Positions 1-33,080 of a DNA stretch of 33,080 bases are shown here, piece after piece (positions within the stretch are counted from its first letter, which is position 1; each line of letters opens with the position of its first letter). The stretch is from a virus. The translations under genes were made by a program, and so were the position numbers. The stretch covers positions 1 through 33,080 of IMG/VR virus record IMGVR_UViG_3300036852_000081. The stretch is one strand, 5' to 3'. The notes under the pieces were generated by a model. That model was not told where the DNA came from, did not search any database, and worked only from the letters and a program-made list of their open reading frames with translations.

Positions 1-48
1 GCGTTTCGCGAGTGTCAGAACCCGCGCGTAATCCCGCGTAATCCGTGA
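1..48 (+). CDS. 3' end of the HNH endonuclease gene, continued from the right edge
   Basis: The reading frame of the gene that starts at 32754 ends on a complete codon at base 33080. If the molecule is circular it continues at base 1 for 15 more codons and stops with TGA at 46-48. That TGA overlaps the GTG at 45 as GTGA, the junction used throughout this genome. The complete product would be 124 residues. See the entry at 32754 for the domain description. The continuation depends on circularity, which the window alone does not prove. Confidence 0.65.
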   Translation, partial: AFRECQNPRVIPRNP

Positions 49-335
49 CGCAGCCCACCGCAGAATACATGCGGGCTTACAGGGCGCGTAAGCGGGCTGA
101 GGTACCTGTCGTCCCAAAAGCGCCAAGCGGTCCCGATCTGGAGGCCGCACAGCGCCGCATCCTCGAGTTGGAGGAGGAAGTCCGGCACCTCAAGTGCGAG
201 TTGTCGACGCGCCCGATCCGATCGACCAGGCCATCGCCACCGCTGACGCCCGCGCCCTCATTTGTCCAGTTTCGCCCCGCTCCCAAGCCCAGCCGTTCAC
301 GGTCAAGCACTTCCGCCAGTGGGCGCGCCGGCTAG
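45..335 (+). CDS. small protein before the large terminase, possible small terminase subunit
   Basis: A 96-residue product starting at GTG 45. The N-terminal 55 residues look genuine: a basic AEYMRAYRARKRAE segment, then a charged heptad-like helix (EAAQRRILELEEEVRHLKCE) that could form a coiled coil. Small basic proteins like this often sit just before terL, so a small terminase or DNA-binding role is possible, but I see no HTH that proves it. The second half is Ser/Pro/Arg-rich and overlaps the large terminase by 142 nt in another frame; it may be little more than read-through of the terL start. Translation probably couples to the HNH gene stop at 46-48 across the circle junction. Confidence 0.5.
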   Translation: MTQPTAEYMRAYRARKRAEVPVVPKAPSGPDLEAAQRRILELEEEVRHLKCELSTRPIRSTRPSPPLTPAPSFVQFRPAPKPSRSRSSTSASGRAG

Positions 336-1690
336 AGCTCGACAACGGCAACCAGTGGGATACCGAGGACTTCCAGGAGGCGTTCCTCGAGGACCTGTTC
401 AGTGGCATACCGGAGATCTGGTTCATCCTCCCCGAGGGCAACGCCAAGACGACGCTGTTCGCCGGCGTGGCCCTGTACCACGCCGAGCACAAGCGATCAG
501 CGAACGTGAGTGCAGCGGCATCCTCGCGCGATCAGGTCGGCATCCTGTATGACCAAGGTGACGGGTTCATCGTCCGATCAGGCCTACGCGGGTTCACCCT
601 GCATCCGGGCTATCGGCGGATCAGCTTCCGGGCGATGATGTCGCGCGTCCAGTTCATGGCCGCCGACGACCGGACCGGCGACGGCACGATCCCGACCCTC
701 GCCCTGCTCGAAGAGCTGCATCGCCACCGGGACATGCGCCTGTACCGGGTGCTCAGGGGCAAGCTCATCAAGCGATCCGGCCAGCTCGGGGCCATCTCCA
801 CCCGCGGCGAGCCGGGATCCGAGTTCGAGCTCACTCTCGAGCGGATCAAGGAAGAGGCGACGACGACCGAGGTAGCCGGATCCTTCACGCGCGCCGCCTC
901 GAAGAATCTCATCCTGCACGAGTGGGCCGTGCCACGCGGGGCGGACGTCGAGGACATGGCCGTGGTGAAGGCCGCCAATCCACTGAAGGCGATCACCGTC
1001 GACATGCTCGCCGAGAAGCGCGCGAGTCCCACGATGACCCTCGCGCACTGGCAGCGGTTCGTCTGCAACCTCCCGACCCGTGACGTGGAGAACTGGCTGG
1101 GGCCGAACGGCGACGCGCTCTGGCGAAACCTCGTTGAGCCCTACGCGCTCCGCCCCGGTGCTCCGACGTACATCGGAGTGGACATGGCGAAGACCCGCGA
1201 CACCACGGCCGTCGTGCTGATCCAGCGGCGCGATGACGGCCGGTACCACGCGATCTGTCGGATCTGGGTGCCCTACGAGGGCCACGACATCGACGTGACG
1301 GACGTAATGCAGCACATTCGCGAGGCGGCCAAGACGTACAAGGTCCAGGCAGTCTCGTTCGATCCGGCGTACTTCGACCTCGCGGCCAAGATGCTCCAGA
1401 GCGGTGGGCTGAACATGATCGAAGTGCCGCAGTCGGTCCCCCGGATGACGACGATCGTCGGTGACACCTACGCCGCGATCATGCGCGGCCAGATCACTCA
1501 CGACGGCGACGAGAACTTCACCCGTCAGGTGCTCAATGCGGTCCCCCGCTACAACGAGCGGGCGTTCACCCTTGAGAAGTCCAAGAGCCACGGCAAGATC
1601 GACGCCGCGATCGCCCTGTGCCTCGCCTACGACCAGGCGCTCCGCCACCAGACCAAGGCCCGACCCGCCCTGTTCGTCGGTGCGGCATGA
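194..1690 (+). CDS. terL: terminase large subunit
   Basis: A 498-residue packaging motor that pumps DNA into the prohead and cuts it. The N-terminal ATPase has a Walker A-like PEGNAKTT at residues 80-87 and a Walker B-like LALLEELHRH around 169-178, with the Glu pair expected for catalysis. The C-terminal RNase H-fold nuclease has GVDMAKTRDTT (first Asp at 330), VSFDPAYFD (Asp390) and KIDAAIALCLAYD (Asp470). Length and order fit phage terminases next to an HK97-type portal. GTG 194 is the only usable in-frame start before the conserved FTVKHFRQWA segment, so the long overlap with the previous gene seems real. The stop overlaps the next ATG as ATGA. Confidence 0.93.
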   Translation: MRVVDAPDPIDQAIATADARALICPVSPRSQAQPFTVKHFRQWARRLELDNGNQWDTEDFQEAFLEDLFSGIPEIWFILPEGNAKTTLFAGVALYHAEHKRSANVSAAASSRDQVGILYDQGDGFIVRSGLRGFTLHPGYRRISFRAMMSRVQFMAADDRTGDGTIPTLALLEELHRHRDMRLYRVLRGKLIKRSGQLGAISTRGEPGSEFELTLERIKEEATTTEVAGSFTRAASKNLILHEWAVPRGADVEDMAVVKAANPLKAITVDMLAEKRASPTMTLAHWQRFVCNLPTRDVENWLGPNGDALWRNLVEPYALRPGAPTYIGVDMAKTRDTTAVVLIQRRDDGRYHAICRIWVPYEGHDIDVTDVMQHIREAAKTYKVQAVSFDPAYFDLAAKMLQSGGLNMIEVPQSVPRMTTIVGDTYAAIMRGQITHDGDENFTRQVLNAVPRYNERAFTLEKSKSHGKIDAAIALCLAYDQALRHQTKARPALFVGAA

Positions 1691-1881
1691 AGGTCACCCC
1701 GGCCGAGCGGGTCGCCCTCGAAGCCGTGCTCCGCAACGGCACGGTGAAGGCCGCCGCGCACGCCCTCGGCAAGTCGCCGCGCACCGTCGTCAACCAGCTC
1801 GCCACGGCTAGGGCCCGTCTCGGCGTGCAGACGACGATCGAAGTCGTGCGCGTCGTGTTCATCGACCGGGACGCGGCATAG
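1687..1881 (+). CDS. small HTH protein between terminase and portal
   Basis: A 64-residue product starting at ATG 1687, overlapping the terminase stop by 4 nt (ATGA). The sequence VKAAAHALGKSPRTVVNQLATARARLG at about residues 19-45 is a LuxR or sigma region 4-like helix-turn-helix. It lacks any sensor or effector domain. It could regulate late genes or assist packaging as a DNA-binding partner of the terminase; neither can be shown here. The 50-nt gap before the portal suggests the portal has its own ribosome binding site. Confidence 0.75.
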   Translation: MKVTPAERVALEAVLRNGTVKAAAHALGKSPRTVVNQLATARARLGVQTTIEVVRVVFIDRDAA

Positions 1882-1931
1882 AAACATAAGGCGAATACCT
1901 TTCGCGGGCCTCGCGTCCCACGCTTCGGAGG

Positions 1932-3161
1932 ATGGGTCTCCTTGATCGCCTCATGGGTCGCGAGCGGTTCACGCAGTGGTCGGTCGCCGACAAGGCGTTC
2001 GCCGAGTGGCTGACCGGCAACGATAACGCCCAGGAGTCGGTGACGCCGTACACGGTCATCGGACTCTCCGCCGTGCTCCGGGCGGTGTCGATCATCACCA
2101 CGATCGCGGGCCTCCCGCTCCGAACCTACGAGCGACAGGGCGGCGATCGCGTCCGCATCCCGTCGGAGTTCGACGATCCGTATCCGGGGCAGGACGGCAT
2201 GACCCCGTTCGAGTGGGTCGAGACGGTCCTGATCCACCTCCTGCTCTGGCGCAACGCCTACCTCTGGCACGAGGCGCGGGCCGACGGGACGCCGGGCATC
2301 GCCTACCGGCCGCTGATCCCCGATTCGATCCTGCGGGTGAAGCGCGTGAACGGGCGCAAGGTGTTCGAGTACCGCGAGGCCGGATCGACCGAGACCAAAG
2401 AGGTCGGGTCAGAGCAGATCACCCACATCCCCGGCCCGTCGATGGACGGCCTCGCCGGGCATCCCCTCCTGTGGGCTGGGCGGGCGGTGTTCAGCTCCGC
2501 GCTCTCAGGCGACAAGACCATTTCCCGGACGATGCGCCGCGGGATCCGCCTGGCCGGCCTCGTGACCCCCGCGGAGGGCGAGGAGGACTTCGACGAGACC
2601 GAGGGCAAGGCGATCCTCGAGCAGCTCCGGGCCAACGTCACGGGCTCCGACAACGCGGGCGACGTCGCGCTCATCAATCGCAAGCTGAAGCTCGACAAGT
2701 GGCAGGCCACGAACATCGAGAGCCAGTGGCACGAGACGCTGATGTTCGTGCTCATGGAGATCGAGCAACTCTTCGGCGTCCCGCCGCACCTCATGGCGGA
2801 CACCGAGAAGCAGACGAGCTGGGGCACCGGCGTCGCGGAGCAGAACCTCGGCCTCCAGAAGTACACCCTGTCCAACTGGTCCGACCGGATCGAGCAGCGG
2901 CTCACCCGGCGGCTGCCGAACGGCCGCGTCCAGGGGACCGAGGGCGAGTTCGTCGAGTTCGACTACGCGGGCTTCCTCGCCGGCACGCCGGCTGACGAGA
3001 TCAAGCTCCTGCTCGAACAGGTCAAGGGAGGGCTGCTGCTCCCCGAAGAGGCCCGCAAGATCCGCAACCTCCCGCCGCTCACCCCCGCGCAGAAGGCCGA
3101 GGCCATGCTCGCGCGCCGGGGCACCGTGGTCGACATGCCCGCTAACGAGGCCCCCACATGA
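1932..3161 (+). CDS. portal protein (HK97 family)
   Basis: A 409-residue product forming the dodecameric ring at the capsid vertex through which DNA passes. It begins MGLLDRLMGRERF and continues with the TPYTVIGLSAVLRAVSIITTIAGLPL-type core typical of HK97 portals, where a helix early in the protein carries the SAVLRAV segment. The C-terminal region ends in EARKIRNLPPLTPAQKAEAM, also typical. A GGAGG sequence lies directly against ATG 1932, closer than ideal, so the ATG at 1953 (residue 8) is a possible alternative start. It overlaps the protease-capsid gene by 4 nt (ATGA at 3158). Confidence 0.92.
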   Translation: MGLLDRLMGRERFTQWSVADKAFAEWLTGNDNAQESVTPYTVIGLSAVLRAVSIITTIAGLPLRTYERQGGDRVRIPSEFDDPYPGQDGMTPFEWVETVLIHLLLWRNAYLWHEARADGTPGIAYRPLIPDSILRVKRVNGRKVFEYREAGSTETKEVGSEQITHIPGPSMDGLAGHPLLWAGRAVFSSALSGDKTISRTMRRGIRLAGLVTPAEGEEDFDETEGKAILEQLRANVTGSDNAGDVALINRKLKLDKWQATNIESQWHETLMFVLMEIEQLFGVPPHLMADTEKQTSWGTGVAEQNLGLQKYTLSNWSDRIEQRLTRRLPNGRVQGTEGEFVEFDYAGFLAGTPADEIKLLLEQVKGGLLLPEEARKIRNLPPLTPAQKAEAMLARRGTVVDMPANEAPT

Positions 3162-4957
3162 CCGAAGTCCTGTCCTTCGCATCCACGATCGAGGTCGAGG
3201 GCCGGCGCCTCCGGGGCTCAGTCCAGCTCGCGGGCCAACAGACCCGCCGCAACGGCGAGCTCGTCGAGGTCGACCCGGCCGCGCTCGTCAAGGCCGACGC
3301 CTCGGCGGCGGTCCTGACCGCGGGCCACCAGGCGGGCGCCGACATGAGCCTTGGCTATGACCCGTTGCGGACGTTCGCGCGGGTCGACAACGGCTCGCTT
3401 GTCATTACGCGGACGGAGCAGGGCTTCACCTACGAGACGCCCGACGACCTCCCCAACACGACCTACGCCAACGACCTGCTGGAACTTGCTCGAGCCAAGG
3501 TGCTCGGCGGCACGTCGTTCGATGTCGTCGGCCTCCGGTCGACGTTCTCCACCGCCACCGATGGGACGCGAGTCCGTCGGTACACCTCCATCGCCGCCCT
3601 CACGGCGATTGCCCCGGTCATCGAGCCGGCATTCCCCTCCACCGTGGCAGCGTTCAGCAAGGAGTCAGACGTGACCGACAAGGAAACCCCCGAACCGCCC
3701 AAGCAGCCGGACCCCGAGCCCGAGCCTGCCAAGTTCGCCGAGCAGCCCAAGTCCGGCGTGGACGAGTGGGCCGCGACGGCCGAGGCGTTCAGCAACGAGC
3801 AGATCGAGGCCACAATGGAGCAGGTCTTCAGCGCGGCCAAGGGTGAGCTCACGGGCGAGCTCCTCGACCGCTACGAGGGCTTCGCACGGGTGCTCGCCGC
3901 TCGCAAGAAGGCCGACGCCGATACGCGGCGCCGCATCGAGCGGATGACGATCCTCCACAACCTCAACCTCGGCCGCGTGCCGCAGGCTCCGGAGGCCGGG
4001 CTGTACGAGTCCGACGATTACAAGGCAGCGTTCACCCGCTACCTGCGGACGGGCGACAAGGCGCTCATGGAGCAGTTCGCGCAGTCGATCGCAGGATCGG
4101 GCGCGGAGGGCGGCTACACCGTCCCGGACGGCTTCCTCGATCGCGTCACCACGCGCCTCAAGGCGTTCGGCGGCATCGCCGGCGTGGCCGATGAGATCAC
4201 GACGACCACCGGCGAATCGCTCCGCTGGCCGTCCAACGATGACACCAGCAACACTGCGGCCATCGCCGCCGAGGGCGTGGCCGGCACCGTCGGCGCGGAT
4301 CTCGTCTTCGGCTCGATCGAGCTCGGCGCGTTCAGCTACGACGCCAACGGGGCGGGCAACGTGCCCCTGAAGGTCAGCCTCGAGCTGATCCAGGACGCGG
4401 CGTTCGACATCGCGGCGTTCGTCGGGGATCGCCTCGGCGAGCGAATCGGCCGCAAGCAGGCCGTCGATCTCGCCACCGGCGCCGGCGGCACGGCCCCCGT
4501 CGGCCTGCTCACCAAGAGCGCGGACACGATGACGGCCACGGTCGCCTCGCTGGCCGCGTCGGAGCACATTTTCCAGGTGGACTCGGCGTACCGCGACCTC
4601 GGCAACTGCCGGTTCGTGATGTCGGACACGACCCTCGTCAAGTTCTGGCAGGCCCAGGCGTCGGGCGTCCCGATCTTCATCCCCGGTGGGGCGACGATCG
4701 GCGGGGCTCCGCACGGGACCCTGTACGGCTTCCCGATCACGATCGACGCCGCGGCCGGCAACCTCGTCGCCTTCGGCGACATCCGGCGCGGCTACATCGT
4801 CCGGCGCGTGCGCGGCGTGCAGCTCCTCGTCGATCCGTACACCGCCCAGGGCACGCGGCAGATCGCGTACCACGCATGGGCGCGGATGGACGCCAACATC
4901 CAGGACTCGTTCGCCTACAGCGTGTCCAGCTACAGCGGCGTGAGCGCGGACACCTAG
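3158..4957 (+). CDS. prohead protease fused to HK97-fold major capsid protein
   Basis: A single 599-residue reading frame with two usually separate functions. Residues 1-165 resemble the HK97-type (U35) prohead protease: His57 in AGHQAG and Ser120 in GGTSFDVV sit where the catalytic His and Ser are expected, and Glu156 in APVIEPAF may be the third residue. A Pro/Glu-rich linker (about 175-195) and a charged helical stretch (200-265) follow, fitting a scaffolding delta domain. From about 280 the sequence is an HK97-fold capsid, including GGYTVPDGF near 318-326 and a C-terminal YGFPITID and DIRRGYIVRR region. Processing would have to release the mature capsid from this polyprotein. Composition is uniform, with no sign of a missing stop. 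Confidence 0.9.
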   Translation: MTEVLSFASTIEVEGRRLRGSVQLAGQQTRRNGELVEVDPAALVKADASAAVLTAGHQAGADMSLGYDPLRTFARVDNGSLVITRTEQGFTYETPDDLPNTTYANDLLELARAKVLGGTSFDVVGLRSTFSTATDGTRVRRYTSIAALTAIAPVIEPAFPSTVAAFSKESDVTDKETPEPPKQPDPEPEPAKFAEQPKSGVDEWAATAEAFSNEQIEATMEQVFSAAKGELTGELLDRYEGFARVLAARKKADADTRRRIERMTILHNLNLGRVPQAPEAGLYESDDYKAAFTRYLRTGDKALMEQFAQSIAGSGAEGGYTVPDGFLDRVTTRLKAFGGIAGVADEITTTTGESLRWPSNDDTSNTAAIAAEGVAGTVGADLVFGSIELGAFSYDANGAGNVPLKVSLELIQDAAFDIAAFVGDRLGERIGRKQAVDLATGAGGTAPVGLLTKSADTMTATVASLAASEHIFQVDSAYRDLGNCRFVMSDTTLVKFWQAQASGVPIFIPGGATIGGAPHGTLYGFPITIDAAAGNLVAFGDIRRGYIVRRVRGVQLLVDPYTAQGTRQIAYHAWARMDANIQDSFAYSVSSYSGVSADT

Positions 4958-4973
4958 ACCGCCTCCTGACATC

Positions 4974-5000
4974 GGGTGCGTCGTGTCTCGCGGCGCACCC
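4974..5000 (+). terminator. hairpin after the capsid gene
   Basis: Perfect 7-bp arms GGGTGCG (4974-4980) and CGCACCC (4994-5000) lie in the 72-nt gap between the capsid gene and the next gene. No T-run follows, so it could be a weak terminator, an mRNA-stabilising or processing hairpin, or chance in GC-rich DNA. Confidence 0.35.
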
Positions 5001-5029
5001 ACTCACCCTCCTGAAAGGAGAACCGCGCA

Positions 5030-5683
5030 ATGACCGTCCCGGCAACCCTCCCCGCCCCGCGCTCCAACCTCACGCAGTCCGGTATCTCGTCCTGGGTCGA
5101 TGATGTCGCCGCCGCGGACATCATCGTCGCCCTCGGCGACTTCACCGGCGGCGCGTCCGAGGATCTCTTCACCCTCACCTCACACGGCCTCGTCGATGGC
5201 GACGTGCTCTACTCCCTAGCGCAGTCGGCCATTGGCGCGATCACCGGCGGCGACCTCACCCGCTGCGTCGTCGAGCAGTTGGACGCCAACACGTTCCAGT
5301 GCGAGACCGACGCAGGCGCGACGATCGAGAACACCGCCGACGGCACGGTCGTCTTCCTGAAGACGCCCCACCCGCGGACTGCCGAAGCCGTCTACGGCCG
5401 GATCATCTACGGCGGCAACGACTTCACCGGCGGCACCGTCGAGGACATGGTGACCACGGCGAACTTCCAGGGCGTGCAGGACGGCGACACGCTCAAGCTC
5501 CTGTACAAGTCGGCCGCCGGGGTAGCGGCGGTCGCGGCTGACGCCACGGCCTACGTCAAGACGCCCGTCTCGACCGTCTCGGCGACGGGCTCCACCGCGT
5601 ACTTCCAGACCTCCCTTACCTCCGGCGGCGCGGTCGCTGACACGACGGCCGACGGGACCCTCGTCTTCCTGAAGACCAGCTAG
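5030..5683 (+). CDS. two-repeat beta protein after the capsid gene, possible decoration protein
   Basis: A 217-residue product with a good ribosome binding site (AAAGGAG before ATG 5030). It consists of a short N-terminal segment and two tandem copies of a beta-rich domain: residues 37-112 and 131-216 each begin DFTGG(A/T)xED, contain V(D/Q)DGD(V/T)L, and end TADGT(V/L)VFLKT. Position directly after the capsid gene and the all-beta look suggest a capsid decoration or head-fibre protein, but the family is not recognised. The duplication is internal and in frame. Confidence 0.7.
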   Translation: MTVPATLPAPRSNLTQSGISSWVDDVAAADIIVALGDFTGGASEDLFTLTSHGLVDGDVLYSLAQSAIGAITGGDLTRCVVEQLDANTFQCETDAGATIENTADGTVVFLKTPHPRTAEAVYGRIIYGGNDFTGGTVEDMVTTANFQGVQDGDTLKLLYKSAAGVAAVAADATAYVKTPVSTVSATGSTAYFQTSLTSGGAVADTTADGTLVFLKTS

Positions 5684-5689
5684 CGGCCT

Positions 5690-5723
5690 TGCGGGCGGGG
5701 GGCACAGGGGCCTCTCGCCCGCA
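5690..5723 (+). terminator. GC-rich hairpin after the possible decoration gene
   Basis: Perfect 8-bp arms TGCGGGCG (5690-5697) and CGCCCGCA (5716-5723) in the gap after the stop at 5683. It lacks a T-tract, so it may be a partial terminator or an RNA processing site rather than a strong intrinsic terminator. Confidence 0.35.
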
Positions 5724-5740
5724 TCCCCCTGGAGGCCCGG

Positions 5741-5836
5741 ATGTTCTGTAGCCGATGCGGCAAAGAGCCGCAGGGCGTTGCCGATGGCTCGAGCGCGCCG
5801 CCGTTCGTCGTCTACGTCTGGAAGCGGACGGCATGA
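5741..5836 (+). CDS. 31-residue half zinc-ribbon protein
   Basis: A very short gene, MFCSRCGKEPQGVADGSS and onward, with GGAGG at 5731-5735 correctly spaced before ATG 5741. It carries one CxxC knuckle at residues 3-6 and no second pair, so it could bind zinc only as a dimer or with a partner. Its stop overlaps the start of the next zinc-ribbon gene as ATGA, so the two may be translated as a pair or even derive from one gene. Function unknown. Confidence 0.55.
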   Translation: MFCSRCGKEPQGVADGSSAPPFVVYVWKRTA

Positions 5837-6090
5837 TCGAGTGCGGCTGGTGCGGCGGCGAGACAAAGCCGGGTCGGTGCTCCGCCTGCGGGCGCGAGCC
5901 GATCGTGCCGTGGACGCAGCGGGGATTGATGCCGCCGGCCGTGACCTCCTCCTCGCGCAACCGGCGGCTCCTCGCAGAAGCGGAGAAGGCGCTCCGAGAG
6001 GAGGGGCGCGAGCCGACCGTGGACCGGGTAGCGGAGCACCTCGGCATCGACCCCCGGACTGTCCGCAGATGGCGCGCGGTGTCCTCGTAA
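5833..6090 (+). CDS. zinc-ribbon plus HTH protein
   Basis: An 85-residue product starting at ATG 5833 (ATGA overlap with the previous gene). The N-terminus is a complete zinc ribbon: CGWCGGETKPGRCSACGRE gives CxxC and CxxC within the first 25 residues. The C-terminus, REPTVDRVAEHLGIDPRTVR at about 62-81, is a helix-turn-helix of the kind found in small phage regulators. It lies inside the head gene block and could regulate late transcription. The alternative upstream start at 5755 would add residues that have no coding character and would lose the coupling. Confidence 0.7.
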   Translation: MIECGWCGGETKPGRCSACGREPIVPWTQRGLMPPAVTSSSRNRRLLAEAEKALREEGREPTVDRVAEHLGIDPRTVRRWRAVSS

Positions 6091-6142
6091 TGCCCGCCCT
6101 GTGACCTAGCGATGTCCGCCCCATTCCGATGAAGGTGTAACC

Positions 6143-6784
6143 GTGGCAACTGCGACCGGAGCCTACGCGACCGCGGCGCTGTTCAAGGAGCTTGCCGGGA
6201 CCACCTCGGCCGAGGATGACACGCTCATCGGGAAGCTCTGCGACCGGACCAATCAGGTCCTCGAATCCGAGATGGGCCAGGTCGTCGCCCCGATCACCTC
6301 GGCCGCGTACCTGTACGACGGCAACGGCCTGAAGCACCTGTACCTCCCGCTTCCCCCTGCGTCCCTGCCGGGCATCGGCGGCATCCGGGCGGCATCGCTC
6401 GTAGAGGTCGCATCCGAGACAGGCGGGACGTTCGAGACGATCGCCTCGACCGACTACTTCCTCCGGGGCCATGCTCCGGGGCCCGGTAGCCCATATCGCT
6501 GGCTGGTGCTCTCTGACATCCCGGCAGGCTCGTACACAGTGTGGCCCGAGGGCTACGCCAACGTCCGGGTCACCGGCACCGCGAGCTGGACAGCCATTCC
6601 CGACGACCTGACGCAGCTCGCGCTCGCGGTCGTACAGCGGGCGTGGAACGCCCGGCAGACGGGCTATCAGAACGTCGACGGCGTGGACGAGCAGGGCCGG
6701 CCGATCGTTGGCCGCTTCCTCGCCCTGCCCGACTACCGGACGCTGAAGCGGTACAAGGTCAGCCAGGAGCAGGTGCGCGGATGA
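6143..6784 (+). CDS. head-tail connector protein (gp6-like adaptor)
   Basis: A 213-residue product from GTG 6143. The N-terminal half is helical (ATAALFKELAGTTSAEDDTL, IGKLCDRTNQVLESEMGQ), the middle is beta-rich with repeated LPLPPASLPGIG-type segments, and the C-terminus is helical (LTQLALAVVQRAWNARQTG). This layout and its position after the capsid genes fit the adaptor ring that docks below the portal. Assignment is by architecture and synteny rather than a diagnostic motif. It overlaps the next gene by 4 nt (ATGA at 6781). Confidence 0.7.
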   Translation: MATATGAYATAALFKELAGTTSAEDDTLIGKLCDRTNQVLESEMGQVVAPITSAAYLYDGNGLKHLYLPLPPASLPGIGGIRAASLVEVASETGGTFETIASTDYFLRGHAPGPGSPYRWLVLSDIPAGSYTVWPEGYANVRVTGTASWTAIPDDLTQLALAVVQRAWNARQTGYQNVDGVDEQGRPIVGRFLALPDYRTLKRYKVSQEQVRG

Positions 6785-7224
6785 CCGTGCGCGAAGTCGC
6801 CGGTGGTGGTGGGACGGTCACGGCCGCGGTCGCCCTGTCGGGACCGTTCTTCTCCGGTGACCCCGGCCAGAAAATGGCCGAGAACATCGAACGCCTGATG
6901 CAAGAGATCGCCGACCGCGGCGCCTCAGACGCGCGGCGTGGGTTCGCGTCAGGGTCGGGCAGCCGCCAGTTGGTGCGCGAGCTCGGCGATCGGGTGGCGG
7001 ATCACATCGTCGGCCGGGTCGTCGCCCGACCCTCGAAGGGCGGGCGGCGCTGGCGCGCCGCCGGCGTGGTGCAGGTCTACAACGAGGGCCTGAGCGGGCT
7101 ACAGGGCCGGAGCCTCATGGCCGCGGCGTCGATCCTCGAGGGCCGACAGAATGTCATCCGCAAGGTGAGCCGATCGATGGGCCAGGCGCTTCGGCGGATC
7201 GATCTGACCAGGGGCCTCGAGTGA
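6781..7224 (+). CDS. probable head closure or tail completion protein
   Basis: A 147-residue product beginning at ATG 6781 within the stop of the connector gene. It has a helical MAENIERLMQEIADRGASDA stretch and a basic C-terminal half (RRWRAAGVVQVYNEGLSG, then RQNVIRKVSRSMGQALRRID). By position, between the adaptor and the probable tail terminator, it should be the HK97 gp10-type neck protein. I see no diagnostic motif, so the role is inferred from gene order. Confidence 0.6.
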   Translation: MTVREVAGGGGTVTAAVALSGPFFSGDPGQKMAENIERLMQEIADRGASDARRGFASGSGSRQLVRELGDRVADHIVGRVVARPSKGGRRWRAAGVVQVYNEGLSGLQGRSLMAAASILEGRQNVIRKVSRSMGQALRRIDLTRGLE

Positions 7225-7225
7225 C

Positions 7226-7681
7226 GTGGACCTCCTCGACCTCATGGACGCCATCCAAGTCCACGCCGCAGCCGCCGCGGTCACCGCGGGCGGGGCGAAG
7301 TTCTACGACGTGGCGGTGGGCTTCCCGGCTGCTAGGGGTAAGTGCGTCCGCATCTTCTACGGCGGCGAGCGCGAGCCGGAGCGAATGGGCGGCGAGCTCA
7401 CCCTCACCTCGCAGATGGTCGCCCAGGCCATCAACGTCCGCGGCTACTGGCCCGTGTCCGAGACGGCAGCCAAGAACCATCGCGTCATCGAGGGCGAGAT
7501 GGCCGCGTTCGTGAAGAGCCTCCGCACCCGGATCCTCGGCGATTCGCAGCTCGGCGGCGAGGGCGTGGATCTCGCCATGCACCTCGCGGTCACCGATCAG
7601 GTGCTCGTCACCGGCATCCAGTACGCCGTCGTCGACATGGAAATCGTGTGCGACTTCGACGAACACACGAGGGACAAGTAG
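7226..7681 (+). CDS. probable tail terminator protein
   Basis: A 151-residue product from GTG 7226, one base after the previous stop. It has an alternating beta/alpha pattern with RIFYGGEREPERMGGEL in the middle and VLVTGIQYAVVDMEIVCDFDE near the end, resembling small tail terminators that cap the tail tube below the neck. The position directly before the tail tube-like genes supports this. Family membership is not proven from motifs. Confidence 0.6.
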   Translation: MDLLDLMDAIQVHAAAAAVTAGGAKFYDVAVGFPAARGKCVRIFYGGEREPERMGGELTLTSQMVAQAINVRGYWPVSETAAKNHRVIEGEMAAFVKSLRTRILGDSQLGGEGVDLAMHLAVTDQVLVTGIQYAVVDMEIVCDFDEHTRDK

Positions 7682-8449
7682 ATGGCAGGCAAGCTCACCG
7701 CGATCGGCTCCAACTGCTACGTCGGCTCGGCCGACCTGTCGGGCGACATCGGCGCCGTAACGAACCTCGAGGCGATGCTCGCCACGATCAACACGACCGC
7801 GCTGAATAAGGGGGCTCCGGAGCTCATCAACGGCCGACGGGACGGGGCGATGGCCTTCGCCGCCTTCTTCAACGTCGATTCCGGTCAGGAGCATCTCACG
7901 TTTTCGGCCGTCCCGAGGACGGACGTGCAGTCGACGGTCGTGATCGGGACGCCGGCGCTCGGCTCACCCGCCGCGTCAATGATCGCCAAACAGATGAACT
8001 ACGCCGGCACCGTGGGCGACGATGGGTCGCTCGGCTTCACGATCGACATGGAGGGTTCGGGCTACGGCCTCGACTTCTCCGGCGGATCCGCCCAGGGCGA
8101 TGGGCTCCTGACGGCGGGGAAGGAAACGTTCGCCACGGGCACGGTGAACGGCACCGCGATCGACCTCGGCGCGGTCTCGACCCTGTTCGGTGCTGCGGCC
8201 TACTTGCACGTCTTCTCGCACGGCTCGGGCACGGCCACGTTCACGATCCAGGACAGCGATGACAACGTGAGCTTTGCCGCGGTCACAGGGCTCGCCTTCA
8301 CCGCCGTGACAGGCGCCACCACGCAGCGGCTCCAGACGGCGGCGGGAGCAACGATCCGGCAGTACGTCCGGATCCAGAAGACGGGCGTCAGCACGGCCAC
8401 CGTGGCCGCCATCAACTTCGTCCGCTACACGGAAGCCGGTCCAATCTAG
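7682..8449 (+). CDS. major tail tube-like protein, copy 1, with extra C-terminal domain
   Basis: A 255-residue product directly after the tail terminator stop. Residues 1-140 are beta-rich (MAGKLTAIGSNCYV, AFAAFFNVDSGQ, GDDGSLGFTID) and match the tube protein expected here. Residues from about 150 form a second beta domain (FTIQDSDDNVSFAAVTGLAF, then IRQYVRIQKTG), probably an Ig-like surface domain on the tube. The start MAGKLTAI, an FFNVD motif and the overall fold pattern recur in the next gene, so the two appear to be paralogues. Confidence 0.7.
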   Translation: MAGKLTAIGSNCYVGSADLSGDIGAVTNLEAMLATINTTALNKGAPELINGRRDGAMAFAAFFNVDSGQEHLTFSAVPRTDVQSTVVIGTPALGSPAASMIAKQMNYAGTVGDDGSLGFTIDMEGSGYGLDFSGGSAQGDGLLTAGKETFATGTVNGTAIDLGAVSTLFGAAAYLHVFSHGSGTATFTIQDSDDNVSFAAVTGLAFTAVTGATTQRLQTAAGATIRQYVRIQKTGVSTATVAAINFVRYTEAGPI

Positions 8450-8464
8450 AAGGAGTCAGGAAGC

Positions 8465-8848
8465 ATGGCAGGCAAGGTCAGCGCGATCACGACGACCGTC
8501 ACGATCGCCTCCAACAACATCAGCAACGACGTCGGCTCACTGAACTTCGACACGCCCTACGGGCTGCAGGAGGTCACGGGCTTGGACAAAAGCGCGGTCG
8601 AGCGGCTGCTCCTTCGCGCCGACTGCACGGGCACGCTCAACTTCTTCTTCAACGTGGACGCGAGTCGCTCGCACGCCACGCTGAAGACACCCGGCTCGAA
8701 GAGCGTCGTGATCAACTTCGGCGGCGTCGCGACAGCGACCTTCACCGCGATCTTCTCGAACTACGCCCTGAACGTGGCCGAGGACGGGTCGATGACCGGC
8801 TCGTCTGCGTGGGCGCTGTCCTCGGGCACGGCCGTCGCCTGGACCTAG
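8465..8848 (+). CDS. tail tube-like protein, copy 2 (short paralogue)
   Basis: A 127-residue beta-rich product with a strong AAGGAG site before ATG 8465. It begins MAGKVSAI, contains FFFNVDASRSHATL and ends with an AEDGSMTGSSAWAL stretch, paralleling the N-terminal domain of the preceding 255-residue protein but without its extra C-terminal domain. It could be the true tube subunit, with the longer copy as a decorated or tip variant, or the reverse. Confidence 0.65.
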   Translation: MAGKVSAITTTVTIASNNISNDVGSLNFDTPYGLQEVTGLDKSAVERLLLRADCTGTLNFFFNVDASRSHATLKTPGSKSVVINFGGVATATFTAIFSNYALNVAEDGSMTGSSAWALSSGTAVAWT

Positions 8849-8851
8849 CGG

Positions 8852-9250
8852 GTGTACCGGCTTCCTGACGAGCGCGTATCGCTGGATCTCGACGGGCCGA
8901 TCGTCGAGGTCCAGCGGTGCGCGTCCTGGATGGTCTACCAGCAGGTAGTCCGGCTGTATGCCGCCTACGTTGCGGCGAAGACGCCGGCCGCGGAATACGA
9001 CGCCCTCGTCCAGACCTTCGCCCGGTTCGTCGACGAGGCGCAGCCGACGTGGCAGATCGCCGACCATACCGGGCCTGTCCCGCCGACCCTCGCGGGCATG
9101 ACCCGACTCCCCCTCGAGATGAGCCTGCGGATGGTCACCGACTGGCTGGAGACGATCACCCCGAAGGCGAGCGCCGTCGACGCGATCATCGCACCGGGCC
9201 CGATGCGTGACGAGCTGAAGCGTCGGCTCAAGGCGAAGAAGGCCGCCTGA
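8852..9250 (+). CDS. probable tail assembly chaperone
   Basis: A 132-residue mostly helical product from GTG 8852, lying between the tube genes and the tape measure gene, the standard slot for the tail chaperone that coats the tape measure during assembly. The C-terminus is basic (DELKRRLKAKKAA). The usual second frame-shifted product is not apparent: the stop overlaps the tape measure start by one base (TGATG), leaving no room for an extension gene, and I see no clear slippery heptamer near the end. Confidence 0.6.
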   Translation: MYRLPDERVSLDLDGPIVEVQRCASWMVYQQVVRLYAAYVAAKTPAAEYDALVQTFARFVDEAQPTWQIADHTGPVPPTLAGMTRLPLEMSLRMVTDWLETITPKASAVDAIIAPGPMRDELKRRLKAKKAA

Positions 9251-10932
9251 TGGCGAACAGCGTCACCGTCCGCTACGGGTCGAAGGGTGCGAAGCAGGTC
9301 ACGTCCGAGGCGGACAAGCTCCACTCCAAGCTCACGAACCTCCAGAAGCAGGGCGCCAAGGGGCTCGTCATCGGTGCCGGCGTGGCGGCGACCAACCTCG
9401 CCTTCAACGCCGTGGGTTTGGCGATCTCCAAGGTCACGGGCTATCTCGGCGATTCGGCCGCGGCATTCCGCGAGGATCAGGTCAGCCAGCAGAAGCTCAC
9501 GACCGCGCTGCGCGCCAACATCGAAGGCTGGGAGGGCTCCACCGACGCGATCGAGGAGCGGATCAAGGCGGGCCAGAAGCTCGGCTTCTCGGACGAGTCG
9601 CAGCGAAGCGCAGTTGCCGAACTCGCGGCCGCCTACGGCAACGAGGCCGAGGCTCTCGACACTCTCCGGGTGGCACAGGACCTCGCCCGCTTCTCGGGCG
9701 TGGATCTTGCCACCGCCGCGGACGTGCTCATCAAGGTCCACGCCGGCAACTTCCGGGCGCTGAAGCAACTCGGCATCAATACCAAGGGCATCACGACCGA
9801 GCAAGAGGCGCTGGCGGCGATCATGAAGATCGTCGCCGGGCAGGCCGAGGACTACGCGGGCACGCTCTCGGGCAAGCTCGCCGTTGCCGAAGAGAAGGCC
9901 GGCGAGGCGTCGGAGAAGTTCGGCAAGTCGGTCGCCCACCTCCAGGCCATCGTGCTGCCCGCGGTCGCCGACGCGATCGATGTCGTTGCCACCGGCTACG
10001 AGCACCTCTTCGATACGGTGGACCGGAGCACCGCGGCGTGGGAGCACTTCCGGTCGCAGGGCATCGAGCCGACCAAGGAGGAGTTCTACGAGTACCTGGA
10101 CGCGACCGGGACGGTCATCTTCGAGCACGAGCGCCTGAATGCGAAGTTCGGCGAGACGGGCGATGCGGCCGAAGATCTCGGCGACGATCTCTCCGGCGCG
10201 CAGGAGGACGCCCGTCGGTTCGCCTCGCGGCTCAACCAGATCAGCCAAGCGGCCTCGGACGCGGAGAAGGAGCTAGACGGCCTCGCCGACACGATCACTG
10301 ACGAGCTCTTCGGTGACGCCATCACGGCCGGGCACGAGGCCGAGCTCAAGCAGCACATCGCCGATCTGATCGAGGACCGCAAGGAGGCGAAGAAGGGCTC
10401 CGCCGAGTACGTGATCCTGAGCGGCGAGATCGCCGAGTACCGCAAGCAGCTCTTCGAGCTCCATCTCGAACAGGCCGCGGAAGAGGGGCCAGAGGCCGCC
10501 ATCGCCTTCCTCGAGCGCGAGCGCAAGAAGGCCGGGGCGGCGCGCAACGAGATCGACAAGATGATCCAGTCGTACCGAATCCTCGCCGAGATGCAGGGCA
10601 CGCTCGGGCCGATCATCCGCGTCCAGTCGGGGCGCTACGCCGGCAAGGATCTCGGTGAGCGCGCAGCAGGTGGCCCGGTGAAGGCCGGCGACCCCTACGT
10701 CGTCGGCGAGAAGGGGCCGGAGCTGTTCGTACCGAAGTCCACCGGCACTGTCATTCCGAACGGTGCATCGTCGGGCGGCGGTTCATGGGGCTCGACCGTC
10801 GTGAACATCAACGTCTCGGGCGTGGCGATGATGACCCCCGGCACGACCGATCAGCTCGGGCGGCTGCTGGAGCCGGTCATCACCCGAGCCCTCCAGAAGC
10901 GCGGCCAGCTCGGCGCGGCGAGGGCGTTCTAG
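9250..10932 (+). CDS. tape measure protein
   Basis: A 560-residue product that would set tail length and be ejected with the DNA. It has a helical N-terminus with a hydrophobic segment (GLVIGAGVAATNLAFNAVGL at about 36-55), long charged helices through the middle, and a C-terminal GGPVKAGDPYVVGEKGPELF followed by VPKSTGTVIPN. That last block is a well-known tape measure signature. Using the common rule of about 0.15 nm per residue, the tail would be roughly 80-85 nm. The ATG overlaps the chaperone stop. Confidence 0.92.
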   Translation: MANSVTVRYGSKGAKQVTSEADKLHSKLTNLQKQGAKGLVIGAGVAATNLAFNAVGLAISKVTGYLGDSAAAFREDQVSQQKLTTALRANIEGWEGSTDAIEERIKAGQKLGFSDESQRSAVAELAAAYGNEAEALDTLRVAQDLARFSGVDLATAADVLIKVHAGNFRALKQLGINTKGITTEQEALAAIMKIVAGQAEDYAGTLSGKLAVAEEKAGEASEKFGKSVAHLQAIVLPAVADAIDVVATGYEHLFDTVDRSTAAWEHFRSQGIEPTKEEFYEYLDATGTVIFEHERLNAKFGETGDAAEDLGDDLSGAQEDARRFASRLNQISQAASDAEKELDGLADTITDELFGDAITAGHEAELKQHIADLIEDRKEAKKGSAEYVILSGEIAEYRKQLFELHLEQAAEEGPEAAIAFLERERKKAGAARNEIDKMIQSYRILAEMQGTLGPIIRVQSGRYAGKDLGERAAGGPVKAGDPYVVGEKGPELFVPKSTGTVIPNGASSGGGSWGSTVVNINVSGVAMMTPGTTDQLGRLLEPVITRALQKRGQLGAARAF

Positions 10933-13002
10933 GTGCCGGCGGCGTTCGTTGGCATCGCTTCCGCGGAATCGGGGACCGAGGTCACCTCGCTGACGGTCAA
11001 CGTGCACCCCAGCACGGTCGACGGCCACTTCATGTTCCTGACCTACAACAAGGACGACAACGTGGCGGGCTCGGTCACCGCCACGCCCGATGGCTGGAAC
11101 CGGATCAACGCCGAGTTCTACTGGCGGATCGCCAACGACGAGCCGTCCTCGTACACCATCACCACGTCGCTCGCCCGGCGGGCGATCGCGTCGATCTCGG
11201 TATGGAGCGGCATCGCGGAGATCGCAGCGGTCAGCGATATCGAGACAGGTTCCAGCACAGGCACGAGCCATACCTGCCCGGCGCTGTCCGTGCCCTCGGG
11301 TGACTACCTCCTGGTCGCGGGCGTCGAGACGAACGGCGGCGGGGTCACCTTCACCCCACCCGCAGGCTTTACCGAGATCCTCGACGCCGAGACGGGTGGC
11401 GGAGGGAATGAGCACGTCGGGGCGACGCTGGCCTACAAGACTTACACCGGCACGACCCCGCCGGCGGTGGTGTTTACCTCGTCCGGTTCGCTGAGCGACA
11501 ACTACACGTTCCAGCTCGCCTTCCGGGTGATCGGCGCACCGGCCGCCGGGGTCTACATCGACTTCAACGATGATGGCTTCGAGGTCGGGGCCAACGATGA
11601 TGTCTCGACCAACGTCATCTCCTGGACGATCGCCCGCGGCTCAGGCCCGGAGATCACCGGCGGGAGCCAGCCCGGCTCGGCGACGCTCGTCACGAAGAAC
11701 CCCTCGGATATTTACAACCCGTACAACGGCGCCTCGCCCCTGACCGGGCTCCTGCGGGACGGGCTGCCGATCTGGATCGGCATCAATAACGACGGCAAGC
11801 TGACCGGCTCCTCGCCGATCGGGCTGTTCGGCGGGCGCGTCACCGACATCACCCTGCTTCCCGCGGGCGGGGCGACGGACCCGCCGACCGCCGAGTTCAC
11901 CTGCGAGGACGCGCTGGGCTGGTATCAGCGGACTCCGGTCGCGCTGGACTACGCCGAGGGCCGGGCGCACCGGGCGCTCCGCAAGGCCGCCCTCGTGAAC
12001 GCCGACGAGCCGCGCTACAGCCTCGCCCACGAGATCGAGACGATGCCCCTCTCGCACGCCGAGGGCGACTTGCGCGGCGTGCTGGACGAGATCAACGGCG
12101 TGAACGGGACGCGCCACCATGCGGAGCCCGGCACGTCGGCCGACAAGTGGTACCGCTACACCACCCGCAACCGCCAGTGGCGCCTCGACGCCACGACGGA
12201 CGCGAGCCTGTCAGCGACCGACGATCACGTCACGGGGACCGACGGCTGGCGGCTCTCGGCCGATACGGTCATCAACCAGCAGAAGGCGACGGTCACTCCG
12301 GTCGTCTTCACGCCCTCCGCGTTCACCGTTTGGGAGGCCGACCAGCTCCCGATCACCGTCACCAACGACGCGCCGTACACGCGCATCGTGGAGTTCGATG
12401 ACGTGGTGTCAGGCGCCACGCTCGACATCGCCTCGACCGGCGACACCGTGACCTCGACGCTGGAGCCCTTCGCCACCGGCGCGAAGATCACCCTGACCGT
12501 CGCGGTCGGGGACGAGGCCAGCGTCACCGCGCTCTCGATCGAGGGCCGGTTGGCGCGACGGCTGGAGCAGCAATCCACCGTATCGGATGACACGACGAGC
12601 CAGGCTGCCCCCCGCGGCATCCGGGCCGGTGGGGAGATCGGCAACGAGTACCTCGGCGTCATGGCGTCGGCGGTCGGGATCGCGGAGCACGTCATCTGGC
12701 GCTACGGCAACCCCCAGCTCCGACCGACCCTGACGGTCGAAAACTGGTTCCCCGAGATGTTCGAGCTCGACCTGTACGACGTGATCTCGTTCACGTCCAC
12801 GCAACTCGGCATGACCGCCCGCCTGTTCGAGATTGTCGGCCTGCGCCACCAGGCGAACATCGCGGCGACTTCCGTCCAGCACCACACCGTGACCTACGTC
12901 CTCCAGGAATGCAAGGTCCAAGCAAACCCGGTGTGGTTCTACCTCAACTCGGGGACGAACAGCTCGATCCTCGACGGCGCCACTTTCAACCTCGCCTTCT
13001 AG
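10933..13002 (+). CDS. large minor tail / baseplate protein
   Basis: A 689-residue product whose GTG follows the tape measure stop with no gap. Residues 1-205 look like a beta-sandwich domain (ITTSLARRAIASISVWSG, then TFTPPAGFTEI), similar in style to exported carbohydrate-binding or Ig-like modules. From about residue 210 (VYIDFNDDGFEVGANDDV) the sequence resembles the tail-tip hub proteins that follow tape measure genes in siphoviruses. It probably joins the tail tip to the host-binding fibres. The N-terminal module is an addition compared with a plain hub protein. Confidence 0.7.
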   Translation: MPAAFVGIASAESGTEVTSLTVNVHPSTVDGHFMFLTYNKDDNVAGSVTATPDGWNRINAEFYWRIANDEPSSYTITTSLARRAIASISVWSGIAEIAAVSDIETGSSTGTSHTCPALSVPSGDYLLVAGVETNGGGVTFTPPAGFTEILDAETGGGGNEHVGATLAYKTYTGTTPPAVVFTSSGSLSDNYTFQLAFRVIGAPAAGVYIDFNDDGFEVGANDDVSTNVISWTIARGSGPEITGGSQPGSATLVTKNPSDIYNPYNGASPLTGLLRDGLPIWIGINNDGKLTGSSPIGLFGGRVTDITLLPAGGATDPPTAEFTCEDALGWYQRTPVALDYAEGRAHRALRKAALVNADEPRYSLAHEIETMPLSHAEGDLRGVLDEINGVNGTRHHAEPGTSADKWYRYTTRNRQWRLDATTDASLSATDDHVTGTDGWRLSADTVINQQKATVTPVVFTPSAFTVWEADQLPITVTNDAPYTRIVEFDDVVSGATLDIASTGDTVTSTLEPFATGAKITLTVAVGDEASVTALSIEGRLARRLEQQSTVSDDTTSQAAPRGIRAGGEIGNEYLGVMASAVGIAEHVIWRYGNPQLRPTLTVENWFPEMFELDLYDVISFTSTQLGMTARLFEIVGLRHQANIAATSVQHHTVTYVLQECKVQANPVWFYLNSGTNSSILDGATFNLAF

Positions 13003-13011
13003 GGGAGTCCG

Positions 13012-13551
13012 ATGGCCTACGTCACGCCGCCTACGTTTGTCGCGCTCGATCCCCTCGCTGCCGCGGAGCTCAACATCCTCGGCGACGATATCGTCTATCT
13101 CAAGGGCATCACTGACTCCGTGTCGGCGCAGGGCGTCCAGCTGAAGCGCACCTCCGACCAGACAATCACGACGGGTACCGAGACGCCCGTCACGTTCCAG
13201 GCCGAGAGCTTCGACTACGGCGGCTGGTGGAGCTCGGGAACCGACATCATCGTCCCCGCCGGCGCGATTCCGTCGGGCTACACCACGATCATCGTCATGG
13301 TCGTGATGCGCGCCCGGTTCGCCACGAACGGCACGGGCGTTCGCCGGATCCGGCCCTTGCTCAACGGGACCAACTTTGGCTCCATGACGGTCGGCGGAAT
13401 CAGCTCCGACCCGACCGATCTCACGATCACGGAGTTCGTCGAAGTCGAGGCCGGCGACGTGATCACGATGGGCGTCTACCACACGAAGGGCTCAAACCTC
13501 GCGCTCGAGGTCGGCAACTGCTCCGTCATGCGCTTCACGCTGGGTTCGTGA
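13012..13551 (+). CDS. tail-tip or fibre protein with jelly-roll-like C-terminus
   Basis: A 179-residue product with GGGGAG before ATG 13012. A short N-terminal anchor (LAAAELNILGDDIVYLKGIT) is followed by an all-beta domain with alternating hydrophobic strands (TTIIVMVVMRARFATNGTG, LTITEFVEVEAGDVITMGV), like the C1q/TNF-type jelly rolls of phage receptor-binding proteins. Placement among the tail-tip genes supports an adhesin role. The stop overlaps the next ATG by one base. Confidence 0.6.
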   Translation: MAYVTPPTFVALDPLAAAELNILGDDIVYLKGITDSVSAQGVQLKRTSDQTITTGTETPVTFQAESFDYGGWWSSGTDIIVPAGAIPSGYTTIIVMVVMRARFATNGTGVRRIRPLLNGTNFGSMTVGGISSDPTDLTITEFVEVEAGDVITMGVYHTKGSNLALEVGNCSVMRFTLGS

Positions 13552-14684
13552 TGGGACTCCGACCGAAGGAACGCATCCCCCAACACGACCACTCCGACCG
13601 CAATAGCGGCGGGCCGGTCGACGGCTCGACCACAAGCCGGACCCTCGGGCTGGCGGGTGGTGGCGGATCATCCGGTGCGTCGGACGGCGATCTCGACGCG
13701 CTCGACCTCTCCAAGTCCTCCATCAACGTCCGCCACCTCATCACGGGCGGCCCGCCGTTCAAGCTCATCGCGCACCGGGGCGACATCAACCCCGTTGACG
13801 GCTACCCGCAGGACACCCTCGAGGCGTACCGCCAGGCGATGATCCGCGGCGCGGACGGGCTCGAGTTCGGGGTCCAGCGCGACGCGGACGGGACGTGGCA
13901 GTGCATCCACGACACGACCGTCGACGCCACCACGGACGGTACCGGGGCCGTGTCATCCAAGACGACGGCGCAGATGGCCGCACTGAACATCGACGGCGGG
14001 CTGGGGTACGACGCGGGCCGGCACGGGACCAGCCTCAACGTCCCGACGCTCGACGATGCCCTAGCGGCGATGTTGCCCTACGACCCGATCATTCAGTTCG
14101 CACCCAAGGAAGGGACCCTGGAGTCATACACGGCGCTCGCCACCTATGTCCATGCCGCCGGGCTCGACGAACGCTCGATGATCGTCGGGCCCCTCGCGGG
14201 CGTGGCCGCGGCCATCCATGCAATCGCCCCGAACATCCTCACCGCGGACCCCAGCGATCCCGACGTGCTCATCCCGGAGCAGTCCACCGTGACATCCGCG
14301 GCGATCGTCCAGGGCTACGAGCCCGATTCGGTCTATCCGTACTTCACCGATGCCGATTGGGGCACGGACGAAACCGCCGATCTCACGAACCTTTGGACCT
14401 ACGGGTGTCGGGGTGCGCTGACGAATGATCTGCCCGAGGCGCTGCTGTGGCGCCATGAGGTGGTTGACGGCGCGACTGCCTCGACCACCGCGTTCACCCC
14501 GGCCGGGACGATCAGCGCCACGAACGTGCAGGACGCCATCGAGGAGGTCGCTGCCGATGCTGCTGCCGCAGCGACGGGCATCGGGCCGCTGCTCATCGCT
14601 TCCGACCACTCAAGCCCGATCGTGTTCGCGGACATCCTCCAGGCGTCCGACGGCGATGACTTCCTGTACGCATCGACCCCCTAG
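13551..14684 (+). CDS. tail protein with glycerophosphodiester phosphodiesterase (GDPD) domain
   Basis: A 377-residue product from ATG 13551. After a Gly/Ser-rich N-terminal linker, residues 70-330 match the GDPD fold: LIAHRGD (His75, Arg76) then PQDTLEAY in place of PENTLEAF, GLEFGVQRDADGTW (Glu105), and CIHDTT (His120). The C-terminus has ISATNVQDAIEEV at about 320-332, a linker common in tail fibres. GDPD enzymes hydrolyse glycerophosphodiesters, so this tail part could cleave teichoic acid-like polymers or lipid headgroups during adsorption. The second acidic metal ligand of the usual E-x-D is Gly107, and the E-x-K near 180-186 reads QFAPKE, so activity may be altered or lost and the domain may only bind. 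Confidence 0.8.
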   Translation: MGLRPKERIPQHDHSDRNSGGPVDGSTTSRTLGLAGGGGSSGASDGDLDALDLSKSSINVRHLITGGPPFKLIAHRGDINPVDGYPQDTLEAYRQAMIRGADGLEFGVQRDADGTWQCIHDTTVDATTDGTGAVSSKTTAQMAALNIDGGLGYDAGRHGTSLNVPTLDDALAAMLPYDPIIQFAPKEGTLESYTALATYVHAAGLDERSMIVGPLAGVAAAIHAIAPNILTADPSDPDVLIPEQSTVTSAAIVQGYEPDSVYPYFTDADWGTDETADLTNLWTYGCRGALTNDLPEALLWRHEVVDGATASTTAFTPAGTISATNVQDAIEEVAADAAAAATGIGPLLIASDHSSPIVFADILQASDGDDFLYASTP

Positions 14685-14692
14685 GAGACGAC

Positions 14693-15388
14693 ATGGCCGC
14701 GATCGAGAACGAGAACATCTACGGGCTGATGATCCGCGAATCCGCCAACGACGGCTCGGACTTCACGAACGCCGACGCCGACTACCGCAAGCTATTCCTT
14801 GGCGAGACGGGCGGCCTCTTCACGCGCGACTCGGCGGGCACCATCCACAACATCGCGGGCGGCGTCGGTACGGCGTTCCCGGCGACCCCCGGTACGAACA
14901 GCCGCTTCTTTCGCACCGATCTCGGCATGGAGTTCTACTACGACGGCACCCGGTGGCTGACGACGACGCTGTACCACCTGGTCGCCACGCTTGACAACGG
15001 GACTGCGACGGCCGCCTACGCGGGACCGTCCGCGACGCTTGCCGGTGTCATCCTCGCCGCTGTGCCGGGGCTGGTGGGTGGATCCGATCTATGGCTCCAC
15101 AACCTAACGACGCAGTTCCTTGTCGCGGGCGGGACGGCGCTGGACGGGTCGAACAACTGGGTCAACATCTTTGGGAAGCGGCCCACCGGCAACACGACCA
15201 CAACGATCATCACCGTCACGGTCAACTCAGGCTCGTCGTCCGTGTGGCGCACCGATACGCAGTCCATCGGAGCGTTGCTGAACAACGGGACGACGCACTA
15301 CATGTTTTCCTGGGGCATCACCAAGACCGGGACGCCGGGGCCGCTGTGGGCGTCGTTCGACCTGACCTATAGGATCGTTGCGACGTGA
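14693..15388 (+). CDS. tail fibre-like protein
   Basis: A 231-residue product with AGGAG before ATG 14693. The N-terminal 90 residues (YRKLFLGETGGLFTRDSAG, then FFRTDLGMEFYYDGTRW) resemble the repeated beta units of phage fibre shafts. The C-terminal 130 residues form a Thr/Gly-rich beta domain ending in LWASFDLTYRIVAT. Last gene of the rightward structural block, a usual place for receptor-binding genes. It meets the leftward membrane-protein gene tail to tail with one base between the stops. Confidence 0.55.
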   Translation: MAAIENENIYGLMIRESANDGSDFTNADADYRKLFLGETGGLFTRDSAGTIHNIAGGVGTAFPATPGTNSRFFRTDLGMEFYYDGTRWLTTTLYHLVATLDNGTATAAYAGPSATLAGVILAAVPGLVGGSDLWLHNLTTQFLVAGGTALDGSNNWVNIFGKRPTGNTTTTIITVTVNSGSSSVWRTDTQSIGALLNNGTTHYMFSWGITKTGTPGPLWASFDLTYRIVAT

Positions 15389-15389
15389 C

Positions 15390-16556
15390 CTACTGGCCGG
15401 GCCAGTAGACCGACCACCGCGCATCCGGGGCGACGGGCACCACACACGGGGCAGGACCCCCGACGCACCCGCTCGCCCACCCCACTGTCGCCCGCGGCGG
15501 TAGGCGGAGGTTGGATACGAACACCAGCACGAGGACGGCGGTGACGCCGAGGCGAGCGATGGCGATCGGCCGAGCTCGGGCCGGGGCGGCGAGCAGTGCA
15601 GCCCCGATCAGCGCCGTGGCGATCCAGAAGTACCGTGGACCGTTGCCGTCGTTGAGGAACGCGGCGGTCGGCGCGAAGGCGGCGCTGAGGGCCACGACCG
15701 GGACGACGGCTGCGGCATATCCGATGGCGAAGCGCATCCGCCACGACAGCCCAGCCGTGGCGAGGACGAGCATCGCCACGAACAGCAACGCGAGCGGCAG
15801 CCCGAGGTGCGTCGCCCGCTCGAGTATGACCTGGGGCAACAGCAGGAAATCGGGCGGTACCGCGCCGATCCGCTGAGTGCCGGCCACGGTGACGAGTTGC
15901 ACGGCTGCGCCGGCAAGGACGGTCACGAGCAGCGGCCAGTCCCGCTCCCGCCACCATCGGGCGACGAACAGCGGCGCGAACAGCACGCCCACGGGTCCGG
16001 TGAGCATCGCCAGCCCGACGCCGGGAAGCTCCCACCGCGGCCCACGCGAGGCGATAGTCAGGGCAAGCAGCCACGCTCCGACCGTCCACTGGATATTCGC
16101 AGGCGTCCCGAGCAGCAGTCCGGTCGACGGCAATAACACGACGATCGCTGCGAGGACGAGCCGGCGCCGCCGGTCGGGGAGCAGCGGAGCCATCCGGTCG
16201 GACGCGAGGAAGCCCGCGAGCCCGGACAGCAGCCCGAGGGACACGAGCGTCCCAGCGAGCGGCGCCCACTGAGCCGGGAGCCATGTCATCGCCGCAACCA
16301 GGGCACGGACACCAACGATGAGGTAGCCGGAGTAGGGCGCGAAGATCGACCCGCCCGCGAGCGCGTCCGAGTAGAAGATCCCATCGTCGGCCCAGAACTC
16401 GGCGCGCGTCACTGACTCCGGCTGGCGCAGGACGAGCACCGCGAATGCAACCAGGACTACCAGCCAACCGCCTCGGCCTTCGGGTCGGGGCGTCTTTTCT
16501 GATTCTCGTGGATAACTCCGCAGACCATCCACAGCCCTGCGCCAGTACGTTGTCAC
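15390..16556 (-). CDS. multi-pass membrane protein, GT-C glycosyltransferase-like (candidate lysogenic conversion gene)
   Basis: A 388-residue product from a GTG at 16556. It has a cytoplasmic basic N-terminus, a first membrane segment at about 31-43, and roughly nine more hydrophobic segments through residue 360. Between the first segments lies EFWADDGIFYSDAL (Asp57, Asp58), where GT-C enzymes carry their catalytic acidic residues in the first outer loop, and TPANIQW at 151-157 is a second conserved-looking patch. GT-C enzymes move sugars from polyprenyl-phosphate donors onto surface polymers. It lies downstream of the repressor on the same strand, so it should be expressed in lysogens. It is not a standard structural or lysis gene. 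Serotype conversion or superinfection exclusion is inference. Confidence 0.75.
   Translation of the reverse strand: MTTYWRRAVDGLRSYPRESEKTPRPEGRGGWLVVLVAFAVLVLRQPESVTRAEFWADDGIFYSDALAGGSIFAPYSGYLIVGVRALVAAMTWLPAQWAPLAGTLVSLGLLSGLAGFLASDRMAPLLPDRRRRLVLAAIVVLLPSTGLLLGTPANIQWTVGAWLLALTIASRGPRWELPGVGLAMLTGPVGVLFAPLFVARWWRERDWPLLVTVLAGAAVQLVTVAGTQRIGAVPPDFLLLPQVILERATHLGLPLALLFVAMLVLATAGLSWRMRFAIGYAAAVVPVVALSAAFAPTAAFLNDGNGPRYFWIATALIGAALLAAPARARPIAIARLGVTAVLVLVFVSNLRLPPRATVGWASGCVGGPAPCVVPVAPDARWSVYWPGQ
15391..15407. terminator. inverted repeat at the convergent gene ends
   Basis: TACTGGCC and GGCCAGTA flank a single central G exactly where the rightward tail block and the leftward lysogeny operon converge. 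The centre is too tight for a full-length hairpin, but part of the stem could form and act on both strands. It also encodes the last residues of the membrane protein, so it may simply be coding sequence. Confidence 0.25.
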
Positions 16557-16612
16557 GGCAGTCGGCGATCATCCTTCGCTCGATGGCCGGGACCCTCGGG
16601 CAGCTCATCCAT
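16553..16612 (-). CDS. possible 19-residue leader ORF before the membrane-protein gene
   Basis: On the minus strand ATG at 16612 opens MDELPEGPGHRAKDDRRLP, and its TGA overlaps the GTG start of the membrane-protein gene as GTGA, as in the early genes. No ribosome binding site is evident. It may couple translation of the membrane protein, or be chance. Confidence 0.25.
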   Translation of the reverse strand: MDELPEGPGHRAKDDRRLP

Positions 16613-16665
16613 TCTGTCGCCTGCTCGGGGGTTCGCCGTGGTCACTGATCCCGCCATACTCGCGT

Positions 16666-17205
16666 TCATTGATGAGGACTTTCGCCGAGCGGTTCGGGAA
16701 GCTGCTCGTGTGGCAACCCTTCGTCGTCTTGGTCTAGTCCCGCTTCCCGGAGCGCATCCGCGACCCCTTCCCGGATCGCGTCGCCGGCCAAGGATTCGAG
16801 TCTCAGGGCTAGTGCAGTAATCGCGTCCGTGTGGCGGTCGAGCGCGGCCGCTTGGATGAGGAGAGCCGCGGCTACCTGATCGGGCGTCTCCGTGGCTCCT
16901 GGAGCGTCAGGGAACAGCGGGATCGGGTCAAGCGTGACCCCCTTCTCCCGCGCCCACTCCGGGTAGAGCTTCACGAGCGCCCGCCAAAGCGGACGGCTCA
17001 TGTTCTTCCGCCCATCCGCCTCAGCCTTGCGGATCGTCGCGGCGTCATAGCGGCCTAGCCTCGCGACCACCTGTTCCGGGGACACGCTGAGGCGGTCGGC
17101 TCTGGACTCATAAGCCCAAGCACCGAGGGGTCCGCGCTCTTCTGGAGTCTTCACGCCGGGCACGTTCCCACGTTTTCCCACATTTGGGGCGACTTGTATA
17201 CGCAT
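16666..17205 (-). CDS. immunity repressor-like HTH protein
   Basis: A 179-residue product from ATG 17205, divergent from the Cro-like gene. Residues about 25-85 hold an XRE-type HTH: a first helix in GAWAYESRADRLSV, then PEQVVARLGRYDAATIRKAE with the likely recognition helix at the end. The C-terminal half is helical and acidic (ALDRHTDAITALALRLESLA) and may dimerise. No LexA/CI-type protease dyad is visible, so induction may not follow RecA-stimulated self-cleavage. In-frame GTG codons downstream of ATG 17205 are alternative starts. Two CCCAC repeats lie inside its first codons, suggesting autoregulation. It would maintain lysogeny by repressing the rightward promoter. Confidence 0.7.
   Translation of the reverse strand: MRIQVAPNVGKRGNVPGVKTPEERGPLGAWAYESRADRLSVSPEQVVARLGRYDAATIRKAEADGRKNMSRPLWRALVKLYPEWAREKGVTLDPIPLFPDAPGATETPDQVAAALLIQAAALDRHTDAITALALRLESLAGDAIREGVADALREAGLDQDDEGLPHEQLPEPLGESPHQ
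17167..17188. promoter_or_regulatory. tandem CCCAC repeats inside the repressor start (possible operators)
   Basis: CCCACGTTTT (17167-17176) is followed directly by CCCACATTTG (17177-17186), a 10-bp spaced tandem repeat, and the second copy continues as CCCACATTTGGG, which is partly palindromic. The repeats share the CCCAC core with the perfect palindrome in the rightward promoter, so the same regulator may bind all of them. Confidence 0.45.
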
Positions 17206-17220
17206 TAGTGCGCGTGGGGG

Positions 17221-17250
17221 TTGACAGGCACGTGTCCCACGTGGGATAGT
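17221..17250 (+). promoter_or_regulatory. rightward early promoter with operator palindrome
   Basis: TTGACA at 17221-17226 is a perfect -35. GATAGT at 17245-17250 matches the -10 at four of six positions with an 18-bp spacer. Between them lies CCCACGTGGG (17236-17245), a perfect 10-bp palindrome, so a bound repressor would block polymerase. A further CCCACG lies at 17253-17258. The expected transcription start falls only a few bases before ATG 17261, so the first message may be nearly leaderless. Confidence 0.7.
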
Positions 17251-17260
17251 TCCCCACGAG

Positions 17261-17467
17261 ATGAACGACAACCCCTCTGGCCTCGCGCTAAAGATCGAAC
17301 GAGTCACCCGTCGCGCCAAGGCGAACGCCCTGGCAGAGGCGATGGGCGTCTCCAAGTCCCGCGTAGCCGCCATTGAGCGAGAGCAGTTCCCCAGCGCTGA
17401 GACGGTCGCGCGCTACCGTGCGGCCCTCGACACGTGCGCCCCTTCTCCCACGTCGGAGGCTGCGTGA
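17261..17467 (+). CDS. Cro-like XRE-family HTH regulator
   Basis: A 68-residue product, the first rightward early gene. LALKIERVTRRAKANALAEA and MGVSKSRVAAIEREQFPSAE form the first helices and the HTH of an XRE-type DNA-binding domain, and there is almost nothing else in the protein, as in Cro. It starts about 10 bases after the -10 hexamer with no clear ribosome binding site, so translation may be leaderless. It probably represses the leftward repressor operon. Its stop overlaps the HNH start as TGATG. A CCCACGT motif sits near its 3' end (17447-17453). Confidence 0.75.
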   Translation: MNDNPSGLALKIERVTRRAKANALAEAMGVSKSRVAAIEREQFPSAETVARYRAALDTCAPSPTSEAA

Positions 17468-18135
17468 TGCCCGCCCAACGCGTGTACGCGCCCGACATTC
17501 TCGCGGCCGTCCGGTCCGGCAAGACCGGCACCGAGGTCGCACTTGCCTTCGGGATCACGCGTGAGCGCGTCCGGCAGATTTGGACCCGGGATACGGGTCT
17601 GGGCCTTCCTTCGTGGGCCAAGGTTCGCCCCTGCGAGTGCGGCTATTCCTTCACCCACTCGAACCACAAGGCGCATCGGGCCTCGTCGGTCCACCGGGAA
17701 TGGCTGCTCCAGAAGCACGTGGCTCTTTTCTGGACCCACGCGGACCGATCGGGTGAATGTTGGATCTGGACCGGCGTCCGCAGCCCGCAGGGCTACGGCC
17801 AGGGCGGACGCTTCGTCAAGGGAAGTGGCGACTACGCCCACCGTGCCGCGTACATCCTCGCCAAGGGTCCGATCCCGAAGGGGCTGACCCTCGATCACCT
17901 GTGCCGAAACCGAGCCTGCGTGAACCCGGCCCACCTGGAGGCCGTGACTCACCGCGAGAACATCATGCGAAGCCCTATTGCGGTAGCGGCGATCAACGCT
18001 CGCAAGACCCACTGCAAGTACGGGCATCCGTTCTCTGTCGAGAACACCTATCGCGCTCCGGCCGGCGGCCGTAGTTGCCGCACGTGTGGACGACAGCGAG
18101 AGCGGGCTCGGCGTCAGACGAAGGCGGCCGCGTGA
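17467..18135 (+). CDS. HNH homing-type endonuclease with N-terminal HTH
   Basis: A 222-residue product starting at ATG 17467. Residues 20-42 (TGTEVALAFGITRERVRQIW) form a sigma region 4-like HTH for DNA recognition. Residues 98-165 form the HNH nuclease: CWIWTG, AHRAAYILAKG, LTLDHLCRNRACVNPAHLEA with Asp143-His144 and Asn153/His156 as the metal and catalytic positions. The C-terminus adds a zinc-binding pattern (HCKYGHPF, then CRTCGRQ). Such free-standing HNH enzymes are often selfish genes in phages, though some help DNA processing. It is embedded in the early operon through 1-nt overlaps at both ends. Confidence 0.88.
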   Translation: MPAQRVYAPDILAAVRSGKTGTEVALAFGITRERVRQIWTRDTGLGLPSWAKVRPCECGYSFTHSNHKAHRASSVHREWLLQKHVALFWTHADRSGECWIWTGVRSPQGYGQGGRFVKGSGDYAHRAAYILAKGPIPKGLTLDHLCRNRACVNPAHLEAVTHRENIMRSPIAVAAINARKTHCKYGHPFSVENTYRAPAGGRSCRTCGRQRERARRQTKAAA

Positions 18136-18368
18136 TGGTCGCCGAGCGCATCGACCGCCGCTCCCGTGGCGAGCTGGTCCGCCTGGAGTCCCGCGTCCGC
18201 CGTGACGAGACGGTCAGGACGCTGACCCACATCCGTACCCACGCCCGCCACATCCACCTCGCCGTCGTTGCCGACCGGCCCGACCTCGCCCTGCACTCCG
18301 CCGGGGCGATCGTCTCGATGGCCGACCGGCGGCTGCGCCAGCTCGGAGGTTCCGATGACGCTGCTTAG
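18135..18368 (+). CDS. small helical protein, unknown
   Basis: A 77-residue product from ATG 18135, overlapping the HNH stop by one base; GTG 18132 is an alternative start. It is rich in Arg and His with one long helical stretch (RDETVRTLTHIRTHARHIHL). No family recognised. Its 3' end overlaps the next gene by 14 nt, and the next gene's ribosome binding site (GGAGG) lies inside it. Confidence 0.6.
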   Translation: MVAERIDRRSRGELVRLESRVRRDETVRTLTHIRTHARHIHLAVVADRPDLALHSAGAIVSMADRRLRQLGGSDDAA

Positions 18369-18552
18369 TCGCATCCACGCCAACCAGTGCGCCGTCGTGG
18401 GTTGCTCGCGGGCGCGGGCGCAGGACGCGCAGGTCTGCGCCACCTGCCTCGGCGACCTGTGGGCGAATCGCCTCGACCGCCAGCCGGACGGCTCGTACAC
18501 GAAGCGCCGGACGTTCGTGGCGCGCGACGAGACCGGGAGGCTGGCGGCGTGA
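18355..18552 (+). CDS. small zinc-binding protein
   Basis: A 65-residue product with GGAGG eight bases before ATG 18355. CAVVGCSRARAQDAQVCATC gives C-x4-C and C-x2-C, a treble-clef or zinc-ribbon arrangement, followed by a basic C-terminus. Function unknown; probably a nucleic-acid or protein-binding host-takeover factor, which is inference from its early operon position. Confidence 0.65.
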   Translation: MTLLSRIHANQCAVVGCSRARAQDAQVCATCLGDLWANRLDRQPDGSYTKRRTFVARDETGRLAA

Positions 18553-18719
18553 GCATCTTCTTCGGCCTCGTCCTTGGAGTGCTGTGGGTCACGCTGGGGC
18601 TTGTCACGGGATGGTTCGGCCTAACACCCCCCGCGAGTTACATCGTCGGCTTCGTCGGCGGGCTTCTCTGCACCAGCGCGTTTGGCCCAATCCTCGCCAA
18701 CCTGTCGGCGCGACGATGA
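18549..18719 (+). CDS. small two-segment membrane protein
   Basis: A 56-residue product from GTG 18549 (GTGA overlap). Two hydrophobic segments, GLVLGVLWVTLGLVTGWFGL and YIVGFVGGLLCTSAFGPILA, and a basic tail ARR. It could sit in the inner membrane as an early superinfection or host-takeover factor. No family recognised. Confidence 0.6.
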   Translation: MSIFFGLVLGVLWVTLGLVTGWFGLTPPASYIVGFVGGLLCTSAFGPILANLSARR

Positions 18720-18823
18720 TCGCCCGGCTCGCGGTCCTCTCGTTCCTCGTGTTCTTCTGGGCGTTCGTGGCCTTCGTCGCCGTGAACGCCGGGACGATCG
18801 CCTCGATGGTGTTCCGGCCGTGA
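18716..18823 (+). CDS. 35-residue single-pass membrane protein
   Basis: Starts at ATG 18716 inside the previous stop (ATGA). MIARLAVLSFLVFFWAFVAF continues hydrophobic to about residue 30: one membrane helix and almost nothing else. The 4-nt overlaps on both sides support it as a real gene. Function unknown. Confidence 0.5.
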   Translation: MIARLAVLSFLVFFWAFVAFVAVNAGTIASMVFRP

Positions 18824-19170
18824 ACTCGGGAGTGACGCGGGCCGCCCGGTACGTCGTGCTGGCAAGCGAGGCGGTGCGCGATGCACGCAACGGGTCCGGT
18901 CATCCCGGCGAACCGCATAACCGCGACCTGCACTTTGCGACCGGCGGGCCGGTCGAGGTGTTCGACATCTCGGGCGACTGTTCGGCATGTGGCGGCGCGG
19001 AATACGGCTGGGACGACGTGCTGAATGCTGCGATGGGCGACCTCCGCGAAGCCCTCGGCATGAACCGCCGCCCGTGGGAGGTCAACACCGTGGCGCGCGA
19101 GACACGGGTCACCCTCGATGAGATGGCGACGGCGCGCGGCTGGACCCACCCGAAGGCGAGCACCGCATGA
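18820..19170 (+). CDS. hypothetical protein with a CxxC knuckle
   Basis: A 116-residue product from GTG 18820 (GTGA overlap). The N-terminal 40 residues are followed by DISGDCSACGGAEYGWDDVL, one CxxC in a turn, then a helical C-terminal half (LNAAMGDLREALGMNRRPWE, then VTLDEMATARGW). No family recognised. Good GC-rich third-position codon use supports coding. Confidence 0.6.
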   Translation: MNSGVTRAARYVVLASEAVRDARNGSGHPGEPHNRDLHFATGGPVEVFDISGDCSACGGAEYGWDDVLNAAMGDLREALGMNRRPWEVNTVARETRVTLDEMATARGWTHPKASTA

Positions 19171-19322
19171 CCGCCGGCGACACAACCCTCGACGCCCTCG
19201 TCCTCCTGGCCGTCACAGGCGGGCTCCTGCTGCCCCTCGTGGTCCTCGCCTGGCCCCTTGAGGAGACAGAGCGCGGCCGCCGGTTCGCTGATTGGCTGAG
19301 CGAACGGATCTTCCCGCGATGA
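19167..19322 (+). CDS. 51-residue single-pass membrane protein
   Basis: ATG 19167 overlaps the previous stop (ATGA). One hydrophobic segment, ALVLLAVTGGLLLPLVVLAW, is followed by an acidic then basic tail (PLEETERGRRFADWLSERIF). The next start at 19319 again lies in the stop codon. Role unknown. Confidence 0.5.
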   Translation: MTAGDTTLDALVLLAVTGGLLLPLVVLAWPLEETERGRRFADWLSERIFPR

Positions 19323-19393
19323 GCCTGTGTACGTGTGGCGCGCAGATGGTTCCCCATCGTCGCGTACCGAACGTCTGCCCGGTGGCGAAGTGA
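19319..19393 (+). CDS. 24-residue cysteine-containing micro-protein
   Basis: MSLCTCGAQMVPHRRVPNVC then PVAK. It has C-x-C and a third Cys with a His between, a possible minimal zinc knuckle. It is coupled at both ends by 4-nt overlaps (ATGA at 19319, GTGA at 19390), the main argument for translation. Confidence 0.4.
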   Translation: MSLCTCGAQMVPHRRVPNVCPVAK

Positions 19394-19734
19394 GCGCGCG
19401 CCGGATGCACGGCTATGTCGAGGTGACGATCGCCGCAGCCCTCCTGCTCGACGACAACACCCTCCTCCACGGCGACATGGCCGACGTGACGCTCGCGTTC
19501 GGTCTGCCGACGAGACAGCCGGGTCGGGAACTGACCGAGGCCGAGTCGAAGGAGACGCTGCGACTCAACCTCGGTCGGATAGCGGCCGTCATCGAGACGG
19601 GGCTGCTCGCGAACGGGGCGGAGCACATGGGCCAGATCGAGGAACCGATGACCGAACACAGTCATGAGGTCGGCTATACGCGCTCCGATCCAGTCACGGT
19701 TCGGGTTGAGTTCCGCGGTGAGGCCCGAGCGTGA
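19390..19734 (+). CDS. hypothetical protein
   Basis: A 114-residue product from GTG 19390 (GTGA overlap); ATG 19405 is an alternative. It alternates short strands and helices: YVEVTIAAALLLDDNTLLHG, a helix ELTEAESKETLRLNLGRIAA, and a C-terminal strand DPVTVRVEFRGEARA. No family recognised. It looks like a soluble cytoplasmic early protein. Confidence 0.6.
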   Translation: MSARRMHGYVEVTIAAALLLDDNTLLHGDMADVTLAFGLPTRQPGRELTEAESKETLRLNLGRIAAVIETGLLANGAEHMGQIEEPMTEHSHEVGYTRSDPVTVRVEFRGEARA

Positions 19735-19919
19735 TCCACCACGACAACGCCTTCTGGAAAGCCGAGCGCGAGTTCTCCGAACAGCTTGCCCGCTGGCAGG
19801 CACGACCACGCAAGGTTCGTACTCCGAGGTCGGCCCAAGAGGCGGCTCCCCCGCCGTCACCAACCTCAGTCCCGGTTGAGGTTCCTCTTGGGTCGATCCC
19901 GGCGCATGAGCCGACATAG
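19731..19919 (+). CDS. small hypothetical protein
   Basis: A 62-residue product from GTG 19731 (GTGA overlap). An N-terminal amphipathic helix (DNAFWKAEREFSEQLARWQA) is followed by a Pro-rich, probably disordered tail. No family recognised. Confidence 0.5.
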   Translation: MIHHDNAFWKAEREFSEQLARWQARPRKVRTPRSAQEAAPPPSPTSVPVEVPLGSIPAHEPT

Positions 19920-19932
19920 CAGATAGGAGCTG

Positions 19933-20166
19933 GTGAGAAGGATGGGGACGAAAGGAACGATCACGACGCCGGTGACGCTGAGCCTGTACAGGGATCGCCA
20001 CCGCATCGTCTCGACGCGCGATTACGACGCCGACCTCGGTCGGACGGTGGATGTGTGTGCTCATGACGGTATCCGCCTGTACGCGCAGCGCGGCCGGTGG
20101 GTCCACGACCCGTCCGAGATCCGCGAGTTGGCGGCGCTGGAGCGCGGCGAGGGCATCCGGTGGTAG
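19933..20166 (+). CDS. small hypothetical protein, beta-rich
   Basis: A 77-residue product. AGGAG lies close before GTG 19933, and ATG 19942 is equally possible (spacing too short for the first, long for the second). TPVTLSLYRDRHRIVSTRDY and VDVCAHDGIRLYAQRGRWVH suggest a small beta domain with a helical end. Function unknown. Confidence 0.55.
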   Translation: MRRMGTKGTITTPVTLSLYRDRHRIVSTRDYDADLGRTVDVCAHDGIRLYAQRGRWVHDPSEIRELAALERGEGIRW

Positions 20167-20252
20167 CCAACGGCTCCTGGTTCCCCTGCCGCTGCGGCCA
20201 CCTCAACCCCATCTACGTCAAGCGATGCGGTCGGTGCGGGAGGCGTGTCTGA
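20160..20252 (+). CDS. 30-residue zinc-ribbon micro-protein
   Basis: From GTG 20160: WFPCRCGHLNPIYVKRCGRC then GRRV. C-x-C and C-x2-C separated by 10 residues make a complete four-Cys zinc site in a protein of only 30 residues. It overlaps the previous gene's end and shares its TGA with the next ATG (TGATG at 20250-20254). Confidence 0.5.
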   Translation: MVANGSWFPCRCGHLNPIYVKRCGRCGRRV

Positions 20253-20449
20253 TGGTCGATACCGAGGCGTTCCTTCGGACGGCCGACATCGGACGCCCGG
20301 AGCCTGACGCCGCCGTCCTGGACCGCCTGGAGGCTGAGGGCCACGCTCGTCGCGGCTTCTGCGACAAGTGTTGGACGGATTCTCATCTGGACGCCTCCGC
20401 GTATCTCGACCAGCTCGATGGTGCGGAAGTTGAGGCGGCACAGCGATGA
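20252..20449 (+). CDS. small protein with CxxC motif
   Basis: A 65-residue product from ATG 20252. An acidic helical N-terminus (DAAVLDRLEAEGHARRG) leads to FCDKCWTDSHLDASAYLDQL, a CxxC followed by His. It precedes the recombination genes with a 4-nt overlap. Function unknown. Confidence 0.55.
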   Translation: MVDTEAFLRTADIGRPEPDAAVLDRLEAEGHARRGFCDKCWTDSHLDASAYLDQLDGAEVEAAQR

Positions 20450-21408
20450 CGCTGGCAATCCGACAGAACAGTCCCGAGTGGCACGCCGCCCGCAAGCTGA
20501 CCATCGGCTCGTCCGACATCCCGGTCATCGCTGGCGAGAGCCCGCACAAGTCGAGCTACACCCTCGCCGCGGAACGGCTCGGCCTCATCCCCGAGATCAT
20601 CGACGACGAGACGCAGGAGCTGTTCGACATCGGCCACCTGATGCAGCCCGTCCTCTTGCAACTGTATGAGCGCAAGACGGGCCGGCACCCGAAGGCCGCG
20701 CCGCAATGGCGGACGCACCCGGACTATCCGTGGGCCACGGCATCGCTCGATGGCACGGCTCCGGTCAAGCGCGTCGTGGAAGCGAAGTGGACGCACTCGC
20801 GGCGCTGGCGCTCGGGCGACCGCGTTCCTGGTGACGTGCTCCTGCAAGTTCAGTGGCAGCTATTCGTCGTGGGCTGGGACGTGGCCGACGTGATCGTGCT
20901 GGATCACACACAGCCGCGAGTCGAGGAAGTCGAGCGCGACGACAAGGTGATCGACGACCTCTTGTACTTCGCCCGCGAGTTCATGGGCTATCTCGAGCGG
21001 GGCGAGCTGCCACCGATCGACGGCTCCGAGTCCACCGCCCGGACATTGCGGGCGAAGCACCCCCGCGATGACGGGACGTGGCTCGCACCGACCCCCGAGC
21101 TCTCGGACCTCACGGCATCCCTCGCGGCGGCTCGCGCCGCTAAGAAGGAAGCCGAGGACGCCGAACGGACTACGGCCAACGCCCTTCGGGAAATCATCGG
21201 TGACGCGACCGGCATCGTCGGCCTCGTGTCGCTGAAGAAGAACCGCGACTCCGAGCGGACCAACTGGCCTGCCGTCGCGTCCGCCTACCGAACCATCGCT
21301 GAGGAGGTCAAGCCAGCCGACGAACTCGACGTGCTCCAGTCCATCCACACAGACCGATCCGAGGGCGCTCGCGTCCTACGGCTCTTGTCGAAAGGAAGTC
21401 CCGAATGA
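20446..21408 (+). CDS. YqaJ-like viral exonuclease (Red-type recombination)
   Basis: A 320-residue 5'-3' exonuclease that would chew dsDNA ends to load the annealing protein. YqaJ/lambda-exo family features: SPEWHAARKLTIGSSDIPVI at the N-terminus, WATASLDG with Asp102, VVEAKWT with Glu112 and Lys114 as the metal and catalytic residues, and LLQVQWQLFV with the conserved Gln. The C-terminal third is a helical extension (LAAARAAKKEAEDAERTTAN). It overlaps the Bet/RecT gene by 4 nt, the classic exonuclease-annealase pair. Confidence 0.9.
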   Translation: MTLAIRQNSPEWHAARKLTIGSSDIPVIAGESPHKSSYTLAAERLGLIPEIIDDETQELFDIGHLMQPVLLQLYERKTGRHPKAAPQWRTHPDYPWATASLDGTAPVKRVVEAKWTHSRRWRSGDRVPGDVLLQVQWQLFVVGWDVADVIVLDHTQPRVEEVERDDKVIDDLLYFAREFMGYLERGELPPIDGSESTARTLRAKHPRDDGTWLAPTPELSDLTASLAAARAAKKEAEDAERTTANALREIIGDATGIVGLVSLKKNRDSERTNWPAVASAYRTIAEEVKPADELDVLQSIHTDRSEGARVLRLLSKGSPE

Positions 21409-22289
21409 CCACAGAGTTCGCGCTCCAGCCGACCGGCATCGACCCGGACGTATCGGCCTCCCTTCAGATCTACGAACGGATCAAGCCGCTCAAGGTGGCG
21501 CTCGGCATCGCCGATCTGACCGACGCCGAGATGCAGGTGTTCGCGCTGGTCGCCCGCTACACCGGACTCGACCCGTTCACCAAACAGATCTACGCCATCA
21601 AGCGCGCCGGCAAGGTCACGCACCAGACGGGCATTGACGGCTACCGCTCGACCGCTGAGCGCACCGGCCAGTACGCCGGGTCCGACGAGGCGACGTTCGA
21701 GGAGTGCCCGTGCGAGCAGGCGCCGAAGCCGCATCCTGCGGTCGCCCGCGTCGTCGTGCATCGCGTCCTCGCCAACGGTCACGTCGTCGATCAGGTCGGC
21801 GTCGCCCGCTGGCACGAGCTGAAGCCCGCTGGCGGCAACGACGCGATGTGGCTGAAGATGCCGTGGAACCAGCTTGCCAAGTGCGCCGAGGCGAACGGGC
21901 TCCGCAAGGCGTTCCCGCGCGTGCTCGGTGGCGTCTACATCACCGAGGAGATGCAGGGCGCGGACACCATCGAGGGCGAGGCCCGCGAGGTTCCCGAGCG
22001 ACCCGCCCCGGTGACGGTCGCTGACCGCATCGCGGCCCGCCGCGCCGAGCGCGAGACGGCGCGGGCCATCGTCGTTGATCCGGCGGTGCAGGAGGCACCG
22101 GCTGAACCGTCAGTCGAGACGGAGGAGGCGGCGGGCGGGGCAGATGAGGCTCCGCCCGACGCACTGTGCGGCAACCCCTCGCCCTACGGCGACGGCGAGT
22201 CGTGCGGCCTGCCGAGCAGCCATCGGGGCCTGCATCGCCAGCTGAATCCCGAGACGCGGGCCGTCATCGGCTCCTGGCCGACGACATGA
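21405..22289 (+). CDS. bet: Bet/RecT single-strand annealing protein with C-terminal Cys/His tail
   Basis: A 294-residue annealing partner of the exonuclease. The Bet/RecT core is clear: LTDAEMQVFALVARYTGLDP at about 38-57, FTKQIYAIKR, GIDGYRSTAERTGQYAG, and KMPWNQLAKCAEANGLRKAF at about 151-170. After a disordered Glu/Ala-rich linker (210-255) the last 35 residues read CGNPSPYGDGESCGLPSSHR then GLHRQ, a C-x10-C-x5-H-x3-H pattern that could bind zinc and is not part of the usual core. ATGA overlaps on both sides. Annealing is ATP-independent and acts at replication forks and recombination ends. Confidence 0.9.
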   Translation: MTTEFALQPTGIDPDVSASLQIYERIKPLKVALGIADLTDAEMQVFALVARYTGLDPFTKQIYAIKRAGKVTHQTGIDGYRSTAERTGQYAGSDEATFEECPCEQAPKPHPAVARVVVHRVLANGHVVDQVGVARWHELKPAGGNDAMWLKMPWNQLAKCAEANGLRKAFPRVLGGVYITEEMQGADTIEGEAREVPERPAPVTVADRIAARRAERETARAIVVDPAVQEAPAEPSVETEEAAGGADEAPPDALCGNPSPYGDGESCGLPSSHRGLHRQLNPETRAVIGSWPTT

Positions 22290-22495
22290 AGCCCAGCACC
22301 CGCGCCGTCCTCGAGATGCTGCGTCGTCACCCCGAAGGCTGCACCCCCCTGGATGCGCTCGCTGAGGTTGGCTCGTTCCGCCTTGGCGCGCGCGTCTGGG
22401 AGCTCAAGGCCGCGGGCTATGACGTGGAGACGCAGCTGGTGACCACGCCATCTGGCAAGCGGATCGCCCGCTACCGACTGCGGGTGGCGGCATGA
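22286..22495 (+). CDS. small winged-helix-like protein
   Basis: A 69-residue product from ATG 22286 (ATGA). LEMLRRHPEGCTPLDALAEV, GSFRLGARVWELKAAGYDVE and TTPSGKRIARYRL match a winged helix: three helices then a beta hairpin wing. Such proteins often sit near phage recombination and replication genes and may bind DNA ends or operators. Confidence 0.65.
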   Translation: MKPSTRAVLEMLRRHPEGCTPLDALAEVGSFRLGARVWELKAAGYDVETQLVTTPSGKRIARYRLRVAA

Positions 22496-22614
22496 CTCGC
22501 CTCGGGCCGCTCCTGTGCATCACCTGCGCCCGGAAGGTCGGTTGGTGGTTCGTCGATGGCCGGTGGGTCCTTCGCAACTGGTCCGACCGGAGGCACCACG
22601 AGTGTCCGGCATGA
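22492..22614 (+). CDS. 40-residue zinc-knuckle micro-protein
   Basis: From ATG 22492 (ATGA): MTRLGPLLCITCARKVGWWF, then a WVLRNWSDRRHHECPA end. CxxC plus HHxC gives four possible zinc ligands. Rich in Trp and Arg, as expected of a nucleic-acid binder. The stop overlaps the next ATG at 22611. Confidence 0.5.
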   Translation: MTRLGPLLCITCARKVGWWFVDGRWVLRNWSDRRHHECPA

Positions 22615-22877
22615 ATGGGCAGCCGAGGCCCACGGCGCGTCAGGGAGGGCGGTTCGACTTGTCGCTGCCCGCCGACCGTGCGTCCGCCTCGGCTGCATCC
22701 CCTCGTGGACTCCACACCTACCGCGCGCGACCACCGATCGGGACGGTCGAGGATCGGCCCTGCGCCTGCGGCGGCATCGTCACGGCCAATCCCGAAGCGC
22801 CCGCCTATGGCGTCCAGGCGCACAACTACACCGGCCGCCATAAGGCATGGCGCGCGAACCGGGAGGAGGCCGCATGA
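22611..22877 (+). CDS. small protein with CxC/His motif
   Basis: An 88-residue product from ATG 22611 (ATGA). The N-terminal half is polar; the C-terminal half has EDRPCACGGIVTANPEAPAY, then VQAHNYTGRHKAW, a possible CxC-H-H zinc site. It precedes the initiator gene with a 4-nt overlap. Function unknown. Confidence 0.5.
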   Translation: MNGQPRPTARQGGRFDLSLPADRASASAASPRGLHTYRARPPIGTVEDRPCACGGIVTANPEAPAYGVQAHNYTGRHKAWRANREEAA

Positions 22878-23680
22878 GCACCCGCACCGGGTTCCCGCGA
22901 ATGGACTGGGACACCGGTTTCCTTGCCGACCCGAAGTACCAGCACCTCAAGGATCTACTGCCCGACCCGATCCAGTTCGGCTACGCGGGCTTCTGCCACC
23001 TGCGGCTCGTATCCGATGCGTGGCGCACGACGCAGCGCCGACCGATCCGCACCGTGGTCCGGGGTATCGAGACGTGGGCGTTCGATGCGCTCTCCGAGGC
23101 AGGCTTCCTCGATGACGGTGGATATCTTACGCAGGAGTCCTACGACAAGTGGATAGGTGCCGCCCTCCAAGGGCGGGTCGCTCAGGCTGATCGTGCTGCG
23201 CGTCATCGTCAGTCACGCGATATCACCGTTACTCACGGTGACTCCGTATCACCAACCGTGAGTGAGAGTGTCGCTAGGACCGGTAGGGTAGGACCAGTAG
23301 AACAGGTAGGACCAGTCGAGGGGGTCCAGGGGGAGGAAATCGACCTGTTCGCCTTCCTGGCTCAACAGGGCGCGTTCATTCGGCCGGACTCCGGGTTCGG
23401 GATCCGCCTGCTCGGCCTCATCGACCGACGCGGCCCGGAGCTCGTCCTCGAGAAGGCGAAGGCGATGGTGACCTCTGAGTCGCTGTCCGACCGTCAGTGG
23501 GTGTTCGGTTTGGAGAAGGCGCTCGAGGCCATCCCCTCGCCGCCGATGGACGAACTGCCCACCGCCAACGACGAGAAGTCGAAGCGGATCTACGACCGTA
23601 TGCAGGAGCGTCGCCTCGAATACTTCCGCCAGACTCAGAAGTGGCCCGACGAGTGGGGACCGGCCCCGGTGGCGGCATGA
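22874..23680 (+). CDS. replication initiator-like protein
   Basis: A 268-residue product from ATG 22874. Residues 1-95 look like a winged-helix module (GFCHLRLVSDAWRTTQRRPI, AFDALSEAGFLDDGGYLTQE), as in phage replisome organisers. A low-complexity linker follows (about 110-155), then a helical C-terminal domain (LAQQGAFIRPDSGFGIRLLG, ELVLEKAKAMVTSESLSDRQ), similar in layout to DnaD-type or lambda O-type initiators. Assignment rests on this architecture and its place between recombination genes and a resolvase. The linker DNA carries inverted and direct repeats that could be the origin it binds. Confidence 0.65.
   Translation: MSTRTGFPRMDWDTGFLADPKYQHLKDLLPDPIQFGYAGFCHLRLVSDAWRTTQRRPIRTVVRGIETWAFDALSEAGFLDDGGYLTQESYDKWIGAALQGRVAQADRAARHRQSRDITVTHGDSVSPTVSESVARTGRVGPVEQVGPVEGVQGEEIDLFAFLAQQGAFIRPDSGFGIRLLGLIDRRGPELVLEKAKAMVTSESLSDRQWVFGLEKALEAIPSPPMDELPTANDEKSKRIYDRMQERRLEYFRQTQKWPDEWGPAPVAA
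23223..23318. repeat. inverted and direct repeats inside the initiator gene, candidate replication origin
   Basis: Within the initiator linker: TCACCGT/ACGGTGA arms at 23223-23229 and 23235-23241; ACTCACGGT/ACCGTGAGT arms at 23231-23239 and 23255-23263; then three iteron-like copies of TAGGACC(A/G)GT at 23275, 23289 and 23307. The cluster sits where lambda O carries its origin. The last two iterons also encode a VGPVE repeat, so protein-level repetition is an alternative reason. Confidence 0.5.
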
Positions 23681-24168
23681 CCGACCTCACCTGGCCGCCC
23701 GTGGCCCCCGACGACATGGCCCTCGAGCGCAAGCCGCGGCGCTGCCTGCATCCGAAGTGGAAGCGGGAGCTCCGGTCGTCGGAGATCGGGACGTTCACCT
23801 ACTGCGGCTCGTGCCAGAAGATGTTGGATCCGGCCGTGGCTCGCCGTGGTCGCAACAACCGGGCGCGGGGCAACGCCATCGAGCGCGAGATCGCTGCCAA
23901 GCTCGGGCTGCGAAGGGTCGGCCAGTACGGCGGCGCCGATGACATCCGGGGGCTCGCCTTCGCCGGCCAGGTGAAGTCCGGCACCGCCTACCCCGAGAAG
24001 TTCCATCGTTGGCTGAAAGCAGTCCCGGTCAACGCCGGTGAGACGGCGATTCTCGTGGTCACCGACGCGCCCGGACCCGGCCACCAGCGCCGCGCCCTGG
24101 TGATCCTCGACCTCTCCGACTGGACCGCCCTCCACGGCCCCCTCTCCAAGACAGGAGCTACCGAATGA
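23677..24168 (+). CDS. PD-(D/E)XK nuclease, Holliday junction resolvase-like
   Basis: A 163-residue product from ATG 23677 (ATGA). An N-terminal zinc knuckle CLHPKWKRE then YCGSC is followed by a nuclease core: RGNAIEREIAAKLGLRRVGQ (helix with Glu), YGGADDIRGLAFAGQVKSGT, where Asp and QVK take the place of the D...ExK active site with the common E-to-Q change. This resembles Hjc-type resolvases that cut recombination or replication junctions before packaging. The fused zinc knuckle is a mild oddity. Confidence 0.7.
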   Translation: MTDLTWPPVAPDDMALERKPRRCLHPKWKRELRSSEIGTFTYCGSCQKMLDPAVARRGRNNRARGNAIEREIAAKLGLRRVGQYGGADDIRGLAFAGQVKSGTAYPEKFHRWLKAVPVNAGETAILVVTDAPGPGHQRRALVILDLSDWTALHGPLSKTGATE

Positions 24169-24362
24169 ACCGGAACGCGACGAGTCTGTGGCCGGACCTG
24201 ACGAAGGCCGAACGCTTGGACGTGCTGGCCTTCCTGAGCCGGATCCAGCAGATCGCCGATTGGGCTGAGGGCGATCCGCCCGAGCGGCAGGAGATTGCAC
24301 TGCGGGCAATCCCCAAGCGCGCAGCGATGGCGCGAGCCGAGATGCTGGGGGAGAACCGATGA
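24165..24362 (+). CDS. small helical protein
   Basis: A 65-residue product from ATG 24165 (ATGA). Mostly helical (TKAERLDVLAFLSRIQQIAD, QEIALRAIPKRAAMARAEML). No family recognised. Confidence 0.55.
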   Translation: MNRNATSLWPDLTKAERLDVLAFLSRIQQIADWAEGDPPERQEIALRAIPKRAAMARAEMLGENR

Positions 24363-24652
24363 ACCGGGAAACCCTGACGTACCGCGGTTTCCTCGCCCCG
24401 AGCGAAGGCGAGGCGGTCGGGGCGGCGTGGGATGACGTCGTGGAGCACATGCCCGAAGGCTGGATCATCCGGCACCTGACATTCGTTCCGCTCACGAGCA
24501 AGCACGCGGCACGGCGCGGCCCCCATTGGCGGGCGCAAGCGTGTAGACGAACGGACCTTGGACTCGGAGTAGCGGGGATGGTTGGCATCGGGACGACCGC
24601 TGATGCCGCGCTGACTCGTCTCGCCGGACTGTTGGAAGGAGTGAAGCGGTGA
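24359..24652 (+). CDS. hypothetical protein
   Basis: A 97-residue product from ATG 24359 (ATGA). It mixes a helix (EGEAVGAAWDDVVEHMPEGW), a strand (IIRHLTFVPL) and a C-terminal helix (TTADAALTRLAGLLEGVKR). The end resembles small phage proteins with a domain for per-residue modification of input (GxGxTxxxALxxLxxL pattern), but no function can be assigned. Confidence 0.55.
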   Translation: MNRETLTYRGFLAPSEGEAVGAAWDDVVEHMPEGWIIRHLTFVPLTSKHAARRGPHWRAQACRRTDLGLGVAGMVGIGTTADAALTRLAGLLEGVKR

Positions 24653-25017
24653 CCGCTGACCGGGAAGCTGTCCCCCTCGATGCGACCGCGGCGTTGCAGG
24701 CGGTGTGGGACATCGGGGACGAACTCGACTCCAACCACACCCGGTATGCCGCGGCCCTAGTCGCGGAGCGGAACGGGCTGACGATCCGGGCGCACAACGA
24801 CTTCTCTGACCCGCCGCGCAACCGCAACCAGGAGATCATCGCGAAACTCGAAGGCGAGCTCGACCAACTCCGGGCCGAGAGGATCGACGTAGAGGCGGCG
24901 GTGCGCGACTTGTCGGCGCTCATTCCGGCGGATCGATGGCCGTTGGTTCGGCTCGAAACGCACCGCGTAGTTAGCGCCGCCCTCGCATCACAGACACGGG
25001 AGGAAGGGACGCCGTGA
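24649..25017 (+). CDS. hypothetical coiled-coil protein
   Basis: A 122-residue product from GTG 24649 (GTGA). Residues about 63-95 form a coiled coil (QEIIAKLEGELDQLRAERID). The last codons share a CTCGCATCACAGACAC sequence with the gene at 25229, suggesting past recombination between the two. No family recognised. Confidence 0.55.
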   Translation: MTADREAVPLDATAALQAVWDIGDELDSNHTRYAAALVAERNGLTIRAHNDFSDPPRNRNQEIIAKLEGELDQLRAERIDVEAAVRDLSALIPADRWPLVRLETHRVVSAALASQTREEGTP

Positions 25018-25232
25018 TCCGTTCGAGGAGATCGTTCCCGGTCGTTGCCTTCCTCGCGGGGCTGACGAGTTCGCCGGCCATCCTGCTGGTCGTCGCCGCC
25101 ACCGCCGCCGCCGGGATCGCCCCGGTCGTGGCCGTCAGCCTCGCCGTGGCGTTGTACGTCGCGGCTTTCGTGATGATCTGGCTCCGCTGGCCGGTCCAGG
25201 TATCGAGCCGACGGGAGGGAGGGACACCGTGA
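25014..25232 (+). CDS. small two-segment membrane protein
   Basis: A 72-residue product from GTG 25014 (GTGA). Two hydrophobic segments at about 8-35 and 37-58 (VVAFLAGLTSSPAILLVVAA, VAVSLAVALYVAAFVMIWL), basic N- and C-termini. It lies far from the lysis genes, so an early membrane role such as superinfection exclusion is as likely as holin function. Confidence 0.6.
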   Translation: MIRSRRSFPVVAFLAGLTSSPAILLVVAATAAAGIAPVVAVSLAVALYVAAFVMIWLRWPVQVSSRREGGTP

Positions 25233-26296
25233 GCGTGGGCCTTCGGGCGTGGCACCAGACCTGCGAGTTCTATGACGACGGGCAGCGGATCATGCCGGAC
25301 GACGGCGTTGGGCTGGCGGGCCGGGAGGGAGGAGTGGAACCGATGACCGAATGGCGACACGCTCCGGTGCCATCCCCGAGCCGCGATGACGAGCGATGGG
25401 TCTGGTGCGTCCGATGCAAGGCGTCATGGCCCTGCGACGCCGAACAGCAACGTCTCCGAGCCGAAGCCGCGCAGCGTGCCCTCGATGACGTGAGGGCGAA
25501 GGTGGAGAAGCTGCGCGTGTTGGTCGGGCCGCTCGACCCGGACTGCGCGAAGGCGCGGGCCGTAACGCTCGATGCGGTGCTCGCGCTCTTGGACCTCGCC
25601 CTCCCCAGCGAACCAGTGAGCACCCCGAAGCCGCCGGAACTGCGATGGCCCGACATGAGCGCCTCCTATCCCGGCAATGCCCCCAGCGAACCAGTGAGCA
25701 CGGACGGGGGGCCACGGATCGACGTGGCACGCCTGACCGAAGCGATGGGCGTCATGCTCGTCACGGAGGACGGCGAACTCGTGGAGTCATTGGGCGAGTC
25801 AGCCGCCCGCATCGCCGCCGAATACGACCGGCTCGCATCACAGACACCCAGCGAACCAGTGAGCACGGACGGGGAGACGGAGCACGTCGCCGGTTGGCCC
25901 TGGCATCGGGAGACGGTGGGGCACGCCGACATCTGGGAGATTGCCGCGAAGATCGCTGGCTCTCTCGCCATCCCGCTGGCCGAGGGCTTGCCGCCGAACA
26001 CGGACGCGACATGGATCGTGAACGCCGATAACCGGATCGTCGCATTCACCGGCAACGGACCCCGGCAAACCGACAACGCCGAGCTCATCATCGAAGCGGT
26101 CTCCCGCCTCCCCCTCCCTGACGGATTACCAAGCACCGAGCCGCGGGAACAGCAGATCGAGCGGATCGCGGCGGTGTTGGCAGATCACGGGATCGTCCAG
26201 CACGATAACGAAGTCCAGTACAGCCTAGACCTGCCGCTTGCCGCAGCCCTCTACGACGCCGGCCTCCGAGCAAGCACCGAGCCGCCGCGCCCGTGA
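25229..26296 (+). CDS. hypothetical protein with three PSEPVST repeats
   Basis: A 355-residue product from GTG 25229 (GTGA); ATG 25343 has an equally strong GGAGG-rich site and would give a 317-residue form. Parts: a CVRCKASWPC zinc-like knuckle near 60-69, a helical stretch with DDVRAKVEKLRVLVGPLD, and then three linkers ending in PSEPVST that separate short helical modules (DVARLTEAMGVMLVTEDGEL; HADIWEIAAKIAGSLAIPLA; REQQIERIAAVLADHGIVQH). It looks like a chain of small domains assembled by in-frame repeat recombination. Function unknown. Confidence 0.6.
   Translation: MSVGLRAWHQTCEFYDDGQRIMPDDGVGLAGREGGVEPMTEWRHAPVPSPSRDDERWVWCVRCKASWPCDAEQQRLRAEAAQRALDDVRAKVEKLRVLVGPLDPDCAKARAVTLDAVLALLDLALPSEPVSTPKPPELRWPDMSASYPGNAPSEPVSTDGGPRIDVARLTEAMGVMLVTEDGELVESLGESAARIAAEYDRLASQTPSEPVSTDGETEHVAGWPWHRETVGHADIWEIAAKIAGSLAIPLAEGLPPNTDATWIVNADNRIVAFTGNGPRQTDNAELIIEAVSRLPLPDGLPSTEPREQQIERIAAVLADHGIVQHDNEVQYSLDLPLAAALYDAGLRASTEPPRP
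25603..25874 (+). repeat. three in-frame copies of a 21-28 bp repeat
   Basis: CCCAGCGAACCAGTGAGCAC occurs at 25604-25623, 25682-25701 and 25847-25866. The second and third copies extend with CGGACGGGG. All are in the same frame and encode PSEPVST(DG). Spacings (78 and 165 nt) are multiples of three. Confidence 0.9.
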
Positions 26297-26646
26297 CCGG
26301 ATATCTCACGCTCCTCGAAGTCGCCGAGCTCCTGCGCGTGTCAACGGGCACCGTCCGCAACCTCGCCCGCCGCGCCGGCCTCCCCCTGATCCGCGTCTCC
26401 CCCCGGCGCTATCTTGTCTCCGAGGAGGGCCTTGCCGAATGGCTGGACGGGCGCGTCGTGAGTGGGGTTCCGGCTCGTGCTACCAGACCAAGCGAGGGTA
26501 CTGGCGAGTCAGCGTCCCGCTTCCCTCGGATGGCGGACGACGACGCCAGGAGTGGCAGTACCGGACGGAGGCGGCCGCCCGTCGCCAGCTCGAAGCGGTC
26601 CAACGTCGTCTCGCTCGCGGCCTCCCGGTCGACGAAGGCCGGATGA
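26293..26646 (+). CDS. Xis-like MerR-type HTH protein overlapping the integrase
   Basis: From GTG 26293 (GTGA overlap with the previous gene). Residues 1-55 are a complete excisionase-type HTH: YLTLLEVAELLRVSTGTVRN, then LPLIRVSPRRYLVSEEGLAE. The frame stays open to 26646 (117 residues), overlapping the integrase by 208 nt, but residues after about 58 look like out-of-frame sequence. It should bind attP and direct excision versus integration. Whether the natural product is this HTH alone, a tail-extended form, or a frameshifted fusion to the integrase cannot be settled here. Confidence 0.7.
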   Translation: MTGYLTLLEVAELLRVSTGTVRNLARRAGLPLIRVSPRRYLVSEEGLAEWLDGRVVSGVPARATRPSEGTGESASRFPRMADDDARSGSTGRRRPPVASSKRSNVVSLAASRSTKAG

Positions 26647-27461
26647 CCGTGGCCGAGTACGCCGTCGAATGGCTCGCGCAGCTCCAGGTGAAGCCGTCCA
26701 CCAAGGCGATGTACGGCTCCATCGTCCGGCACCAGCTCGGCCACCTCGCGGACATGCGCCTGACCCGCGTCGCCGGCCCCGACATCCGGGCGATCCTGCA
26801 TGAGCGGGAGCGGGAGGGCTATTCCGGCCGGACCCGCCGCGCCGTCCTCGATGTCCTGCGGATGATCTTCCGCATGGCCGAGCACGACGGCATCGTGGAG
26901 CGCAACCCCGCCGCGACCGTCACGGCTCCCCGCATCGACGCCAAGGAGCCGGTGCATCTCACCGCCGAACAGGCCAGGAGGTTCCTCGATGCCGCCAAAG
27001 GTGACGCGCTCTACAGCCTCTACGCGGTTGCTCTGGGAACTGGTCTGCGACGGGGTGAACTGTTGGCCCTCACATGGCGAGACGTTGCTGATGACTACGG
27101 CCATGTTGTGGTTCGAAGGGGAAAAACCGCCGCCGCTGCCCGAACTGTCCCCGTCCCACGGTTCGCTTCGCTGGCGCTTCGCGGGCTACCACGAGCCCCC
27201 GGCCCCATCTGGCCCTACTCCCCCAGCTACGTCACCCGACACGTCGGCGTGATCTGCAAACGGGCCGGCGTGCCCCGGATCACCTTCCACGGGTTGAGGC
27301 ACTCAGCGGCCAGCATCCTCCTGGCGGAAGGCGTCGATCCCCTCACCATCCGGGGCATCCTGGGCCACGTCTCGGTTTCCACCACGGCCCACTACGCCCG
27401 GTCGGAGGAGGCCGGTCGGCGTGAGGCTTTGGAGCGGCTTGGAAAGGCGGTCAGCGCGTGA
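26439..27461 (+). CDS. int: tyrosine integrase
   Basis: A 340-residue site-specific recombinase from ATG 26439. An N-terminal arm-binding region (GSGSCYQTKRGYWRVSVPLP) and a core-binding SAM-like domain (MTVAEYAVEWLAQLQVKPST) precede the catalytic domain. The active site is complete: Arg204 in TGLRRGELLALTWRDV, His284-x-x-Arg287 in HGLRHSAAS, His310 in ILGHVSVSTTAHYAR and the nucleophile Tyr319. It inserts the phage into the host tRNA-Val gene and, with the Xis-like protein, excises it. The attP lies 178 bp downstream. Confidence 0.93.
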   Translation: MAGRARREWGSGSCYQTKRGYWRVSVPLPSDGGRRRQEWQYRTEAAARRQLEAVQRRLARGLPVDEGRMTVAEYAVEWLAQLQVKPSTKAMYGSIVRHQLGHLADMRLTRVAGPDIRAILHEREREGYSGRTRRAVLDVLRMIFRMAEHDGIVERNPAATVTAPRIDAKEPVHLTAEQARRFLDAAKGDALYSLYAVALGTGLRRGELLALTWRDVADDYGHVVVRRGKTAAAARTVPVPRFASLALRGLPRAPGPIWPYSPSYVTRHVGVICKRAGVPRITFHGLRHSAASILLAEGVDPLTIRGILGHVSVSTTAHYARSEEAGRREALERLGKAVSA

Positions 27462-27556
27462 CGCGACGGCACTTGCTCACGCTGCTGGTGGGTCTCGCTG
27501 TCTCGGTCCCACTCGCCATCGTCCTGTGGGGCTTTGTGCTGGGCTGGTGGACGTGA
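27458..27556 (+). CDS. 32-residue single-pass membrane protein
   Basis: From GTG 27458, overlapping the integrase stop (GTGA). MTRRHLLTLLVGLAVSVPLA then IVLWGFVLGWWT: basic N-terminus, one membrane helix to the end. The small gap before attP is otherwise non-coding. Translation is plausible from the overlap only. Confidence 0.45.
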   Translation: MTRRHLLTLLVGLAVSVPLAIVLWGFVLGWWT

Positions 27557-27603
27557 TGGCTGGAACTTGGCTGGACTTCCCGATGGCTAATCCACGGCTA
27601 ACG
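27557..27603. repeat. left-arm 11-bp tandem repeats, candidate integrase/Xis arm sites
   Basis: TGGCTGGAACT (27557-27567) is followed directly by TGGCTGGACTT (27568-27578); after three bases GATGGCTAATC (27582-27592) is followed by CACGGCTAACG (27593-27603). The one-helical-turn spacing and their place between the integrase and the tRNA core fit arm-type binding sites. Confidence 0.55.
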
Positions 27604-27638
27604 ATGGCAAATCTAGCCGTCGCTGATCGGGAAAAGGT

Positions 27639-27688
27639 TGGTGGGCGACACTGGGCTCGAACCAGTGACCTCTTGCATGTCAAGCAAA
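27639..27688 (-). other. attP: attP core: 3' half of a tRNA-Val(GAC)
   Basis: Read on the minus strand, 27688 to 27639 gives an anticodon stem-loop TTTGC-TTGACAT-GCAAG (anticodon GAC), a 5-nt variable loop AGGTC, a T arm ACTGG-TTCGAGC-CCAGT, acceptor strand GTCGCCC, discriminator A and CCA. The 5' half does not form the matching acceptor strand or a proper D arm, so it is not a complete tRNA. This is the usual att core of phages that integrate in tRNA 3' ends; insertion would restore the host tRNA-Val. Confidence 0.88.
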
Positions 27689-27755
27689 CTGGTGGGCGCA
27701 GCGCCCTCCGTCTGAGCACAACGGGCGCCGCTGGATCGCCCCTCGCGCAGCCCAA

Positions 27756-27777
27756 CGGCTGGACATCGGCTGGACGT
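27756..27777. repeat. right-arm 11-bp tandem repeat, candidate integrase arm sites
   Basis: CGGCTGGACAT (27756-27766) is followed directly by CGGCTGGACGT (27767-27777). The GGCTGGA core is the same as in the left-arm pair at 27557-27578, so like repeats flank the att core on both sides. The end overlaps the start of the methyltransferase gene. Confidence 0.55.
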
Positions 27778-28840
27778 GCATGACGTGCCGACGTTCGGAT
27801 CGCTGTTCGCGGGCATCGGCGGGATCGACCTCGGCCTCGAGCGGGCCGGCTGGACCTGTCGATGGCAGGTCGAATGGGACGCCTACTGCCAGCGAGTCCT
27901 CGCCAAGCACTGGCCCGATGTTCCCCGATACGGCGATATCACCGCCGTCGATTGGACCGGAGTCGAGCGGGTCGACCTTCTGGCCGGAGGCTTCCCTTGC
28001 CAGCCAGTCAGTTCAGCTGGCAAGAAGGCCGCCCAAGCGGACGCGCGGTGGCTCTGGCCGGAGTTCGCAAGAGCCATTGGCGCTCTTCGACCCCGATACG
28101 TCCTCGTGGAGAACGTCCCAAACCTCCTGGGCGTCAACGTCGGGTCAGCCTTCGGCGACATTCTCGGAGACCTGGCCACGCTCGGGTACGACGCGGAATG
28201 GGATTGCATTCCCGCGTCGGCCGTTGGTGCCGTTCACGACAGAGATCGAGTCTGGCTCGTGGCCTACCCCGGACGCCGCGGTGTTCAACCTGACAGCCGA
28301 CCCGGAGCGGCACCGCGAGCGACAGGCCCGACTCAAAGCGGCGCATGGCAACGGCAACGGCGCCGGGACGCCCCTGGCAATGGCCGTGCGAATGCCGGAG
28401 CGATGGCCCACGCCAACGGTGACGGACAGTCACGGCCACGGCTATACGCGCGATCGCGGCGACCCGACAAAGGAACGCCTGACGCTCTCGGGTCTGGCGC
28501 GGCTCTGGCCGACGCCGACGGTCGACGACGCAAATCAGGGAGCCGGTGGGCGAGCGTCGGGCGAGTTCCGGTCCTTGACGCGCTCCGTGATCCACGGAGT
28601 GGCGGGCTCGCTGTGGGCGACCCCGACAGCGCATCCGCGGACGCACTCGCCGCGGGCGGTGGACCACGGCGAGCAACTAGCCAACCAGGTCGGTGGCTCT
28701 CTGAACCCGACGTGGGTCGAGTGGCTCATGGGGTTCCCGCTCGGGTGGACCGACTTAGGGCCCTCGGAAACGCGGTCGTCCCGCAGGTCGTCGAAGTGAT
28801 CGGCCGCCAGCTCCTCGCCGCCCTCGAGAACGCCGCATGA
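27776..28840 (+). CDS. C5-cytosine DNA methyltransferase with a two-frame C-terminal half
   Basis: A 354-residue frame from GTG 27776 (GTG 27785 also possible; no clear ribosome site). Conserved motifs: I FAGIGGIDLGLE, IV GGFPCQPVS with the catalytic Cys, VI ENVPNLL, VIII HDRDRVWLVAYP, and X LRALGNAVVPQVVEVIG. It would protect phage DNA from host restriction. Between about 28265 and 28755 the +1 frame is also open, has higher GC at third codon positions, and encodes WPTP repeats and LNPTWVEWLMGFPLGWTDL, which I recall from phage cytosine methyltransferases. The target-recognition region may therefore be translated in the other frame. The displayed frame is the one that keeps motifs I through X in one product. 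Confidence 0.8.
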   Translation: MHDVPTFGSLFAGIGGIDLGLERAGWTCRWQVEWDAYCQRVLAKHWPDVPRYGDITAVDWTGVERVDLLAGGFPCQPVSSAGKKAAQADARWLWPEFARAIGALRPRYVLVENVPNLLGVNVGSAFGDILGDLATLGYDAEWDCIPASAVGAVHDRDRVWLVAYPGRRGVQPDSRPGAAPRATGPTQSGAWQRQRRRDAPGNGRANAGAMAHANGDGQSRPRLYARSRRPDKGTPDALGSGAALADADGRRRKSGSRWASVGRVPVLDALRDPRSGGLAVGDPDSASADALAAGGGPRRATSQPGRWLSEPDVGRVAHGVPARVDRLRALGNAVVPQVVEVIGRQLLAALENAA

Positions 28841-29019
28841 ACACAGCGTGGTTGAACTGGACCGCCGCCACCCTCGTCGCCGCTTACGTCTCCGCCCCCC
28901 TCGTCAGCTTCCTGTTCCCCAACCTCGAAGCCGGGATCGTCCTGTTCGCGGCCGGGATGTCCTGGAGCGCGTTGACGCCGAAGGTGCTGCGGTTGGCGCG
29001 AAGGCTGGAGCGGCGATGA
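28837..29019 (+). CDS. small two-segment membrane protein
   Basis: A 60-residue product from ATG 28837 (ATGA). Two hydrophobic segments (ATLVAAYVSAPLVSFLFP and GIVLFAAGMSWSALTPKVL) and a basic tail RLARRLERR. The DNA of this tail is repeated at 29912. Role unknown. Confidence 0.55.
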   Translation: MNTAWLNWTAATLVAAYVSAPLVSFLFPNLEAGIVLFAAGMSWSALTPKVLRLARRLERR

Positions 29020-29222
29020 GCGAACACAAGGCGATCGCCACGGACGTTGAGCGATACCGCGCCATCCTCGATGACACGGCCCGGTGGCTGGAGCATTGGG
29101 GCGAGGGCGACACACCGGCCCGCGTCGCGGAGACGCTTCGCCACTGGCTCGATGACCCGCAGGACTTCGATCGGTTCCGGGGCATGGCCGAGTCGTACCG
29201 CGAACTCGGGGCTCGGAGATGA
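29016..29222 (+). CDS. small helical protein
   Basis: A 68-residue product from ATG 29016 (ATGA). Helical and charged: ATDVERYRAILDDTARWLEH and TPARVAETLRHWLDDPQDFD. No family recognised. It may form a module with the following methyltransferase between the 22-bp repeats. Confidence 0.55.
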   Translation: MSEHKAIATDVERYRAILDDTARWLEHWGEGDTPARVAETLRHWLDDPQDFDRFRGMAESYRELGARR

Positions 29223-29347
29223 GCGTGGTGCCCGGCGCCGCTAGGAGCGTCACTCCAGGTGTCGGTTCGCAGCGTCGGGACACGCCGATCGAGACAAGCC
29301 CGATCCACTCGGCGGTGACGAAATCCGCCTTGCCCGGAGGATATCAC

Positions 29348-29911
29348 ATGAGATTCGCCTACGCCGACCCGCCCTACCTCGGCGTCGCCCGGAAGCGATA
29401 CCCGGAGCATCCCGAGTCGTGGGTCTATGACACGGTCGAAGGCCACAGCCAGCTGATCGATCGGCTCGTGTCGGAGTACCCGGACGGCTGGGCGCTGTCG
29501 ATGGCGTCGAATAACCTCCGCGACCTCTTGCCGCGCTGCCCGACCGACGTGCGCGTCATGGCGTGGTGTAAGCCCTTCACGACGTTCTTCCCCAACGTGC
29601 CTGTCGCCTACGCCTGGGAGCCGGTCGTGGTCAGGGGTGGCAGAAAGCGACCCAAGTCAGAGCCGACGATCCGCGACTACATCACGGCGTCGTCACCGGT
29701 CGTCCGCGGTAAGGGGTTCATCGGACGCAAGCCGCCCGAGTTCAGCTGGTGGCTGTTTGAGGTGCTCGGGATGCAACAGGCGGATGAACTCGAGGACATC
29801 TTCCCCGGCTCCGGTGGTGTCGGTGAGGCATGGGTCGCTTGGCGTGATCGCTTCATCTTCGGACACGAGGCGCCCGAGGATACGACCACCGAACTCGGTC
29901 TCGCAGGCTGA
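29348..29911 (+). CDS. DPPY-type DNA methyltransferase
   Basis: A 187-residue product. ATG 29348 has GGAGG at 29336-29340 with ideal spacing; an in-frame ATG at 29219 (ATGA overlap) would add 43 residues without conserved character. MRFAYADPPYLG gives the DPPY catalytic motif at residues 7-10. Near the C-terminus, FSWWLFEVLGMQQADELEDI then FPGSGGVGEAW resembles the AdoMet-binding FxGSG. The order catalytic motif before AdoMet motif is the permuted one seen in beta-type N6-adenine/N4-cytosine enzymes. It probably modifies phage DNA against restriction. At 187 residues it is small, with little room for a separate target-recognition domain. Confidence 0.75.
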   Translation: MRFAYADPPYLGVARKRYPEHPESWVYDTVEGHSQLIDRLVSEYPDGWALSMASNNLRDLLPRCPTDVRVMAWCKPFTTFFPNVPVAYAWEPVVVRGGRKRPKSEPTIRDYITASSPVVRGKGFIGRKPPEFSWWLFEVLGMQQADELEDIFPGSGGVGEAWVAWRDRFIFGHEAPEDTTTELGLAG

Positions 29912-29937
29912 TGGCGCGAAGGCTGGGGCGGCGGTAG

Positions 29938-30213
29938 ATGGCCGCGCGACCGGGCGTCGACAACCCGCTCGCAGGCCCCCGTCTCCCCCGAAACGGGGCG
30001 TACTTCGCGCCCGACGACATCGAGGACCCGGCCAAGGGTGAGAAGGTGCCGCGCTGCCTGACCTGTGGCACGCCGACACAGCCGATCACCGGGACGTTCA
30101 TCCCCGACCGCTCGCAGCCCTACGCCGGTCGCCACTTCCGCTACCGCCTGTGCATCCGCTGCATCGAGCACGCGAACGGACCCCAGGACCCCGACCCGCT
30201 CTATGCCGCTTGA
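29938..30213 (+). CDS. zinc-ribbon protein
   Basis: A 91-residue product from ATG 29938. CLTCGTPTQPITGTFIPDRS, then YRLCIRCIEHANG: two CxxC pairs about 30 residues apart, a complete zinc ribbon. The N-terminal 35 residues are polar. Start is taken directly after the TAG at 29935. Function unknown. Confidence 0.65.
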   Translation: MAARPGVDNPLAGPRLPRNGAYFAPDDIEDPAKGEKVPRCLTCGTPTQPITGTFIPDRSQPYAGRHFRYRLCIRCIEHANGPQDPDPLYAA

Positions 30214-30255
30214 CAACATGGAGCGAAGATTCGACGTGGACTCTCCTCGTCCCTC

Positions 30256-30288
30256 GCGGTGCCGTGTCTTCCTTCCGCACGGCACCGC
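30256..30288 (+). terminator. perfect 11-bp hairpin before the lysis genes
   Basis: GCGGTGCCGTG (30256-30266) and CACGGCACCGC (30278-30288) are exact inverted repeats around an 11-nt pyrimidine-rich loop in the 84-nt gap 30214-30297, the largest gap in this part of the genome. No T-run follows. It could be a terminator, an attenuator or an RNA processing site separating early genes from the lysis cassette. Confidence 0.5.
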
Positions 30289-30297
30289 ACTCCCTCG

Positions 30298-30705
30298 ATG
30301 ACCGGTGAACTCAGCGGCGGTCGGTTCGGCCTGCCCGACGTGGTGCGGCTGTTGCGCGAGGACATCACCGCCTCAGAGACTCGGGTGATGACCCAGATCA
30401 CCGGCATCCGCGCCGAGCTCGGCCACGACATCGAGGGAGCATCGGACGCCTTCCTCGCCTACCAGTCCGACCACCTCGGCGTCCACAACCGCCGGGCCGA
30501 GGACACCGACCGCATCCACAAGGACCTCGCCTCGCGGCTCGATGCCATGACCATCGTCGAGGCCCGTCGCGCAGGCTCGCTCGCGGTGATCCTGCTGCTC
30601 ATCCGCACCGTGGGCACGCACTGGCAGGCCCTCGCCGCGATCGTGGCGCTCGTCGGGCTGCTGCTGGGCCGGGTGGACATCAGCGTGTCGGGGCCGGTCC
30701 CGTGA
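30298..30705 (+). CDS. holin-like / XhlA-like membrane protein
   Basis: A 135-residue product from ATG 30298. A soluble helical N-terminal part with coiled-coil character (LLREDITASETRVMTQITGI, DRIHKDLASRLDAMTIVEAR) leads to one or two C-terminal membrane segments (LAVILLLIRTV and ALAAIVALVGLLLG). This layout resembles XhlA-type accessory holins that work with a separate holin, and it lies in the lysis region. The function is inferred. Confidence 0.6.
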   Translation: MTGELSGGRFGLPDVVRLLREDITASETRVMTQITGIRAELGHDIEGASDAFLAYQSDHLGVHNRRAEDTDRIHKDLASRLDAMTIVEARRAGSLAVILLLIRTVGTHWQALAAIVALVGLLLGRVDISVSGPVP

Positions 30706-30706
30706 C

Positions 30707-30868
30707 ATGTGCTACCGCGTTCGCCTCCACGTCGGAGAGCGCGTCGTGACGCCGATCATCGTCGCTGCGACCCCGGAGGAGGCCGTGGCCCGCGCCCGGC
30801 ACCTGTTCCCCGGCGGCGAGGTGGTGGCGCTCGCCCTCGCCCACCCCGGCAGGGTTCACCGACGATGA
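30707..30868 (+). CDS. 53-residue hypothetical protein
   Basis: From ATG 30707: MCYRVRLHVGERVVTPIIVA, then ATPEEAVARARHLFPGGEVV. A compact beta-alpha-beta pattern similar to small phage proteins with an ATxEEAxxxA helix. Its stop overlaps the next ATG (ATGA at 30865). Function unknown. Confidence 0.55.
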   Translation: MCYRVRLHVGERVVTPIIVAATPEEAVARARHLFPGGEVVALALAHPGRVHRR

Positions 30869-31059
30869 GCCTGGTGTCCGACCTCATCCGCCGCCCACCG
30901 GCCGAATACGAGGCCGCCCGGCAGTACGCGCAGGCCGTCGAACGCCACTTCGATCACGCCCATCGCCTCGTCATCGAGGGCAAGGTGGATGAGGCCGAAC
31001 GCATCGCACGCGGGGCGGTGGCATTGCGGATGGACGCCCGATACGAGGTGCGGCCGTGA
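30865..31059 (+). CDS. 64-residue helical protein
   Basis: From ATG 30865 (ATGA). AEYEAARQYAQAVERHFDHA and GKVDEAERIARGAVALRMDA are amphipathic helices. It precedes the endolysin with a 4-nt overlap. No family recognised. Confidence 0.5.
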   Translation: MSLVSDLIRRPPAEYEAARQYAQAVERHFDHAHRLVIEGKVDEAERIARGAVALRMDARYEVRP

Positions 31060-31982
31060 CGTTCGCCCCGCCCACGATCAGCGCGCTAGCCGCCTATTGG
31101 GTCGCCCAGGGCGGCGTCAACTCGGGCATCGTCGGTGACCTCGCCCACCAGCAGCGGGCGAGCTACCACAACGGCCAGGACGTGATCACGAAGTACGGCC
31201 GCACGGCGGTGAATGACTACACGATCCGCTTGGCGCGTGACCGTGAGCCGTACCTGACCAACGCCGCCGCCGCGCTCGACCTCGGACGCCTCGATGGAAC
31301 GCTGGCGAACCTTCAGGCGTTCTCCCGCTGGTTGGTCGCGCGGTGCAAGGCCGACCCGACCGGCTACCGGCTCATCCGCGACGTGATCTACAGCCCTGAC
31401 GGCAAGGTGGTCCGGCGCTGGGACAACGAGTCGAAGACCCTCAACGTCGGCGGCGACGGGACCGGGCAGGGCGATAACTCGCACCTGTGGCACACGCACA
31501 TCAGCTTCTACCGGGACAGCGAGCCGCGCGCCAAGGTGCAGCTGTTCCGCCCGTACTTCGAGGAGGCCATCATGCCGCTCGTCACCAAGGATCCAATCAC
31601 GCCCCTCGTCCCGAAGGTCATCGGCTGGGTGCCCGGCGCCATCCTGTACGACCTCAACGCCAAGGTGTTCTCCACGACCACCAACACCGTGGCCGGGCGC
31701 CCCAGCCCCTACTCCGTGCTCGTGGGCGGAGTCACGTACCGGCTTGTCCTGACCGGCGACGACCCGGCCAACGATCCGACCCTCGCCCAGATCGTCATGG
31801 TCAAGAAGGGCAATCCGACTGGCGACGATCCCAAGGTGACGATCGGCGACCCGCCGGCGCCGACCGTCCCGGCAACCGATTGCACGGACGAGGTCAAGGC
31901 CGCCGTCGCGTCGTACCAGACGCGCATCCAGGGCATCAAGGCGAAGGTCGCGGCCAACGCCGCCGACGTCGCGAACGACTGA
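31056..31982 (+). CDS. endolysin, M15-type peptidase
   Basis: A 308-residue product from GTG 31056 (GTGA). The N-terminal 170 residues carry an M15 peptidase-like zinc site: SYHNGQD (Ser36, His38), Asp54 in VNDYTIRL, and WHTHISFY with His146 and His148. M15 enzymes cleave peptide cross-links or stem peptides of peptidoglycan. Residues 185-260 may form a small beta cell-wall binding or structural domain (GWVPGAILYDLNAKVFSTTT), followed by a helical C-terminus (YQTRIQGIKAKVAANAADV). No signal peptide, so release depends on the holin. Located directly before the holin. Confidence 0.72.
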   Translation: MTFAPPTISALAAYWVAQGGVNSGIVGDLAHQQRASYHNGQDVITKYGRTAVNDYTIRLARDREPYLTNAAAALDLGRLDGTLANLQAFSRWLVARCKADPTGYRLIRDVIYSPDGKVVRRWDNESKTLNVGGDGTGQGDNSHLWHTHISFYRDSEPRAKVQLFRPYFEEAIMPLVTKDPITPLVPKVIGWVPGAILYDLNAKVFSTTTNTVAGRPSPYSVLVGGVTYRLVLTGDDPANDPTLAQIVMVKKGNPTGDDPKVTIGDPPAPTVPATDCTDEVKAAVASYQTRIQGIKAKVAANAADVAND

Positions 31983-31993
31983 GGAGAACGACG

Positions 31994-32299
31994 ATGTTTC
32001 TCGGACGCCCGGTCAATCTGTGGGTCGGCCTCATCGGTGGCGGCGTGAGCACGGCGATCTCGATCATCGGCGCAACGCAGACCCCGGAGATCGCGCAGCA
32101 GTGGGCGATCATCCTCGGCGCCGTCGGCGGCTTCCTCGGCGTCCTGGTGGCGTTCCTCGCCGGCCAGCCGCCGACCCTCGCTCCCGGCGACACGTTCCAC
32201 ATCTCGACGCCCGCGGGCCAGCCCAACACCGTCGGCGTCGTGACCCCGCCCGAGCCTGTATCCGTGTCGTCGACGATTGGGGAGACGGTGGAGCCATGA
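31994..32299 (+). CDS. probable holin
   Basis: A 101-residue product with GGAG before ATG 31994. Two hydrophobic segments (LWVGLIGGGVSTAISIIGAT, WAIILGAVGGFLGVLVAFLA) connected by a short polar turn, and a Pro-rich soluble tail. Size, topology and position right after the endolysin fit a class II holin that would open the inner membrane. Confidence 0.72.
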   Translation: MFLGRPVNLWVGLIGGGVSTAISIIGATQTPEIAQQWAIILGAVGGFLGVLVAFLAGQPPTLAPGDTFHISTPAGQPNTVGVVTPPEPVSVSSTIGETVEP

Positions 32300-32406
32300 G
32301 CGCTCTCGAGTACATCGCATCTGCGGCTGCTTGGGTGGTGCTTGTCGGCGTCTTCGCTGGCTGCGCGTACATCGTGGCGCGCTTCGTCGTGGAGGTGTTG
32401 ACGTGA
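32296..32406 (+). CDS. 36-residue single-pass membrane protein
   Basis: From ATG 32296 (ATGA). MSALEYIASAAAWVVLVGVF then AGCAYIVARFVVEVLT: one membrane helix. It directly follows the holin and could be an antiholin or lysis accessory. Confidence 0.5.
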   Translation: MSALEYIASAAAWVVLVGVFAGCAYIVARFVVEVLT

Positions 32407-32582
32407 GGGAGTGGGTGCTGATCCGTTCCTGGCCCCTCGCTTCGGGGCTCGTCTCTCGAGGCGGGATGATCCACACGCTCTGCGGGAAGTGGGCGCCGGT
32501 CGGTGCGAAGCGCGCACCGGGCCTGCCCTCTGGGAAGTCCTGCGAGTCCTGCTTCCGGCTCAGGGAGGTTGCTGGCGAATGA
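32403..32582 (+). CDS. small protein with cysteine knuckle
   Basis: A 59-residue product from GTG 32403 (GTGA). MIHTLCGKWAPVGAKRAPGL, then SGKSCESCFRLRE: C, then CxxC with a His, a possible three- or four-ligand zinc site. Function unknown. Confidence 0.5.
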   Translation: MREWVLIRSWPLASGLVSRGGMIHTLCGKWAPVGAKRAPGLPSGKSCESCFRLREVAGE

Positions 32583-32707
32583 GTATCGACCTGATCCTCG
32601 TCATCGGTGCCCTGTTCTGCTTCGCCTTGGCAGCGATCAATGCCAAGAGCCCCGTCAACCTGATCGGGCTCGGGCTGTTCCTGTTCGTGCTGCGGGAGCT
32701 GGTGTGA
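32579..32707 (+). CDS. 42-residue membrane protein
   Basis: From ATG 32579 (ATGA). Two short hydrophobic stretches (IDLILVIGALFCFALAAI and PVNLIGLGLFLFVLREL). Possible lysis accessory. The overlaps on both sides support translation. Confidence 0.5.
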   Translation: MSIDLILVIGALFCFALAAINAKSPVNLIGLGLFLFVLRELV

Positions 32708-32757
32708 GCACGACGAACGGACGTGACGTAATCGTGGTCATCGAGGCGCGTTGGTGA
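32704..32757 (+). CDS. 17-residue micro-ORF coupling the lysis genes to the HNH gene
   Basis: GTG 32704 overlaps the previous TGA, and its own TGA at 32755 overlaps the GTG of the HNH gene at 32754. It encodes VSTTNGRDVIVVIEARW (read from Met). It may be a true micro-protein or only a translational bridge. Confidence 0.35.
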   Translation: MSTTNGRDVIVVIEARW

Positions 32758-33080
32758 TCCGCGATTGCCTCGACCGTGGGGCGGGCTGCCTCGGTACGGC
32801 GCTGCCCGGTGGCGCGCGCTGCCGTGTCTGCCAGTCAGCACGCAACCGCAGGCCAGCGCGGGCGATCTACCGAGGACCGTGGCGCGCCACCTCCAAGCGA
32901 CGCAGGGCTGAGGTGGGCCACTGTCAGGTGCAGGGGTCGGGCTGCACCGGCGCACCGGACACGCTGGACCATACGACGGGGCTCGTAGCGTGCCTCGTGT
33001 GCCATCGCAGCGAGCGTCAGGGTGGCGTCAGGGTCGCGAAAAGTTCGGAAGGGTCGGGTCGGCGTCAACCCTGGGCCGCG
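32754..33080 (+). CDS. HNH endonuclease next to the terminase (runs off the right edge)
   Basis: From GTG 32754 (GTGA). The first 109 codons end exactly at the window edge; on a circle it continues for 15 codons to the TGA at 46-48. A first zinc pair CLDRGAGC then CRVCQSARN, followed by YRGPWRATSKRRRAEVG, HCQVQGSGC, LDHTTGLVACLVCHRSE with Asp-His and the CxxCH end of an HNH fold. HNH proteins beside terminase genes are known to help packaging cleavage in some phages. The usual Asn before the last CxxCH is not obvious. Confidence 0.72.
   Translation, partial: MIRDCLDRGAGCLGTALPGGARCRVCQSARNRRPARAIYRGPWRATSKRRRAEVGHCQVQGSGCTGAPDTLDHTTGLVACLVCHRSERQGGVRVAKSSEGSGRRQPWAA

What the first reader, a model, noticed from the sequence alone, without database searches (positions are those of the whole stretch)
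15390..17205. Repressor and a GT-C-like membrane protein form a leftward lysogeny operon
The only leftward genes are a repressor-like HTH protein and, downstream, a ten-segment membrane protein with acidic residues in its first outer loop as in GT-C glycosyltransferases. Co-expression with immunity means it is made in lysogens. That is the position of lysogenic conversion genes; surface glycan change or exclusion of related phages are the obvious roles. I do not recognise a described phage family for it.
Basis: partly seen in the sequence, partly recalled or inferred. Interest (0 to 1): 0.7.

Follow-up and report, generated by a model that had tools for sequence, protein, structure and literature searches.

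The report
Lone sugar-transfer gene beside prophage repressor
A temperate soil-type phage carries, next to its likely repressor gene, a single membrane enzyme gene related to the phage genes that change the surface sugars of Shigella, so its lysogens probably alter their own surface and may thereby shut out other phages.

Summary
The window is a 33-kb temperate phage record with an integrase. Its only two credible leftward genes are an HTH-type protein (16666-17205, weak domain match) and, behind it, a ~10-segment membrane protein (15390-16556) with EFWADDG in its first loop. The membrane protein is a GT-C glycosyltransferase by two routes. It is homologous over its full length to the serotype-specific Gtr enzymes of gtrA-gtrB-gtr(type) conversion cassettes (PHROG 19534; GtrV of phage SfV; profile-profile E 3e-34; hydropathy-preserving shuffles fail). 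A predicted model (moderate confidence) matches almost only GT-C enzymes. What differs: it stands alone, with no gtrA or gtrB in the record, so it would need host-made lipid-linked sugar. In 13 of 22 related phage records the same slot between tail genes and the divergent switch holds leftward cargo; in 11 of 13 it is clearly membrane or lipoprotein, including two Imm_superinfect proteins and one unrelated GT-C. This supports lysogenic conversion or exclusion as the slot's role. Expression, sugar, acceptor, host and phenotype remain untested.

The parts
15390..16556 (-). Stand-alone Gtr(type)-family GT-C glycosyltransferase, 388 aa, about 10 transmembrane segments; exact start uncertain
   Evidence: ORF; PHROG 19534 E 3.1e-10; hhalign of A3 with the GtrV family E 3.1e-34; fold; shuffle controls
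16380..16400 (-). Codons of EFWADDG (residues 53-59), first outer loop; D58 is the proposed catalytic base
   Evidence: W55, A56 and D58 invariant in the 10-row alignment A6, and the matching W, A and D columns in the 7-row A4; the comparison with PimE D58 at the apex of JM1 comes from PMC12041525, passages
16666..17205 (-). HTH-type DNA-binding protein, likely immunity repressor; the true start may be 17154 or 17085
   Evidence: HTH_31 E 0.023, below cut-off; position divergent from a Cro-like HTH; start alternatives
17221..17250 (+). Promoter-like site TTGACA-18-GATAGT of the rightward operon
   Evidence: 1 found, 0.3 expected in shuffles
17235..17246 (.). Perfect palindrome TCCCACGTGGGA, candidate operator overlapping the rightward promoter-like site
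   Evidence: only exact copy in the window; matches with up to 2 mismatches are no more frequent than in shuffles. Half-site TCCCACGT again at 17166-17173
17261..17467 (+). Cro-like HTH gene, first rightward gene
   Evidence: HTH_3 E 1.9e-5, above cut-off; homologues at the same place in G005 and G007
15390..15408 (.). Perfect inverted repeat CTACTGGCC/GGCCAGTAG at the convergent stops, candidate two-way terminator
   Evidence: read directly; folded (z about -1.8 and -1.5)
14693..15388 (+). Last rightward tail-region gene, convergent with the GT-C gene
   Evidence: ORF; gene; no Pfam match
26238..27461 (+). Integrase frame: shows the phage is temperate
   Evidence: phrog_1 integrase E 5.8e-67

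Best explanation
The leftward pair is the prophage-side operon of a temperate phage: an HTH regulator, then a lysogenic-conversion gene. The conversion gene encodes a GT-C glycosyltransferase of the phage Gtr(type) family. In the lysogen it would sit in the cell membrane, take a sugar from a polyprenyl-phosphate donor that the host makes and flips, and add it to a surface polymer outside the membrane, using the conserved Asp58 of its first outer loop as base. The changed surface would most likely reduce adsorption by the same or related phages. Shown by computation: gene positions, family membership by sequence, GT-C fold at moderate confidence, absence of gtrA and gtrB in the record, and membrane or exclusion cargo at the same slot in relatives. 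Inferred: co-transcription, lysogenic expression, catalysis, host supply of donor, and exclusion.
For: PHROG 19534 'glucosyltransferase' (moron class) matches with E 3.1e-10. The closest members are third genes of gtrA-gtrB-gtrX cassettes in prophage-like contigs L222-L226 and GtrV/SfX enzymes. The window family aligns to the GtrV family over its full length: hhalign prob 99.9, E 3.1e-34; BLASTP with GtrV 22% over 174 aa, E 2e-7. An HMM of that family scores the window protein 57.3 bits against at most 2.9 bits for 1000 shuffles and 8.4 bits for 1000 block shuffles. AlphaFold2 with 10 rows: pLDDT 61.7, pTM 0.66. Foldseek's first 12 PDB matches are GT-C chains or translocon entries containing one. 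VIA-align ranks 1-39 are GT-C enzymes, complexes containing one, or PIG-U/GPI-transamidase, Z 9.9 to 5.6. Two actinobacterial chromosomal homologues (34-35% over the full length) lie beside GT2 polyprenyl-sugar-synthase-like genes. Slot survey: cargo in 13 of 22 records; in 11 of those 13 it has a membrane or signal segment against 142 of 897 genes overall; other leftward genes 3 of 39. Two slot proteins are Imm_superinfect (PF14373) and one is an unrelated GT-C (Alg6_Alg8 PF03155).
Against: No gtrA or GT2 in the record, so the donor supply is assumed. The HTH match is weak. The model is only moderately confident and no Foldseek E is below 0.001. There is no transcription evidence, and 109 bases separate the two genes. 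No other phage record carries a close relative, and none of 32 relatives' records has the family. In G014 and G029 of the slot survey no credible leftward membrane gene was called; of the 13 records with cargo, G003 falls just under the hydropathy threshold and G023 passes only with an earlier start.
Confidence: 0.72

Rival explanations
1. It is a GT-C enzyme made in lysogens, but the benefit is a changed host surface (antigenicity, grazing, stress, biofilm) rather than phage exclusion.
For: The same sequence evidence; chromosomal relatives sit in or near glycan loci without phages.
Against: The same slot in relatives holds Imm_superinfect proteins twice and lipoproteins four times (G002, G005, G007, G023), and P22 gtrABC blocks adsorption (PMC10883804, passages).
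Confidence: 0.3
2. [quoted passage not shown]
For: PIG-U chains also match the model; small membrane exclusion proteins fill the same slot in relatives.
Against: W55, A56 and D58 of the acidic motif are kept in all 10 rows of A6, and no loss of the motif is seen.
Confidence: 0.1
3. The HTH protein is not the immunity repressor, and the membrane gene is expressed from a promoter of its own or in the lytic phase.
For: Weak HTH score, 109-base gap, uncertain starts.
Against: Leftward orientation against all lytic genes, divergence from a Cro-like gene with a candidate operator, no promoter-like site on the minus strand in the scanned 5.5 kb, and the same layout in relatives.
Confidence: 0.15
4. 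It is an ordinary transporter or another polytopic membrane protein.
For: Ten hydrophobic segments alone would allow it.
Against: Full-length homology to Gtr enzymes and GT-C matches on top of the fold lists.
Confidence: 0.03

Closest known systems
Gtr(type) serotype-specific glucosyltransferases of phage gtrABC cassettes (GtrV of SfV, GtrX of SfX, P22 GtrC as a functional parallel)
   Same: PHROG 19534 family for GtrV/SfX-like proteins; full-length profile alignment; WA(D/E)D motif after segment 1; in a prophage, convergent with tail genes as gtrV is in SfV.
   Different: No gtrA or gtrB in the record; 19-25% identity to nine cassette third genes; behind an HTH gene instead of in its own cassette; host probably not enteric.
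Actinobacterial and Chloroflexota chromosomal GT-C proteins of the same family (L220, L221, L258-L267, L271)
   Same: 34-35% identity for L220 and L221 with conserved N- and C-terminal motifs.
   Different: Chromosomal; 5 of 16 chromosomal loci have a gtrB-like GT2 detected nearby.
GT-C lipid-linked glycosyltransferases of known structure (STT3/PglB, PimE, AftB, AftD, EmbB, ArnT)
   Same: Predicted fold; acid residue after helix 1 at the start of a juxtamembrane helix.
   Different: No detectable sequence similarity to any PDB chain.
Prophage exclusion genes next to a repressor: Ltp lipoprotein of TP-J34, Imm family
   Same: Leftward lysogeny-module position; [quoted passage not shown] relatives of this phage carry lipoproteins or Imm_superinfect proteins in the slot.
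   Different: Those are small non-enzymatic membrane or surface proteins; this one looks like an enzyme.
Prophage TarP (wall teichoic acid glycosylation, Staphylococcus aureus)
   Same: Prophage gene that glycosylates a Gram-positive surface polymer (PMC9650247, seen in search listing only).
   Different: TarP is, from recall, a soluble cytoplasmic nucleotide-sugar enzyme, not GT-C.

Membership tests
GT-C superfamily | 7-13 transmembrane helices | tested here: met
   10 hydrophobic segments; helical model
GT-C superfamily | Conserved acidic residue in the outer loop after helix 1 | tested here: met
   EFWADDG at 53-59; D58 invariant in A6 (10 rows), matching column invariant in A4 (7 rows). 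The side of the membrane is inferred
GT-C superfamily | GT-C fold | tested here: met
   VIA-align ranks 1-39 are GT-C, GT-C-containing complexes or PIG-U, Z 9.9-5.6, next unrelated row Z 5.4. Caveat: pLDDT 61.7 and Foldseek E 0.01-0.23
GT-C superfamily | Transfer of sugar from a lipid-linked donor | not testable with these tools
   needs biochemistry
Gtr(type) enzyme (PHROG 19534) | Sequence homology to the third gene of gtr cassettes | tested here: met
gtrABC serotype-conversion cassette | gtrA flippase and gtrB lipid-sugar synthase next to it | tested here: not met
   no PF04138 or PF00535 in the 33-kb record, both families detected in control genomes. The record may be a fragment
gtrABC serotype-conversion cassette | Changes O-antigen serotype | not testable with these tools
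   host and acceptor unknown
Lysogenic-conversion gene in the repressor operon | Same strand as and directly behind the repressor | tested here: inconclusive
   position met; repressor identity rests on a weak HTH match
Lysogenic-conversion gene in the repressor operon | Expressed in the lysogen | not testable with these tools
   no RNA data
Imm superinfection immunity protein (PF14373) | Pfam match | tested here: not met
   no Pfam family at E <= 1; relatives G017 and G024 do match

The most novel reading that the evidence does not exclude
Phages of this group share an exchangeable 'surface slot' behind the repressor in which lysogeny-expressed membrane genes are swapped. Two unrelated GT-C enzymes have entered it separately. 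The window's one acts alone: a one-gene version of the gtrABC serotype-conversion cassette that uses polyprenyl-phosphate sugars and flippases of its (probably high-GC, Gram-positive) host to decorate the envelope polymer that the phage's own tail, with its glycerophosphodiesterase domain, binds or cuts, thereby masking the receptor.
Probability: 0.25. Interest if true: 0.7.

Novelty: new variant of a known kind. Interest (0 to 1): 0.5.

Why it matters
Serotype-converting Gtr enzymes are known from phages of Gram-negative enteric bacteria as part of three-gene cassettes. A single-gene relative in the repressor operon of a high-GC soil-type phage would show that the strategy reaches other envelopes and can lean on the host's own lipid-sugar supply. 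The slot comparison also gives a simple rule for finding exclusion and surface-conversion genes in this phage group: look at the leftward gene between the last tail gene and the divergent switch.

Tried and rejected
Single-sequence AlphaFold2 gave a useless model (pLDDT 47); no fold search was run on it. Single-protein scans of viral contigs and genome contigs found only a copy of the same phage or nothing. tblastn of the membrane protein found nothing in 50,697 phage records at E <= 10 or in 72,556 plasmids. A codon-level motif scan (FWA[DE]DG) gave 82 stretches, none a multi-pass homologue. Foldseek against predicted viral structures gave nothing interpretable. The tree of 13 rows has long branches that meet (window, L220, L221), so I draw no conclusion on where the gene came from. 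Comparing the HTH protein with relatives' proteins gave no significant match. Host assignment failed: the four MAG contigs with related terminases are labelled Gammaproteobacteria, Solirubrobacteraceae, Chloroflexi and Gemmatimonadaceae.

Slot survey, rows not counted: 22 records were called; 13 had a leftward cargo gene at the slot. The other nine were G008, G012, G014, G016, G020, G022, G029, G030 and G031. G016 repeats part of G017, and I judged several others to be fragments that do not reach the slot; G014 and G029 pass the tail genes without a credible leftward membrane gene and may be real exceptions. Two non-membrane genes of G002 (235 and 302 aa), the integrase of G024 and a doubtful 64-aa ORF of G025 also lie leftward in the slot. 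G016 and G020 were left out of the 897-gene background.

Full report
What is there. The window is one 33,080-base virus record. It has terminase, portal and head genes, a tape-measure protein, a tail-region protein with a partial glycerophosphodiesterase domain (PF03009, E 1.9e-12), RecE/RecT, a match to phage integrases (phrog_1, E 5.8e-67) and a DNA methyltransferase. A codon-usage gene call puts everything rightward except 15390-16556 and 16666-17205, and one 30-aa ORF that I regard as spurious. The membrane ORF has the coding pattern of GC by codon position, and the overlapping leftward ORF does not. Contig L002 carries the region at 100% identity, and L007 carries 1458-7165 at 99.98%.

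The switch region. The HTH protein scores only E 0.023 with HTH_31, below Pfam's cut-off. The first rightward gene, 17261-17467, is a clear HTH_3 protein (E 1.9e-5) with homologues at the same place in relatives G005 and G007. Between them lies the only promoter-like site found in 14000-19500 (TTGACA-18-GATAGT, 17221-17250; 0.3 expected), with a perfect palindrome TCCCACGTGGGA inside it. Looser matches to that palindrome are not enriched, so its operator role is a guess. The GT-C gene ends two bases past the stop of the convergent tail gene, where CTACTGGCC/GGCCAGTAG could form a two-way terminator.

What the membrane protein is. Pfam, NCBIfam and PDB sequence searches find nothing, and neither does tblastn of 50,697 phage records. 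PHROG 19534, 'glucosyltransferase', matches residues 33-222 with E 3.1e-10. A search of 396 genomes of the phylum of a Solirubrobacteraceae MAG found two chromosomal relatives (E 2.5e-13 and 4.1e-6) that align over the full length at 34-35%. With these as a profile, viral contigs gave five prophage-like contigs. In each the relative is the third gene of a gtrA-gtrB-gtrX cassette: the neighbours tested in L223 and L225 are GtrA_DPMS_TM and Glycos_transf_2 by Pfam, and those of L223 are the PHROG GtrA/GtrB O-antigen-conversion families. The nearest named phage proteins to that group are GtrV of SfV (40.5%) and the SfX glucosyltransferase (33.1%). In SfV, gtrV also ends convergent with tail genes.

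How sure is the homology. hhalign of the window family (A3) against nine phage Gtr proteins including GtrV (A7) gives probability 99.9 and E 3.1e-34 across the whole length. The window protein alone against GtrV gives 22% over 174 residues, E 2e-7. An HMM of A7 gives the window protein 57.3 bits; the best of 1000 shuffles has 2.9 bits, the best of 1000 shuffles that keep local composition 8.4 bits, and the best unrelated called gene of the relatives 4.3 bits. In the ten-row alignment A6, 25 columns are invariant, among them W55, A56, D58, P74, G77, Y78, N154, R308 and Y309.

Fold. With A6, AlphaFold2 gives pLDDT 61.7 and pTM 0.66. Foldseek's first 12 PDB rows are STT3-type oligosaccharyltransferase chains or a translocon entry containing one, PglB, PimE and AftB, though E is 0.01-0.23. 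VIA-align's ranks 1-39 are GT-C enzymes or complexes that contain one (oligosaccharyltransferase, AglB, PglB, Pmt4, ALG12, ALG3, AftD, DPY19, EmbB, PimE, AftB, ArnT) and PIG-U/GPI-transamidase chains, Z 9.9 to 5.6; apart from one further GT-C-type row, the next row, an unrelated design, has Z 5.4. For helical models Z below 13 is not proof alone, but the consistency of the list together with the sequence homology makes GT-C likely. In PimE the catalytic Asp58 sits at the tip of the first juxtamembrane helix, and D58A/D58N abolish activity (PMC12041525, passages). D58 of this protein directly precedes the short helix 60-66 of the model. PMC11127046 (passages) describes the Gtr* proteins as GT-C enzymes of three-component systems with undecaprenyl-phosphate glucose, and PMC3259042 (passages) reports shared acidic residues in periplasmic loop 2 of the Gtr proteins.

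What is missing. The record has no GtrA and no GT2 protein (both families were found in control genomes), and my HMMs of gtrA and gtrB also found none in the window. By those HMMs 8 of 9 phage cassette loci have gtrB next to the GT-C; the ninth, L239, has its GT-C gene about 2.1 kb from the edge of the stretch. Of 16 chromosomal loci, 5 have a gtrB-like GT2 detected nearby. A GT-C of this family without a dedicated donor gene is therefore common in chromosomes. The simplest reading is that the phage enzyme borrows host polyprenyl-phosphate sugar; this is inference.

The slot. Relatives were found through the terminase. I called genes in 22 records. Thirteen have a leftward cargo gene between the tail genes and a rightward gene run: G002, G003, G005, G006, G007, G011, G017, G021, G023, G024, G025, G026, G027. 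Eleven of these have a further leftward gene upstream in the HTH position, and 9 of those 11 give a Pfam HTH match at E <= 0.1; G007 and G026 give none, and G011 and G027 have no such gene called. In 11 of 13 records the cargo has a hydrophobic segment over threshold. G003 falls just under it, and G023 needs an earlier start that reveals a lipoprotein signal. The background is 142 of 897 called genes; the binomial tail for 11 of 13 is 9e-8. I picked the cargo genes by position and orientation after seeing the maps, so the tail is a guide, not a formal test. Other leftward genes of these records have such a segment in 3 of 39 cases. The cargo differs: Imm_superinfect PF14373 in G017 (E 3.8e-11) and G024 (5.7e-15), a SHOCT protein in G006, a DUF4352 protein in G003, lipoproteins in G002, G005, G007 and G023, and in G025 a 461-aa, ten-segment protein that passes Pfam's cut-off for Alg6_Alg8, another GT-C family (E 5e-6). 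That protein does not match PHROG 19534, and none of the 32 records searched has that family. So two apparently separate GT-C genes occupy this slot.

Mechanism. In P22 the prophage-expressed GtrABC proteins alter the O-antigen and block adsorption (PMC10883804, passages); receptor modification is listed as an exclusion route (PMC11436027, passages). The Ltp lipoprotein of TP-J34 lies in a leftward lysogeny module and is made in the prophage (PMC3952083, passages). By analogy, the window's gene would be expressed with the regulator in the lysogen and glycosylate a surface polymer outside the membrane. The tail-region GDPD domain hints that a glycerophosphate polymer may be the receptor, but nothing here shows it.

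Novelty. The enzyme belongs to a known family and the strategy is known, so this is not a new kind of system. What I did not find in print is a stand-alone member in a repressor operon outside enteric phages. My searches were and 122 of the open-access library, which misses most subscription journals. I rate it a new variant of a known kind, interest 0.5.

Noticed in passing
window 13551-14684 (+): Tail-region protein with a partial glycerophosphodiester phosphodiesterase domain (PF03009, E 1.9e-12), similar to phage phosphodiesterase and tail-fibre families; may act on glycerophosphate surface polymers.
   Followed up: partly
L108:17283-18668 (+) (record G025): A second, sequence-unrelated GT-C protein (Alg6_Alg8) in the same slot of a related phage.
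   Followed up: partly
record G025 contig 31687-32022 (-), and G002 (567-aa protein): GT2-type sequence among the head genes of G025 by PF00535; a glycosyltransferase-looking protein (by eye only) among the head genes of G002. Possibly virion glycosylation.
   Followed up: no
window 15390-15408: Perfect 9-bp inverted repeat exactly at the convergent stops, without a T-run; candidate two-way terminator.
   Followed up: partly
L002, L007: Two contigs of another IMG/VR dataset (3300036859) are 100% and 99.98% identical fragments of this phage.
   Followed up: yes
record G002, slot: A 302-aa protein with a weak ParB-HTH match (E 7e-4) and a 235-aa protein lie between the HTH protein and two lipoproteins.
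   Followed up: no
Chloroflexi genomes (phylum of G037): The GT-C family is found in 9 of 251 genomes, three copies in one of them (G618), more often than in the other two phyla tried (3 of 396 and 3 of 299; the first of these with a smaller profile).
   Followed up: partly

Follow-up and report, generated by a model that had tools for sequence, protein, structure and literature searches.

The sequence analysed here, called the window, is a 33,080-base phage contig from IMG/VR (IMGVR_UViG_3300036852_000081, positions 1 to 33,080). It contains the gene of a C5 cytosine methyltransferase (C5-MTase), alpha, which starts with a GTG codon and has an alternative GTG at 27785, and within the same DNA a second long reading frame in the +1 register, the product of which is called beta (Table 1). 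The first-pass annotation described the +1 frame as open from about 28265 to 28755; open it is, but the range was too short, as the frame runs from 27669 to a stop codon at 28797-28799 and comprises 376 codons. Besides the ATG of the longest version of beta, ATG 27918 and TTG 28077 are further +1 starts in the window. The WPTP repeats described for the +1 frame are present (at about 28259, 28403 and 28505, with a WATP at about 28616) and are followed by a motif-IX-like segment of the form LNPxWVEWLMGFPxGWTDL. The core of beta at the protein level spans about 28079-28780, and overprinting thus begins further upstream than the position 28265 originally proposed. At 27639-27685 the minus strand carries the 3' half of a tRNA, with an anticodon loop (TTGACAT), the T-arm (GGTTCGAGCCC) and an acceptor end with CCA; ARAGORN detected no complete tRNA there. 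This half tRNA adjoins a tyrosine integrase (26238-27461) and is probably the core of an attP site through which the phage integrates at a tRNA gene.

Table 1. Coding features of the overlapping alpha and beta frames in the window.
Feature	Position	Strand	Remarks
Alpha ORF, frame 0	27776..28840	+	C5-MTase catalytic subunit, 354 aa; PF00145, TIGR00675, phrog_363
Beta ORF, +1 frame, longest version	27780..28799	+	ATG start, 339 aa; phrog_1008, stop depletion, synonymous constraint
Beta core, N-terminal part, overprinted (LFDPDTSSWRTSQ...FSETWPRSGTTRNG...)	28079..28262	+	On top of alpha motifs VI-VIII; fourfold-site conservation
Beta WPTP-repeat region, presumed target-recognition region	28263..28690	+	Alpha frame is a predicted disordered linker here
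Beta motif IX-like segment GGSLNPTWVEWLMGFPLGWTDL	28691..28762	+	Alpha frame reads RWLSEPDVGRVAHGVPARVDRLRA here; fourfold-site obs/exp 2.7-3.7
Alpha motif X (LGNAVVPQVVEVIGRQLL)	28763..28837	+	Frame 0 only; fourfold-site obs/exp 1.07-1.47; pLDDT 93-98

The assignment of motifs I-VIII and X to frame 0 was borne out by profile searches. Residues 7-164 of alpha match PF00145 with an E value of 2.6e-45, and the chain also matches TIGR00675 (E 4.8e-38) and phrog_363 (E 5.7e-79). The catalytic PCQ and ENV residues (P69, C70, E107 and N108 in the A5 reference) are invariant or conserved at over 90%, and motif X (LGNAVVPQ) is conserved in the alpha chain, with constraint in frame 0 only. In an AlphaFold model built with 88 homologues, pLDDT is 93-98 for motif X and for most of residues 1-165, which hold motifs I-VIII (one block at 84), and below 50 at residues 176-259, 265-299 and 308-317, that is for almost all of 176-317. 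The folded parts superimpose on the large domain of the HhaI MTase, the closest solved relative, with a Z score of 27.4 and an rmsd of 2.3 over 201-202 aligned residues. A folded small domain, made up of recognition domain and motif IX, is predicted by this model to be absent from the alpha chain. A canonical motif IX, seen in many control Dcm genes, is absent from frame 0 of the dual genes.

What does the +1 frame encode? The profile search placed beta in a phage family of its own, phrog_1008 (E 8.2e-28, residues 41-327), and nothing significant was matched in Pfam, NCBIfam, PADLOC or the PDB. Both phrog_363 and phrog_1008, of which the two frames of the window are members by profile, are labelled DNA methyltransferase; they are listed as separate proteins, and the labels are silent on a nested pair or on subunit roles. 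The AlphaFold model of beta is poor (mean pLDDT 60.6, pTM 0.30), and a fold search with this low-confidence model, which returned no PDB match, says little. Towards the C-terminus WPTP repeat modules, variable in number (mostly 1 to 5), precede the motif-IX-like segment, and the protein covers exactly the recognition-domain and motif-IX part that alpha is missing. A conserved segment further upstream, SSWRTSQ...TWPRSGM, has no counterpart in ordinary MTases.

The +1 frame was also described as having the higher third-position GC typical of this genome, which is correct for 28265-28755 (0.829 versus 0.595 in frame 0; 0.87-0.93 in the structural genes of the phage). A GC-rich gene may keep a second frame open by chance, and two compensating sequencing errors or indels in the contig might mimic the same picture. 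Taken alone, the +1 openness of the window is unremarkable, because 40 of 200 synonymous shuffles of this 68% GC gene equal it in a single-gene test that has low power in GC-rich members including the window. Homologues are more informative. Searches with either frame gathered 160 viral loci, and a profile of the +1 protein added further viral loci and 80 contigs of bacteria belonging to many phyla. As the frame-0 (Dcm-frame) search made no use of the +1 frame, the loci it returned are unbiased for +1 openness. In all 295 of 295 loci both proteins overlap in the same +1 register, and 65 unique loci were found through frame 0 alone. In the AT-rich loci L119 and L131 (41-43% GC) the +1 frame is open for ~300 codons and the +2 frame contains ~40 stops. 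Canonical Dcm genes, taken both from these bacterial genomes and from others, contain 6-34 +1 stops, and many of them have a canonical motif IX (e.g. LTPRECARLQGFPDDF) in frame 0. Judged by this comparison of sequences, which includes members of 41-47% GC, the +1 openness is far beyond chance.

Selection on the two frames was assessed in a codon alignment of 234 genes, with a null model in which each gene keeps its frame-0 protein and its own codon usage; the 234 related sequences are not independent, and an internal control is provided by the flanking parts of each gene. Within 28025-28762 only 25 +1 stops are observed versus 879±25 expected, a 35-fold depletion, whereas the N-terminal stretch 27791-27971 contains 382 versus 417 expected and thus no depletion, and +1 stops return at motif X. 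Homologues with one frame full of stops, named at the outset as evidence against overprinting, are not what the alignment contains, as 215 of the 234 genes are free of +1 stops in 28025-28762 (19 expected). The other 19 have at least one, some of them possibly at the edges of the stretch. In one locus, L109, a single stop falls within the WPTP region of beta and the motif-IX part is intact, which may represent loss, error or a split beta.

Conservation at the fourfold-degenerate sites of frame 0, measured as agreement relative to the expectation from base composition, follows the same outline. The ratio of observed to expected is 1.1-1.3 over most of motifs I-IV and 1.43 at 27971-28006. In 28079-28262 it is mostly 1.5-2.9, as compared with 1.1-1.3 upstream, and reaches 2.0-2.9 over the +1 segments SSWRTSQ and TWPRSGMTRNG. 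The WPTP repeats give about 2.5 and GGxLNPxWVEWLMGFP gives 3.4-3.7, and from motif X on the ratio does not exceed 1.47. Conservation at these sites tracks the +1 protein and not the frame-0 motifs. Codon position 3 is the most variable in motifs I-VIII and X; only in beta segments, namely 28691-28762 and the WPTP repeats, does it vary less than position 1. Between the window and its closest relative (L082; comparison WIN-L082) the recognition region differs at 61, 36 and 36 sites of frame-0 positions 1, 2 and 3, respectively, and therefore it is the third position of the +1 frame that varies most. In 28691-28762 the variability of frame-0 position 1 is also low (0.32-0.37), which means that both frames are constrained there. 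The comparison of substitution patterns that the first-pass annotation had suggested thus came out in favour of two constrained frames, with the third position of the +1 frame the most variable in the recognition region. Chance openness owing to high GC was rejected on the grounds of the AT-rich homologues and the codon-usage null, and compensating indels were rejected because all homologues share the two-frame layout. With the same layout in 295 loci, the depletion of stops and the synonymous constraint, the probability that either accident explains the locus is negligible, the ordinary result of the shuffling test notwithstanding.

How is the +1 frame translated? The genes share no single conserved beta start, but in 230 of the 234 an open start codon precedes the core. 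In this zone the +1 ATGs are enriched for preceding SD-like sequences (odds ratio 3.5, z 10.1) in a test stratified by alignment position and GC. No SD enrichment was found in the same zone for +2 ATG, frame-0 ATG, +1 GTG/TTG, ACG or ATH codons (values 0.1-1.2), nor for ATGs within the beta core. SD enrichment also holds for +2 ATGs close to where alpha ends (odds ratio 3.0), as it should if these ATGs start the genes that follow. Because the enrichment is confined to +1 ATGs upstream of the core, internal initiation is likely to be the rule in the family and, as far as sequence signals can tell, is favoured over frameshifting. The alternative, also raised by the first-pass annotation, is that a programmed +1 frameshift joins the N-terminus of alpha to the beta region and that one long chain is made, either in place of the two subunits or in addition to them. 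At the junction both frames are open, and the starts of the window itself (ATG 27780, ATG 27918 and TTG 28077) have no clear SD sequence, so that for this one phage a frameshift is still conceivable. A frameshift signal or conserved slippery site was not found, however, and fourfold-site conservation is at baseline in 28007-28060. Moreover, motif X is encoded in frame 0 only and would be lost after one shift, and the +1 ATGs show SD enrichment across the family. Altogether, frameshifting is a very improbable explanation. Dual coding, selection on both frames and start signals for the +1 frame across the family are direct observations of this analysis, and true overprinting, one of the possibilities considered at the outset, is what the locus exhibits.

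A relation of beta to the methyltransferase is suggested by sister genes. Its C-terminus matches the canonical motif IX of ordinary C5-MTases weakly and not significantly when taken alone. In three genes of one actinobacterial genome (Lentzea; L314, L316 and L317), WPTP-type repeats lie in the +1 frame and a segment of the type LNPAFVEWMQG...GWV lies in frame 0 directly before motif X, and the profile of the beta motif IX matches this frame-0 segment with E values of 0.001-0.03 (Z 1000). This profile match identifies the C-terminus of beta, by sequence comparison, as the apparent counterpart of motif IX within the dual-gene lineage. A tree built on the catalytic part unites the dual-frame genes with these three in a single clade (100/98), separate from canonical Dcm; the three represent a different division of the same enzyme between the frames. 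Divergent Peduoviridae-like phage loci (L338-L343, L365), with FAGIG...GSCPCQPF in alpha, have WPTP repeats and LNPxxxxWLMGxP in the +1 frame.

It could be imagined that beta is a genuine overprinted protein with a function of its own, perhaps in regulation or anti-restriction, and not a subunit. That neither Pfam nor the solved structures offer a match for it and that it contains the conserved SSWRTSQ...TWPRSGM segment foreign to ordinary MTases would fit such an idea. Yet the +1 protein and its profile, searched against phages, plasmids, viral contigs and genomes of bacteria, gave no stand-alone beta, and in none of the 295 loci does beta occur apart from alpha. Furthermore, beta sits exactly at the place of recognition domain and motif IX, alpha has no predicted folded small domain, and the beta C-terminus matches motif IX in frame 0 of the sister genes. 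An independent function is therefore unlikely. Instead, as beta covers the missing part of alpha and carries the apparent motif IX of the lineage, alpha would be the large and beta the small domain of one enzyme, and it is quite probable that the nested gene pair encodes a heterodimeric C5-MTase with a catalytic alpha and a recognition subunit beta.

Division of a C5-MTase into two chains has precedents. The BsuMI-type enzyme (YdiO/YdiP) is a natural two-chain division with the break after motif VIII. Lee, Kam and Shaw are said to have described in 1995 that the small EcoHK31I subunit is encoded within the gene of the large one, in a different frame, and the phage locus has just such a small-chain ORF nested in another frame of the large-chain gene. 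In C5-MTases generally, motifs I-VIII and X constitute the large domain, and the recognition region and motif IX the small domain (PMC3404938). M.EcoHK31I consists of two polypeptides, of which the larger contains motifs I-VIII and X and the smaller alone supplies motif IX, with the recognition domain predicted to reside in the large subunit (PMC3404938). In M.AquI the split falls in the variable region, ahead of motif IX, and the small subunit contains part of the variable region, motif IX and motif X (PMC3404938). The phage enzyme resembles M.EcoHK31I (YGGCCR) in an alpha chain with motifs I-VIII and X and without motif IX, a comparison made at the level of motif layout. It differs in that EcoHK31I belongs to a restriction-modification system whereas the genes here are of phages and prophages, and in that the corresponding alpha segment looks disordered in the model and the WPTP-repeat region is in beta. 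With M.AquI and the BsuMI-type enzyme it shares the break after motif VIII, but unlike in M.AquI motif X stays in alpha and both frames share the same DNA. By analogy, the locus most likely works like M.EcoHK31I with its motif IX-bearing smaller subunit. Another second protein in a phage methylase gene is the out-of-frame HNH endonuclease (ShiLan domain) of mycobacteriophage methylase genes (PMC11855218). This endonuclease is a mobile insertion of patchy distribution, whereas the beta frame belongs to the methylase gene itself and is conserved.

The arrangement is widespread in phages and prophages and usually half-annotated. The family extends over hundreds of phage contigs and over bacterial contigs titled with more than ten phyla, down to 41% GC. 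In Paenibacillus phage Bloom both frames are annotated (BLOOM_56/57), and the record of Mycobacterium phage Babsiella contains a short nested ORF. For two E. coli prophage loci (L366, L367) RefSeq annotates the alpha frame only, and one copy is in two incomplete pieces. A search of plasmids with a made-up 60-base consensus of motif-IX codons returned nothing useful. Literature searches for an overprinted phage methyltransferase retrieved no description of the family as an overprinted pair. A comparison of P. larvae phages lists cytosine-methyltransferase genes and penalises annotation overlaps, and the passages retrieved from it do not discuss the pair (PMC6070908).

How could the two products work together? 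Frame 0 would yield the catalytic large domain with the SAM site, the PCQ cysteine and motifs I-VIII and X, held together by a flexible linker. Translation of the +1 frame would as a rule begin within the alpha gene and supply the WPTP repeats and the motif-IX-like helix as small DNA-recognition domain. Both chains would be translated from the same mRNA and then bind each other, beta taking the place of the in-frame recognition domain of an ordinary enzyme. Physical association of alpha and beta and target recognition by the WPTP region are proposed here, and for the phage the enzyme may serve in anti-restriction or self-modification. More speculatively, beta could be a new kind of recognition domain in which the WPTP modules set the specificity, with catalysis and recognition split over two frames neither of which is free to change alone, a tentative idea that we consider possible but less likely than not.

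To our knowledge, it is seldom that two genes overlap over a long distance on the same strand with good support for selection on them, and such pairs are mostly restricted to a single group of viruses. Should beta be the recognition subunit, the annotated ORF alone would not allow many annotated cytosine methyltransferases of phages to be expressed or tested correctly, and synonymous recoding of such genes would destroy the second subunit. The family offers a natural system for studying mutual constraint between two reading frames.
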